A stretch of DNA of 64,000 nt from Closterium sp. NIES-65 (Eukaryota > Streptophyta > Zygnematophyceae > Desmidiales > Closteriaceae), in NCBI GenBank assembly GCA_948144175.1, contig CANXME010000519.1:29933-93932 (forward strand). Reading direction: 5' to 3'. The position numbers and the translations under genes were made by a program. The first letter of the stretch is position 1; every line of letters starts with the position of its first letter. The notes under the pieces are model-generated. The model saw nothing but the letters and a program-made list of their open reading frames with translations. It was not told the DNA's origin and ran no database searches. This document shows positions 1 through 64,000 of this stretch, one piece after another.

Positions 1-1
1 T

Positions 2-2044
2 CGCACTAGTGGTCGCGGTTCGCGTCAGCGTCCTCCTCCTGTCCCTGGCACGCACCGGATGTCTCTGCGTCCGTCCACTGCTCCTCTGCGTGCCCCTTTG
101 CCTTCTCCTCCTGAGTGCTCTCTTCCTGCACTTGCCGACCCGGAGTCGGACTCTCTTCGTGCTGCCAGTCCTACTGTCACGCGTCTCCTTGCTAGTGTCG
201 TCACTGACCCCTCCTTTGAGTCCACTGCTGCGTCTGCTCTTGTTGCTGAGCTCGTCGACTTTGCTGCTCGCTGTCGTCTAGACTACGCTTCTAGTCTTGT
301 TGCTGTGTCTGCGTCTGTCTGTCCTCCGTCCGTCGGGGGTGAGTGTGCTCTTGGCACGGACGTCCTTGAGGACAGGCAGGAGGAGTTCCAGTGTTTGGCT
401 GCTGCTTCACCTCATCTCGTCTCCGTACTGCTTACCCCTGAGGGAGACCCAGATGCACTTGACATCCCGACTCCGCGCTCTTACGCGGAAGCCGTAGAGG
501 GTCCCTACTCCTCTCAGTGGCAGGCAGCTATGGATGCAGAGATGGCTTCGTGGAAGTCCACAGGCACCTACGTTGACGCAATTCCCCCTCCTGGGGCGAA
601 CATCGTCAGTGGCATGTGGATCTTCAGGGTGAAGCGGCCGCTAGGTTCTCCACCTGTCTTCAAGGCGCGGTACTTGGCTCGTGGCTTCAGTCAGCGGCAG
701 GGAGTTGACTACTTTCAGACCTTCTCTCCCACCCCGAAGATGACCACTCTTCGGGTGCTGCTACACATAGCCGCTCAGCGTGACTACGAGCTTCACTCCC
801 TTGACTTCAGCACTGCTTTCTTGCAGGGTAGCCTGCACGAGGAGATCTGGCTGCGCTGTCCACCTGGCTTCACTGAGACTTTCCCTCCTGGCTCCCAGTG
901 GAGCCTCCGACGGCCAGTCTACGGTCTCCGCCAGGCACCGCGCAAGTGGCACGACACACTGAGGACTACGCTTGCGGCTCTTGGGTTTGCTCCCTCTACT
1001 GCTGACCCGTCGCTGTTTCCGCGCACCGACACCTCTCTGCCACCGTTCTACATCCTCGTGTACGTCGACGACTTGGTCTTTGCCACTGCTGACACTGCTG
1101 GACTCGCCCACGTGAAGTCCGAGCTGCAGAAGAGACACACGTGCACAGACCTGGGTGAACTGCGCAGCTACCTTGGCTTGCAGATCACCCGGGACAGAGC
1201 ACGCCGCACCATTACCCTGACTCAGTCCCACATGGTGCAGCAGGTCCTTCAGCGCTTCGGCTTCACGTACTCCTCGCCTCAGGCCACTCCTCTGCCTACT
1301 CGCCACTCGCTCTCAGCTCTGCCTTCGGATGAGTCCGTAGAGTCGAGTGGCCCGTACCCAGAGCTTGTTGGCTGCCTCATGTACCTGATGACCTGCACAC
1401 GAGCTGACCTTGCATACCCTCTTAGCATTCTTGCACGCTATGTTGCTCCTGGGAGACACAGACCAGAGCACATGGCTGCAGCAAAGAGGGTGTTGCGCTA
1501 CTTGTGCAGTACGTCGGGCATGGGGCTAGTGCTTGGAGGGCAGAGTCCAGTGGTCCTCACTGGGCACGCAGACGCCTCTTGGGCAGACGACCAGGCTACA
1601 CAGCGGTCGTCACAGGGTTACACCTTCATCCTTGGTTCCGGCTCTGTTTCGTGGTGGGCTACTCGCTCGTCTTCTGTTCTCGGCTCCAGTTGTGAGGTTG
1701 ATATCTACGCCGGAGCCCTGGCTGCTCAGGAGCTTCGCTGGCTCACCTACCTGCTGACTGACCTCGGAGAGCCGCCTCGTTCTCCTCCAGTGCTGTACGT
1801 AGACAACAAGGCCATGCTGGCCTTGTGTCGGGAGCAGCGCCTGGAGCACAGAACGAAGCACATTGCTCTCCGCTAATTTCTTGCTCGTGAGCTGCAGCAG
1901 CGTGGTCAGTTGCGACTTGCGTACGTGGCCTCTGAGGCCAACACTGCTGATATCTTCACTAAGGCACTTGCGCCTTGTGATCATCAGCGCTTCTGTACTC
2001 AGCTTGGTCTTGTACCTGTCTTGCCTCACTTACTCACTTCTTGA
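2..2044 (+). pseudogene. pol: Copia RT/RNase H, one premature stop (element A)
   Basis: Reverse transcriptase and RNase H of a copia polyprotein; the frame is open from base 2, so the real start lies upstream. The linker end (SLRPSTAPLRAPLPSPP) leads into the RT proper from about 520 (MDAEMASWKSTGTYVD, WIFRVKR, YFQTFSPTPKMTTLR, LDFSTAFLQG) and the catalytic YVDD box near 1059-1070. RNase H follows (GHADASWADD near 1563, YVDNKAMLALCREQ near 1796, then ANTADIFTKAL near 1940). A TAA at 1874-1876 replaces the Tyr codon of the RYFLAREL segment. The same frame then runs 55 more codons to the natural stop at 2042-2044. One nonsense change is the only lesion I see, so this is a fairly young copy. It acts by copying the element RNA to DNA in cytoplasmic particles. 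Confidence 0.93.
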
Positions 2045-2235
2045 TCTTGCTTGTACTGTGACATATATATATACTCCTACTCTTGCTTGTTTAGCCTGTT
2101 ATATATATATATATATGTTCCTGCATGTGAACTGGCCTTCTGGCCTTGAACTTGTGTTCGGAATGTGTGGTGACTTTGTGATCCACCCTGAGCTTTGCTT
2201 TGTTTTACTTGACTGGTCTTGTGACCCCTTGTTCT

Positions 2236-2256
2236 CCCCCACTTTGCCTATGGGGG
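2236..2256 (+). promoter_or_regulatory. Polypurine primer site in a CCCCCA/TGGGGG hairpin
   Basis: Just before the 3' LTR, CCCCCA pairs with TGGGGG across a 9-base loop. The right arm is the G-run that should serve as plus-strand primer. The same stem recurs in C, D, F and J with different loops. Confidence 0.6.
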
Positions 2257-2258
2257 TG

Positions 2259-2379
2259 TGTCAAATTATAATGTTATGTAGGCTATAGTGGGGTAGCCTA
2301 TATGGGGTACACATTTCTAGGGTTGCATATTTGTATCACGTTCATTCCTTAGTCAATCATTCTCGTTTCAGTTTTCTCA
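2259..2379 (+). repeat. 3' LTR of element A (121 bp)
   Basis: Starts TGTCAAATTA and ends TTTTCTCA, giving TG...CA ends. It shares the core gtaggctatagtggggta and an AACCCTA-type motif (as tagggtt) with the other Cop-1 LTRs of the window. At about 120 bp it is very short for an element of this size. Confidence 0.9.
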
Positions 2380-2515
2380 CAGTGGTTGGTGTTGACTGTG
2401 GTCTTGGCTCCTTCCAGGTAACATCTCCATGCCTTGAAGGCTGTAATGATTACTAAGGATTCTTTGTCGTGTATGGGGTTGTTGAGTTCACGACCACGTA
2501 ATGGATAAGGCGTTT
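2380..2515 (-). pseudogene. Gypsy RNase H fragment
   Basis: Read on the minus strand the peptide contains GRELNNPIHDKESLVIITAF followed by KAWRCYLEGAKTTVNTNH. This is the Ty3/gypsy RNase H core, usually NYPIHDKELLAIV...WRHYLEG...TDH. Only about 45 residues remain. Its wording differs from the RNase H of K at 6177-6563 (NYSSYIGEGLAVVWAMKHF), so it comes from another gypsy lineage. It is cut by the LTR of A on one side and runs into degenerate pyrimidine-rich sequence on the other. Confidence 0.75.
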
Positions 2516-3586
2516 CCCTTTTCAATAAGTTCGTTATTGCTGTCGGAATTCCTTCCCCTTCCCTTTGATCTTGGCTCACATGAGACTCTCTTATTATCCC
2601 CTCTCCCTTGCACACTTCTACCACTCCTGATCTGCCACCTCCCCTTCCTCTCGTGCTCTTTCCGCCAAATTTACCCCACTTTCTCCTTGCCCTTGCCTTT
2701 GTTTTGCTTTAGTTCCGACTCTTCCATGGCATTGCCCATGGCCCAACATCTCCACTTCTGCCTACCACTCCCTTCCCGGAAACGACATTCAACAAATGCA
2801 ATGAACCTAGCTTGCCACCCATATTTCCTGCCTGCTTCTTCCAGCAGGCGGCAATGACTTCCAGCTCTTCCCAAACTCGGCGTCTGTAAGGGAAACGAGA
2901 ACAAACACACGCACACCAGACAAACATTCCATTTGCCACCCTCTGTCCAGTCCTTACTACCTGTTTAGTTACCGTCCCACATGCCTCACCCACCTTTGCG
3001 AACCCTTGCTGTTTCACTCCTTACTGCGACCCCCCAACTTCCGAGTTACCCGCCTTCGCTTCCCACTAACCACCCCATACGCGCCTCTCACTCTTTCGTT
3101 CATGTACAAATGTACAAACACTTCCATTCTCTCGCTCTGTCATAATTACGGAGAACACCTTAGAATCCTGATAATTGTCGAAACCCCTTCCCCTTGCCCT
3201 TTGATCTTGGCTCACATATGACCCTCTTATTGTCCCCTCTCCCTTGCATACTTCTGCCTAACTTGCTTTGCCACCTCCCTCCGCTCTCATGCTCTTTTTG
3301 CCGACTTCAACCCACTTTCTCCTTGCCCTTGCATTTGTTATGCTTCTATTTTGACCCTTCCAACCACCTCCCATAATGCATTGCAGCCATCCTCAAGCGC
3401 GTCATGTGACCAGCTTGTCCTGTCCTTTCTTTCTCACTGTGAATCCTGGCCACATTCGTCATGTGATCTGCCACGCGTTTACCCTTCCCGTCTTCGAGCA
3501 CTATCACCCCCCTGCAGGCTTCACTTCCTTCACTTTCCAGCGCTGCGGCGTGAGACCGACATCTAGTGTATCCTTGCGCTGTCTCC
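2516..3586 (-). mobile_element. Degenerate gypsy tail and LTR-like remnants
   Basis: No convincing gene. Two copies of a pyrimidine-rich segment (about 2567-2730 and 3200-3370, sharing ctttgatcttggctcaca and actttctccttgcccttgc) flank a stretch at about 2741-3190. That stretch resembles 17728-18064 upstream of the K gag (shared: ggtgtctgcaaaagaaacga versus gcgtctgtaagggaaacga, then aacaaacacacgcac). The tail copy at 3346-3586 still encodes, on the minus strand, VIVLEDGKGKRVADHMTNVA, the C-terminal end of a K-type integrase. I read this as scrambled 3' ends and LTR pieces of K-family elements. Confidence 0.55.
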
Positions 3587-4455
3587 TCAAGTATACCTTT
3601 CCTCCTCATGCACTCCTTGCCCATTACTTGCGCTCCGTGCCTCCTGTCCCTGTTTGTACCTCTCAATGTTGCACAGCTGTGCCACATGCAGATTCTCTAG
3701 GGCGGCAGGTAACAGTTGACGGAGGTATGCTGCCCTTCCTTCTGCTACATCTATCCACTTCTTCGCCAAGCCCGTCGTTACAACGTCCAAAGCAGCTTTG
3801 GTGCCTCGACGAGCATCATTGGCTCCTTCCCGAAGAAGTTGTAATAAGGGGAAACGTTCTTGAGCGCGGCCTGCTTTTGAACCTGTACCATGCCATCACC
3901 CAGCACAGTTGTTTGTCCCATCCCCTTTATGCTCCTCACTGTACGCTTTCAGCCCTTTCTTCATTGTCTGTACCAGCCTCTCTGACAGCCCATCGCTATG
4001 CAGGTGATAACGTGAGGTACAGCGGTGCTTGAAGCCACTAGCTATCAGTAGCTCGTCAAATGCTCCCTTGAATTTTGTTCCCTGTTCAGTCAGCACCTCT
4101 CCACATGCCCCCAGCCAGGTAATTGCCCTTTTCTCAAATGTATCTACCACTGCATCAGCCGTCTTGTGCTCCAGCGGCTTCGCTTTCGCCCACTTGCTTA
4201 CGTGTTCCACCACTAGACGAATATGCCTTCTCCCTTTTGTTGTGACTGGCAGCTCCCCCGCGATGTCCAGTGATCATCGGTAGCCTAGGCTTACTATGGG
4301 AAGTGGTTGGAGCTCCGCATTCTCCTGTTCCATCACTGCCTGGTTCCTACAGCGCGCCTCGCAGCGCCACACCCAGTCCTTGATCTGCTTCCACCTTTTT
4401 GCCCGCCACCAACTCGTCTGCACCAGCTGCTGCGTTCGCAACGGCCCGTAGTGGT
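3587..4455 (-). pseudogene. Gypsy integrase, second K-family copy (K')
   Basis: Decayed integrase parallel to the one at 5105-5950. On the minus strand it reads LRTQQLVQTSWW, then LPIVSLGYR, a stop, SLDIAGELPV, VEHVSKWAKAKPLEHKTADA, VLTEQGTKFKGAFDELL, SDGLSERLVQTMKKGL, and after a frameshift LDVVTTGLAKKWIDVA and LRQLLPAALENLHVAQL. The first catalytic Asp (SLDIAG) and the Glu (SDGLSER) persist. The second Asp box reads LTEQGTKF where K has LTDQGTEF, so that catalytic Asp is lost. Several stops and shifts make it inactive. At 4455 it meets an integrase fragment of another lineage. Confidence 0.85.
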
Positions 4456-4680
4456 CGGGATGAAGTGTCCCATCTTAGAGAACTTGTTGATCACCACGAG
4501 TATAACATTATGCCCTCGTGTTGGAAACCTCCCCACTAGCCTGTATGCCTTCTCTCTGCCGCTACTGCTCTGGCTGACCTTCCCCTCTCTCAGCCAACCA
4601 TTCCTTTCTCCCGTGCTCCTCACCCTCTTCCCCAATTGATCTGCCTCTTCCCACCCTTTGGCGATCTTCTCACATGGCTT
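4456..4680 (-). pseudogene. Integrase fragment of another gypsy lineage
   Basis: The minus strand encodes RGHNVILVVINKFSKMGHFI followed by PTTT, which is the classical gypsy integrase core wording (usually DAILVVVDRLSKMAHFIPT). The K-type integrase has ILLMVEHVSKWAEANP at this place, so this scrap comes from another lineage and is fused to K' near 4455. About 25 residues are recognisable; the rest up to 4680 is unassigned. Confidence 0.6.
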
Positions 4681-4774
4681 GATCTTGGTTGACCCTCTTC
4701 TCTTGCCCACTCCTGTGAATACCCCCTTTTTACCTCTACCCCACTTTTTCCTTTCCTTTGCCTTTGTTGTCCCT

Positions 4775-5950
4775 CTACTCAGACCCTTCCTGCCCCCTCC
4801 CATGGCGCATTGCTGCCATTGTCGCGCGCGTCATGGGACCCTGTGGTCCTCCCTTGTCCTTTTCGGTGCGAATCCTGGCCACATTAGTGACGTGGTCCGC
4901 CACCCGCTTTCCCTTTCCATCCTCCAGAACTATAACCTCTGACGGCCGCACCTCCTTCATGGTCCATCGCTGCTGTGAGAGCCCTACATCCAACGCATGC
5001 TTATGCTACCTCCTGAGGTACACCTCTTCTTCCTCCCGTACTCTTGCTATTGCCCCTTTCCTGTTCGCCTCCCGCCTCTGCTTATAACGCTCTATGTCCC
5101 GCAGCTATGCGACATAAAGGTTCTCCAGAGCCGCCGGCAGCAGGTGCCTCAGATACGCCGCCCGTGCATCCGCCACCGCCACACACTTTTCAGCTGTGCC
5201 AGTAGTCACCACATCCAGCAGAAGCCTCGGCGCTCCTACTGGCATAACGGGCTCTGTGCCGAACAGCAGATAGTAGGGTGGCACGTCCTTCAGCGCTGCC
5301 TGCTTGCTGAAACGATACCCCGCCATCACCCAGCAGAGCTTCCTGTCCCAGTCCCTCGTATGCTCTTCCCTGTAGGCCCGTAGTCCCCTTTTTACAGTCT
5401 GCACCAGTCGCTCTGTCAGCCCGTCGCTGTGCTGATGGTATCGGGATGTGGAGCGGTGCCTGATGCCGCTGGCCTTCAACAGCTGGTCGAACGCCCCTTC
5501 AAACTCGGTGCCCTGGTCCGTCAGCACCTCTCTGCATGCCCCCAGCTGTGTGACCACCATCTCCTCGAACGCCTCGGCCACCGCCTCCGCGGTCTTGTGA
5601 ACCAATGGATTAGCCTCCGCCCACTTGCTGACGTGCTCCACCATCAGGAGGATGTACCTCCGTCCCTTCTTGGTGACCGGCAGCTCCCCCGCTATGTCTA
5701 GGGACCAGCGGTAGCCCAGGCTCACTATGGGCAGCGGTTGCAGCTCCGCCTTCTCCCTCTCCAACACGGCTCTGTTCCTGCAGCAGGCCTCACACTTCCA
5801 TACCCACTCCTTGATCTGCTGTCGCATGCCTGCCCACCACCACTCTGTCTGCACCAGCTGCTGCGTCCGCGGGGGTCCGTAATGTCCTAGCTTCATGTGC
5901 ACCCCGCTTATGATGCCCTCCTGCTCTCCTGGTGGTGGGACGTGCTTCAT
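4775..5950 (-). pseudogene. Gypsy integrase of element K
   Basis: Integrase that would insert the DNA copy into the host genome. The zinc-binding N-terminus reads HMKLGHYGPPRTQQLVQ... and KCEACCRNR (HHCC). The catalytic triad is visible as SLDIAGEL (Asp), VLTDQGTEFEGAF (Asp) and SDGLTERLVQTV (Glu). The open frame covers 5950-5105, including PYYLLFGTEPVMPVGAPRLL and LPAALENLYVA. After a stop the C-terminal tail continues at 4993-4775 in another frame (VIVLEDGKGKRVADHVTNVA), like the SH3-like tail of gypsy integrases. No chromodomain is recognisable. It is the best preserved part of K. Confidence 0.9.
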
Positions 5951-6176
5951 CCCTCCCCTTTCTTAGCTGCACCTGCCCTTTGAACCAGCGGTAGTGTTTT
6001 CCCCTTGCCCGCACTCTCGCAGGCACTGCCCCCTCCTCTGTGGTTGCCCCTTGAATCCATGCCAGGGCTTCCCGGTCCTCCCAAATATCCGCAGGGCCCC
6101 CTTTCTTCTCCCCCCACGCTTGCCCCCTATCCGCCTACTTCGCCATCGTCATGAGGCAGGCTGACGGTTGCACGTC
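5951..6176 (-). other. K spacer between RNase H and integrase
   Basis: Minus-strand text is degenerate with pieces such as RARGKHYRWFKGQVQLRKGR that would precede the integrase zinc finger. No separate gene is visible. Confidence 0.5.
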
Positions 6177-6563
6177 CTATGGGTTTCTTGATAGGCCATC
6201 TACGTGCTGTGTAGTCTTCCCGCGCCGGTGCCTAATTTCGAATTCATACTCTTGTAGCTTTATCGCCCATCGGGTGTTCCTCCCCGTGAGATTTGGAGTC
6301 TGCATTAACCGTAGCAGTGGCTGGTGATAATTTACCAGGGTAAACTTATTGCCCTGCAGATACACCCAAAAGTGCTTCATCGCCCACACCACCGCCAAGC
6401 CCTCCCCTATATACGATGAGTAGTTGCCCTCCGCCGCGTTGCAGCTGTGGCTCGCGAAGGCCACCACTTTCTCCACCTCCCCTTTCATCTGCACTAGCAC
6501 CACTCCCATGCCTACGCTGCTCCAGTCCGTGTACAGCGTGAATGGCAAATCCGCTCTTGGCAA
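6177..6563 (-). pseudogene. Gypsy RNase H of element K
   Basis: RNase H domain removing the RNA strand during reverse transcription. It reads LPRADLPFTLYTDWSSVGMG (first catalytic Asp in YTD), VVAFASHSCNAAEGNYSSY, EGLAVVWAMKHFWVYLQGNK and NYHQPLLRLMQ, then YEFEIRHRRGKTTQHVDGLS, the usual RNase H end with the H-x-D of HVDGLSR. The canonical TDH of the third block has become VNYHQ. It lies one frame away from the RT end at 6780-6570, so a frameshift near 6560 separates the two. It is the middle part of the K pol. Confidence 0.88.
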
Positions 6564-6569
6564 TTCCAG

Positions 6570-7575
6570 CGCTGCCCTGTTTTTCCACGGCTCCCATCAG
6601 GTCCTGCACCGCCCTCTCCTGGTCTGGCCCCCATTCCCACTCCTTGTTCTCCCTGAGTAGCTGGTTCAGCGCGGTGGCTCGGCTGCTGAAGTTCGTCACG
6701 AACTTACGGTAGTAATTCAAGAACCCCAGCAGCGCCCGTAACGAGGTTCTGTCCTTCGGCGTAGCCACTCGGTCCAGCACTTCTACTTTCGCCTTCTGAA
6801 TCCCAATCTTCCTCCCTTCGACCTTGAAACCGAGGTACTCTACCGTGGTCTACCCGAATTCGCATTTCTTCGGATGGCAAGTTAGCCCGGCTCCCTGTAT
6901 GGTGGTCAAGGCTACTTCCACGTCCTTCACGCATGACTGGTTGTCTGTACTGAACGCGTCAATGTAACACGCGGCGTTCTGGACCTCCCGCAGCACCCGA
7001 TCCATGATACGTTGGAATTCCGGGGACGCCGACTTCAAGCCAAACGGTAGGAAGTTCCATTCGTACTGCCCGTCCGGCCCATGAAAAGCCGTCTTCTTTT
7101 TGTCCACCCCTGATATGGGGATCTGATTATATCCCTGCCGCAGGTCTAGCATGGAGAATACTAGCGCTTCCGCTAGCTTGTCAAAAATTTCATCCGGCAT
7201 CGGCGTCTGGTACCTGTTCATGACCGTAACCTTGTTCAGCCCTCTGTAATCTCCCCACATTTGCTTAGAGAGTACTTTTCCCGTCACATCTGTCCGCGCC
7301 ACCACCACCGTCGCCGCTGCATAGTCTGAGCTGGATTTCCTAATGAAGCCTGCCTCCGAGAGCTCCTGACACTTCTCCTTGCGTATCGATGTCTCTTTCC
7401 CTGTCATCCGCCGCCGCCACTGGTACACCAAGATCTCCATGGTCAGTTCTAGGGTGACCTCTGCCATGTTGCATCTTCCCACCTCTTTCAGCGAGTAGGC
7501 GAAGGCCGCCTAATGCTTGGCAAGTACCCTTTTTAACTCAGCTGCGTCTTCTTTAGCCATGCCTTCCCCTATCAC
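6570..7575 (-). pseudogene. Gypsy reverse transcriptase of element K
   Basis: Reverse transcriptase in three pieces. The N-terminus (7575-7483) reads AKEDAAELKRVLAKH, a stop, AAFAYSLKEVGRCN. The main body (7482-6850) has TLELTMEILVYQWRRRM, CQELSEAGFIRKSSSDYAA, MWGDYRGLNKVTVMNRYQTP, MLDLRQGYNQIPI and FLPFGLKSASPEFQRIMDRV. The catalytic box reads CYIDAFSTDN where gypsy RTs have Y(I/L)DDI, so one catalytic Asp is lost. The thumb region (GFLNYYRKFVTNFSSRATAL) follows at 6780-6590 in another frame. The upstream coding text continues on the far side of J, at 14694 and beyond. Confidence 0.88.
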
Positions 7576-7610
7576 CCACTCCTTCTCACCCTCCTCCCGT
7601 CACGGTCGTT

Positions 7611-7728
7611 CCAGTCAAACTATCATGCTGTGTGAGTTGTCTAGTCTGTCGTGGGGTAGCCTATATGGGGTACAACCCAATTAGGGTCGTACTTGTATCA
7701 ACTTTCTGCTAAATACAATCATTCCTGC
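7611..7728 (+). repeat. 5' LTR of element J (about 118 bp)
   Basis: Aligns with 14579-14693 (shared gtggggtagcct, atggggtac, cccaattagggtc, acttgtatcaactttctgct). The outer end has lost the TG. No tRNA-Met-like primer site follows; the LTR runs straight into the leader, so the junction is rearranged. Confidence 0.78.
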
Positions 7729-9229
7729 TAGTGACCGACTGCGGTTACCGCGCTACCCCACGCCTTGCCCTGTGATGCGCCGTTAGCGCGCGCCCTGCCC
7801 TGCCCTGCCTTGAGTCACATTGCCCGTGCACGCCCTGCCCCGCGTCACGTTGCCCCGCACACGCCCTGCCCTGCCCCGCGTTGAGCTGCCCCGCGTCGTG
7901 GCCCATGCAGCCCGTCACGTCGCGCGCCCCTGCTGCCCGTCACTCCGTGCGCCCCTGCTGTCCGTCGCGTCGCGCCGCCCACGCACCCTTGCTGCCCGTT
8001 GCGTCGCCCGTGCGAGGTGCCCCAGCCCGTCGCGTCGCCCGTCCGCCCTGCCCTTGTCCGCCGCGTCGCCCATGCGGGCTGCCCCAGCCCGTCGCGTCGC
8101 CCGTCCGCCCTGCCTGCCCGTGCGCCGCCCCTACCTGCTCCGCGTCGCCCCGCCCCGCGCACGCAACCCGCGCGCCGCCCCTTGCAGCCCGCGTGCCGCC
8201 CGTCTGCAGCACGCGCGCCGCTCTGCTGGCAGTGCGCTGCCCTCTGCAGCCCACGCACCGCCCTTGCAGCCTGCGCACTGCCCTGCTGGCCGCGTAGGAC
8301 CGTTTTTTTGGGCCCACCATTAGCTAGTGACCGACTGCGGTGACCGCGCTACCCCACGCCCTGCCCTGTGCTGCGCCATCAGCGCGCGCCCTGCCCTTCC
8401 CTGCCTTGAGTCACACTGCCCGTGCACGCCCTGCCCCGCGTCGCGCTGCCCCGCGCACGCCCTGCCCTGCCCCGCGTAGCGCTGCCCCGCGTCGTGCGCC
8501 CCTGCAGCCCGTCACGTCGCGTACCCCTGCTGCCCGTCACTCCGTGCGCCCCTGCTGTCCGTTGAGTCGCACCGCCCATGCGCCCCTGCTGCCCGTCGCG
8601 TTGCCCATGCGGGCTGCCCCAGCCCGTCGCGTCGCCCGTCCGCCGTGCCCCTGTCCGTTGCGTCGCCCGTGCAGGCTGCCCCAGCCCGTCGCGTCGCCCG
8701 TCCGCCCTGCCTGCCCGTGCGCCACCCCTGCCTGCTGCACGCTGCCCCTGCCTGCCCCGTGTCACGTCACCCCACGCACGCCACCCTCGCGCCGCCCTCA
8801 GCCCGTGCGCCGCCCGTTTGCAAATACGCGAGCCGCTCTGCTGGTAGTTCGCTGCCCTCTGCAGCCCACGCGCCACCCTTGCAGCCCCGCACGTCGCCCT
8901 GCTCGTTGCGTGCCGCCCCTGCCTGCCCGTGCACTGCCCTTTGCGTCCCGCACCCTGCCCTATTTGTTCGCGAGCCGCCCATCTGCAGCCCGTGCGCCAC
9001 CGTGGCAGCCTGCGCGCCACCCTGCAGCCCGTGCGCCGCCCTTGTAGCCCGCGCGCTGCCCCTCTTCCAACCCCACGCCCCGTCCTGCCTTTCCGTGCAC
9101 CGCCTCTGCTCTGGCCGCGCGCCGCTTTTCCGTGACCGTGCGCCACCCTGACCTACCCTAGTGCCTGCTCGCCACCCTGCCTTCCATCCGTGCTGCCCTA
9201 CTAGTTGCGCGCCTCTTTGCTTGCCCGCT
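7729..9229 (+). repeat. GC-rich leader of J with tandem duplication
   Basis: Non-coding 1.5-kb leader of irregular repeats of cgtcgcccgtccgccctgcc type. A unit of about 596 bp is duplicated: tagtgaccgactgcggt starts at 7729 and again at 8325. Just before the second copy lie a T-run and GGGCCCACC (8310-8318), which in other Cop-1 elements stand right after the primer site. The long Arg/Ala/Pro open frames on both strands here are composition artefacts. Confidence 0.75.
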
Positions 9230-10610
9230 ATGAATTCTCTTCGTAGTAGCGGTGGGAGTGGTGACGGCGGTGGTGGCAGCAGTGGGAGTGGTGGCAGCCG
9301 TAGTAGCAGTCGCTGTGGAGCTGTTCAGTGGGGAGTTTCTCGTGGTGGCCAGATGCAGCTATAGCGGCGTCCGCGCGTGACCCTTTCGCCCCAGCAGCTA
9401 CATGAGTGGTACGCTAGTAGGAGTGGTGGCAGCGGCAGCTGTGGCAGTCGCTGTGCAGCTGTTCAGTTGGGAGTTTCTAGCGGGGGCCTGGTGCAGCTGC
9501 AGCAGCATCCGCGCGAGACCCTTATGCCCCAGCAGCTTCGTGAGTGGAACGCTCAGCGTGGGGCGTCTTGGATTAGTGCTCGCTGCCCGTACGTCATTCG
9601 CACAGGTGATTGGGCTGGTCAGACTTGCGGGACAGTTGGTCACACACAGTCCCGCTGCTTCTCCTGACCGAGCGACACCTGGCGCGCAGATTTTGGCGAC
9701 GCGGCTGAGCTTCCCCGCTACCTAGAGCTGCTTAGGCAGGGTGTGGATAACTTTGCTCTAGACTATGACGCTATCCTGACTGCCATTTATGCTTCGACTA
9801 TTGGTACCAAGGGTGACTATTACCTGTATGTGCCGCTCGACCCTAGTATAGAGGCTACTGCTCTAGGTGCTAGTGAGTCTGCTCTCTCATGTACTACGCC
9901 TGCTGAGGCCTTCCACACCTTCACGCTTGACCCAGGTGCTTCCCGCTGCTTCTTTTGCAACAGCACCACAGTCACACCACTCACAGCACCGGTTGCAATC
10001 TTTCTGGCTGACCCCTCTTGGGGACCGGTTCTTGCACGTTCCTCCACTATTCTCCTGTGTCCGGCGGTCCCGTCTGGCTCACTATCAGGTCTTCACCTCC
10101 CCTTGTTCTCTACAAACTTGGTGAGCAACGCCGTCCTTCAGGATGCTTGGGTTGATACCTTTACCCCTAGAAAACAGCGTGTGGCGATCTGCACGTGTGC
10201 ACGGACGGGCCGTCACCTTGCCACGTTCACCCGTCAGCCTAGGTCGAGCCTGTACACACTGACTACTGAGCCTCCTCAGATAGTTGCGTCTGCGTCCGCG
10301 TCATGTCAGCTAGCAGCCCTCTGTTCGTGCCGCCTCCTGTCGCACCAGACTCTCCTCTGGCACCACCGCCTTGGTCACCCCTCCCAGCCACGCCTCCGTG
10401 GCATGCACTCCCGCCTCCTTGTCTCTGGTCTTCCCAGGTCTCTGCCTTCCCTCCCACCATCGCCTGCCCCTCCGTGCCTTCCCTATGTCGAGGGGCGGCA
10501 GCGCGCCGCTCCTCACTCTTCCTCGTTTCCCCCGATGATTGCTCCCCTGCAGACTCTCCACATGGACGTGTGGGGCCCAGCCCGCGTCTAGGGACAGGGC
10601 TGAGAGCAAT
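9230..10610 (+). pseudogene. Short Gag and protease region of J
   Basis: Start of the J polyprotein. The ATG at 9230 (MNSLRSSGGSGDGGGG) is followed by a Gly/Ser-rich stretch that is duplicated with its PQQL(R/H)EW motif (near 9386 and 9520). Next comes a zinc-knuckle-like CPYVIRTGDWAGQTC-GTVGH-TQSRC (9583-9660), with 13 residues between the first two cysteines. The protease follows: HTFTLDPGASRCFF has DPG where the active site is normally DSG. Then come the pre-integrase motif WHHRLGHPSQPRLRG and the integrase start DVWGPARV. Stops at about 9362 and 9665 and frame changes disable it. The capsid-like N-terminus present in C and D is absent, as in H. Confidence 0.85.
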
Positions 10611-11340
10611 AATCCCTGCTGGCTGCTGACGACTATCCGCGTTACACCACAGAATTCCCCTTGCGCAGAAAGGGGAAGGTCCCTGATGTCTTGATCCCTT
10701 GGATCCGTGCTTTTCGTCTTCAGCTCCGCGAGTGGTTCGACACGGACCTTCCTATCCTGCTTCTGCACTCTAACAGAGATGGTGAGTTTCCCTCCAACCC
10801 CAGCGCCGCATTGGCTTAGTGATGGAGGTCGCTCGTACCTCCATGATCCATGCGGCTGCTCCCCATTTTCTGTGGCCGTTCGTGGTCGAGTACGCTGCGC
10901 ATCAGCTCAACCTCTGGCCCCGTGTCTCCTTGCCAACCTCGTCTACACTACCTTGGACGGGAGAGGTTGGCGATGCATCGGTGTTCCGGGTCTGGGACTG
11001 TCGTGCTTTTGTCCGTGATACCTCCGCGGACAAGCTATCCTCGTGCGCCATTCCCTGCGTCTTCCTTGGCTTTCCCCCTGACGCGCCTGGCTGGCATTTT
11101 TACCACCCCACCTCGTGCTGTATCCAGCCCTCTCAGAACGTCACGTTTGATGAGTCTATTCCCTTTTACCATCTCTTCCCCTACCGCACTGTCCCTCTCC
11201 CCCTCCTGCTGCTCTTCCTCGCTCCAGGTCCCCCTCCGGTAGACCCCCTCCCCCCTCAGGGTCCTGCTCCTTCATGTGTGTCTCAGGTAGACCCACTCCC
11301 CTTGGTTGAGCCTGTCAAGGTGACTGGTGACTTTGGTGCT
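10611..11340 (+). pseudogene. Integrase of J with internal deletion
   Basis: Copia integrase remnant. Text such as LHSNRDGEFPSN (second Asp changed to Asn) is followed directly by the equivalent of RRIGLVMEVARTSMIHAAAP. About 90-100 bases found in C and H are missing, and with them the SPQQNG(I/V)AER segment carrying the catalytic Glu. The C-terminal part is well kept: WPFVVEYAAHQLNLWPRVSL, CVFLGFPPDAPGWHFYHPTS, VTFDESIPFYHLFPY. It cannot be functional. Confidence 0.86.
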
Positions 11341-12545
11341 TCTCGAGGTGCTATGTCTGGGGGTGTTGAGCCGTGGATGCGGAGCCTGGAGGTGCTGAGC
11401 TTGCGAGTGCTGAGCCCGGGAGTGCTGAGCCTGAGCATGCGGAGCCTGGGGGTGCTGAGCCTGTGGGTTTGGAGCCTAGGAGTGCTGCGTCTGAGCGTGC
11501 GGAGCTTGGGGGTGCTGAGCCTGTGGGTGCGGAGCCTATTGGTGCTGAATTTCTGGGTGCTGAGCCTAGGGGTCCTGCGTCTACTGTACGGGAGCCTCTC
11601 TCACCACAGCAGCTGCGCGAGTGGTATGCTTGGCGCACCCGCCTTCGGATTCGTGCTGTTGGAGCTGGAGGCACTACTGCTGGAGGCGCTGGCACTAGAG
11701 GTACTGGTGCCGCTGGTGCTGGAGGTGCTGGTGGTGCTAGCACTGCTGGTCCCGGGGGTGCTCGTGCTGGAGGCGCTGGAGCTGTCGGAGCTGGTGGTGC
11801 TACTGTTGCTGGAGGTGCTGGAGGTGTTGGAGCTGCTGGTCCCGGAGGTGCTCGTGCTGGAGGTACTGGAGCTGCTAGAGCTGGTGGTGGTGGTGCTGCA
11901 GGAGGTGCTGGAGGTGCTAGAGCTGCTGGTCCCGGAGGTGCTCGTACTGGAGGTACTGGAACTGCTAGAGCTGGTAGTGGTGCTGCTAGTCTCGAAGGTG
12001 CCTGTACTGGAGGTACTGGAGCTGCTAAATCTGGTGGTGCTGCAAGCACTGGAGCTGGGGGTGCTGGAGCTGTCGGTACTGGTACTGGAGGCGCTGTGCG
12101 GCCGCAACCGTACTTTGTTCCACTGCTTCGCCAGGCTCTTGGTCTCCCGTCTTCTACTGGCCTTACCTTGCCTCTATTGTGTCCACCGTCAGACCATTCG
12201 CAGCCACAGTTACAGCCAGCCTCCCCACTACCTGCTCCTTCTCCATACACTGAGCAGACAGACTCTCATACAGAGCGTTGTGAGCCTGCGTCTTGCCCTA
12301 CCTTGCCTATTTGCGCTGGTTGCACTGGTAGTCGTGGTCCGCGTCCGCGTCCTCCTCTTGTCCCCGGCACTAACAGTATGACACTTCGTTCTTCCTCTGT
12401 TCCACCGCGAGTTCCCCTGCCATCTCCTCCTGCGTCCTCTGTTCCTGACGGTCCAGACCCTGAGTCTAAAATTATTTCGTGCTGCCAGTCCTGCTGTCAC
12501 ACGTCTTCTAGCCATTGTTATCACCAACCCGTCGTTTGAGTCCAC
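11341..12545 (+). pseudogene. EPGGA / Gly-Ala-rich linker of J
   Basis: Linker between integrase and RT. In the 11373 frame it reads as repeats of A-E-P-G-G type, then REPLSPQQLREWYAWRTR (about 11590-11640), then about 150 residues rich in Gly, Ala and Thr, then RPQPYFVPLLRQALGLP. It is encoded by 15-bp units like gagcctgggggtgct. The overlapping Leu/Val-rich and poly-Ser frames are shadows of the same repeats. Confidence 0.75.
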
Positions 12546-14349
12546 TGCTGCGTTTGCCCTAGTTGCTGAGCTTATCGACTTTGATGCTACCTGTCGTCTC
12601 GACTATGCCGCTAGTCTTCTTGCTGCGTCTGAGTCTGTCTGTCCGAAGTGAGTGTGCTCTTGGCATGGACGACCTTGAGGACAGGCAGGAGGATTTTGAG
12701 TGTCTTGCGGGTGCTGCACCTCATCTCGTGTCCATGCTGCTTGCACCTGAGGGAGACCAGGATGCTCCAGACATCCCGACCCCACGCTCTTACGCAGAGG
12801 CGATTACGGGTCCCTACTCCTCTCAGTGGCAAAAAGCCATGGACGCAGAGATGGCATCCTGGAAGTCCACAGGCACTTACGTCGATGTAGTTCCCCCTTC
12901 TGAGGTGAACATAGTCGATGGCATGTGGATTTTCAGGGCGAACCGGCCGCCGGGTTCTCCGCCAGTGTTCAAGGCTCGTTACGTTGCTATACGCTCTAGT
13001 CGGCGCCACGAAGTTGACTTCTTCCAGACCTTCTTCCCTACCCTGAAGATGACCACTCTTCAGGTGCTGCTGCACGTCGCCGCTCAGCATGACTATGAGC
13101 TTCACTCTCTTGACTTCCGCACAGCTTTCTTATAGGGCACTCTGCACGAGGAGATCTAGATGCGCCGCCCACCTGGCTTCGCTAGGTCGGTTCCGGTAGG
13201 TATCCGGTGGAGCCCCCGGCGGCCAGTCTACGGTCTCCGCCAGGTGCCTCGTGAGTGGCACGACACACTAAGGATGACACTTGCGGCTCTTGGGTTTGCT
13301 CCTTCGACTGCTGACCCGTCGCTGTTTCTCCGCACCGACACTTCGCTGCCGCCGTTCTACATCCTCGTGTACGTCGACGACTTGGTTTTTGCCACTGCTG
13401 ATACTGAGGCACTAACTCTAGCAAAGTCGGAGCTGTAGAAGAGACACACATGCACAGACATGGGTGAGCTGCGCAGCTATCTTGGCTTGCAGATCACCCA
13501 GGATAGAGCACGACACGCCATCACCCTCACTCAGTCACACATGGTGCAGCAGGTCCTTCAGCATTTCGGCTTCTCTTGGCCCTCGCCACAATCCACTCTT
13601 CTGCCTACCGGTCACTCGCTCTGAGCTCCACCTTCGGTCCGTAGAGCCGAGTGGCCCGTATCCAAAGCTTGTGGGCTGCCTCATGTACCTGATGACCTGC
13701 ACTCGACCTGACCTTGCTTACCCTCTCATCATGCCGGCACACTATGTTGCGCCTGGGAGACACCGACAAGAGCACTGGGAGGCCGCTAAGAGGGTGTTGC
13801 GCTACTTGTGCAGTACGTCGGGCATGGAGCTCGTGCTTGGAGGACGGGGTCTAGTTTTCCTCACTGGACACGCAGACGCGTCTTGGGTTGACGACTTGGC
13901 TACGCAGCGATCGTCATAGGGTTACACTTTCAGCCTTGGCTCTGGTTATGTTTCTTGGCAGTCTACCCGCTTGTCTTCTATTCTCAGTTCCAGTTGTGAC
14001 GCTGAGATCTACGCAGGGGCCATGGCTGCACAGGAATTACGCTGGCTCACCTACCTGCTAGCCGACTTGGGAGAGCGGCCTAGTTCTCATCCAGTTCTGT
14101 ACGTAGACAACAAGGCCATGATTGCTTTGTGGCCAGGAGCACAGACTGGAGCACAGGAAGAAGCGCATCGCTCTGCGTTACTTCCTTGCTCGAGAGTTGC
14201 AGCAGCGTGGTCTGGTTTGTCTTGCTTACGTGCCCACTCGGGCCAACACTGCTGATTTATTCACCAAGGCACTTCAGCCTTGTGATCATTAGCGTTTCTG
14301 TACTGTTTTAGGCCTTGTGCCTACTATGCCTCACTTGCTCACTTTGTGA
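12546..14349 (+). pseudogene. RT/RNase H of J
   Basis: Copia RT and RNase H with many stops. Recognisable blocks are MDAEMASWKSTGTYVDVV, GMWIFRANRPPGSPPVF, LHSLDFRTAFL then a stop, RRPVYGLRQVPREWHDTL, and an intact YVDDLVFATADT (about 13369). RNase H pieces are GHADASWVDD (13869) and YVDNKAMIALW (14101). The natural end is MPHLLTL and TGA at 14347. Among the stops, TAG at 14288-14290 stands where C has CAG (DHQR). It is older than the RT copies of A, C and D. Confidence 0.88.
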
Positions 14350-14555
14350 CTTTGCTTGTACTGTGATCTATATACTTGTTCTTGCATGCTTACACATGCT
14401 AGGTTGTGATCACTGTACTGCTTATTCCCATTTAAATAACTCCGCATGTAAACTAGCCTTGTGGCCATTTGCTGGTGCTCAGAGTGTGTGGTGACTTCTT
14501 GATCCACCCAGAGCTTGCTTTGCTTTTCTTGACTGGTCTTGTGACCCCTTGTTCT

Positions 14556-14576
14556 CCCCCACTTTTCCAATGGGGG
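14556..14576 (+). promoter_or_regulatory. Primer-site hairpin of J
   Basis: CCCCCA and TGGGGG around the loop cttttccaa, just before the 3' LTR; the stem is unchanged although the loop differs from A and C. Confidence 0.58.
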
Positions 14577-14578
14577 TG

Positions 14579-14693
14579 TGTCAAACTTCATGCTGTGTGT
14601 GCTGTGTAGGCTGTAGTGGGGTAGCCTGTATGGGGTACGACCCAATTAGGGTCATACTTGTATCAACTTTCTGCTCAATGCATTCATTCCTGC
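14579..14693 (+). repeat. 3' LTR of element J (about 115 bp)
   Basis: Starts TGTCAAACTT right after the G-run and ends cattcctgc before tcgtt. The canonical CA end is not visible; the boundary rests on the duplication and on alignment with 7611-7728. Confidence 0.78.
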
Positions 14694-14698
14694 TCGTT

Positions 14699-15233
14699 AT
14701 TTTCCGACACTTCGCCCCCCTGCTTCGGCCGTTCTGGATCGTCCGCTCGTATTGTCGCCTGTGGCGCCCCTTCTATTCCCTCAACCTCCCTTGCATCCTG
14801 CGTCTCCGCTCGTGTGTGATCCTCCTCCTTTGTCGCAGCCATGAGCGCCAAGTCCCGAGATCTGAACTCTCGATCATAGCTCCCTGGTTTTCTGCCTCTC
14901 AATGGCATCTTCTAGCCAGCTAAAGTCCCCGCGCTTCTTGTCCACCGCTTCTTCCCCTCGGTCTCCTGGGAGCCAAATCTCCGCCTGTTCCGCGTACACT
15001 GCCGGTCTCTTGTCATCCTCTTCCCAGGGGTACACCCACCTCCTCTCTAACGAATGCCCCCACTCATGCTGCATCTCTTCGTGATCTTGGATTTCTCCTA
15101 ACATGGTCCGTGCCAGTGCCTCCTTTTCCGCTGACGGTTCCACCGCCGCCGCTTTGTCCCGCTTCCGCTCCCAACGCAGCTGTGAGTGGTACATCCTAAT
15201 TGTTGCCACCAGCCAGTGTATGACGTTAAGATC
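14699..15233 (-). pseudogene. K linker downstream of the methyltransferase
   Basis: Open minus-strand text after the ENV box: VIHWLVATIRMYHSQLRWER, EKEALARTMLGEIQDHEEMQ, HSLERRWVYPWEEDDKRPAV, QAEIWLPGDRGEEAVDKKRG, later RSRDLALMAATKEEDHTRAE and GGEVSENN at the J insertion. It is charged, with no motif I can name. I see no methyltransferase motifs VIII to X, so the second half of that enzyme is absent or beyond recognition. A frame change occurs near 14874. It probably served as the spacer to RT. Confidence 0.55.
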
Positions 15234-15680
15234 CACATTCTCTATGATGTAGAGCACGTCTCCTTAGATCCGCTTTATCAGCCTTAGCATCCGTACGAGC
15301 TCTCGAGACAGGCTGCTCCGCTCGTCCCTCGTGCCTCTGCCAGCTCCCGCTCGAGAGTAACCGTGACTTTCCCATCCAGCAATCACCACGTCGATCCTCC
15401 CCCAATGCGTAGCTGATGCTCATCTATCTGGCGTATGTCGCAGGCCCCACATTGCATACTCTGCTCCATCGTTAGCGAGCAAAACTGGTGTGGGTATCTC
15501 TTGTGCAGGTTGTCCGCGTGCCTCACTGCCATCTTGGCTGCCTGGATGCCTCTCTCAACCCGGATCCATTTCTCCACGCATATACCCGACTTCAGCACCG
15601 CTGCCAGCCCGGTTCCTATGCCCCCGAAGAGATCAAGCACTACCGTAGGCCCCAACAACCTCTTCGTGTTGGTGCAATGG
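15234..15680 (-). pseudogene. C5 cytosine DNA methyltransferase-like domain in K
   Basis: This domain sits between protease and RT of the gypsy element. Motif I, the S-adenosylmethionine loop, is VVLDLFGGIGTGLAAVLKSG (about 15643-15584), followed by VEKWIRVERGIQAAKMAVRH. This resembles DNMT3-type enzymes, which have LFDGIATG...LKDLG and then an acidic residue. After a 1-base frame change near 15400 comes WGRIDVVIAGWESHGYSRAG, matching motif IV (xxDLVIxGxPCQxxS) with ESH in place of PCQ at 15363-15371, so the catalytic Cys is Ser. Then RDERSSLSRELVRMLRLI, an in-frame TAA, and motif VI YIIENV (ENV at 15234-15242). Such enzymes methylate cytosine C5; this copy should be dead. The fusion to the protease frame upstream supports an element-encoded domain rather than a random host fragment. 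Confidence 0.85.
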
Positions 15681-16420
15681 TATGCCTCTCTCGGCTCCCT
15701 CCGCACGAAGCGAACCGGTAGTGTGCCGATGGGCCCATCATTCTCCCAGTCGCATATCCGACACCGCACCTTCTCCTCCCACATGTATATGGTTGCGCCG
15801 ATTCCGAACAGGTGCTCTACCCCTATCAGCAGAACGAAGTCTTCCGATTTTGACACTCCGCAGTACACCCGCAACGTGCAGTTCTCTGAGTTTCTCGGAT
15901 TCAGCATCAGCGCCATCGACCGCCGAGTCTTAGGCATCCACTTAGCCTCTCCACCATCCGCGGTCATCAGCAAATACCCTTCTGCTATCAGCCGCCCTAG
16001 CTTGTGTAGCTGTAGTTTCTCCACCAAGCGTCTCCCAATGAGCACGTGAGCCACCCCCGTATCCACAATTGCCCGTTGCGCCGCCAGTCCTCCAATTGTG
16101 ATTGCCCCTGCTGCAATCGTTAGCACTGTGGCCTGGCACGTCATCCTTTCCCGTGGATGCTGGTACGCTGCCCCATCCACGTCCACGCTCTCATTGGCCC
16201 GCCTCCCCGGTCCGTCTTCCCGCCGTTCATCTTCTGGAAATACTAGCCTCCGCGCGGCCCTCCGCAAGCCCAGCTCATCACGATTGCGCACTGGCTGAGC
16301 CATCAGCATAAAATCCGGTTCGTTCAGCTCTTCCTCCTCCTGCGCCACCATGGCGGGCTGCTTTTGCTCTGACGCCTCCAGTTCTGCCAGCTGGGCGCGC
16401 AAGCGCGCCATAGTGGCCTG
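15681..16420 (-). pseudogene. Gypsy aspartic protease of K with coiled-coil lead
   Basis: Minus-strand frame 16537-15383. The real part seems to begin with a short coiled coil (MARLRAQLAELEASEQKQ, near 16411) and an acidic stretch. The protease core follows: TIAAGAITIGGLAAQRAIVD, with DTG at 16063-16055 as active site, then VAHVLIGRRLVEKL, LIAEGYLLMTADGG and FVLLIGVEHLFGIGATIY. Retropepsins cut the polyprotein; one Asp per subunit is expected and is present. The frame then runs without a break into the methyltransferase motif I, which shows the two were one protein. The residues before 16420 in this frame are a shifted reading of the zinc knuckles. Confidence 0.85.
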
Positions 16421-16485
16421 CCGGTCCTCCCCTCCTTCAGCCCCCCTGCGCTCCCGTCGGCCTGTGTAGCAATTGCCTTGGGATG

Positions 16486-16626
16486 GCCTTTCCTCCCGCA
16501 GCAAGCACAGATGGGTGCTCATGGGCATTCTCTCCACATGTGGTCACAACTCCCGCACAACGAACATGCCGCCGGGTTCCGACAGTCCTGGCGTAGATGC
16601 CCCGGCAAGCCGCAATTGTGATAGCA
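16486..16626 (-). pseudogene. Three tandem zinc knuckles of K Gag
   Basis: On the minus strand, outside the frames of gag and protease: CYHNCGLPGHLRQDC, then CSLCGSCDHMWREC, a TGA, then CACCGRKGHPKAIA. The first has one extra residue between its first two cysteines, the second is a perfect CX2CX4HX4C, and the third lacks the last Cys. These would bind the element RNA. Confidence 0.78.
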
Positions 16627-16830
16627 CTATGCATCCTATCTCTCGCGCTCTTTCGGCTCCGGATAAGTTGTAGTTGCCGCCCACGCCGGCCGCCTCCTCT
16701 CTGGCCCTCGATGTGCCGTCCGTTCCACCTCATACAGTCGTCGCCCTGTTTCCATGCATTTGACAATTTTGTATGCCTCCCTTAGCGTAGCTTCCGGCCC
16801 CAACTCGAACACACGCACCTATACATTTTG

Positions 16831-17340
16831 CTACAGGGGCTGGCTTAAGCCATTTACAAACTTCCCAATGAGACGCCCTTGATCCGTGCAGTTCATGTCT
16901 TCTCCCAGCTCCACAAGCCTGCCGTAGTATGCTAGCAGGGATTCCCCTTCCTTGCGCCTGAAGCTCCGGAACTGCACCACTCTCTCAGCCGCATGCAAGG
17001 GAAACTGCTCGCGGAGCATCGCCAAGAAGCGCGATGTGGGGTCCCACTCACTCGGCGCTCGACCCGCTGACCATTCCATTAGTTCCTTCCGGGAGATCCG
17101 GTAGCACGTTTCCACCTCCTCCGCCAGTGTATTTGCTAGCCCATGGAAGAACTCTTCCGGATCCAATCGATCCTTCGCCCAGCGTCTTGAAGGTTCTCCA
17201 GCACTAAACCGTCGTCTCGTCTTCCGTAACCTACCACGAGGCACTCCACTGGTATCCGCTTGGTCCGCCTTGCTGCAAGCACGCCTGGGGCTGGCCTCGC
17301 TGGCGTTCCTCTGACCCTCCGGAAGCATTATCATCGCCAT
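16831..17340 (-). pseudogene. Gypsy Gag (capsid region) of K
   Basis: Structural Gag protein that would form particles. Start MAMIMLPEGQRNASEASPRR at 17340. After a basic N-terminus comes the capsid-like core: DRLDPEEFFHGLANTLAEEV, WDPTSRFLAMLREQFPLHAA, RVVQFRSFRRKEGESLLAYY, GRLVELGEDMNCTDQGRLIG and KFVNGL. This is the Retrotrans_gag pattern. The stop at 16831 is probably premature, since readable text (FELGPEATLREAYKIVKCME) follows after two stops and leads to the zinc knuckles. I kept the ATG because no longer coherent frame precedes it. Confidence 0.82.
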
Positions 17341-18064
17341 CCTTTACATCTATGCAAGCACCGTCGTACGTTCCGCTCGCTCCTTTGCTGGGCCCATTCC
17401 GCCCTTCCGTTCCCCCCGTCTCTAGTGGCTGATTCGTCGCCTGGTTATTCTCAACTCTACGCTTCCCGCGTGCTTCACCTTCACTCCTTCTACAGTCGAC
17501 CCGACCGAAATTGCATAGACTGCGTGTTTGTAAGCTCTAATCTTTCCTATGTCATTCCGACTGCAGCTATGGCTCCGTTGGAAACTGCTTATCTTGAAAG
17601 GAATTGCAGTAATTCACGAAAACAAACACGCAGTGGCAGTCCGATGGCCGAGGATTCCCCCATAAGCTGCTCACTGAAACCCTAGCCTAACAATTGTTGT
17701 TCTTCCTGACTACTAGCTAGCCATCCACCCTGTGCTTCTGCCTACCTCCATCTGGCGATCCCCTCTTCCAGCTTCCTCCTGGATTCGGTGTCTGCAAAAG
17801 AAACGAAACAAACACATGCACACAACACACACATTATCCTACTGCCAACCCTGCCAGCATATCTCCCTTCGGCAAAGCCCGCCGCCGTGTCGGTCATTCA
17901 AACTCTTGGTGCCCTCCACACTGCCGAGTGCCGCGCCCTGCTTCACCACTGTAGTTGCTGTTCCTCGGTGTTGAGTGATTCGCTTATTCACAAATGTACA
18001 AATACTCCACCACACCTCTCGCTACACCCTCTGTCAGCATTTCTTATGTGTTAACCTCAGATTT
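17341..18064 (-). promoter_or_regulatory. K leader / LTR-like region
   Basis: Non-coding. It holds a telo-box-like aaaccctag (17677-17685) and a stretch (about 17728-18064) similar to 2741-3190, which suggests LTR sequence. No terminal repeat or primer site could be fixed. It is cut at 18064 by element B. Confidence 0.45.
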
Positions 18065-19158
18065 CGTTTGGTGCTAATTCACATTGCACGACATCCTGCC
18101 GTCTGTTTGTATGAGTATGCGTGTGCGAATGCATTTGGGTGTGAACGGAATGTTCGTGTGTTTGTTTGCTTTTGCAATTTTTGCTTTAAGCATTTGCAGG
18201 TACTCGCGCATTGTGTGCTTCAGCATAACATTGTACGCGCTATGAATCGTACGAGAAAAGAGGACGAGCTCGCAAAGGAACCCAAGATGGAAGCTTTGCA
18301 GTTCGGTTGAATTGATTGCGAAGATTCAGTTCTAACCAACTCGAAATTGTACTGTTTTGTTTGGTTGACTATAGTGTAGCAGGGGAGGCACTATAGGGGT
18401 ACAATTTAGGTGAATTTTGGATGTTGTTTATCTGTATCTGCATGCTATAGGGCCAGGGGAAACCAGCGGAACCAGCATTTGGCTGGTTGGGCAAAGACAA
18501 AACAGGTTCTGTTTTTTAGGACCTGAACCTGGTTGATGTTTTCCCAGGTTGGAAAAACAGAACCAGAGGTTGTTTACCAACCTACCACCTGCTGTTTCGT
18601 CCAGCAAGGTTGGTTCTGTTGCTTGGAATTATTTGGGATCATCCCTGGTTGTTCCCGGGTTTATTTCCAAGGTCCTTGCTAGCTATAACTATTTATTCCT
18701 TCTGTGTTTGTACCTGGATATAGTCAATTTGATTCAAGCAAATTCCTCCCTTCCTGGAAGTTCGTTTCTACGCGGTGCAAGGGCGGAATGCTACCTGAGT
18801 CAACGCTAGTATGCTAGCACTCCAACGCTAGGCAAACGCTGTCCGAGCCATAACTTCGTAATGGCATAACTTTTCGCAAGGCAACTTGGTTAATTTTAAA
18901 GATCTTGGAGCGAGCTTCGATATAGGAAATTCTCAGCTTAATCCGATCGACGGTCTGCACGATACGCTGCGCAATGTTCAAGGTACTCTTCTTATTTTGG
19001 CTAAGTCATTCTTGACTCCTCTCTCTACAAACTCGGACCCGAGGATAGGGGCTGGTCTTGTACCAGACACCCATGGACCCCTGGAAGGGACCCCGAGGAG
19101 AGGTTTTAAGTTTGATTATGTCTTAATAGCTTGAGTTTATTAGGCCCTTACACCAAGA
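18065..19158 (+). repeat. 5' LTR of element B (1094 bp)
   Basis: Aligns throughout with 30731-31822. The first base pair is CG instead of TG, the end ccaaga instead of ccaaca. It holds repeated ggttctg/cagaacc blocks around 18480-18615. A short open frame in it is shared by all Cop-2 LTRs but has no recognisable product. Confidence 0.9.
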
Positions 19159-19161
19159 AGC

Positions 19162-19173
19162 TGGTATCAGAGC
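19162..19173 (+). promoter_or_regulatory. Primer-binding site of B
   Basis: tggtatcagagc, complementary to the 3' end of plant initiator tRNA-Met, three bases after the LTR. Confidence 0.88.
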
Positions 19174-19204
19174 TGCGTTATAGTGATCCTCGTTATAGGT
19201 AGCT

Positions 19205-19546
19205 ATGGCGGGCAACACCTCGACGGGAGCTGGTGAATCTTTAGCCCAAGATCGTAGCGGAAGCCAAGATTGTGGTATTTCAGTGCCAAGGGGAGCGCGA
19301 ACAAACCAGGGCTCGCTGGTCAAGGAGGTGCTGAAGAACTTCACCGTCGAGAAGTTCAACGGTGAGGGTTATGATGATTGGGCCTGGAAGATGCAACTCT
19401 ATTTCCGTCAGATTGGATTGCTGAAACTAATGATTGGGGAGGAGCCTAGACCGAGTAACCCCATGCTGCAGGAAGACTGGGATAAGCGCTCCTCGGCTCG
19501 CTACTATTTGATGTCGCAGAGTTTGGAGCTGAACCAGCGTCACCAC
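19205..19546 (+). pseudogene. gag: Gag N-terminus of B (interrupted by C)
   Basis: Start of the Cop-2 Gag at ATG 19205: MAGNTSTGAGESLAQDRSGS, then KNFTVEKFNGEGYDDWAWKM and QLYFRQIGLLKLMIGEEPRP, the familiar copia Gag pattern (F.G.NY..W...M). It is cut after LELNQRHH by C. The coding text resumes at 27002 (VMHLVPKVECGPKAWTVLKE), so this exon-like break is simply the insertion. Up to the break the frame is intact. Homologous starts are at 47672 (E) and 56828 (Q). Confidence 0.92.
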
Positions 19547-19681
19547 TGTCAGAACATATAGCTTACTTGTTTCTGTAGGCTATAGTGGGGTATCCCATAG
19601 GGGGTACAACCCAAATTAGGGTTTCCTATTTGTACTCACTTCGTTCATAGTCATTCCATTTTTCTCGTTCATATTTTCTCA
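19547..19681 (+). repeat. 5' LTR of element C (135 bp)
   Basis: TGTCAGAACA...TTTTCTCA, with a telo-box (ttagggttt, 19616-19624). It differs from the 3' LTR at two positions (c/t in cttgttt-ctg, t/a in ggggg-tac). Confidence 0.95.
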
Positions 19682-19693
19682 TGGAATCAGAGC
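19682..19693 (+). promoter_or_regulatory. Primer-binding site of C
   Basis: tggaatcagagc, one mismatch to the initiator tRNA-Met complement tggtatcagagc, directly after the LTR. Confidence 0.85.
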
Positions 19694-20733
19694 AGGTCCC
19701 TTCCTAGGGACTGTTCCTAGGGCCCACCGAAGCGCGCCCCGAGGCGCGCGTTTTTTTTTTTTTAAGCGACCCTCCGTGTCGCCCGTACCACCGTGCTCTC
19801 GCTTAGGCCCCTCGTCGGCCCCGCTTAGGCCCCTCTTCGGCCCCGCTTAGGCCCCTCGTCGGCCCCGCTTAGGCCCCTAGTCGGCCCCGCTTAGGCCTCG
19901 TCGGCCCCACTTAGGCCCTGTCGGCCCCGCTTAGGCCTCGTCGGCCCCGCTTAGGCCCCGCTACGGCCCCGCGTCGGCCCCGCTTAGGCCCCGTCGGCCC
20001 GCCTAGGCCCCGCTACGGCCCCTCGTTGGCCCCGCCTAGACCCCGTCGGCCCGCCGTAGGCCTCGCTCCAGCCCGCCGTCGGCCCCGCTATAGCCCGCCG
20101 TCGGCCCCGCTAGAGCCCGCCGTCGGCCCCGCTACAGCCCGCTGCCGGCCCAGCTACAGCCCGCTGTCGGCCCCGCCCCAGCCCGCCGCCGGTCCCGCTA
20201 CAGCCCGCCGTCGGCCCCGCTACAGCCCGCCGCCGGCCCCGCTACAGCCCGCCGTCGGCCCCGCTACAGCCTCGCTACAGCCCCGCTACAGCCCGCTGTC
20301 GGCCCCGCCCCAGCCCGCCGCCGGCCCCGCTACACCCCCGCTACGGCCCACCGTCGGCCCCGCCGCCCGTGCTGCAGCCCGCCGCGCCACCGTGCAGCCG
20401 CCCGTGCAGCCGCCCACCGTGCCGCCCGTGAGCAGCCCCAGCCGCCCGTGAGCCGCCCGTGCAGCCGCCCGCGCCGCCCGTGAGCCCCTGCGTCACCCGA
20501 GCCGCGCGAGCCGCCCGAGCCGCCCGAGCCGCCCGAGCCGCCCGTGAGCCCCTGCGTCACCCGAGCCGCGCGAGCCGCCCGAGCCGCCCGAGCCGCCCGA
20601 GCCGCCCGAGCCACCCGAGCCGCCAGTGGAGCCGCACTCCTGCTCCTGTGGGGCCACTGCTGCTCCTTGGCTGTGTTACAGTGCCGCTGACCTACCCGAC
20701 TTTTCCTACCCGGTGAGACTGTCAGCTGCTGTC
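19694..20733 (+). repeat. GC-rich leader of C with 22-bp tandem repeats
   Basis: About 1 kb without a credible gene. GGGCCCACC (19720-19728) and a T-run come first. Then follow 22-bp units (ggcccctcgtcggccccgctta at 19800-20030, changing to cagcccgccgtcggccccgcta to about 20360), then gagccgccc repeats to about 20635. Open frames here are repeat artefacts, since stops are rare in such sequence. Confidence 0.8.
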
Positions 20734-23700
20734 ATGGCCACCCCCATTGTCCTAGCTTTTGACGCTGAGGGTAGAGCCATTGACTTTGCAGTCTGGATTG
20801 AAGACCTGCAGCAGTACTTACTGTGTGATGCGATAGATGAGGTCTCTCTCTTTGACTTTGTCTCTGGAGCTATCCCTGCCCCTCCTGCTGATGCTGACCC
20901 CGCCGTTCGCTCCAAGTGGGCGACCCGCGATGCTGCTGCACGTCTTGCTGTGCGTCGCCACCTCCCTTCCTCCGAGCGTGCCCACTTTAGTCAGTGCAAG
21001 ACCGCTCAGGCCTTGTACGACGCTGTCGTTGCACACTACTCCTCCCCTTCCTCCGCTACGCTTAGCCGCCTCATGCTACCGTTTCTCTTCCCTGACCTCG
21101 CTGCCTTTCCCACTGTTGCTGACCTCTTTACCCACCTCCGCGCTAGTGACGCTCGCTAGCGCGCTGCCCTTCCTGCTGAGTTCCGCGCCGCAAACCCTCC
21201 TCCCATGTACATCACTCTCTACTTTCTCGTCACTCGTCTCCCTGAGTCCCTTCGTGTAGTTAGGGACCAGTTTCTCTCTGTCTGTCCCACCACCCTCACT
21301 GTCGACCTCCTTGAGGAGTCCCTGCTAGCGGCTGAGAAGAGCATTGTCGCTGTAGGGGCCTCTCGGGGTGACCCTCGCACCCCCATTTTTTAGGGGTGTT
21401 CTCCTTCCCCCCTGCTGCCCTCTGTCGCCTCTGCCGCTGCGGCCGACCTCGCTGGTTTTGAGTCGGTCGGTGCGGCGTCTGCCCCCAGCGGTAGACGCCG
21501 CAATGGCAAGGGCAAAGGGGGCAAGGGAGCGGGTGGAGCTAGAGGGGGCGGTGGCGGGGGAGGTGGGGGTGGCGGGGGGAGTGGGGGTGGCGGTGGAGGT
21601 GGTGGCGGGAGTGGAGGTACTAGTGGAGGCGGTGGAGGCGGAGGTGGCGGCGGAGGAGGTAGCGGAGGAGGCGGGGGTGAGGGTGCCGGTGGGGGCGGTG
21701 GCGGTGGAGACGGGGGTGGCGGTGGAGGTGGGGGTGGCGGTGGCGGCGGGGGTCGGGGTGGCTCGTCTCAGCGGAGCAGCTCTGGGGGTGGTCAGCGCCA
21801 GCAGCTGCAGCAGCAGCAGCGCTCTCGCACCGTCCCCGCCCCTCAGCAGCTCCGTGAGTGGTACTTGCAGCGTCAGCGTGGTGGTGCGTTTGGTCCCTGC
21901 CCCTACGTTCTTCGCACCGGCGACCGTGCGGGGGAGAGGTGTGGAGGCACCCACACAGCCTGCCGCTGCTTTGGCCGCCTGACCGACGCCTGGCGTCAGC
22001 AGTTTCCGGAGGCCGCTGAGATCCCCCGCTGGGGGGAGCTGTCTAGGGCTGGTGTAGCCATTTATGATCTTGACTTTGATGCTATTCTTTCTGCTATGTA
22101 TGCTGTGACTGGTAGTGATGAGGATGACTGTTACCGGTGTTTCCCGCCCGACCCGGGCATTGGTACTGCTGCGTCAGGTACTCGTGAGGCTGCTGCTCTA
22201 GGTGCCAGTGCGTCTGTGCTCTCAGGTACTGGTGAGTCTGCCCTCTCAGGTACTGTGTCGGCTTCGGCCTCTCACACCTTCACCCTTGACTCTGGAGCGT
22301 CTCGCTCCTTCTTTCGGGACCGCACCACTCTCACGCCGCTGAGTCGGCCGGTTGCGGTGTCCCTGGCTGACCCCTCTGGGGGGCCTGTCCTGTCTCGCTT
22401 CTCCACGGTCCTTCCGTGTCCGGCGGCCCCCTCTGGCACCCTGTCTGGTCTCTACCTCCCCTCGTTCTCGACGAACCTGGTGAGTGGTGCTGACCTACAG
22501 GATGTGGGTGTCCACCAGTTCACTCCTGCTCGTCAGCGGGTGACACACTGCACGGAGGCTAGCACAGGTCGCCACCTGGCTACGTTTACACGTCGGCCGG
22601 GGTCGAGCCTGTACACACTGACCACTGCTTCTCCTCCAGGTACTGAGTCTGGCAGGGTCCCTTCGTCTGGTCAGGTGTTTGCTGCAGCGTCCAGGTCTGG
22701 CCCTGAGTCTGCCCCCTGTTCGTGTCGTCGTCTGTCTCACGAGACCCTCCTCTGGCACCACCGCCTTGGCCACCCCTCTCTGCTTCGGCTCAGAGGTATG
22801 GCCTCCCGTCTTCTTGTGTCTGGTCTTCCCCGGTCCCTCCCTCCCCTTCCTCAGGGCCCTGGCCCTGTCTGTGTCCCCTGTGTCGAGGGGCGCTAGCGTG
22901 CTGCCCCTCACTCCTCCCAGTTTCCTCCGACAGAGGCCCCGTTGCAGACGCTTCACATGGACGTGTGGGGCCCAGCCCGCGTCCTTGGACAGGGTCAGGA
23001 GCGCTACTTCCTGCTCGTTGTTGACGACTACTCGCGTTACACCACAGTCTTCCCCTTGCGCAGCAAGGGTGAGGTCACTGAGGTGCTGATCGACTGGATC
23101 CGCGCAGCTCGTCTTCAGCTCAGGCAGAGCTTTGGCTCCGACTTTCCTGTGTTGCGTCTGCACTCGGACAGAGGCGGAGAGTTCTCCTCTGCCCTTCTAC
23201 GTACCTACTGTCGTGCGCGAGGCATCCGCCAGTCCTTCACGCTTCCGGACTCTCCGCAGCAAAATGGGATTGCTGAGCGCCGCATTGGCATGGTCATGGA
23301 CGTCGCCCGTACGTCCATGATGCATGCGGCTGCCCCCCATTTTCTGTGGCCGTTTGCGGTCAGGTATGCAGCGCATCAGATCAACCTCCACCCCAGGGTC
23401 TCCAGGCCGGATACCTCCCCAGCCCTGCTGTGGACGGGGAAGGTTGGCGATGCGTCTGCGTTCCGGGTCTGGGGATCTAGGGCGTTTGTCCGCGACCTGA
23501 CTGCGGACAAGCTGTCCCCTCGCGCTTCTCCCTGCGTCTTCCTGGGGTTCCCCCCCGACGCCCTTGGGTGGCAGTTCTACCACCCCACCTCTCGACGTGT
23601 TCTGTCCTCCCAGGACGTCACGTTCGACGAGTCAGTACCCTACTACCGCCTCTTCCCCTACCGCACTCCTTCCCTCCCCCCGCCCCCGCTCTTCTTGGTA

Positions 23701-26649
23701 CCAGGTCCCCCCCCGGTTGACCCCCTCCCCCCTCAGGGTCCTGCCCCTTCAGGTGTGTCCCAGGTAGACGCGGTCGAGCCTGTCGAGGTTACTGGTGACT
23801 CTGGTGCTGCTGCGGGTGCTGAGCTTGGGGGTGCTGAGCCTGGGGGTGCTGAGCCTGGGGGTGCGGAGTCTGGGGGTGCTGAGCCTGGGGGTGCTGAGCC
23901 TGGGGGTGCTGAGCCTGGGGGTGCGGAGTCTGGGGGTGGTGAGCCTAGGGGTACTGAGCCTGGGGGTGCTGAGCCTGGGGGTGCTGAGCTTGGGGGTGCT
24001 GTGCCTGGGGGTGCTGTGCCTGGAGGTGCTTCGTCTCGCCGTGAGCCACTCTCCCCACAGGAGCTGCGTGAGTGGTTTGCCAGGCGCTGGAGGCGTACTG
24101 CTGGTGCTGGAGGTTCTTCGCCTGCAGAGGGTGCCACTGCCGCGGGTCCCGGAGGTGCTCGTCTTGGGAGTACTGGAGCTGCTGGGTCTGAGGTTTCTCC
24201 TGGAGCTGGTGCAGCTGAGGGTGTTGGCACTGGGACTGCCGCTGGCGGTCCGCCTGGCAGTGCTCCTGGTGGTGCTGCTGGAGGTTCTGGAGCTACTGGA
24301 GGTGCTGCTCGAGGTGCTGCTGGAGCGGGTACTCCTGCTGGGGGTACTAGTTCTGTCCCTGCTGTTTCTGGCGTCGCCGCGCGGCCCCGACCGTACTTCG
24401 TTCCGCTCCTGCAGCAGGTTCTTGGTCTTACACCTTCTCCTGGTCCTCCTCCTCCTCCCTTAGAGGGTCCGCGGCCTGTCCAGTCACAGCCACCGCTACA
24501 GCCTGCCTCCCCTTTGCCTGCTCCTTCTCCCTACGCTGGTCCGACTGGAGGTCTTACTGAGCGTCGTGAGCCTGCGTCTCGTCCTGCGTCGCCTGTTCGT
24601 ACTGCGCGCGCTAGTGGTCGCGGGTCGCGTCAGCGTCCTCCTCCTGTCCCTGGCACGCACCGGATGTCACTGCGTCCGTCCACTGCTCCTCTGCGTGCCC
24701 CTTTGCCTTCTCCTCCTGCTTCCTCTCTTCCTGCACTTGCCGACCCGGAGTCGGACTCTCTTCGTGCTGCCGGTCCTACTGTCACGCGTCTCCTTGCTAC
24801 TGCTGTCACTGACCCTTCCTTCGAGTCGTCTGCTGCGTCTGCCCTTGTCACTGAGCTTGTCGACTTTGCTGCGCGCTGTCGTCTAGACTACGCTGCCAGT
24901 CTTGTCGCTGAGTCTGAGTCTGCCTGTCCTCCGTCCGTCGGGGGTGAGTGTGCCCTTGGCACGGACGTCCTTGAGGACAGGCAGGAGGAGTTCCAGTGTC
25001 TGGCCGCCGCTTCACCTCATCTCGCGTCTGTACTGCTAGCCCCTGAGGGAGACCCGGATGCACCAGACATCCCGACTCCGCGCTCTTACGCGGAGGCGAT
25101 AGAGGGTCCCTACTCCTCTCAGTGGCAGGCAGCTGTGGATGCAGAGATGGCTTCCTGGAAGTCCACAGGCACCTACGTTGGCGCTGTTCCCCCTCCTGGG
25201 GCGAACATAGTCAGTGGCATGTGGATTTTCAGGGTGAAGCGGCCGCCGGGTTCTCCGCCTGTCTTCAAGGCGCGTTACGTGGCTCGTGGCTTCAGTCAGC
25301 GGCAAGGGGTTGACTACTTTCAGACCTTCTCCCCCACCCCGAAGATGACCACTCTTCGGGTTGTACTGCACGTTGCTGCTCACCGTGACTACGAGCTCCA
25401 CTCTCTCAACTTCAGCACCGCTTTCTTGCAGGGCAGCCTGCACGAGGAGATCTGGCTGCGTCGCCCACCTGGCTTCACTGGGTCTTTCCCTCCTGGTACC
25501 CAGTGGAGCCTCCGGCGTCCAGTCTACGGTCTCCGCCAGGCGCCACGTGAGTGGCACGACACACTGAGGACTACGCTCGCGGCACTTGGGTTTGCTCCTT
25601 CTACTGCCGACCCGTCGCTGTTTCTGCGCACCGACACCTCGCTGCCGCCGTTCTACATCCTCGTGTACGTCGACGACTTGGTCTTTGCCACAGCTGACAC
25701 TGCTGGACTCGCCTATGTGAAGTCCGAGCTGCAGAAGAGACACACGTGCACTGACCTGGGTGAACTGCGTAGCTACCTTGGCTTGCAGATCACCCGGGAC
25801 AGAGCACGCCGCACCATTACCCTGACTCAGTCACACATGGTGCAGCAGGTCCTTCAGCGCTTCGGCTTCACGTACTCCTCGCCTCAGGCCACTCCTCTGC
25901 CTACTCGCCACTCGCTCTCAGCTCTGCCTTCGGATGAGTCCGTAGAGTCGAGTGGCCCGTTTGCGGAGCTTGTTTGCTGCCTCATGTACCTGATGACCTG
26001 CACACGACCTGACCTTGCATACCCTCTTAGCATTCTCGCACGCTATGTTGCTCCTGGGAGACACCGACCAGAGCACATGGCTGCAGCGAAGAGGGTGTTG
26101 CGCTACCTGTGCAGTACGTCGGGCATGGGGCTAGTGCTTGGAGGGCGCAGTCCAGTGGTCCTCACTGGGCACGCAGACGCTTCTTGGGCTGACGACCAGG
26201 CTACGCAGCGGTCGTCACAGGGTTACACCTTCAGCCTTGGTTCCGGCTCTGTTTCGTGGCGGGCTACCCGCTCGTCTTCTGTTCTCGGCTCCAGTTGTGA
26301 GGCTGAGATCTACGCTGGGGCTATGGCTGCACAGGAGTTACGCTGGCTCACCTACCTGCTGACCGACCTTGGAGAGCAGCCTCGTTCTCCTCCAGTCCTG
26401 TACGTAGACAACAAGGCCATGCTGGCCTTGTGTCGAGAGCAGCGACTGGAGCACAGAACGAAGCACATTGTTCTCCGCTACTTTCTTGCTCGTGAGCTAC
26501 AGCAGCGTGGACAGTTGCGACTTGCGTACGTGGCCTCTGAGGCCAACACTGCTGATGTCTTCACCAAGGCACTTGCGCCTTGTGATCATCAGCGTTGTTG
26601 CACGCAGTTGGGTCTTATGCCTGTCTTGCCTCACTTGCTCTCCTCTTGA
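20734..26649 (+). pseudogene. Gag-Pol polyprotein of C, three in-frame TAG codons
   Basis: One frame of 1972 codons from ATG 20734 (MATPIVLAFDAEGRAIDF) to TGA 26647, interrupted only by TAG at 21157, 21391 and 22894. Domains in order: capsid-like Gag (20734-21500); poly-Gly (21538-21765); PQQLREWY (about 21843); zinc knuckle C-X13-C-X3-H-X4-C (21898-21969); protease DSGAS (22288-22302); pre-integrase WHHRLGHPS; integrase with DVWGP (22960), HSDRGGEF (about 23161) and NGIAERR (about 23263); (EPGGA)n linker (23797-24040) with a second PQELREWF (about 24055); RT with YVDD (25666-25677); RNase H to HLLSS. All catalytic residues I can check are present. Siblings have Tyr, Glu and Gln at the three stop positions. 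There is no Gag/Pol frame break, so the products would come from one polyprotein. Confidence 0.95.
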
Positions 26650-26838
26650 CCTTGCTTGTACCTTCGCCTATATATACTCTTGCTCTTGCTTACTTGACTC
26701 TTGTATATCTCTATATATGATCTTGCATGTGAACTGGCCTTCTGGTCTTTGAACTTGTGCTTGGAATGCGTGGTGACTTTGTGATCCACCCTGAGCTTTG
26801 CTTTGCTTTGCTTGACTGGTCTTGTGACCCCTTGTTCT

Positions 26839-26859
26839 CCCCCACTTTGCCTATGGGGG
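26839..26859 (+). promoter_or_regulatory. Primer-site hairpin of C
   Basis: CCCCCA, loop ctttgccta, TGGGGG; the G-run touches the 3' LTR and should prime plus-strand synthesis. Confidence 0.62.
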
Positions 26860-26861
26860 TG

Positions 26862-26996
26862 TGTCAGAACATATAGCTTACTTGTTTTTGTAGGCTATAG
26901 TGGGGTATCCCATAGGGGGAACAACCCAAATTAGGGTTTCCTATTTGTACTCACTTCGTTCATAGTCATTCCATTTTTCTCGTTCATATTTTCTCA
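26862..26996 (+). repeat. 3' LTR of element C (135 bp)
   Basis: TG...CA ends, telo-box at 26931-26939, followed by the target copy accac. Confidence 0.95.
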
Positions 26997-27001
26997 ACCA
27001 C

Positions 27002-30000
27002 GTCATGCACCTGGTGCCGAAGGTTGAGTGCGGTCCGAAGGCGTGGACCGTGTTGAAGGAGCTGCACGCCCCGACCTCTGTTGTTGCAACGTTGATGCTG
27101 GAGAGGGAGCTGTCCGCGTTGTGGATGAGCGAAGGAGAGCCAGTGAAACCTGTCCTGGACAAGATGCGCGACCTCTACGCGAAGTTGGCGACCGCGGTAA
27201 TTACCTACCCAGAGCAGACCAAGTGCTTGAAAATGCTCTCGCTGCTGCCGGAATTGTGGCTTCAATTCACGAGCGGATTGAGCCTGGTGTAGAACCAGAG
27301 CTCGTGGACACTCGAGTGGGTGCGGACAAAGATTCTGGAGGAGGACTTCCGTCGCCGCCAACTGAGGGGTGGAGACGACGACAGCAGCGGCTACGGGATG
27401 CAAGGGAGCCGACGTGGCAGAGGACGTGGCTTCGGTGGAGCTGGACGCGGTGCAAAGAAGGACGACAACTCCAATGACCAACAAGGAGGTACCGGTTGGG
27501 GTCGCGGTGCGAAATCTGGACGTGGGGGCAAGTCGGGTGCTGGTGGCAAAATGAAAGGGAGTTGCTGGTATTGTGAGAAGGAGGGGCACCTCTGGTTTTT
27601 GTGCTATAAGAAACCCGATGGATGGACCCCCCAGAATCATCACCAGGTGGGCGACGCGTGGAGGAACCAGAAAAACGGCGCGAACATGGTCGCCGATTTG
27701 TCCGACAACAACCCGAAGAGCAACGGTGGTGCGAAAAAGAAGGAGCGCACCGCGGGCCAGTTCTTCTATATTGGAGAGCGGGGGGAGCAAGGAGACGCCT
27801 CTGCCATGGTTGGAGAACAATTGAACCCCCTAGATTATTGGGTGTTGGACAGGGGCGCTGCTTGGACGATTACGCCGCGCAAGGACATGCTGGACCACGT
27901 ACGCGCTGCACCGATCAACGAGGTGTGCTCCGCCTCTGGACACGCGCTGAAGGTGGCTGGTGCGGGACGAGCTGCGTTCAAGGGAGCGGATGGCAAGCCG
28001 GTGGTGCTGCACGACGTTCTCTTCGTTCCTGAACTCAAGGCCAACCTCATCTCCCTCCGTAAGCTTGGCAAGGCTGGGGTGTGCACTAGCACGGATGGGG
28101 CACGCACTTACAAGGGGCAGCTGGGCAATCGGGTGCTTTGGGATCTGCACGAGAGCACGGACGTGTACAGATCCATGTGGCAGCTGCCAGCGTTGGCGTG
28201 GCATGGTGGGGGGCAGGCTGGAGAGGGGTCTGCATCCCAAGGGGAGTGCAACGGTGTTGGGGTGGTTGGTGTGAAAGTGTCGGCCAGATCTGGGGAGACG
28301 GATTGGGCAACGGCACACTGACGCTTGGGGCATGTGGCAATGCCCTTGTTGAAGCAGTTGGAGAAAGATGGAGCCGTTAAGGGTCTGAAGCTGAACGGAC
28401 ACCCACCTGATAAGAATTGTGAAATCTGTTTGCTCTCAAAGTTTACCCGTTTCCCCTTCCATAGTGAGGTTGGCAGGAGCAAGAAGCCATTGGAGCTGGT
28501 CCACATGGACTTGGTGGGGCCGCTGCCGGTTCAGGGGCACAAGGGGGAGCGGTACTTTCTGACCATAGTGGATGATTGGAGCAGGCTTATGTGGGCATAT
28601 CTGCTGAAGAAAAAGGACCACGCCGCCTCTACGATACGCGAAGATCGGCTGCCATTCGTGGAGAAGTAAGCCGAGTGTGTGGTGAAGCGGATTAGGGGTG
28701 GTGAGTTCCTTGGAGCTGAGATGACGGCCTGGCTCAAGAAGTAGGGCATCCAAAGGGAGCTGACCACAACTTTCACCCCACAGTCCAATAGTGTAGCAGA
28801 ACGGGCGAACCGGAAAATTTTGGAGACAGCTAGGGCGCTGCTCATAGAATCTGGGCTGGGCAACTTGATGTGGCCCCATGCTGTTCGGCACGCTACCGTC
28901 GCTAGGAACAGGGTACTCACCAAGGTTGGGGATGACTTGTGGGTGCCGTTGGAGAGGTGGCTTGGGAGGAAGCCGCCGGTGGACATGCTGAGGGTGTTCG
29001 GTTGCATGGCAGTCGCCCACATCCCCAAGACTTACTGCAGTAAGTTGGGGGCGGATGCAATGTGGTGTGTGCATTTGGGGCTGGCTGCTGAGAGCAAGGG
29101 ATGGCTGCTGTGGGAACCTTCCAAGGGTGTATTGCTTGACAGCAGGGATGTGAAGTTTGTTGAGGGCATGATGTATGGGAGCTAGGAGAAATAGCCGGAG
29201 GCCAGGGTGTCCCAGCAAATGGAGCAGATCACCATGCAGCTGGACCTGACTCCTAGTGTGTGGGAGGAGGGAGAGGAGGCAGCTGCAGAGGGTGGTGATG
29301 GAGAGAAGGTGGAGGAGGCACATGCTGGTGAAAACAATGGTGTGGAGGCTAGCGGTAGCACTAGTGGAGTTGCTCGATCTGATGGAAAAGAGCAGCAGCA
29401 GGGGAAAACTAAGAAGCCGAAGGGTGTCATTATGAGGGGATGAGAAACACCTGTCTCCAGGCCAGGACGTACCCGTATGGCTACTAAGAAGCTGACTGCA
29501 GGAGCTGATGTAGCAGAGCAACAGCTTCGGACCAAGGAGGCATTGCTGATTCTACCGCATGGCTATGATCCGAATGAGGAGGATGAACCTGCCTACTGTT
29601 TTCTTGCCCCTGCACCAGAGGAACCAGCTAGCATGGAGGAGGCATTAGCTGGACCAGATAGGGAGAAGTGGCTGGTTTCCTGGGATTCTGAGTTCCAGAG
29701 CCTGCTAGAGAATGGGACATGGGAGTTGGTGGTGCTGCCTGAGGGTAAGAAGTGCAAGTGGTTGCTAAGGATCAAGACCGACGACAAGGGACAGGTCACC
29801 ATCTACAAGAGTAGGCTGATGGCTGAGGGGTTTATGCAAAAGGAGAAGCGGGACTTCAATGAGATCTTTGCTCTCACTGCCAAACCCCCTACCCTCCGTG
29901 TCTTGTTGGCAGATGCAAGCGTTAGTGGGAAGTTCATCATGCAGATGGATATATCAACGGCATTCCTCAATGGAATTTTAGAGGAGGATGTGTACATGAT

Positions 30001-30688
30001 GCAGCCGCCTGGGTATGAGGATGGTACGGGCAGGGTGTGCAAGCTGAAAAAGTCCATCTACTACTTGAAGCAGGCGCCACGCTGCTGGTACCAGAAGTTG
30101 GCAGCTGTTTTAGAGGAGATGGGATTAAGGACCAGGAGCTGTGATGAGAGCCTCTTTCTTAAGGTGGAGGGGGGGAAGCTGGTGCTATTTCTGGTCTACG
30201 TGAACGACATTCTTCTCTTTAGCAGCAGCATGAAGGAGATCCAGAATGTGCAGCAGCAGCTGATGGAAAAACTCAAGTGCAAGAACCTTGGGGAGGTAAA
30301 TTACTACCTCGGGATGCACGTGGAGAGGGATCCAGATCACAGGTGGTTGAAGCTGCACCAGGAAAAATTCATCAAAGAGCTGGGGGAGAAGTATGGGATT
30401 CAGAATGAGCGCACGGTTGCAACTCCCCTACCAGTAGAATTGAAGCTTGTGAAGGCTGCAGAGGATGATAGCAAGGGGGCTCTTGGGATGGCCAGGAACG
30501 CTGTGCTTCATGGGCTCAACAAGCAAATGCGTATCAAGTGGCACTCGCTGCGTAAGGAGGTGAAGAGGGGGACGGTGAATCCGATCTATATCAAGACTCA
30601 CCAGCAGCCAGCAGACTTCTTCACCAAGAGGCTTGCGGATGAGCCACATTGGCGTTGTGTGCGCATGAGTGGAATGGGCATGAACTAG
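27002..30688 (+). pseudogene. pol: Gag (rest), protease, integrase, RT of B
   Basis: Continuation of the B polyprotein after C. Gag: MHLVPKVECGPKAWTVLKEL to a stop at 27290, then an RGRGRGF-rich part and the classical zinc knuckle CWYCEKEGHLWFLC (27564-27605). The protease reads VLDRGAAWTI, so the DTG active site is DRG. The pre-integrase HRRLGHV has a TGA at 28319 in place of CGA. Integrase: HMDLVGPLPVQ, IVDDWSRLMWAY, several stops (28668, 28742), RARALLIESGLGNLMWPHAV-like text. RT (29477-30480): LLRIKTDDKGQVTIYKSRLM, MDISTAFLNGILEEDVYMMQ, and YVNDI where YVDD is expected. After AAEDD it jumps to SKGALGMARNAVLHGLNKQM: about 530 bp present in E are missing. It ends MSGMGMN at 30688. Non-functional. 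Confidence 0.92.
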
Positions 30689-30730
30689 CATGGAATAATG
30701 GGGATGCAGTCGGCAGGCTGATGGGGAGTG

Positions 30731-31822
30731 TGTTGGGTGCAAATTCACATTGCACGACATCCTGCCGTCTGTTTGTACGAGTGCGTGTGCGAATGCCTTT
30801 GGGTGTGAACAGAATGTTCGTGTGTTTGTTTGCTTTCGCGATTTACGCTTGAAGCATTTGCAGGTACTCGCGCATTATGCGCTTTGGCACAACATTGTAC
30901 GTGCTATGAACAGTACAAGCAGAAAGGACAAGCTCGCAAAGGAACCCAAGATGGAAGCTTTGCGGTTCGGTTGAATTGATTGCGCAGATTCAGTTCTATC
31001 CAACTCGAAATTGTACTGTTTTGTTTGGTTGACTATAGTGTAGCAGGGCAGGCACTATACGGGTACAATTTCAGTGAAGGTTGGATGTTGTTTGTCTGTA
31101 TCCGCATGCTACTGGGCTAGGGGAAACCAGCGGAACCAGCATTTGGCTGGTTGGGCAAAGACAAAACAGGTTCTGTTTTTTAGGACCTGAACCTGGTTGT
31201 TGTTTTCCCAGGTTCAAAAAACAGAACCAGAGGTTGTTTACCAGCCTACCACCTGCTGTTTTGTCCAGCCAGGTTGGTTCTGTTGCTTGGGATTATTTGG
31301 GATCATCCTTGGTTGTTCCCAGGTTTATTTCCAAGGTCATTGCTAGCTAGAACTATTTATTCCTTCTCTATTTGTACCTGGATATAGTCAATTTGATTCA
31401 AGCGAATTCCTCCCTTCTTGGAATTTCGTTTCTACACGGTGCGACGGCGGAATGCTGCCCGAGTTAACGCTAGTACGCTAGCACTCCAACGCTAGGCAAA
31501 CGCTCTCCGAGCCATAACTTTGTAATGGCAGAACCTTTGGCGAGGCAACTTGGTTCATTTTGAAGCTCTTGGAGCGAGCTTCGATATAGGAAATTCTTAG
31601 CTTAATCCGATCGACGGTCTGCACGATACGCTGCGCGATGTTCAAGGTACTCTTGTTATTTTCGATAAGTCATTCTTGACTCCTCTCTCTACAAACTCGG
31701 ACCAGAGGATAGGGGCTGGTCTTGTACCAGGCACCCAGGGACCCTCGGAGGTGACCCCGAGAAGAGGTTTTAAGTTTGATAAAGTCTTAGTAGCTTGAGT
31801 TTATTAGGCCCTTACACCAACA
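30731..31822 (+). repeat. 3' LTR of element B (1092 bp)
   Basis: Begins TGTTGGGTGC after ggggagtg and ends CCAACA, so the termini form the inverted repeat TGTTGG/CCAACA. Followed by the target copy gattt. Confidence 0.93.
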
Positions 31823-31827
31823 GATTT

Positions 31828-32100
31828 CTGACACTCGTGAGGTTGAAGGAAGCCTAGTAATAAAGTCGGCTAACGACTTGCCATGCCTTCTTCAATAGAG
31901 GCTGAGGTAACCCGGCTTTTTACTTCTCGCTACTCTACATCCGATGGCACGTGTCGCATGAGGTGACGAATTGTTGCACGTCTACTGCTATCCAGGGCCA
32001 GTAGTAATACTTCTCTATTCCCGCTAACGTCTTGTTACTACGAAATGTCAGAGCGGGGCATGTTTTGGTACCCAGATCTTTCCTAAACCTTTCCTTACAA
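31828..32100 (-). pseudogene. Gypsy integrase zinc-finger fragment
   Basis: The minus strand encodes LTFRSNKTLAGIEKYYYWPW and then VDVQQFVTSCDTCHRM. This is the second half of the HHCC zinc finger of a gypsy integrase (usual form H.G..KT...I...YYWP.M..DV..FV.SCDTCQR.K). Only about 45 residues are readable. The wording differs from the K integrase, so this is another lineage. It lies between the 3' end of B and the G1 leader. Confidence 0.72.
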
Positions 32101-32199
32101 TTTGTCTTTCTCCCAAATTCGTGAAGGACCCGTTGGGGACGCTTCGCGACCCACGGCACTTTCTAGTAACACCCGGGTTACTGCCTTTGTGTCAAACCT

Positions 32200-32207
32200 A
32201 TATATAG
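32200..32207 (+). promoter_or_regulatory. TATA box in G1 leader/LTR
   Basis: tatatata after gtcaaacc, conserved as cctatatattt in the inverted copy G2 (near 38360). It is well placed to drive transcription towards the G1 gag. The LTR limits are not resolved. Confidence 0.4.
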
Positions 32208-32576
32208 CCTTTTCTTGTACCCAGGTGATCATATCACTATATCTGAACAAGTTTCTTTGATCCTCACATTTAAAAATCAAAGCAGGTTTACACGCGGGGT
32301 CTTCAATCACTTAAAACTGGCCTTTTAAAAAACCGCGGGGGCGACGACAAAAGCGCCGATTCTGATATGTAAAACCAAACTGTGAAATTTTTCTAAACCC
32401 CCTTAATCCTGTTTTTGAACACTTCTCACGTTTATTGGCGAAAATATTGGAATTTTTACCGTCAGATCGATTCGAATCTAAACAACCCTGAGAATTTCGC
32501 CCAAAAAAGTTGGAATTTGGAGCGTCAGATCAAATTTCATCTCAACGGTCAAGATCGTACACGAATTTGACTAAGG

Positions 32577-33473
32577 ATGCATTACGCTGCGTACAAAGTC
32601 AACACTAGTCATTTCTACAATCGATTCGATTCGCATTACGCACCAACATGGACTAGACGCGGGCAACACTTCAATGAATTGAGGCGTTACCAGTCACTAA
32701 CCGCCACAGCAGCAACGAACGCATCGGCGAATACAACAGTGACAGCAGCAGTAGCGGCGACACCGACAAAGGTACATGCGACAACTGCAACATCTACAGT
32801 TTTTCTCGAAGCAGCGATGCTGAGGCAACCAAAGGTGTTCGATCCTATAGTTGAAGGAAGCGACGTTCGTCAATGTCAGAACATTATAGCTTATGCATAT
32901 TGTGTAGGCAATAGTGGGGTAGCCCATAAGGGGTACAACCCAATTAGGGTTAGTACTTGTACCCAATTCATTCATAGTTCATTCATCCCTTGTTTCTTCT
33001 CAGTCAATTCATAGCTGAACTCGAAATTTACTTCGAAGCCGTTGGATGCACAACTCTACCCAAGACGCGATGCGCATACGGCTCGCAACAACACTGTTAC
33101 GAGGCCCAGCTCTATAGTGGATTAACAACAAAATCTTCTAAGGCAAAGGGACGTGGGTGCAGTTTCAAACAACAGAGATCGAACAATTCAAGTGTTGAAC
33201 AGTAGCTACTACGGAACACGACGCAACCAGCCAAATAGTGGCATGGAGCAATTGGCACGACCCACAACTGCCGACCCGATGGAGAACGATAAGTGCGATG
33301 CGAAGCAACGGCTAGCAAAAAATGAGACGTGCGAATTGTGCGGCGCTAAAAGACATCGTATCTTCGCATGTTGGGAAATGAAGAAATGGTGTGCGGAGCT
33401 GAAGGGCAAGAACAGTGTGGCACCCCCGAAGCAGAAAACGGTCAACGTGGCGAGTTCGGAAAGGGCGAAATAA
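32577..33473 (+). pseudogene. Gypsy gag of G1, interrupted by a solo LTR
   Basis: Gag-like protein in pieces. An Ala/Thr-rich lead (TATAATNASANTTVTAAVAA) is followed by RQPKVFDPIVEGSDVRQ, the solo LTR, then AELEIYFEAVGCTT, and after frame changes MEQLARPTTADPMENDKCDA and the zinc knuckle CELCGAKRHRIFAC, a perfect CX2CX4HX4C. The G2 copy at 37427-37847 confirms the order (FDPTIEGNDVRRFEAELEIY). The end at 33471 is a TAA. Only capsid and nucleocapsid remain; the 220 bases to 33696 show no motif. Confidence 0.8.
32874..33002 (+). mobile_element. Cop-1 solo LTR (129 bp) in G1 gag
   Basis: TGTCAGAACATTATAGC...TTCTTCTCA with TG/CA ends, flanked by gtcaa at 32869-32873 and 33003-33007. Similar to the LTRs of D and F. 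It marks an insertion later reduced by LTR-LTR recombination. Confidence 0.92.
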
Positions 33474-33846
33474 GGAAAATATGATGGCGCAAATTTAAAA
33501 CGTCTCGACCATCCGGCACCAGGGGAAATCGCCAAGAAGAAGACTCCGCAAAACAAGACCCTGCACCGATCGGGAAACTCTAGCCGTACACCCCGACAAC
33601 CACCACTCACAATGGTGAAGGGAGCTATTGTAGCTTTGGTGAAGGTGGAGTACACCCGAACCCACTACTAGTATTTTTCGCTCGCTAAAGTGTCATCCAT
33701 TACAAGCCTGGGGGTGCTGAGCCTGGGGGTGCTGAGCCCGGGGGTGCTGCGACTGGGGGTGCTGAGCCTGGGGGTGCTACGCCTGGGGGTCCTGAGCCTA
33801 GGGGTGCTACGCCTGGAGGTGCTGAGCCTGGAGGTGTGGAGCCTGG

Positions 33847-34727
33847 TGTTAGAGACTAAGGACGGAGTCTATAAAGATTAGGTGCCGAAATAACACAAAA
33901 AATCGTGGGTCTCAATTTCTGGACAGAAACCGCGACTTCACAAGAAACGTCGTCGGCTAAAATTGCACCGTTGGAATTGTCTCAAACTTGAGTATGTTGT
34001 AGCCCCTGTCCGTGGCTATGATTCCCAATTTGAATCGTATCGAAAGGTGGAGTAAATCTCGAGTTATGCTTCTCGGCGCACCAGGGGGTATGCTGCCACA
34101 TAGAAACTTAATTCACTCACAATAGTTTCACAAGTTCACAAGAGTTCCACACAAGAGAGTTAGGGTAGCACTAAACCAGGTAGGAGGGAAGAGGAGGACG
34201 AGAGGGAAGGTCCCAAGAGATTCCCCAACCAAGGAAACCCCATGCCACACAATTCCCTTCCCCATAGGCAACCCCACTTTCACATTTGTCACTTTCCCAA
34301 CTCATGCCATCCACCTCAACCCACTTGGCCACACTTGCCAACCTGGTTTGGCTTCACCCAACCACATGGCAGCATTCTACAGTGATGGGTTCGAATTCCC
34401 AACCCCCAAAAGTCTGTACCCCATATTGAGTCAACCCCACAACTTCCCATAGTCGCCACAACCGAAGTACAGAAAGCATACGAACTCCAACGTTCGTAAC
34501 TTTCTTGATATTGCTCCGATCGCGACGATTCTTGGCTCGTCGGAAAGATCTTGAGTAGAACTGTCACTTCAGATATCTGCCCAAGCCAAATATCATCCAC
34601 ACACACTCAGGAAATCCAAACCGCACAAGACACAAATTTCTTGTACACGCTCACACCACGCATGCAACGCACAAACACATGATGGGAGGCAGACAGACGT
34701 GAATGCATATGGTTGCATCACACAACA
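33847..34727. mobile_element. Solo LTR of an unrelated family (881 bp)
   Basis: Non-coding block starting TGTTAGAGAC and ending CACAACA, flanked by cctgg at 33842-33846 and 34728-34732. Removing it joins the F linker as in element I (gagcctg-ggggag versus gagcctgagggag at 62779). No open frame, no similarity to other parts of the window. AT content is higher than in the host element. Its size and TGTT/AACA ends fit an LTR; a small non-autonomous element with a 5-bp duplication is the alternative. Confidence 0.82.
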
Positions 34728-34732
34728 CCTGG

Positions 34733-35577
34733 GGGAGTTGGGCCTACTCGTGTGGCGTCTGGCGGTACTGGGCCTAGAGGTTCTCCGGGTGCTTCGTCTT
34801 GACGAGAGCCCCTCTCTCCACAGGAGCCGCGTGAGTGGTTTACCCGGCGCTAGAGGCGTGCTGCTGGAGCTGGAGGTTCTCCCGCTGCTGAGGGTGCTGG
34901 TGCCGCGGGTCCCGGAGGTGCTCGTCCTGGGAGTACTGGAGCTTCTGGGCCTTCGGGTGCGACTGGAGCTGGAGATGCTGAGGGTGTTGGCGCTGAGGCT
35001 ACTGCTGTCGGTCATGGAGGCGGTCCTGCTGGGGGTACTACTGGTGCTGCTGGAGGTAATGGAGCTGGAGGTGCTGCTGGCGCTGGTGCTGCCGCTGGGG
35101 GTACTGGTGCTGTCCCTGCTGTATCTGGACTCGCTGCGCGGCCTAGGCCGTACTTCGTTCCGCTCCTTCAGCAGGTTCTTGGTCTACTGGTCCTTCTCCT
35201 CCCTTAGAGTGTCCACAGCCTGTCCCGTCACAGTTACAGCCGGCCTCCCCACTTCTTGCTCCTTCTCCCTACACTGGTCCTACTAGAGGTCTTGCTGAGC
35301 GTCGTTGTCGACTTCGCTGCTCGCTGTCGTCTAGACTACGCTGCTAGTCTCGTTGCTGAGTCTGAGTCTGTCTCTCCTCCGTCCGTCGGGGGTGAGTGTG
35401 CTCTTAGCACGGACGTCCTTGAGGACAGGCAGGAGAAGTTCCAGTGCTTTGCTGCTGCTTTGCCCCTTTCGTGTCCATGCTGATTGCCCCTGAGGGAGAC
35501 CCGGATGCACCAGACATCCCGACTCCTCGATCGTACGCTGAGGTGATCGAGGGTCACTACTGCTCTTAGTGGCAGTC
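34733..35577 (+). pseudogene. Linker and RT lead of F, with deletion
   Basis: Remains of the linker: after GVGPTRVAS-like text comes SPQEPREWFTRR (about 34818-34850), then Gly/Ala-rich text read as Leu-rich in shadow frames, the PYFVPLLQQVLG end, and ETSPSLH-like text. Near 35305 it jumps to VVDFAARCRLDYAASLVAES, dropping about 100 residues seen in C. LSTDVLEDRQEKFQCFAAAL follows, then a 1-base shift and the TAG at 35567-35569, where siblings read SQW. Confidence 0.75.
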
Positions 35578-35581
35578 AGCC

Positions 35582-37096
35582 ATGGACCCAGAGATGGCTT
35601 CCTGGAAGTCCACAGGCACCTACGTCAACGAGGTTCCCCCACCTGGGGCGAACATCGTCAGTGGCATGTGGATTTTCAGGGTGAAGCGGCCGCTGGGTTC
35701 TCCGCCTGTCTTCAAGTCGCGTTACGTGGCTCGAGGCTTCAGTCAGCGGCAGGGAGTTGACTACTTCCAGACCTTCTCTCCCACCCCAAAGATGACCACT
35801 CTTCGGGTGCTGCTGCACATAGCCGCTCAGCGTGACTACGAGTTTCACTCTCTTGACTTCAGCACAGCTTTCCTGCAGGGCAGCCTGCACGAGGAGATCT
35901 GGCTGCGCCGCCCACCTGGCTTCACTGGGTCGTTTCCTCCTGGTACCCAGTGGAGCCTCCGGCGGCCAATCTACGGTCTCCGCCAGGCGCCGCGTGAGTG
36001 GCACGACACACTGAGGACTACACTTGCGGCTCTTGGGTTTGCTCCTTCTACAGCCGACCCGTCGCTGTTTCTGCGCACCGACACCTCTTTGCCGCTGTTC
36101 TACATCCTCGTGTACGTCAACGACTTGGTCTTTGCCACTGCTGACACTGCTGGACTCGCCCACGTGAAGTCCGAGCTGCAGAAGAGACACACGTGCACAG
36201 ACCTGGGTGAACTACACAGCTACCTTGGCTTGCAGATCACCCGGGACAGAGCACGCCGCACCATTACCCTGACTCAGTCACACATGGTGCAGCAGGTCCT
36301 TCAGCGCTTTGGCTTCACGTACTTCTCGCCTCAGGCCACTCCTCTGTCTACTCGCCACTCGCTCTCAGCTCAGCCTTCGGATGAGTCTGTAGAGCCGAGT
36401 GGCCCGTACCCAGAGCTTGTTGGCTGCCTCATGTACCTGATGACCTGCACACGACCTGACCTTGCATACCCTCTTAGCATCTTGGCACGCTATGTTGCTC
36501 CTGGGAGACACCGACTAGAGCACATGGCTGCAGCGAAGAGGGTGTTGTGCTACGTGTGCAGTACGTCGGGCATGGGGCTAGTGCTTGGACGGCGACGTCG
36601 AGTGGTCCTCACAGGTCACGCAGACGCTTCTTGGGCTGACGACCAGGCTCTGCAGCGGTCCTCACAGGGTTACACCTTCAGCCTTGGCTCCGGCTCTGTT
36701 TCGTGGCGGTCTACCCGCTCGTCTTCTGTTCTCACCTCCAGCTGTGAGGCTGAGATCTACGCAGGGGCCATGGCTGCACAAGAGCTACGCTGGCTCACCT
36801 ACCTGCTGACGGACCTAGGAGAGCCGCCTCGTTCCCCTCCAGTTCTGTACGTAGACAACAAGGCCATGCTGGCCTTGTGTCGGGAGCACAGACTAGAGCA
36901 CAGAACGAAGCACATTGCTCTCCGCTACTTCCTTGCTCGTGAGCTGCAGCAGCGTGGTCAGCTCCGCCTCACCTACGTGGCCTCTAAGGCCAACACTGCT
37001 GATATCTTCACCAAGGCCCTTCCGCCTTGTGATCATTAGCGCTTCTGTTCTTTGCTAGGTCTTGTGCCTACGTGGCCTCACTTGCTCACTTCTTGA
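35582..37096 (+). pseudogene. pol: RT/RNase H of F
   Basis: Long intact frame from MDPEMASWKSTGTYVNEV to FTKALPPCDH (TAG at 37037). All RT blocks are readable, but the catalytic box is YVNDL (about 36113) instead of YVDD: one Asp is Asn. RNase H keeps GHADASWADD, SCEAEIYAGAMAAQELRWLT and YVDNKAMLALCREHRLEHRT. The TAG at 37037 stands for the CAG of DHQR; 18 more codons lead to the natural stop at 37094-37096. Apart from these changes it is close to A and C. Confidence 0.92.
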
Positions 37097-37295
37097 TCTT
37101 GTTTGTACTGTACTCTTTCTATACCTGCACTTGCTTGTTTACCTTTATATATATGAACTTGCATGTGAACTGGCCTTGTGGCCTTGCTCTTGTGCTCGGA
37201 CTGTGTGGTGACCTTGTGATCCACCCTGAGCTTGCTTTGCTTTGCTTGACTGGTCTTGTGACCACTTGTTCTCCCCCACTTGGCCTATGGGGGTG

Positions 37296-37426
37296 TGTCA
37301 GAACATTATAGCTTATACATCTGTGTAGGCTGTAGTGGGGTAGCCCATAAGGGGTACAACCCAATTAGGGTTAGTACTTGTACCCAACTATTTCACAGTT
37401 TAATCATCCTCTCGTTCTAAACTTCA
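37296..37426 (+). repeat. 3' LTR of element F (131 bp)
   Basis: Starts TGTCAGAACATTATAGC after a CCCCCA/TGGGGG hairpin (37273-37293) and ends about ttctaaacttca, where minus-strand gypsy gag text begins. Confidence 0.85.
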
Positions 37427-37847
37427 CTGACTGTTCGATTAGTGCTGCCCGAAACCGTGCCCACGTCCCTTTGCCTTGGACTATTCTGTTGTTGATCCAC
37501 TCCAGAGCTGGGCCTTGTAACAGTGTTGCTGCGAGCCGTATGCGTATTGCGTCTAAAGTCGAGGTCGTGTATCCAACGGCTTCGAAGTAAATTTCGAGTT
37601 CAGCTTCAAATCGACGAACATCGTTCCCTTCAATTGTAGGATCGAATGCCTCCTGTAGCCTCGGCTTCACTGCTTCGAGGTTCACTGTTGCTGCTGCCAT
37701 TGTCGCATGTATAATAGTCGGTGTCGTCGCCGTTGTTGCTGCTGCTGCTACGGATACCGATTGGTTCGCAAGGAGTTTGTCGAGTCGCGGAAGCGCCGCA
37801 CGTATCTGCTTATGCTCGACACGTAACTCTGCGATATTCCGTACCAA
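37427..37847 (-). pseudogene. Gypsy Gag N-terminal half of G2
   Basis: Start MVRNIAELRVEHKQIRAALP at 37847, then LDKLLANQSVSVAAAATTAT, QEAFDPTIEGNDVRRFEAEL, EIYFEAVGYTTSTLDAIRIR and LAATLLQGPALEWINNRIVQ, GKGTWARFRAALIEQ. This matches gypsy capsid proteins (ELEIYF...R...A...L.G.A..W........TW..F...L). Intact to the point where the LTR of F cuts it; the last residues to 37404 are LTR-encoded. The zinc knuckle and everything after it are missing. Confidence 0.85.
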
Positions 37848-38640
37848 AATATATATATTTCACTCCATTTGGCGATTCATAGGAAGATGCGCGACGAAAA
37901 TAATTGAATTCTAGGTGCTGGTCGACTTACTCCAAGTCGAGTCGACTGTAGAATTGACGGGTGCGATTTCTGTAGATCGTGTAAATCTCCCTTTATGGAA
38001 ATTTTCGTTCGATCTCGGCGGTTGAGGAGAAACTCGATCTGACGCTCCCAATTCCAAATTTTTTCGGGCGAAATTCTTTGGGCCGTTGAGATCCATCGAA
38101 CGATCGAAATTCCAACCTTTTCACCAATAAATCCGAGGGAGGTGCAAGAACGGAATCAAGCGGGACTTAGAAAAATTGTGCGGAACTGGTTTCACAAAAC
38201 CGTATCGACGCTTTCGACGTCGCCCCCGCGGTTTTTAAAGGCCGGAACTAAACGGTTGAAGACCTCGCGTGTAAACCCGCAGTGATCACCAAGTGCGAGA
38301 ATCTGGTTCAGGAAAAATCAATATATTTAATGATTCACCTGGGTACAAGGCGAGGCAAATATATAGGCTCGACACAAAGACACTAACCCGGGTGTTACCA
38401 GAAGGTTCCGCAGGTCGCAAAGCGTCCCAAACGGGTCCTCGAATTCGGTAGAAGGCAATTCGGTGGCAACCGAAAAGCCTTGAATTCGGTGCACTCAACA
38501 TAGTTTGGTGCCTATAACTATAATTATTATAGTAGAAGCAAAGAACCTAGGAAATCAAGCATGAGCAAGCAAAGCAAAATAATTCTTTGTAACATAATGT
38601 GTAATAAACTAGAATCAAGCAATTAAAGTCCAGCAAAGCC
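37427..38640 (-). mobile_element. Gypsy fragment G2 (gag, leader)
   Basis: Minus-strand relative of G1. From right to left: an AT-rich stretch (38460-38640), a leader with a TATA-like cctatatattt near 38360, a conserved segment ending in accgcgggggcgac, and the gag. It is cut at 37427 by the LTR of F and on the right by a Cop-2 fragment. Confidence 0.78.
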
Positions 38641-38649
38641 GTCGTACTC

Positions 38650-39123
38650 TCAGAACGGCTTACACGCCAGAGTCCAACGGTGTAGCAAAACGGAAAAACC
38701 GGACCAGTCTATACACAGCTAGGGCGCTGTTCATAGAATCAGGAGTGGGCAATTTCATATGGCTGCATGCTGTCTGGCACGCTATCGTGGCTAGGAACAA
38801 GTGGCTCACCAAGGTTGGGGATGACTTCTGAGTGCCGTTGCACAAATTGCGGGTGTTCTATTGCATGGCAGTCGCCCACGTCCCCAATGAGCACCGAAGT
38901 AAGTTAGGGGCAAGTGCAATCTGGTGTGTGCATTTGGGGCTGGTTGCCGAGAGCAAGGGATGGCTGCTATGGGAACCATCCAAAGATGTCATGTTCGACA
39001 ACAGGGATGTGAAATTTATCGAGGGCATGCTGTATAGGAGCTTGGAGAAACATTCGGAGGCAAAGGTGTCCCAAAAGATTGAGCAGATCATCATAAAGCC
39101 AGACCTTAGTGTATAGGAGGAGG
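38650..39123 (+). pseudogene. Cop-2 integrase fragment (P)
   Basis: Integrase C-terminal half in Cop-2 wording: AYTPESNGVAKRKNRTSLYT, ARALFIESGVGNFIWLHAVW, then after stops FYCMAVAHVPNEHRSKLGAS, AIWCVHLGLVAESKGWLLWE and DNRDVKFIEGMLYRSLEKHS. Catalytic Glu of the NGVAER motif has become Lys (NGVAKR). It ends near 39117 and joins directly to an LTR start at 39124, so the RT region is deleted. More diverged from B and E than they are from each other. Confidence 0.85.
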
Positions 39124-39168
39124 TGTTAGGTGCAAATTCACATTGCACGACATCCTGCCGTCTGTTTG
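39124..39168 (+). repeat. 5' LTR of E, first 45 bp
   Basis: TGTTAGGTGCAAATTCAC to ctgtttg, where D is inserted; continues at 46582. Confidence 0.9.
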
Positions 39169-39299
39169 TGAGAAAACTACAACGAGAATGAATGCACTAT
39201 AAAAGAGTTGGGTACAAGTACTAACCCTAATTGGGTTGAACCCCATATGGGCTACCCCACTACAGCCTACACAAAAGCATAAGCTATAATGTTCTGAAA
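39169..39299 (-). repeat. 3' LTR of element D (131 bp)
   Basis: On the minus strand TTTCAGAACA...TTTTCTCA; the initial TG is mutated to TT. Preceded by the primer hairpin TGGGGG/CCCCCA. Confidence 0.92.
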
Positions 39300-39301
39300 C
39301 A

Positions 39302-39322
39302 CCCCCATAGACAAAGTGGGGG
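39302..39322 (-). promoter_or_regulatory. Primer-site hairpin of D
   Basis: Minus strand CCCCCA, loop ctttgtcta, TGGGGG, one loop base different from C. Confidence 0.6.
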
Positions 39323-39513
39323 AGTACAAGGGGTCACAAGACCAGTCAAGCAAAGCAAAGCAAAGCAAGCTCAGGGTGGATCACAAAGTCACCACACATT
39401 CCGAGCACAAGGTCAAGGCCACAAGGCCAGTTCACATGCAGGAGTACATATATATATAAAAGGCTAGACAAGCAAGAGCAGGTGTATATATATATGTAAC
39501 AGTACAAGCAAGG

Positions 39514-41511
39514 TCAAGAGGTGAGCAAGAGAGGCAAGGCAGGCACAAGACCCAGCTGAGTACAGAAGCGCTGATGATCACAAGGCGCAAGCGCCTTGGT
39601 GAAGATATCAGCAGTGTTGGCCTCAGAAGCCACGTACGCAAGACGCAGCTGACCACGCTGCTGCAGCTCACGAGCAAGGAAGTAGCGGAGAGCAATGTGC
39701 TTCGTTCTGTGATCCAGTCTCTGCTCTCGACACAAGGCCAGCATGGCCTTGTTGTCTACGTACAGCACTAGAGGAGAACGAGGCGGCTCTCCGAGGTCAG
39801 TCAGCGAGTAGGTGAGCCAGCGAAGCTCCTGTGCAGCCATGGCCCCGGCGTAGATCTCAGCCTCACAACTGGAGCCAAGAACAGAAGACGAGCGGGTAGC
39901 CCGCCACGAAACAGAGCCAGAACCAAGGCTGAAGGTGTAACCCTGTGACGACCGCTGCGTAGCCTGGTCGTCAGCCCAAGAAGCGTCTGCGTGCCCAGTG
40001 AGGACCACTGGACTCTGCCCTCCAAGCACAAGCCCCATGCCCGACGTACTGCACAAGTAGCGCAACACCCTCTTCGCTGCAGCCATGTGCTCCGGTCTGT
40101 GTCTCCCAGGAGCAACATAGCGTGCGAGAATGCTAAGAGGGTATGCAAGGTCAGGTCGAGTGCAGGTCATCAGGTACATGAGGCAGCCAACAAGCTCTGG
40201 GTACGGGCCACTCGACTCTACGGACTCATCCAAAGGCAGAGCTGAGAGCGAGTGGCGAGTAGGCAGAGGAGTGGCCTGAGGCGAGGAGTACGTGAAGCCG
40301 AAGCGCTGAAGGACCTGCTGCACCATGTGTGACTGAGTCAGGGTAATGGTGCGGCGTGCTATGTCCCGGGTGATCTGCAAGCCAAGGTAGCTGCGCAGTT
40401 CACCCAGGTCTGTGCACGTGTGTCTCTTCTGCAGCTCGGACTTCACGTGACGAGTCCAGCAGTGTCAGCTGTGGCAAAGACCAAGTCGTCGACGTACACG
40501 AGGATGTAGAACGGCGGCAAAGAAGTGTCGGTGCGCAGAAATAGCGACGGGTCGGCAGTAGTGGGAGCAAACCCAAGAGCCGCAAGTGTAGTCCTCAGTG
40601 TGTCGTGCCACTCACGCGGTGCCTGGCGCAGACCGTAGACTGGCCGCTGGAGGCTCCACTGGGTGCCAGGAGGAAAAGACCCAGTGAAGCCAGGTGGGCG
40701 GCGCAGCCAGATCTCCTCGTGCAGGCTGCCATGCTGGAAAGCTGTGCTGAAGTCAAGAGAGTGAAGCTCGTAGTCACGGTGAGCAGCTATGTGCAGCAGT
40801 ACCCGAAGAGTGGTCATCTTCGGGGTGGGAGAGAAGGTCTGAAAAGAGTCAACTTCCTGCTGCTGACTGAAGTCACGAGCCACGTAACGCGCCTTGAAGA
40901 CAGGCGGAGAACCCGGCGGCCGCTTCACCCTGAAAATCCACATGCCACTGACGATGTTCGCCCCAGGCGGGGGAACGTCGTCAACGTAGGTGCCTATGGA
41001 CTTCCAGGAAGCCATCTCTGCGTCCATAGCTGCCTACCACTGAGAGGAGTAGGGACCCTCTATCGCCTCCGCGTAAGAGCGCGGAGTCGGGATGTCAAGT
41101 GCATCCGGGTCTCCCTCAGGGGTAAGCAGTACGGACACGAGATGAGGTGAAGCAGCAGCCAGACACTGGAACTCCTCCTGCCTGTCCTCAAGGACGTCCG
41201 TGCCAAAGGCACACTCACCCCCGACGGACGGAGGACAGATAGACTCAGACTCAGCGACAAGACTAGAAGCGTAGTCTAGACGATAGCGAGCAGCAAAGTC
41301 GACGAGCTCAGCAACTAGGGCAGACGCAGCAGTGGACTCAAAGGAAGGGTCAGTGACGACAGTAGCAAGGAGACACGTGACCGTAGGATTGGCAGCACGA
41401 AGAGAGTCCGACTCCGAATCGGAAAGAGCAGGAAGAGAGGACTCAGGAGGAGAAGGCAAAGGGGCACGCAGAGGAGCAGTGGACGGACGCAGAGACATCC
41501 GGTGCGTGCCA
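39514..41511 (-). pseudogene. pol: RT/RNase H of D
   Basis: Minus-strand RT from SLRPSTAPLRAPLPSPPESS (41498) through VDFAARYRLDYASSLVAESE and a TAG at 41034 (CAG in C), then MDAEMASWKSIGTYVDDVPP, WIFRVKRPPGSPPVFKARYV, LHSLDFSTAFQHG and an intact YVDDLVFATADTAGL. A 1-base shift at about 40447 moves to KSELQKRHTCTDLGELRSYL, and the frame stays open to LLLTS and the natural stop at 39514. RNase H keeps GHADASWADD, SCEAEIYAGAM and YVDNKAMLALCREQ. Two lesions only, so the enzyme was recently intact. Confidence 0.93.
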
Positions 41512-41601
41512 GGGACAGGAGGAGGACGCTGACGCGAACCACGACCACTAGTGCGAGCAGCACGGACAGGCGACGCAGGGCGAGACGCAGGCTCACGACG
41601 C

Positions 41602-42571
41602 TCAGCAAGACCTCCAGTAGGACCAGTGTAGGGAGAAGGAGCAGGCAGTGGGGAGGACGGCTGTAAGTGTAACTGTGACGGGACAGGCTGTGGACACTCT
41701 AAGGCGGGAGACCAAGAACCTGCTAAAGGAGCGGAACGAAGTACGGCCGAAACCGCGTGGTGACTCTAGACACAGCAGGGACAACACCAGTATCCCCAGC
41801 GGCAACACCAGCGCCAGCAGCACCCCCAGCTCCAGTATCTCCAGCAGCACCAGTAGCACCCCCAGCAGGACCGTCTCCAGAACCGACAGCAGTAGCCTCA
41901 GCACCAACACCCTCAGCAGCTCCAGCTCCAGTCGTACCCGCAGGCCCAGCAGCTCCAGTACTCCCAGTACGAGCACCTCCGGGACCCGCGGCACCAGCAC
42001 CCTCAGCAGCCGGAGAACCTCCAGCTCCAGCAGCACGCCTCCAGCGCCGGGCAAACCACTCACGCAGCTCCTGTGAAGAGAGTGGCTCCCGTCGAGACGA
42101 AGCGCCCAGAGAACCTCCAGGCCCAGCACCGCCAGACCCCACACGAGTAGGCCCAACTCCCTAAGGCTCTGCACCTCCATGCTCAGCACCCCTAGGCTCA
42201 GAACCCTCAGGCGTAGCACCCCCAGGCTCAGCACCTCCAGGCTCAGCACCCCCAGTCGCAGTACCCCCAGGCTCAGCACCCCCAGTAGTAGCACCCGCAG
42301 GCTCAGCATCCCCAGGCGCAGCACCCACACGCTCAGCACCCCCAGAGTCAGCACCCCCAGGCTCAGCACCCTCAGCAGCACCAGAGTCACCAGTAACCTC
42401 GACAGGCTCGACTGCGTCTACCTCGGACACACCTGAAGGGGCAGGACCCTGAGGGGGGAGGGGGTCTACCGGGGGGGGACCTGGTACAAGGAAGAGCGGT
42501 GGCGGGGGGAGGGACGAGGTGCGGTAGGGGAAGAGGCGGTAGTAGGGGACCGACTCGTCAAACGTGACGTC
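41602..42571 (-). pseudogene. EPGGA-type linker of D
   Basis: Minus strand: DVTFDES and YYRLFPYRTPS-type text after the integrase, then VDAVEPVEVTGDSGAAEGAE and imperfect A-E-P-G-G repeats (42430-42161), a TAG at 42161 (GAG in element I), SSRREPLSSQELREWFARRW (about 42105-42046), a Gly/Ala-rich stretch and PYFVPLL with a TAG at 41723 (CAG in C). The alternative Leu-rich frame over the same bases is a shadow. Confidence 0.8.
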
Positions 42572-43387
42572 CTAGGAGGACAGAACACGGCGAGTGGTGG
42601 GGTGGTAGAACTGCCACCCTGGCGCGTCGGGGGGGAAGCCAAGGAAGACGCAAGGAGCAGCACGAGGGGACAGCTTGTCCGCAGACAAGTCGCGAACAAA
42701 CGCCCGAGATCCCCAGACACGGAACGCAGACGCATCGCCAACCTTCCCCATCCACAGCAAAGCTGGGGAGGTCTCTGGCATGGAGACCCTGGGGTGAAGG
42801 TTGATCTGATGCGCCGCGTACCGAACCGCAAACGGCCACGGACAATAAGGGGCAGCCGCATGCATCATGGACGTACGAGCGACATCCATGACCATGCCAA
42901 TGCGGCGCTCAGCAATCCCATTTTGCTGTGGAGAGTCCGGAAGCGTGAAGTTCTGGCGGATGCCTCGTGCACGACAGTAGGCTCGCAGAAGGCCAGAGGA
43001 GAACTCTCTGCCTCTGTCTGAGTGTTGACGCAGAACAGGAAAGTCCGAGCCGAAGCTTTGCCTGAGCTGGAGACGAGCTGCGCGGATCCAGTCGATCAAC
43101 ATCGCAGTGACATCACCCTTGCTGCGGAAGGGGAAGACTTTAGTGTAACGCGAGTAGTCGTCAACCACCAGCAGGAAGTAGCGCTCGTGACCCTGTCCAC
43201 GGACGCGGGCCAGGCCCCACACGTCCATGTGAAGCGTCTGCAGCGGGGCCTCTGTCGGAGGAAACTGGGAGGAGTGAGGGGCAGCCCGCTGCCGCCCCTC
43301 GACACAGGGGACGCAGGTAGGGCCAGGCCCAGGAGGAAGGGGAGGGAAGGACCGGGGAAGACCAGAGACAAGGACACGAGAGGCCAT
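42572..43387 (-). pseudogene. Integrase of D
   Basis: Copia integrase: CVPCVEGRQRAAPHSSQFPP, TLHMDVWGLARVRGQGHERY (first Asp), FLLVVDDYSRYTKVFPFRSK, LRQHSDRGREFSSGLLRAYC (second Asp), LPDSPQQNGIAERRIGMVMD (Glu), then WPFAVRYAAHQINLHPRVSM and CVFLGFPPDAPGWQFYHPTT. The triad is intact. It begins after a TGA at 43391 (CGA in siblings) and ends at a TAG at 42572 (CAG in siblings). It would insert the DNA copy with 5-bp duplications. Confidence 0.93.
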
Positions 43388-43390
43388 GCC

Positions 43391-45440
43391 TCAGAGACGA
43401 AGCAGGGAGGGGTGACCAAGGCGGTGGTGCCAGAGCAGAGTCTCGTGAGACAGGAGGCGACACGAGCAGGGGGCAGACTCAGGACCAGACCTGGACGCTG
43501 CAGCAAACATCTGACCCGACGCAGCTACCTGGCCAGACGCAGTGACTGGAGGAGACGCAGTGGTCAGTGTGTACAGGCTCGACCCCGGCCGACGTGTAAA
43601 CGTGGCCAGGTGTCGGCCTGTCCGAGCGTCCATGCAGTGAGTCACCCGCTGACTCGCAGGAGTGAACTGGTGAACCCCCGCATCCTGTAGGTCAGCACCA
43701 CTCACCAAGTTCGTAGAGAACGAGGGGAGGTAAAGACTAGACAGGGTGCAAGAGGGGGCCGCCGGACACGGGAGGACAGTGGAGTAGTGAGCAAGGACAG
43801 GACCCCCAGAGGGGTCAGCTAGAGAGACTGCAACTAGCCGGCCAAGCGGCGTGAGTGTGGTGCGGTCTCGAAAGAAGGAGCGAGAAGCCCCCGGGTCAAG
43901 GGTGAAGGTGTGGGAGGCCAAAGCCGACGCAGTACCTAAGAGAGCAGACTCACCAGCACCTGAGGGAGCAGACGCACGAGCACCTAGAGCAGCAGCCTGG
44001 CTAGCACCTAGAGCAGCAGCCTCACCAGTACCTAGAGCAGCAGTCTCAATGCCCGGGTCGGGCGGAAAACACCGGTAACAGTCACCCTCATCACTAATAG
44101 TCACAGCATACATGGCAGCAAGAATAGCATCAAAGTCAAGGTCAAAGACAGCTACTCCCGCCCTAGAAAGCTCGCCCCAGCGGGGGATCTTCGTGGCCTC
44201 CGGGAACTGGTGACGCCAAGCGTCCGTCAGGCGGCCAAAGCAGCGCTGGTTGGAGTGCGCACCCCCGCACTTCTCACCTGCACGGTCCCCGGTGCGTAGG
44301 ACGTAGGTGCACGGACCAGCACCCCCACCCCGCTGGCGTGCAGCGTACCACTCACGGAGCTGCTGAGGGGGGGGGATGTCACGAGTGCGCTGCTGCTGCT
44401 GCTGCTGCTGGCGCTGACCACCACCGGAGCTGACCCTCTGCGCAGCGCCACCCCGACCATCTCCACCTCCATCGCCACCGCCTCCTCCACCGCCGCCACC
44501 TCCGCCACCTCCGCTCCCACCGCCACCGCCGCCGCCGCCTCCGCCTCCACTGGCGCCACCGACACCTCCACCCCCGCCACCACCCCCACCGCCACCCCCA
44601 CCCCCTCCACCGCCTCCTCCACCGCCCCCGCTAGATCCTCCAGCGCCCCTGCCCCCCTTGCCCTTGCAAGAGCGGCGTCTCCCGCTAGGGGTAGACGCCG
44701 CACCGACCGACTCAAGCCCAACGAGGTCGGCCGCAGCAGTAGAGGCAACAAAGGGCAAAAGGGGGGAGGGAGAACACCCCTCAAAGATGGGGGTGCGAGG
44801 GTCACCACGAGAGGCTCCTACAGCGACTATGCTCTTCTCCGCTGCTAGGAGGGCCTTCTCGAGGAGGTCAACGGTGAGAGTGGTGGGGCAAACCGAGAGG
44901 AAGTGGTCCCTGACTATGCGAAGGGAGTCAGGGAGGCGGGTGACTATGTAGTAGAGAGTGATGTACATGGGGGGGGGGGTTCTTGGCGCAGAACTCAGCA
45001 GGGAGCGCAGCGCGGTAGTGAGTGTCACTAGTGCGGAGGTGCGTAATGAGGTCAGCGACTGTGGGAAAGGCAGCAAGGTCAGGGAAGAGGTACAGTAGCA
45101 TGAGGCGGCTCAGTGCAGCAATGGCAGGGGAAGAGTAGCGTGCAACTACAGCGTCGTACAAGGTCTGAGCACTCTTGTACTGGCTAAAGTGTGCACGCTC
45201 AGTGGTCGATAAGTGGCGGCGCACTGCAAGGCGAGCAGCAGCATCGCGCGTGGCCCACTGTGAGCGAACAGTGGGGTCAGCATCAGCAGCAGGGGCAGGA
45301 GAGGCACTAGAAATAAGGTCAAACAGGGAGAGACCGTCTGCCCTATCGCACTGTAGGAAAAGCTGTAGGTCATCTACCGAGACGTCAAAGTCAATGGCCC
45401 GACCCTCAGCGTCAAAAGCGAGGACACTAGGGGTAGCCAT
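43391..45440 (-). pseudogene. gag: Gag and protease of D
   Basis: Start MATPSVLAFDAEGRAIDFDV at 45440. The capsid-like part runs to CAKNPPP, where a run of 11 C (minus strand, 44979-44969) puts the frame out by one. It resumes as MYITLYYIVTRLPDSLRIVR in the 45076-43391 frame. Then follow a poly-Gly tract of about 75 residues, DIPPPQQLREWYAARQRGGG, the zinc knuckle CTYVLRTGDRAGEKC-GGAH-SNQRC, FDLDFDAILAAMYAV, the protease HTFTLDPGASRSFFRD (DPG for DSG), FSTNLVSGADLQDAG and the pre-integrase WHHRLGHPSLLRL. A TGA ends it. Same plan as C. Confidence 0.92.
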
Positions 45441-46434
45441 GACAGCAGTAGACTAGTAGCGCGAACATTGGGGTATGGGCAGTGCAGTGACAGAGGCACT
45501 GCTCTTAGCGGACAGGGCGGCTTGGGCGGCTCGGCGGCTCGGCAAGAACTGCAGCTCGGCGGCTCGGCGACTCGGCGGCTCGGGCGGCTCGGCGGCAACT
45601 GCGGTTCAGGCGGCTCGCGCGGCTCGGGCGGCTCGGGCGGCTCGGCGGCTTGGGCGGTTCGGGCGGCTCGGCGACTCGGCCGTACGGCGGCTCGGGCGGC
45701 TCAGGAGGCCTGGCGGCTCGGGCGGCGCTGGCGGCTCGGCAGTAGCCCGGCGGGGTCGCTTGAAGGCGGGGCCGGGGCCGGGAAGGGCGGGCGACGGACC
45801 GCAGAGGTAGGCGACGGGGCCAGAAGAGGCGGGGCCGGGCCGGGAAGGGCAGCGTCGGGGCCGCAAGGTAGGCGACGGGGCCAGCAGAGGCTGGGCCGGG
45901 CCGGGAAGGGCGGCGTCGGGGCCGAGAGACGGCGGCGCCGGGGCCGCGGGGTAGGCGACGGGGCCGTAGAGCGGCGGATTGGGGCCGGGAAGGGCGGCGT
46001 CAGGGCCGGGAAGGGCGGCGCCGGGGCCGCAGGGCTATGCGACGGGGCCAGCAGAGGCAGGGAGGGGCCGGGAAGGGCGTCGTCGGGGCCCTGGAAGGGC
46101 AGCGCCGGGGCCGCGGGGTAGGCAACGGAGTCGCTAGGGCGGCAGATCGGGGCCGGGAAGGGCGGCGCCGGGGCCGCAGGAGTAGGCAACGCGGCCGCTA
46201 GGGCGGCGGATCGGGGCCGCTAGGGCGGCGGGACGCAGCCGCTAGGGCGGCGCGACGGGATGGGGCCGCTAGGGCAACGCGACAGGGCCTCTAGCGCGAC
46301 GCGACGGGACCGCTAAGGCGGCGCGAGAGGGTCGAGAGAGGGGAGCGCGACTCGGGCAAGAACTGAGCGCGCTCCGGGCAGGAAAAAAAAGTTCGAATTG
46401 GTGGGCCCTAGGAACAGTTCCCACGAGGGAACCT
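45441..46434 (-). repeat. GC-rich leader of D
   Basis: About 1 kb. Plus-strand text has ggctcggcggctcgggc repeats (45500-45760), then gggccgggaagggcggcg repeats (45760-46250). GGGCCCACC (minus strand, 46408-46400) with a T-run lies near the primer site. No credible gene; Gly/Arg-rich open frames are artefacts. Same position as the C leader, but the repeat unit differs. Confidence 0.78.
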
Positions 46435-46445
46435 GCTCGATACCA
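46435..46445 (-). promoter_or_regulatory. Primer-binding site of D
   Basis: Minus strand tggtatcgagc, the tRNA-Met complement with one base missing; identical in element I. Confidence 0.8.
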
Positions 46446-46576
46446 TGAGAAAACTACAACGAGAATGAATGCACTATGAAAGAGTTGGGTACAAGTACTA
46501 ACCCTAATTGGGCTGTACCCCATATGGGCTACCCCACTACAGCCTACACAAAAGCATAAGCTATAGTGTTCTGACA
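46446..46576 (-). repeat. 5' LTR of element D (131 bp)
   Basis: Minus strand TGTCAGAACACTATAGC...TTTTCTCA. Carries the motif aattagggttag shared by most Cop-1 LTRs. Confidence 0.94.
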
Positions 46577-46581
46577 GTTTG

Positions 46582-47625
46582 TACGAGTATGCGTGTGCGA
46601 ATGAATTTGGGTGTGAATGGAATGTTCGTGTGTTTGTTTGCTTTCGCAATTTTTGCTTGAAGCATTCGCAAGTACTCGCGCATTGTGCGCTTCGGCAAAA
46701 CATCGTACGCGCTATGAACAGTACAAGTAGAAAGGACGAGCTCGCAAAGGAGCCCAAGATGGAAGCTTTGCGGTTCGGTTGAATTGATTGCATAGATTCA
46801 GTTCTATCCAACTTGAAATTCCACTGTTTTGTTTGGTTGACTTTAGTGTAGCAGGGCAGGCACTATAGAGGTACAATTTAGGTGAAGGTTGGATGTTGTT
46901 TGTCTGTATCTTCATGCTACAGGGCCAGGGGAAACTAGCGGAACCAGCATTTGGCTGGTTGGGCAAAGATAAAACATGTTCTGTTTTTAGGACCTGAACC
47001 TGGTTGTTTTCCCAGGTTGGAAAAACAGAACTAGAGGTTGTTTACCAACCTACCACCTGCTGTTTTGTCCAGCCAGGTTGGTTCTGTTGCTTGGAAATTT
47101 TGGAATCATCCCTGGTTGTTCCCAGGTTTATTCCCAAGGTCCTTACTAGCTAGAACTATTTATTCCTTCTCTGTTTGTACCTGGATATAGTCAATTTGAT
47201 TCAAGCGAATTCCTCCCTTCCTGGAATTTTGTTTCTACGCGGTGCGACGGTGGAATGCTACCCGAGTCAACGCTAGTACGCTAGCACTCCAACACTAGGC
47301 TAACGCTGTCCGAGCCATAACTTCGTAATGGCAGAACTTTTCGCGAGGCAACTTGGTTCATTTTAAAGTTCTTGGAGCGAGCTTCGATATAGGAAATTCT
47401 CAGCTTCATCCAATCGACAGTCTGCACGATACGTTGCGCGACGTTCAAGGTACTCTTGCTGTTTTGACTAAGTCCCTCTTGATCCCTCTCTCTACAAACT
47501 CGGACCCGAGGATAGGGGCTGGTCTTGTACCGGGCACCCAAGGACCCTTAGAGGTGACCCCGAGGAGAGGTTTTAAGTTTGATTGAGTCTTAATAGCTTG
47601 AGTTTATTTGGCCCTTACACCAAGA
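46582..47625 (+). repeat. 5' LTR of E, remainder
   Basis: Continues from 39168 (tacgagtatgcgtgtgcg) and aligns with the LTRs of B to ccaaga. Followed by agc and the primer site tggtatcagagc at 47629-47640. Confidence 0.92.
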
Positions 47626-47671
47626 AGCTGGTATCAGAGCTGCATTATAGTGATCCTCCTTATAGGTAGCT

Positions 47672-49370
47672 ATGGCGAGCAACACCTTGACAGGAGCTGG
47701 TTAATCTTCAGCCCAAGATCGTAGCGGCAGCCAAGATTCTGGTGTTTCAGCGCCAAGGGGAGCACGAACAAACTAGGGCTCGCTGGTCAAGGAGTGCTGA
47801 AGAACTTCACCGTCGAGAAGTTGAACGGTGAGGGTTATGATGATTGGCCTGGAACATGCAACTCTATTTCCGTCAGATTGGATTGCTGAAACTAATGATT
47901 GGGGAGGAGCCTAGACCGAGTGACCCCACGTTGCAGGAAGACTGGGACGAGCACTCCTCGGCTGGTCACTATTAGATGTCGCAGAGTTTGGAGCTGAACC
48001 AGCGTCACCACGTCATGCACCTGCTGCCGGAGGTTGAGTGCGGTCCGAAGGCGTGGACCGTATTAAAGGAGCTGCATGCCCCGACCTCCGTTGTTGCAAC
48101 GTTGATGCTGGAGAGGGAGCTGTCCGCGTTGCGCCTAGGCGAGGGAGAGCCGGTGCAACCTGACCTGGACAAGATGCGCGACCTCTACGCGAAGTTGGCG
48201 ACCGTGGGAATAACCTACTCGGAGCAGACCAAGTGTTTGAAGATGCTCTCGCTGCTGCCTGAATCGTGGCTTCAATTCACAAGCAGATTGAGCCTGCCGC
48301 AGAACCAGAGCTCGTGGACACTCGAGTGGGTGCGGACAAAGATTCTGGAGGAGGACTTCCGTCGCCGCCAACTGAGAGAAAGAGACAATGGCAGCAGCGG
48401 CTACGGGATGCAAGGGAGCCGACGTGGCAGAGGACGTGGCTTCGGTGGTGCTGGCTGCGGTGCAAACAAGGACGACGACTCCAACGACCAACAAGGAGGT
48501 ACTGGTTGGGGTCGCGGTGCGAAATCTGGCAATGGGGGCAAGTCGGGTGCTGGTGGCAAAATGAAAGGGAGTTGCTGGTATTGTGAGAAGGAGGGGCACC
48601 CCTGGTTTTTGTGCTATAAGAAACCTGATGGATGGACCCCCCAGAATCGTCACCAGGATGGCGGCGCGCGGAGGAACCAGAAAAACGGCGCGAACATGGT
48701 TGCCGATTCGTCCGACAACAACCCGAAGAGCAACGGCGGTGCGGAAAAGAAGAAGGAGCGCACCGCGGGCCAGTCCTTCCATATTGGAGAGCAGTGGGAG
48801 CAAGGAGACGCCTCTGCCAAGGTTGGAGCAGAGCTGCACCCCCTGGACTATTGGGTGTTGGACACATGCGCTGCTTGGATGATTCCGCGCAAGGACCTGC
48901 TGGACCACGTACGCGCTGCACCGATCAATGAGGTGTGCTCCGCCTCAGGACACGCGCTGAAGGTGGCTGGTGCGGGACGAGGTGCGTTTAAGGGAGCGGA
49001 TGGCAAGCCGGTGGTGCTGCACGGCGTTCTCCTCGTTCCTGAACTCAAGGCCAACCTCATCTCCCTCTGTAAGCTTGGCAAGGCCGGGGTGAGCACTAGC
49101 ACGGATGGGGCACGCACTTACAAGGGGCAGCTGGGCAATTGGGTGCTTTGGGATTTGCACGAGAGCACGGACGTGTACAGATGCATGTGGCAGCTGCCGG
49201 CCTTGGCGTGGCATGGTGGGGGGGGGCAGGCTGGAGAGGGGTCTGCATCCCAGGGGGAGTGCAACGCCGTTGGAGAGGTTGGTGTGAAAGTGTCGGCCAG
49301 ATCTGGGGAGACGGGTTGGGCAACGGCACACCGACGCTTGGGGCATGTGTCAATGCCCTTGTTGAAGTAG
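47672..49370 (+). pseudogene. gag: Gag and protease of E
   Basis: ATG 47672 starts MASNTLTGAG and meets a TAA at codon 11; two frame changes follow in the N-terminal 300 bases. From 47976 the frame is open: SLELNQRHHVMHLLPEVECG, KAWTVLKELHAPTSVVATLM, MLSLLPESWLQFTSRLSLPQ, GSRRGRGRGFGGAG and the zinc knuckle CWYCEKEGHPWFLC (CX2CX4HX4C). The protease box is VLDTCAAWMI, so DTG is DTC. SASGHALKVAGAGRGAFKGA and AHRRLGHVSMPLLK follow, then a TAG at 49368 (CAG in B). RNA-binding and particle function is inferred from the family. Confidence 0.92.
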
Positions 49371-50303
49371 TTGGAGAAAGATGGAGCCGTTAAGGGTCTG
49401 AAGCTGAACGGACAGCCACCTGATGACAACTGTGTAATATGTTTGCTATCCAAATTCACCCATTTCCCCTTCCATAGTGTGGTTGGCAGGAGCAAGAAGC
49501 CATTGGAGCTGGTCCACATGGACTTGTTGGGGCCGCTGCCGGTTCAGAGGCACAAGGGGCAGTGGTACTTTCTGACCATAGTGGATGATTGGAGCAGGCT
49601 TATGTGGGCATATCTACTGAAGCAGAAGGACCATGCCACCTCTACGATACGGGATGATTGGCTGCCATTCGTGGAGAAGCAAGCGGAGTGTGTGGTGAAG
49701 CGGATTAGGACAGATCGGGGTGGTGAGTTCCTTGGAGCTGAGATGACGGCCTGGCTCAAGGAGCAGGGCATCCAGAGGGAGCTGACCGCGGCTTACACCC
49801 CACAATCTAACGGTGTAGCAGAACGGGCAGACCGGACAATTCTCGAGATAGCTAGGGCGCTGCTCATAGAATCTGGGCTGGGCAACTTGATGTGGCCCCA
49901 TGCTGTTCGGCACGCTACTGTCGCTAGGAACAGGGTACTCACCAAGGTTGGGGATGACTCGTGGGTGCCGTTGGAGAGGTGGCTTGGGAGGAAGCCGCCG
50001 GTGGACATGCTGAGGGTGTTCGGTTGCATGGCAGTCGCCCACGTCCCCAAGACCTACTGCAGTAAGTTGGGGGCAAGTGCAATCTGGTGTGTGCATTTGG
50101 GGCTGGCTTCTGAGAGCAAGGGATGGCTACTGTGGGAACCATCCAAGAGTGTGTTATTTGACAGCAGGGATGTGAAGTTTGTTGAGGGCATGATGTATGG
50201 GAGCTGGGAGAAACAGCCGGTGGCCAGGGTGTTCCAGCAGATGGAGCAGATCACCATGCAGCTGGACCTGACTCCTAGTGTGTGGAGGAGGGAGAGGAGG
50301 TAG
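49371..50303 (+). pseudogene. Integrase of E
   Basis: Open frame of about 310 codons, same frame as the gag after the TAG. The zinc finger CXXC is NCVICLLSKF. The triad is visible: HMDLLGPLPVQ (Asp), RIRTDRGGEFLGAEM (Asp), YTPQSNGVAERADRTI (Glu). Then ARALLIESGLGNLMWPHAVR, DMLRVFGCMAVAHVPKTYCS and DSRDVKFVEGMMYGSWEKQP. A 1-base shift near 50280 ends it. This is the best kept Cop-2 integrase here. Confidence 0.93.
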
Positions 50304-52226
50304 CTGCAGAGGGTGGTGATGGAGAGAAGGTGCAGGAGGCACCTGCCGGTGAAAACAATGGTGTGGAGACTAGCACTAGCACTAGTGGAGCTGCTGGATC
50401 CGAGGGAGGAGAGCAGCAGCAGGGAAAAACTAAGAAAACCGAAGGGTGTCGTTATGAAGGGATGGGAGACACCCGTCTCCAGGCCAGGACGTACCCGTAT
50501 GGCTACTAAGAAGCTGACTGCAGGAGCTGATGTAGCAGAGCAGCAGCTTGGGACCGAGGAGGCATTGCTGATTCTACCGCATGGCTATGATCCGGATGAG
50601 TAGGATGAACCTGCCTACTGTTTTCTTGCCCCTGCACCAGAGGAACCAGCTAGCATGGAGGAGGCATAAGCTGGTTTCCAGGGATGCTGAGTACCAGAGC
50701 CTGCTAAGAATGGGACATGGGAGCTAATGGTGCTGCCTAAGGGGAAGAAAGCCATACTGTGCAAGTGGGTGCTAAGGATCAAGACCGATGACAAGGGACA
50801 GGTCACCATCTACAAGAGTAGGCTGGTGGCTAAGGGGTTTATGCAGAAGGAGAAGCAGGACTTCAATGAGATCTTTGCTCCCACTGCCAAACCCCCTACC
50901 CTCCGTGTCTTGTTGGCAGATTCAGCCGTTAGTGGGAAATTCATCATTCAGATGGATATATCAACGGCATTCCTGAATGGGATTTTGGAGGAGGATGTGT
51001 ACATGACGCAGCTGCCTGGGTATGAGGATGGTACGGGCAGGGTGTGCAAGCTGAAAAAATCCATCTACGGCTTGAAGCAGGCGCCACGCTGCTGGTACCA
51101 GAAGTTGGCAGCTGTTTTAGAGGAGATGGGATTCAGGACCAGCAGCTGTGATGAGAGCCTCTTTCTTAGGGGGGAGGGGGAGAAGCTGGTGCTGTTTCTG
51201 GTCTATGTGGACGACATTGTTCTCTTTAGCAGCAGCATGAAGGAGATCCAGAATGTGCAGCAGCAGCTGATGGAGAACGTCAAGTGCAAGAACCTTGGGG
51301 AGGTAGAGTACTACCTCGGGATGCACGTGGAGAGGGATCTAGATCACAGGTGCTTGAAGCTGCACCAGGAGAAGTTCATCTAGGAGCTGGGGGAGAAGTA
51401 CGGGATTGAGAAAGAGCGCAAAGTTGCAACTCTCCTGCCAGCAGAATTCAAGCTTGTGAAAGCTGCAGAGGATGAAGGGGTTGACGCCGAGGAGCAGCAG
51501 CGATTTCAGTCCTTGGTGGGCAGCCTCTTGTATGCAGCAGTTCACACAAGGCCCGACATCTCTTTCTCGGTTGGGCAGCTGGCTAGGGTGGTGCAGAATC
51601 CATCAGAGGAGCAGGTGGATGCAGCTGAGCGTGTGGTGAAGTATCTCAGCTCTTACCCAAGCATTGCAGTTCACTACTCTGCGTCTGCAAAGGTGAAGCA
51701 GAAAGGGGTTGAGGTGCTGAAAGAGAAGGGGGAGCGACTTTGAGAAGGCGAGCTGTTTCTCACTTGCTTTACTGATGCTACGTGGGCTTCTGAGAAGGAT
51801 GATTCCTCATCTGTGGGAGGATACATCTGCTTAGTTGGGGGAGGACCTGTTAGTTGGAGGTCAAAGAAGCAGACGGAGACGGCACTCTCTTCCGTGGAGT
51901 CAGAGTACATGGCAATGTTTCACGGGGTGAAGGAGGTGATTTGGCTGAGGAGGCTGTTAGAGGAGATTGGCCAAGAGCAAAAGGTGGCTACGCCGCTGTT
52001 TTGTGATAGCAAGGGGGCTCTTGGGATGGCCACGAACGCTGTGCTTCATGCGCTCAACAAGCACATGCGTATCAAGTGGCACTGGCTGCATAAGGTGGTG
52101 AAGAGGGGGACGGTGAATCCGATCTATATCAAGACTCATCAGCAGCCAGCAGACTTCCTCACCAAGAGGCTTGCGGATGAACCTCATTGGCGTTGTGTGC
52201 GCATGAGTGGAATGAGCATGAACTAG
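50304..52226 (+). pseudogene. pol: RT/RNase H of E
   Basis: After an acidic linker (EEVAAEGGDGEKVQEAPAGE) and MATKKLTAGADVAEQQLGTE, a TAG at 50600 and a small deletion near 50670, the RT reads KAILCKWVLRIKTDDKGQVT, MDISTAFLNGILEEDVYMTQ, SIYGLKQAPRCWYQKLAAVL and the intact catalytic YVDDIVLFSSS. A TAG lies at 51381. The thumb and RNase H follow: FQSLVGSLLYAAVHTRPDIS, then a stop at 51741 and SWRSKKQTETALSSVESEYM, CDSKGALGMATNAVLHALNK and KTHQQPADFLTKRLADEPHW. End at MSGMSMN, 52226. The segment 51474-52006 is the part missing from B. Confidence 0.92.
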
Positions 52227-52268
52227 TATGGAATGATGAGGATGCAGCCCGCAGGCTGAGGGGGAGTG

Positions 52269-53340
52269 TGTTGGGTGCAAATTCACATTGCACGACATCC
52301 TGCCGTCTGTTTGTATGATTATGCGTGTGTGAATGCATTTGGGTGTGAATGGAATGTTCGTGTGTTTGTTTGCTTTTGCAATTCTTGCTTGAAGCATTTG
52401 CAGGTACTCGCGCATTGTGCGCTTCGGCCCAACATTGTACGCGCTATGAATGGACGAGCTCACAAAGGAACCCAAGATGGGAGCTTTGCGGTTCGGTTGA
52501 ATTGATTGCGCAGATTCAGTTCTATCCAACTCGAAATTCCACTGTTTTGTTTGGTTGACTATAGTGTAGCAGGGCAGGCACTATAGGGGTACAATTTAGG
52601 TGAAGGTTGGATGTTGTTTGTCTGTATCTGCATGCTACAGGGCCAGGGGAAACCAGCGGAACCAGCATTTGGCTGGTTGGGCAAAGACAAAACAGGTTCT
52701 GTTTTTAGGACCTGAACCTGGTTGTTGTTTTCCCAGGTTGGAAAAACAGAACCAGATGTTGTTTACCAACCTACCACCTGCTGTTTTGTTCAGCCAGGTT
52801 GGTTCTGTTGCTTGGAATTATTTGGGATCATCCTTGGTTGTTCCCAGGTTGATTCCTAAGGTCCTTGCTAGCTAGAACTATTTATTCCTTCCCTGTTTGT
52901 ACCTGGATATAGTCAATTTGATTCAAGCGAATTCCTCCCTTCCTGGAATTTCGTTTCTATGCCGTGCGACGGCGGAATGCTACCCGAGTCAACGCTAGTA
53001 CGCTAGCACTCCAACACTAGGCAAACGCTGTCCGAGCCATAACTTCGTAATGGCAGAACTTTTCGCGAGGAACTTCGTTCTTTTCAAAGCTCTTGGAGCG
53101 AGCTTCGATATAGGAAATTCTCAGGTTAATCCGATTGACGGTCTACACGATACGCTGCGTGACGTTCAAGGTACTCTTGCTTTTTTGAATAAGTCCCTCT
53201 TGATCCCTCTCTCTACAAACTCGGACCCGGGGATAGGGGCTGGTCTTGTACCAGGCACCCAAGGACCCTTGGAGGTGACCCCGAGGAGAGGTTTTAAGTT
53301 CGATTAAGTCTTGATAGCTTGTGTTTATTTGGCCCTTACA
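52269..53340 (+). repeat. 3' LTR of element E (1072 bp)
   Basis: Starts TGTTGGGTGC and ends ggcccttaca; the final ccaaca is missing where minus-strand element H begins. Confidence 0.9.
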
Positions 53341-53345
53341 GCATA

Positions 53346-54453
53346 TTAGGACCTGGAGCGAGGAAAAACGGCTTAGGAGGGAGAGGGGCATTGCGGTAGG
53401 GGAAGAGACGGTAGAAAGGAACCGACTCGCCGAAGGTGACGTCCTGAGAGGGGAAGACACGGCGCGAGGTGGGGTGGTAGAACTGCCAGCTCGGCGCGTA
53501 AGGGAAAAAGCCAAGGAAGACGCATGGAATGGTGCGGGAGGAGAGCTTGTCCGCGGATCTATCGCGGACAAGGGCACGGGCACCTCAGATTTGGAAACGC
53601 GACGCATTGCCAACCTTTCCCGTCCAACGCAGTGTGGGCGAGGTCTCCGGCAAGGAGAGACGGGGCCAGAGGTTGAGCTGCTGCGCAGCGTACCGGACCG
53701 CAAACGGCCATAGAATATGGGGAGCCGCCGCATGAATCAAGGAGGTATGTGCGACCTCCATGACTAAGCCAATGCGACGCTCAGCAACCCCATTTTGTTG
53801 TGGTGAGCCCGGAAGCGTGAACGACTGCTCGATGCCCTCCCCCCGACACAAGGCCCGCAAGAGGTCGGAGGTCAACTCACCACCTCTGTCAGAGTGCAGA
53901 CGCGAGACAGGAAGATTCTGGCGGAACCTGTGGCGGAGCTGGAGACGAACTGCTCGGATCCAAGGGATCAAGACAGCAGGGACCTCACCCTTGGTGCGCA
54001 AGGGGAAGACTGTGGTGTACCGCGAGTAATCGTCGACAACAAGCAGAAAGGGGTTGGGCCCCACATGTCTAGGTGGAGGGTCTGCAGAGGAGCCTCTGTC
54101 GGGGGAAACGAGGAGGAGTGAGGAGCGACGCGCTACCGCCCCTCGACGCAAGGAAGGCAGGGCAGCGCAGGCAAGGCAGTGAGGGGAGGGAGAGACCTGG
54201 GAAGACCAGACACTAGGAGGCGACGGTGCATGCTACGGAGATGTGGCAAGGAAGGGTGACCCAGGCGGTGGTGCCAGAGAAGAGTTTGGTGCGACAGGGA
54301 GCGACACTCACAAGGGGAGGCTACTTGACCTGATGCGGAAACCTGACCAGCAGCAGCTACCTGAGGAGGCTCAGTCGTTAGTGTGAAAAGACCCGACCGA
54401 CGGGTAAACATGGCCAGGTGGCGGCCGGTCCGGGAGCACGTACAGATCGCCAC
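53346..54453 (-). pseudogene. Integrase of H
   Basis: Minus strand: RTGRHLAMFTRRSGLFTLTT, WHHRLGHPSLPHLRSM (pre-integrase His motif), CLPCVEGR, a stop, then HLDMWGPTPFLLVVDDYSRY with a small deletion, LHSDRGGELTSDLLRALCRG, LPGSPQQNGVAERRIGLVME (Asp and Glu of the triad), WPFAVRYAAQQLNLWPRLSL. A frame change at about 53590 leads to text like SWAFSLTRRAGSSTTPPRAV in the shadow frame and ends near LAPGP. It keeps the SPQQNGVAER block that J has lost. Confidence 0.87.
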
Positions 54454-54513
54454 ACGCTGTCCTCCAGGGGTAAAGGTGTCAACCCACTGGTCCTGGAGAA
54501 CTGCGTTGCTCAG

Positions 54514-55293
54514 CTAGTTCGTAGAGAATGAGGGGAGGTGGAAGCCTGTCAGTGAGCCAGACGGAACCGCAGGGCACGGAAGCACAGTGGTGGACCGTGT
54601 AAGAACTAGGCCCCTTGAGGGGTCAGCCACAGAGACTGCAACAGGTGCAGGGAGTGGTGTGAGTGTAGTACTGTCACGGAAGAAGCAGCGGGAAGTACGT
54701 GAGTCAAGCGTGAAGGTGTGCAAGGACTCAGCAGGCGCAGTGCCTGAGGAAGCAGACTCACTAGCACCTAAGGCAGCAGCCTCACTAGCACCTAGAGTAG
54801 CAACCTCTATATTAGGGTCGTACTGCAGACACAAGTGACAGTCACTCTGAGCACCACCAGGCAAAGTAGACATGGCAATAAGGATGGCATCATAGTCTAA
54901 AGCAAAGACATCAACTCCCGACTTAAGCAGCTCAATCCAGGGGGGGATCTCAGCCTCGTCGCCAAACTCAGTGCGCCAGGCGTCAGTCAAATAGGCAAAG
55001 CAGCGGGACTGTGCGTGACCAGGTGTCCCACAGGTCTGACCAGCTCGATGACCTGTGCGAATGACGTACGGGCAGCGACCTGGACTCGGAGACGGCCCAC
55101 GCTGGAAAAGCCACTCACGAAGCTGCTGGGGTGTAAGGGTCGGACGCCACCGTAGCTGCATCTGGCCACCGCCAGACACTCCGCACCAAACAGCGTCACA
55201 GTGACTGCTACTACGGCCCCCACCACTCCCACTGCTGCCACCACCGCCGTCACCACTCCCACCGGTACGACAAAGTGAAGTCATGGCGGGCAA
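54514..55293 (-). pseudogene. Short Gag and protease of H
   Basis: Frame of 259 codons starting MPAMTSLCRTGGSGDGGGGS at 55293, directly after the leader. It has a Gly/Ser tract, LTPQQLREWLFQRGPSPSPG, the zinc-knuckle-like CPYVIRTGHRAGQTC-GTPGH-AQSRC, FALDYDAILIAM, ALGASEAAALGASESASSG and the protease HTFTLDSRTSRCFF, where DSG is DSR. It ends in FSTN and a TAG at 54514. No capsid-like N-terminus precedes it, the same as in J. This shared absence suggests a real subfamily trait rather than two accidents. Confidence 0.86.
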
Positions 55294-56165
55294 GCTAGGA
55301 GGAGCGCGACCTCTAGGGCACTACGGAGTGAAGGCATTAGCATGAGTAGCAGCAGCAGCATTAAGAGCAGCAGGGTGGTGCGCGGCCAGAGCAGGGTGGC
55401 GTGCGGCCAGAGCAGGGCAGTAGCAAGCAGCAGCAGATAGTAGCTCCTAGGGCAAAAGCACATAGGGCCTTTTTTTTTGGAATTATTATTATTATTTTAA
55501 TTTTATTTAGGGTTTAGCAGGGCGCCGGCATTGGGCAGGGCGCTGGCGCAGGGCAGGGCGCCAGCGCGCGTAGGGCAGGGTGCTGGTGCAGGGCTGGGCG
55601 CTGGTGCATGCTGCACCAGTGCGTGACGCGAGGGGCTGCAAGCGCGACGCGACGGGCTGCCTTAGGGCGCGACGTGCGGGCTGCAGCAGAGCGCGACGCG
55701 CGGGGCAGCAGCGCGTGACTCGTGGGCTGCCATAGGGTGCGACGCGCGGGCTGCCGTAGGGCGTGACGTGCAAGGCAGCAACGCGTGCGTAGGGCAGAGC
55801 GCAGGCGCAGGGCAGGGCGCTGGCGCAGGGCAGGGCGTTGGCGCAGGGCAGGGCGCTGGCGCAGGGCAGGGCGCCGACGCAGGGCAAGGTGCTGGCGCAG
55901 GGCAGGGCGCTGGCGCAGAGCAGGGCGCTGGCGCAGGGCAGGGCGCCGGCGCAGGGCAGGGCGCCGGCGCAGGGCAGGGCATTGGCACACCGCAGGGCGC
56001 TGGCGCAGGGCAGGGCGCTGGCGCAGGGCAGGGAGCCGGCGCAGGGCAGGGCGTTAGCGCAGAGCAGGGCGTGCGCGAGGCAGCGCGCCACAAGGTAGTG
56101 GGGTAACTCGGTAACCGTAGTCGGAAGCTAAGTATGGTGGGCCCGGAAAAAAAAACGGTCCTACT
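55294..56165 (-). repeat. GC-rich leader of H
   Basis: Leader with an 18-bp unit (gcgctggcgcagggcagg, plus-strand text) repeated about 15 times at 55785-56060, then poorer repeats. GGGCCCACC (minus strand, 56144-56136) and a T-run lie by the primer site, and a second A/T-rich spot at 55470-55510. No credible gene. Confidence 0.78.
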
Positions 56166-56177
56166 GCTATGAAACCA

Positions 56178-56308
56178 TGTCAAGATAGCTAGCAGGAATG
56201 ATTGCATAAAATGAAATGTGGGTACAAGTACTAACCCCCAACTTCAAGTTGTACCCCATATGAGCTACCACACTATAGCCTACATAGAACTAACACATAT
56301 ATAGTTTA
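56178..56308 (-). repeat. 5' LTR of element H (about 131 bp)
   Basis: Minus strand ends TATCTTGACA before the primer site and shares gtaggctatagtgtggtag and atggggtacaac with the Cop-1 LTRs. The outer limit (56297-56308) is uncertain. Confidence 0.72.
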
Positions 56309-58282
56309 ATAGCTATAACTATTTATTCCTTCTCTGTCTGTACCTGGAAATAGTGAAATTGATTCAAGCAAAATTCGTTCCTTGCGGGAATTTCGTTTCT
56401 ACGCGGTGCGACGGCGGAATGCTACCCGAGTCAATGCTAGTATGCTAGCGCCCTAGTGTTAGGCAAACGCTGTACGAGCAATAACTCCGTAATGGCAAAA
56501 CTTTTTGCGAGGTAATTTGGCTCATTTTATTGGAGCGAGCTTCGATATAGCAAAGTGTCAACTTAATCCGATCAACGGTCTGCAAGTACGCTGCGCAAGG
56601 TTCAAGGTGCTCTTGCTATTTTGGCTAAGTTATTCTGATTCCTCTCTCTACAAAATCGGACCCGAGGATAGGGGCTGGTCTTGTACCAGGCACCCAAGGA
56701 ACCTTGGAGGTGACCCCGAGGAGAGGTTTTAAGCTTGATTAAGTCTTAATAGCTTAAGTTTATTAGGCCTAGACACTAACAAGCTAGTATAGGAGCTGCG
56801 TTATAAGGATCCTCGTTATAGGTAGCTATGGCGGGCAACACATCGACGGAAGCTGGTGAATCTTCAGCCCAAGATCGTAGCAGCAGCCAAGATTCTGGTG
56901 TTTCGGTGCCAAGGGGAGCGCGAACAAGCCAGGGCTCGCTGATCAAGGAGGTGCTGAAGAGCTTCACCGTCGAGAAGTTCAACGGTGAGGGCTATGACGA
57001 TTGGGCCTGGAAAATGCAACTCTATTTCCGTCAGATTGGATTGCTGAAATAATGATTGGCAAAGAGCCTAGACCGAGTGACCCCACGCTGCAGAAAGATT
57101 AGGACGAGCGCTCCTCTGCTGGCTACCATTTGATGTCGCAGAATTTGGAGCTGAACCAGCATCACCACGTTATGCAACTGGTGCTGGAGGTTAAGTGCGG
57201 TCCGAAGGCGTGGACCGTGTTGAAGGAGCTGCACGCCCCAACTTCCGTTGTTGCAACGTTGATGCTGGAGAGGGAGCTGTCCGCGTTGCGCCTGAGCAAG
57301 GGAGAGCAGGTACAACTTGTCCTGGACAAGATGCGCGACCTCTACGCGAAGTTGGCGACCGCGTGAATCACCTACCCGGAGCAGACCAAATGCTTGAAGA
57401 TCCTCTCGCTGCTGCCTGAATCGTGGCTTCAATTCACGAGCGGATTGAGCCTATCGCCGAACCAGAGCTCGTGGACACTCGAGTGGGTGCAGACAAAGAT
57501 TCTGGAGGAGGACTTCCATCGCCGCCAACTGAGGGGTAGATATGACTGCTTCTACAGGATGCAAGGGAGCCGACGTGGCAGAGGACGTGGCTTTGGTGGT
57601 GTTGGACGCAGTGCAAAGAAGGACGACGACTCCAACGACTAGCAAGGAGGTACCGGTTGGGGTCGCGGTGCGAAATCTGGATTTGGGGGCACGTCGGGTG
57701 CTGGTGGCAAAATGAAAGGGAGTTGCTGGTATTGTGAGAAACTCCAAAATCATCACCAAGATGGCGACGCGAGGAGGGACTAGAAAAACGGAGCGATCAT
57801 GGTCGCCGATTCGTCCGACAACAACCTGAAGAGCAACGGCAGCGCGGAAAAGAAGAAGCGCACCGCGGGCCAGTTCTTCCATATTAAAGAGCAGGGGGAG
57901 AAAGGAGACGCCTCTGCCAAGGTTGGAGCAGAGCTGCACCCCCTGGACTATTGAGTGTTGGACACAGGCGCTGCTTGGAAGATGATGCCGCGCAAGGACT
58001 GCTGGACGACGTACGCGCTGCTCCGATCAACGAGGTGTGCTCTGCCTCTGGACACGCGCTGAAGGTGGCTGGTGCGTGACGAGCTGCATTGAAGGGAGCG
58101 GATGGCAAGCCGGTGGTGCTAGACGGCATTCTCCTTGTTCTTGATCTCAAGGCCAACCTCATCTCCCTCCGTAAGCTTGCCAAGGCTGGGGTGAGCACTA
58201 GCTCGGAGGGGTCACGCACTTACAAGGGGCAGCTGGGCAATCGGGTGCTTTGGGATCTTCACGAGAGCAAGGACGAATACAG
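56309..58282 (+). mobile_element. Cop-2 fragment Q (LTR end, gag, protease)
   Basis: Right part of a Cop-2 LTR (56309-56781), a mutated primer site tagtataggagc (56785-56796) and the gag-protease region. It breaks off near 58282, in the protease-integrase interval, and joins an inverted Cop-2 LTR piece. Confidence 0.88.
56828..58282 (+). pseudogene. gag: Gag and protease of Q
   Basis: MAGNTSTEAGESSAQDRSSS from 56828, KSFTVEKFNGEGYDDWAWKM, QLYFRQIGLLK then TAA at 57050; after a shift QLVLEVKCGPKAWTVLKELH, LERELSALRLSKGEQVQLVL, a TGA, MKILSLLPESWLQFTSGLSL, SRRGRGRGFGGVGRS. The zinc knuckle is broken: SCWYCEK is followed directly by text from downstream (LQNHHQDGDA), so about 50 bases with its His and last Cys are deleted. 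Protease text is VLDTGAAWKMMPRKD with the DTG intact but preceded by a TGA. Many lesions; the oldest Cop-2 gag here. Confidence 0.88.
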
Positions 58283-58561
58283 ATTTCGAATTGCATAGAA
58301 CTGAATCTGCGCAATCAAGTAAGCCAAACCACAAAGCTTCCATTTTGGATTTCTTTTCGAGCTCGTCCTTTCTGCTTGTACTGTTCATAGCGTGTGCAAT
58401 GTGCCGAAGCGCACAATGCGCGAGTACCTGCAAATGCTTCAAGCAAAAATTGCGAAAGCAAACAAACACACGAACACACCATTCACACGCAAATGCATTT
58501 GCACACACATACTCGTACAAACAGACGGTAGGATGTCCTGCAATGTGAATTTGCACCCAAC
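58283..58561 (-). repeat. Inverted 5' end of a Cop-2 LTR (R)
   Basis: Minus strand TGTTGGGTGCAAATTCAC onward, about 279 bp, matching the first quarter of the B and E LTRs. The LTR tip lies exactly at 58561, next to Cop-1 RT sequence. Confidence 0.88.
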
Positions 58562-59165
58562 ATGGTGCTTGCCCCTGAGGGAGACCCGGATGCACCAGTC
58601 ATCCCGACTCCGCGTTCTTACGCTGAGGCGATCGCGGGTCCCTATTCTCCTAAGTGGCAGACAGCCATGGATGCAGAGATGGCATCCTGGAAGTCCACAG
58701 ACAGTTACATCGATGAGGTTCCCCCTCCTGGGGCGAAAATCGTGTATGACATGTGGATTTTCAGAGTGAAGCGGCCGCCGGGTTCTCCACCTGTCTTCAA
58801 GGCTCGTTACGTTGCACTAGGCTTCAATAAGCGATAGGGAGTTGACTTCTTCCAGACCTTCTCCCCACCCCGAAGATGACCACTCTTCAGGTGCTGCTAC
58901 ACATTGCCGCTCAGCGTGACTACGAGCTTCACTCTCTGGACTTCAGCACGCAGTCTGCACAAGGAGATCTGGCTGCGCCGCCCACCTGGCTTAACTGGGT
59001 TGTTCCCTCCTGGTACCCAGTGGAGCCTCCGTCGGCTAGTCTACGGTCTCCGTCAGGCGCCTCGTGAGTGGCACGGCACACTGAGGACGACACTTGCGGC
59101 TCTTGGGTTTGCCCCTTCCTCTGCTGACCCGACGCTGTTTCTACGCACCGACACTTCATCTCCCA
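58562..59165 (+). pseudogene. Cop-1 RT fragment (S)
   Basis: RT N-terminal part: LAPEGDPDAPVIPTPRSYAE, MDAEMASWKSTDSYIDEVPP, MWIFRVKRPPGSPPVFKARY, a TAG at about 58836, a shift, MTTLQVLLHIAAQRDYELHS, LDFST with a shift, LRRPPGLTGLFPPGTQWSLR, RLVYGLRQAPREWHGTLRTT, then LRTDTSS at about 59160, where similarity ends before the YVDD box. It belongs to Cop-1 but is more diverged than A, C, D and F. Confidence 0.87.
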
Positions 59166-59297
59166 CCAGCTCAGATGGTAAGCGAGCACTAGGTTGACCC
59201 AGTATCCCAAATGCCAGACCCTGATCTCTTGGTACGGCAGGTTGGCTTCTCCTACCCATCCCTGTTCTTGTACCTTCCCTTCTACTAACCTCCCGTC
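59166..59297. other. Unassigned spacer before element I
   Basis: 132 bases without recognisable feature. A minus-strand reading (VEGKVQEQGWVGEANLPYQE) is open but short and unknown to me. Confidence 0.3.
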
Positions 59298-59423
59298 TGT
59301 CAGATTTATATGACATAGCTACTGTAGGCTATAGTGGGGTAGTACATATGGGGTACAGCTTTCTAGGGTTTGCACTTGTACCCAACTTTCTCTTAGTCAT
59401 TTTCATTCTCGTTCAGTTTCTCA
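59298..59423 (+). repeat. 5' LTR of element I (126 bp)
   Basis: TGTCAGATTTATATGAC...GTTTCTCA; telo-box-like tagggttt at 59364-59371. Confidence 0.9.
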
Positions 59424-59607
59424 TGGTATCGAGCAGGTTCCCCTGTGGGAACTGTTCCTAGGGCCCACCACCTTTTTTTTTTTTCCTGCCCGGAGCGCGC
59501 TCTACACTGCCCGAGTCGCGCTCCGCTCTCACGTCCCCGTCGAGCCGCCCTTTCGACCCTGTCGCATCGCGCTAGCGGCCCCGTCGCCTACCTCTGCGGC
59601 CCCGGCG
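59424..59607 (+). promoter_or_regulatory. Primer site and shortened leader of I
   Basis: tggtatcgagc at 59424-59434, GGGCCCACC at 59461-59469 and a T-run, then only about 140 bases of GC-rich text before gag codon 32 or so. Most of the leader and the gag start codon are deleted. Confidence 0.8.
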
Positions 59608-62496
59608 CAGTGCGATAGGGCAGACGGTCTCTCCCTCTTTGACCTCACCTCTGGTGCCTCTCCTGCCCCTGCTGGTGATGCTGACGCCACTGTTCGCTCA
59701 CACTGGGCCACACGCGATGCTGCTGCACGTCTTGCTGTGCGTCGCCACCTGCCTACCTCTGAGCGTGCGCACTTTAGCCAGTACAAGAGTGCTCAGACCT
59801 TGTACGACGCTGTAGTTGCGCGCTACTCCTCCCTTGCCACTGCTGCACTGAGCCGCCTCATGCTACCGTACTTCTTGCCTGAACTTGCTGCCTTTCTGAC
59901 AGTCGCTGACCTCATTACGCACCTCCGCACTAGTGACACTCGCTACCGCGCTGCGCTTTCTGCTAAGTTCTGCGCCAAGAGCCCCCCCCCCCATGTACAT
60001 CACCCTCTACTACATAGTCACCCAGCTCCCTGACTCCCTTCGCGTAGTCAGGGACCACTTCCTCCCAGTTTGCCCCACCACTCTCACCGTTGACCTCCTC
60101 GAGAAGGCCCTCCTAGCAGCAGAGAAGAATATAGTCGCTGAAGGAGCCTCTCGTGGTGACCCTCGCACCCCCGTCTTTGAGGGGTGTTCCCCCTCCCCCC
60201 TTTTGCCCTCTGTTGCCTCTGCTGCTGCGGCCGACCTCGTCGGTTTCGAGTCGGTCGGCGCTGCGTCTGCCCCGAGCGGGAGACGCCGCACCGGCAAGGG
60301 CAAAGGGGGCAAGGGTGCTGGAGGGGCTGGCGAGGGTGGCGGAGGTGGCGGTGGAGGCAGTGGAGGGGGTGGGGGTGGTGGTGGGAATGGTGGCGGGGGT
60401 GGAGGTGTCGGTGGCGGCAGTGGAGGCGGAGGCGGCGGCGGAGGTGGCGGTGGGAGAGGAGGTGGCGGAGGTGGCGGCGGTGGAGGAGGCGGCGGCGGAG
60501 GAGGTGGAGCTGGTCGGGGTGGCGCTGCGCAGAGGGTCGGCTCCGGTGGTGGTCAGCGCCAGCAGCAGCAGCAGCGCACTCATGACATCCCCCCCCCCCT
60601 CAGCAGCTCCGTGAGTGGTACGCTGCACGCCAGCGGGGTGGGGGTACTGGTCCGTGCACCTACGTCCTACGCACCGGCGACCGCACGGGTGAGTAGAGCG
60701 GGGGTGCGCACTCCACCCAGCGCTGCTTTGGCCGCCTGACAGACGCTTGGCGTCACCAGTTCCCTGAGGCCACTGAGATCCCCCGCTGGGGCGAGCTGTC
60801 TAGGGCGGGAATAGCTGTCTTTGACCTTGACTTTGATGCTATTCTTGCTGCCATGTATGCTGTGACTATTAGTGATGAGGGTGATTATTACCGGTGTTTT
60901 CCGCCCGACCCGGGCATTGAGACTGCTGCTCTAGGTACTGGTGAGGCTGCTGCTCTAGGTGCTAGCGAGGCTGCTGCTCTAGGTGCTCGTGCGTCTGCTC
61001 CCTCAGGTGCTAGTGAGTCTGGTCTCTCAGGTACTGCGTCGGCTTCGGCCTCCCACACCTTCACACTTGACTCGGGGGCTTCTCGCTCCTTTCGAGACCG
61101 CACCTCACTCACGCCGCTTGGCCGGCCAGTTGCAGTCTCTCTGGCAGACCCCTCTCAGGGTCCTGTCCTTGCTCACTTCTCCACTGTCCTCCCGTGTCCG
61201 GCGGCCCCCTCTTGCACCCTGTCTGGTCTCTACCTCCCCTCGTTCTCTACGAACTTGGTGAGTGGTGCTGACCTACAGGATGCGGGGGTTTACCAGTTCA
61301 CTCCTGCGAGTTAGCGGGTGACCCACTGCACAGACGCTCGGACAGGCCAACACCTAGCCACGTTTACACGCCGGCCGGGGTCGAGCCTGTACACACTGAC
61401 CACTACGTCTCCTCCAGTTAGTGCGTCTGGTCAGGTAGTTGCGTAGGGTCAGGTGTTTGCTTCAGCGTCCAGGTCTGGTCCTGAGTCTGCCCCCTGCTCG
61501 TGTCGCCTCCTGTCTCACGAGACTCTCCTCTGACACCACCGCCTTGGTCACCCCTCCCTGCTTCGTCTCCGAGGCATGGCCTCCCCGTGTCCTTGTCTCT
61601 GGTCTTCCCCGGTCCCACCCTCCCCTTCCTCCGGGGCCTGGCCCTACCTGCATCCCCTGTGTCGAGGGGCGCCGCGGGCTGCCCCTCACTCCTCCCAGTT
61701 TCCTCCGACAGAGGCCCCGCTGCAGACGCTTCACATGGACGTGTGGGGCCCGGCCCGCGTCCGTGGACGGGGTCACGAGCGCTACTTCCTGCTTGTGGTT
61801 GACGACTACTCGAATTACACCACAGTCTTCCCCTTGCGCAGCAAAGGTGATGTCACTGAGGTGTTGATCGACTGGATCCGCGCACCTCGTCTCCAGCTCA
61901 GGCAGAGCTTCGGCTTGGACTTTCCTGTTCTGCGTCTGCACTCTGACAGAGGCGGAGAGTTCTCCTCTGGCCTTCTGCGAGCCTACTGTCGTGCACGAGG
62001 CATCCGCCAGACCTTCACGCTTCCGGAATGTCCACAGAAAAATGGGATTGCTGAGCGCCGCATTGGCATGGTCATGGACGTCGCCCGTACGTCCATGATG
62101 CATGCGGCTGCCCCCCATTTTCTGTGGCCGTTTGCGGTTCGGTACGCGGCGCATCAGATCAACCTTCACCCCAGGGTCTCCATGCCGGAGACCTCCCCAG
62201 CTTTGCTGTGGACGGGGAAGGTTGGCGATGCGTCTGCGTTCCGTGTCTGGGGATCTCGGGCGTTTGTTCGCGACTTGTCTGCGGACAAGCTGTCCCCTGG
62301 TCCTGCTCCTTGCGTCTTACTTGGCTTCCCCCCTGACGCGCCAGGGTGGCAGTTCTACCACCCCACCTCTCGCCGTGTTCTGTCCTCTCAGGACGTCACG
62401 TTTGACGAGTCGGTCCCCTACTACCGCCTCTTCCCCTACCGCACTCCGTCCCTCCCCCCGCCACCGCTCTTCCTTGTGCCAGGTCCCCCCCGGTAG
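59608..62496 (+). pseudogene. Gag (headless), protease and integrase of I
   Basis: Gag begins inside the domain (QCDRADGLSLFDLTSGASPA) without start codon. A run of 11 C at 59982-59992 shifts the frame as in D. Then MYITLYYIVTQLPDSLRVVR, a poly-Gly tract (60310-60520), and a second C-run (60589-60599) that again shifts the frame before PQQLREWY. The zinc knuckle has lost its second Cys. Protease HTFTLDSGASRSFRDR keeps DSG but lacks one Phe. TAG at 61313 (CAG in siblings), TGA at 61531. Integrase: TLHMDVWGPARVRGRGHERY, LHSDRGGEFSSGLLRAYC, CPQKNGIAERRIGMVMD (triad intact), CVLLGFPPDAPGWQFYHPTS, PYYRLFPYRTPS to about 62495. Multiple lesions but good similarity to D. Confidence 0.92.
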
Positions 62497-64000
62497 ACCC
62501 CCTCCCCCCTCAGGGTCCTGCCCCTTCAGGTGTGTCCAGGTAGACGCAGTCGAGCCTGTCGAGGTTACTGGTGACTTCTGGTGCTGCTGAGGGTGCTGAG
62601 CCTGGGGGTGCTGACTCTGGGGGTGCTGAAGCGTTGTGGTGCTACGCCTGGGGGTGCTGAGGCGTGCGGGTGCTACCACTGAGGGTGCTGAGCCAGGGGG
62701 TGCTGGGCCTGGGGGGTGCTACGCCTGGGGGTGCTGAGCCTGGGGGTGCTACGCCTGGAGGTGCTGAGCCTGGGGGTGCGGAGCCTGAGGGAGCTGGGCC
62801 TACTCGTGTGGCGTCTGGTGGTGCTGGGCCTGGAGGTTCTCCCGGTGCTTCGTCTCGGCGGGAGCCACTCTCTCCACAGGAGCTGCGCGAGTGGTTTGCC
62901 CGGCGCTGGATCCGTGCTGCTGGAGCTGGAGGTTCTTCGGCTGTTGAGGGTGCTGGTGCCGCGGGTCCCGGAGGTGCTCGTACTGGAGTACTGGAGCTGC
63001 TGGGCCTGCGGGTACGACTGGAGCTGGAGCTGCCGAGGGTGTTGGCGCTGAGGCTACTGCTGTCGGTCCTGGAGGAGGTCCTGCTGAGGGTGCTACTGGT
63101 GTTGCTGGAGGTACGGGAGCTGGAGGTGTTGCTTGCGCTGTTGCCGCCGCTGGGGATACTGGTGCTGTCCCTGCTGTGTTTGGAGTCGCCGCGCGGACTC
63201 AGCCGTACTTCGTTCCGCTCCTTCAGCAGGTTCTTGGTCTCCCGCCTTCTACTGGTCCTCCTCCTCCCTTCGAGTGTCCATAGCCTGTCCCGTCACAGTC
63301 ACAGTTACAGCCGGCCTCCCACTGCCTGCTCTTTCTCCCTACACTGGTCCTACTGGAGGTCTTGCTGAGCGTCGTGAGCCTGCGTCTCGCCCTGCGTCGC
63401 CTGTCCGTCCTGCTCGCACTAGTGGTCGTGGTTCATGTCAGCGTCCTCCTCCTGTCCCTGGCACGCACCGGATGTCTCTACGTCCGTCCACTGCTCCTCT
63501 GCGTGCCCCTTTGCCTTCTCCTCCTGAGTCCTCGCTTCCTGCTCTTTGCCGACCCGGAGTCGGACTCTCTTCGTGCTGCCAGTCCTACTGTCACGCGTCT
63601 CCTTGCTACTGTCGTCACTGACCCTTCCTTTGAGTCCACTGCTGTGTCTGCCTTAGTTGCTGAGCTCGTCGACTTCGCTGCTCGCTGTCGTCTAGACTAC
63701 GCTGCTAGTCTTGTCGCTGAGTCTGAGTCTATCTGTCCTCCGTCCGTCGGGGGTGAGTGTGCCCTTGGCACGGACGTCCTTGAGGACAGGCAGGAGGAGT
63801 TCCAGTGTTTGGCTGTTGCTTCACCTCATCTTGTGTCCGTACTGCTTACCCCTGAGGGAGACTTGGATGCACTTGACATCCTGACTCCGCACTCTTACGC
63901 GGAGGCGATAGAGGGTCCCTTCTTCTCTTAGTGGCAGCAGCTATGGACACAGAGATGGCATCCTGGAAGTCCACAGGCACCTACGTTGACGCGGTTCCCC
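62497..64000 (+). pseudogene. EPGGA linker and start of RT of I
   Basis: After a shift in the C-run at 62484 the linker reads VDAVEPVEVTGD, then A-E-P-G-G and A-T-P-G-G repeats (62580-62800) with frame slips, ASSRREPLSPQELREWFARR (about 62845-62905), a Gly/Ala-rich stretch, and PYFVPLLQQVLGLPPSTG-like text. From about 63470 MSLRPSTAPLRAPLPSPPES, a small shift near 63545, LFADPESDSLRAASPTVTRL, VDFAARCRLDYAASLVAESE, LGTDVLEDRQEEFQCLAVAS and TPHSYAEAIEGPFFS then TAG at 63929 (CAG in siblings). RT text starts (TEMASWKSTGTYVDAVP) at the window edge. Confidence 0.88.

Follow-up and report, generated by a model that had tools for sequence, protein, structure and literature searches.

Cytosine methylation normally silences transposons, and elements that carry a methylation enzyme of their own reverse the logic of this silencing. 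Does the stretch of Closterium sp. NIES-65 DNA analysed here (64,000 nucleotides of contig CANXME010000519.1, hereafter the window) hold such an element, and could its enzyme have acted? A sequence-only reading had placed a C5 cytosine methyltransferase (MTase) between the protease and the reverse transcriptase (RT) of a Ty3/gypsy element and had supposed that the element may have methylated its own DNA. The sequence shows a decayed Ty3/gypsy copy (gag-protease-C5 MTase-RT-RNase H-integrase) from a Closterium genome, which a nested copia-type element has split and whose enzyme is dead; with some reserve, we favour the reading that in working copies the MTase would be packaged and would methylate element or target DNA.

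On the minus strand, the protease signature DTG (16063-16055) lies in a 384-aa frame of the ORF list (16537-15383) that runs without a break into VVLDLFGGIGTG, motif I of C5 MTases (15643-15608). One frame change later, as had been read from the letters, comes the motif-IV-like xIDVVIAGW..GYSRAG block, GRIDVVIAGWESHGYSRAG, in a piece (15419-15267) closed by a stop at 15266-15264; YIIENVD follows, with ENV at 15242-15234. A profile of nine Closterium relatives, with the window excluded, was run against the 1507 ORF pieces of the window and matched the motif I piece at 109 bits and the motif IV piece at 68 bits (E-values in Table 1); the best match in five windows shuffled in two-base blocks was 0.71 (5.4 bits). 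The profile built on eight rows from outside Closterium gave 1.9e-17 and 3.9e-13 for the same two pieces, with a best shuffle of 2.1. Chance resemblance of the motifs is ruled out by these leave-out profiles and shuffled windows. Motifs I and IV of the sequence-only reading are thus borne out by profiles, and motif VI by alignment to the sister copies, which also set the position of the ENV piece, as this piece is not significant on its own. In plain Pfam, the 384-aa frame with the motif I piece had no MTase match and the motif IV piece stayed below the cut-off for PF00145, so that Pfam on its own misses the MTase of the window and the profiles of relatives decide the identification. The PF00145 search proposed earlier did succeed with relatives, which match above the cut-off (P0001 2.3e-08, P0002 6.9e-08, P0023 3.7e-05 and the metagenomic contig L001 6.8e-12; P numbers denote predicted proteins). 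The C5 MTase domain in the window is confirmed.

Table 1. Features of the gypsy element and its copia-type insertion in the window
Feature	Position	Strand	Evidence
Possible 5' LTR remnant	17713..17857	-	Relaxed blastn: 70% match with 2807-2950 (E=7e-14)
Gag-like ORF, 169 aa	16831..17340	-	ORF list; no Pfam match; P0004 residues 109-150 match 17185-17060 at 64%, in another frame
Gag zinc knuckles (CCHC)	16522..16626	-	PF00098 E=7e-05; Closterium P0005 aligns over 16710-16474 at 66%
Aspartic protease region, DTG 16063-16055	15674..16069	-	PF13650 E=6.5e-04, below cut-off; P0004 80% identity over 16057-15674
MTase N-terminal piece with motif I	15399..15646	-	ORF 16543-15386, Closterium profile match 1.4e-32; 62% identity to P0023 over 91 residues; in frame with protease
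MTase motif IV piece	15267..15419	-	Closterium profile 4.3e-20; PF00145 E=0.031; tblastn P0023/P0025; ends at stop
Motif VI (YIIENVD)	15231..15263	-	Alignment to sisters; alone E=0.4 (Closterium profile)
Motif X tail (LNVIHWLVATI) and conserved post-MTase linker	14877..15230	-	66% identity to P0025 from residue 270 on
Copia-type element nested between MTase and RT	7611..14697	+	Ends approximate; terminal repeat; ORFs of copia type by eye
Reverse transcriptase of gypsy element	6850..7608	-	RVT_1 8.7e-18 at 7509-6850
RNase H	6177..6596	-	PF17917 2.7e-28
Integrase (H2C2 and rve core)	5105..5962	-	PF17921 5.4e-14, PF00665 4.5e-11
Possible 3' LTR remnant (this copy or a related one)	2807..2950	-	Same relaxed blastn pair

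The order protease-RT-RNase H-integrase, with the integrase last, is that of Ty3/gypsy elements and is found both in the window and in L001. The placement of an MTase between the protease and the RT of a gypsy element in a charophyte host stands, but the RT does not adjoin it: it lies beyond an inserted copia-type element, flanked by the MTase side (as far as about 14759) and the RT side (7608 onwards). This insertion has a 119-bp terminal repeat (7614-7732 and 14580-14697, 89% identical), and no target-site duplication was found by eye. The two halves are assigned to a single element because of their collinearity with the Closterium protein P0001, which joins in a single protein an MTase piece 80% identical to the motif IV piece of the window and an RT region, residues 396-575 of which are 70% identical to window 7608-7069. 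No LTR pair was detected at default blastn settings.

A search with this 384-aa frame, allowing E up to 1, returned seven proteins, all from Closterium NIES-53, NIES-54 or Naga37s-1, and the nine-row profile A1 picked up 33 proteins at E<=1e-8 (20 of Closterium, 13 from elsewhere); both searches scored the 8000 candidates sharing most words. The matches outside Closterium include P0040 (Mesostigma viride), P0029 (from an Obscuribacterales MAG) and metagenome proteins. The MTase is joined to RT and/or RNase H within one predicted protein in P0010, P0011, P0012, P0014 and P0016, and to a protease match below the Pfam cut-off in P0002 and P0026. Many of these proteins are gene models drawn across decayed copies with parts skipped, and are thus evidence of order rather than of working genes. 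In P0040, the MTase is preceded by a protease-like stretch with weak similarity to the one in L001 (24% across 120 residues; E 5e-06, database of four sequences). By eye, motifs I, IV, VI, VIII and IX/X occur in order in P0023, P0028, P0029 and L001, and the family retains predicted MTases that carry motifs I-X and fold like DNMT3.

Since the window copy is itself broken and lacks half the domain, it could be thought to hold a host-gene fragment that landed by chance in one gypsy copy. Sister copies without the domain, which the sequence-only reading had named as the result that would speak for such an accident, were not seen among the Closterium proteins found; several of these, like L001, have the domain at the same position and in the same order, they form a single clade, and the loss in the window is in exact register against three sisters. 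The relatives contradict a host-gene fragment, which we regard as extremely improbable.

Compared with P0023, P0025 and P0013, the window jumps from the D of ENVD straight to the L (or V) of motif X. The gap is in frame and amounts to 170 residues against each of the three, removing motif VIII, the target-recognition region, motif IX and most of motif X, so that motifs I, IV, VI and the tail of X are all that is left. The frame downstream of ENV, taken earlier for the rest of the enzyme, holds instead the motif X tail and a linker. In the motif IV piece, WESHGYSR (15374-15351, minus strand) has Ser where relatives have the catalytic Cys. With a frameshift, a stop, Ser for the catalytic Cys and the loss of 170 residues, the predicted enzyme of the window is dead, and this copy cannot have been active in methylating its own DNA in its present state.

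An open-framed relative is available in L001, a 9285-bp contig (CADCWO010000201.1) binned as a Synechococcales MAG; it is evidently eukaryotic-type retroelement DNA despite its cyanobacterial bin. Its order is gag-PR-MTase-RT-RH-IN. The first frame (1162 aa, truncated by the 5' end of the contig) holds gag, zinc knuckles seen by eye, a protease below the cut-off and the MTase, and the second (1047 aa) encodes RT, RNase H and integrase, followed by a PHD finger; both frames are open, with a stop between MTase and RT. The first and last 127 nucleotides (1-127 and 9159-9285) are identical, which we read as a circular assembly path and which suggests assembly through collapsed LTRs. The MTase of L001 is 34-42% identical to P0023 and P0013, and P0029 is about 80% identical to L001 over 334 residues. 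L001 and the window are alike in domain order and have a similar protease; L001 differs in its canonical Pro-Cys, its open frames, the stop that splits MTase from RT and a C-terminal PHD finger. This finger lies after the integrase core (PF00628, 4.3e-10; ORF2 residues 990-1034, L001:6459-6593) and is perhaps an integration-targeting module; no PHD-like stretch was seen by eye after the integrase in the window frames at 5400-2300.

Pro-Cys in motif IV is, to our knowledge, a near-universal hallmark of the C5 MTase family. It is found neither in the window, which has Glu-Ser, nor in the Closterium proteins with a legible motif IV, and membership of the family is based here on profile, fold and the other motifs. 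Glu-Cys occurs in 19/19 Closterium proteins with a readable motif IV and in P0019, P0034 and P0040 (22/31 in all), Pro-Cys in the remaining 9/31 relatives and in L001, and all 13 comparison rows outside the clade (nine phage enzymes, P0042, DNMT3A, HhaI and DNMT1) have Pro-Cys. Motif IV was read by a script, whose pattern was restricted to Glu or Pro at the first position and Cys or Ser at the second, in 30 of 42 proteins; the 12 non-matching proteins were re-checked more loosely, which added P0017 and P0035, and exclusion of P0042, which falls outside the clade, left the 31, not all of them in the tree. A single origin of Glu-Cys was neither rejected nor demonstrated (p-AU 0.371; 25 rows, with DNMT1, HhaI and phages L020, L021 and L023 dropped). 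A pattern scan of viral contigs for the Glu-Cys type gave 29 stretches with no relatives by tblastn. With the joint Glu/Pro pattern, 12 of 47 stretches in viral contigs were relatives, and every motif-IV-like match found in these loci was Pro-Cys. In genome contigs, two of 69 stretches were relatives, L001 and L002, the latter with no motif IV pattern by script.

Glu before the Cys in 19/19 Closterium proteins, against Pro in 13/13 comparison rows, raises the possibility of an altered or inactive enzyme in Closterium. The domain might then be retained for a non-catalytic role, such as binding DNA, RNA or a host methylation factor, with methyl transfer lost or modified through the Glu in the Closterium/Mesostigma type. 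A non-catalytic scaffold, once freed from constraint, would however be expected to lose the Cys, and most relatives that cover them keep the Cys, ENV and the HRxR of motif VIII in a complete fold; we consider such a role unlikely, though worth keeping in mind. How strict the Pro-Cys hallmark is could itself be probed with a C5 MTase family that has Glu next to the catalytic Cys.

As for the source of the enzyme, the fold of the catalytic domain is closest to DNMT3, and the best solved-structure matches, by sequence and by fold, are DNMT3, with 22-26% identity to animal DNMT3A/B/C in structural alignments. These animal enzymes differ by an ADD/PWWP region, of which none was seen here, and they do not fall with the retrotransposon clade in the tree. 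The tree comprised 17 of the 42 proteins (16 of retrotransposon type and P0042), L001, nine phage regions and three references; 25 partial, broken or near-duplicate proteins and phage L019 (CDS in two parts) were left out, and it contained no DRM, CMT, plant or algal DNMT3, or KnitGypsy sequences. Human DNMT3A, a long branch and the sole DNMT3 included, joined the phage-type rows (83/84, not starred), outside the retrotransposon clade. The DNMT3-type assignment made from the letters thus holds for the fold, while placement in the tree beside animal DNMT3A, rather than beside the DNMT3-like phage enzymes, is unsupported.

Capture from a phage or bacterial Dcm-like gene, instead of a host DNMT3, would fit this grouping of DNMT3A with phage rows, its bit scores (up to 107 with the best phage matches, 38-71 with the retrotransposon clade) and the L001 MTase, which matches the phage profile phrog_116 (2.6e-25, residues 17-323) and scores 58-76 bits against the nine phage enzymes and 55 against DNMT3A. 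P0023, however, is mixed (52 bits with DNMT3A, 38-64 with phages), the structure matches point to DNMT3, the long DNMT3A branch was placed without any plant or algal DNMT3 beside it, and PMC5890265 describes the Klebsormidium enzymes as a divergent DNMT3 clade. A phage or bacterial source is therefore doubtful, if far from negligible.

Under the favoured reading, inferred from the order of the domains, the MTase of working copies would be synthesised within the Gag-Pol precursor, freed by the protease of the element and packaged into the particle together with RT and integrase. It would there methylate cytosines of the new element DNA, or chromatin at the insertion site, and the new copy would come to resemble resident methylated DNA. 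A mutational trace of self-methylation was sought in the element as CpG depletion and is absent here, since the element is not depleted (CpG observed/expected 0.87 in gag-PR-MTase and 0.75 in RT-IN, 0.73 in the window). C5 MTases of the DNMT2 type act on tRNA, and an enzyme travelling with packaged element RNA might methylate that RNA, or the primer tRNA, instead of DNA. RNA was also raised as a possibility for a LINE-borne enzyme in PMC5890265. The fold is nevertheless DNMT3-like, and DNMT2 is a weak sequence match (4h0n, E=0.59), which makes an RNA substrate very improbable.

Methylation of cDNA has been proposed for dinoflagellate elements (PMC5890265; de Mendoza et al. 2018). The sequence-only reading had taken de novo CG methylation as shown for such enzymes; this is true of dinoflagellate SymbioDIRS-Dnmt3, the only one for which it was shown in yeast, and not of the charophyte KnitGypsy MTase, which gave no methylation in yeast, a result its authors call inconclusive. 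The KnitGypsy-Dnmt3 MTase of Klebsormidium nitens is reported there to be under purifying selection (Ka/Ks < 0.2). By its description, this element resembles ours in having a charophyte host, an LTR gypsy type, a DNMT3-like MTase in the Pol polyprotein ORF and conserved key residues; it differs in that our host is Closterium and the window copy is dead, and it may differ at motif IV, where the Closterium type has Glu-Cys in place of the hallmark Pro-Cys. SymbioDIRS-Dnmt3 of Symbiodinium is alike as a retrotransposon-borne DNMT3-like enzyme adjoining RT, but belongs to a DIRS element with a tyrosine recombinase and was acquired independently according to the same paper. PMC12344493 states that some DNMT3 members lie within LTR and DIRS retrotransposons, a finding reported for streptophytes and dinoflagellates in 2018. 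Among the matches listed, we found no report of MTase-carrying retrotransposons in Closterium or Mesostigma in open-access PMC titles and abstract openings, and the available part of the Closterium genome paper (PMC10407611) has no occurrence of gypsy, copia or methyltransferase.

Mobile elements with methylation enzymes are thus a known phenomenon that is wider in green algae than we found reported. New against the reports found here are the Closterium host and, in predicted sister copies, a conserved and odd active-site substitution. A single old MTase-gypsy lineage across streptophyte algae (Closterium, Mesostigma, the uncultured hosts of L001 and its relatives, and probably Klebsormidium), its MTase captured early and kept between protease and RT ever since, and part of it with a still-acting Glu-Cys enzyme, is a tentative further possibility to which we give rather less than even weight. 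If it held, such elements would have modified their own DNA through much of green-lineage history, by an enzyme of altered chemistry or specificity. Members beyond Klebsormidium, together with the open-framed L001, make methylation of an element's own cDNA, and its benefit, testable.

The window also holds other repeats. A second partial gypsy integrase region (3294-4453) is 71% identical to 4726-5884 and, with an RNase H fragment at 2708-2352, represents degraded relatives of the same gypsy element, where no MTase turned up when the first seven Closterium proteins were used in tblastn. Another repeat starts just outside the gypsy 5' end and has four copies of about 92% identity (18066-18700, 30732-31364, 46577-47167 and 52270-52889), part of it matching a fifth place on the opposite strand (58278-58561, 86%). 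The copia 3' coding end has five copies in the window. Residues 1-99 of P0004, a copia-type tail, match four places at 88-95% and a fifth, split place at 71-86%, besides a sixth match at 25%. Among the repeats listed, long tandem repeats of 15 and 9 nt recur within copia-type elements (11340-12099, 23749-24090 and 33662-33823), and the nested copia carries, ahead of its coding part, a GC-rich tandem duplication of ~590 bp (86%) at 7727-8911.
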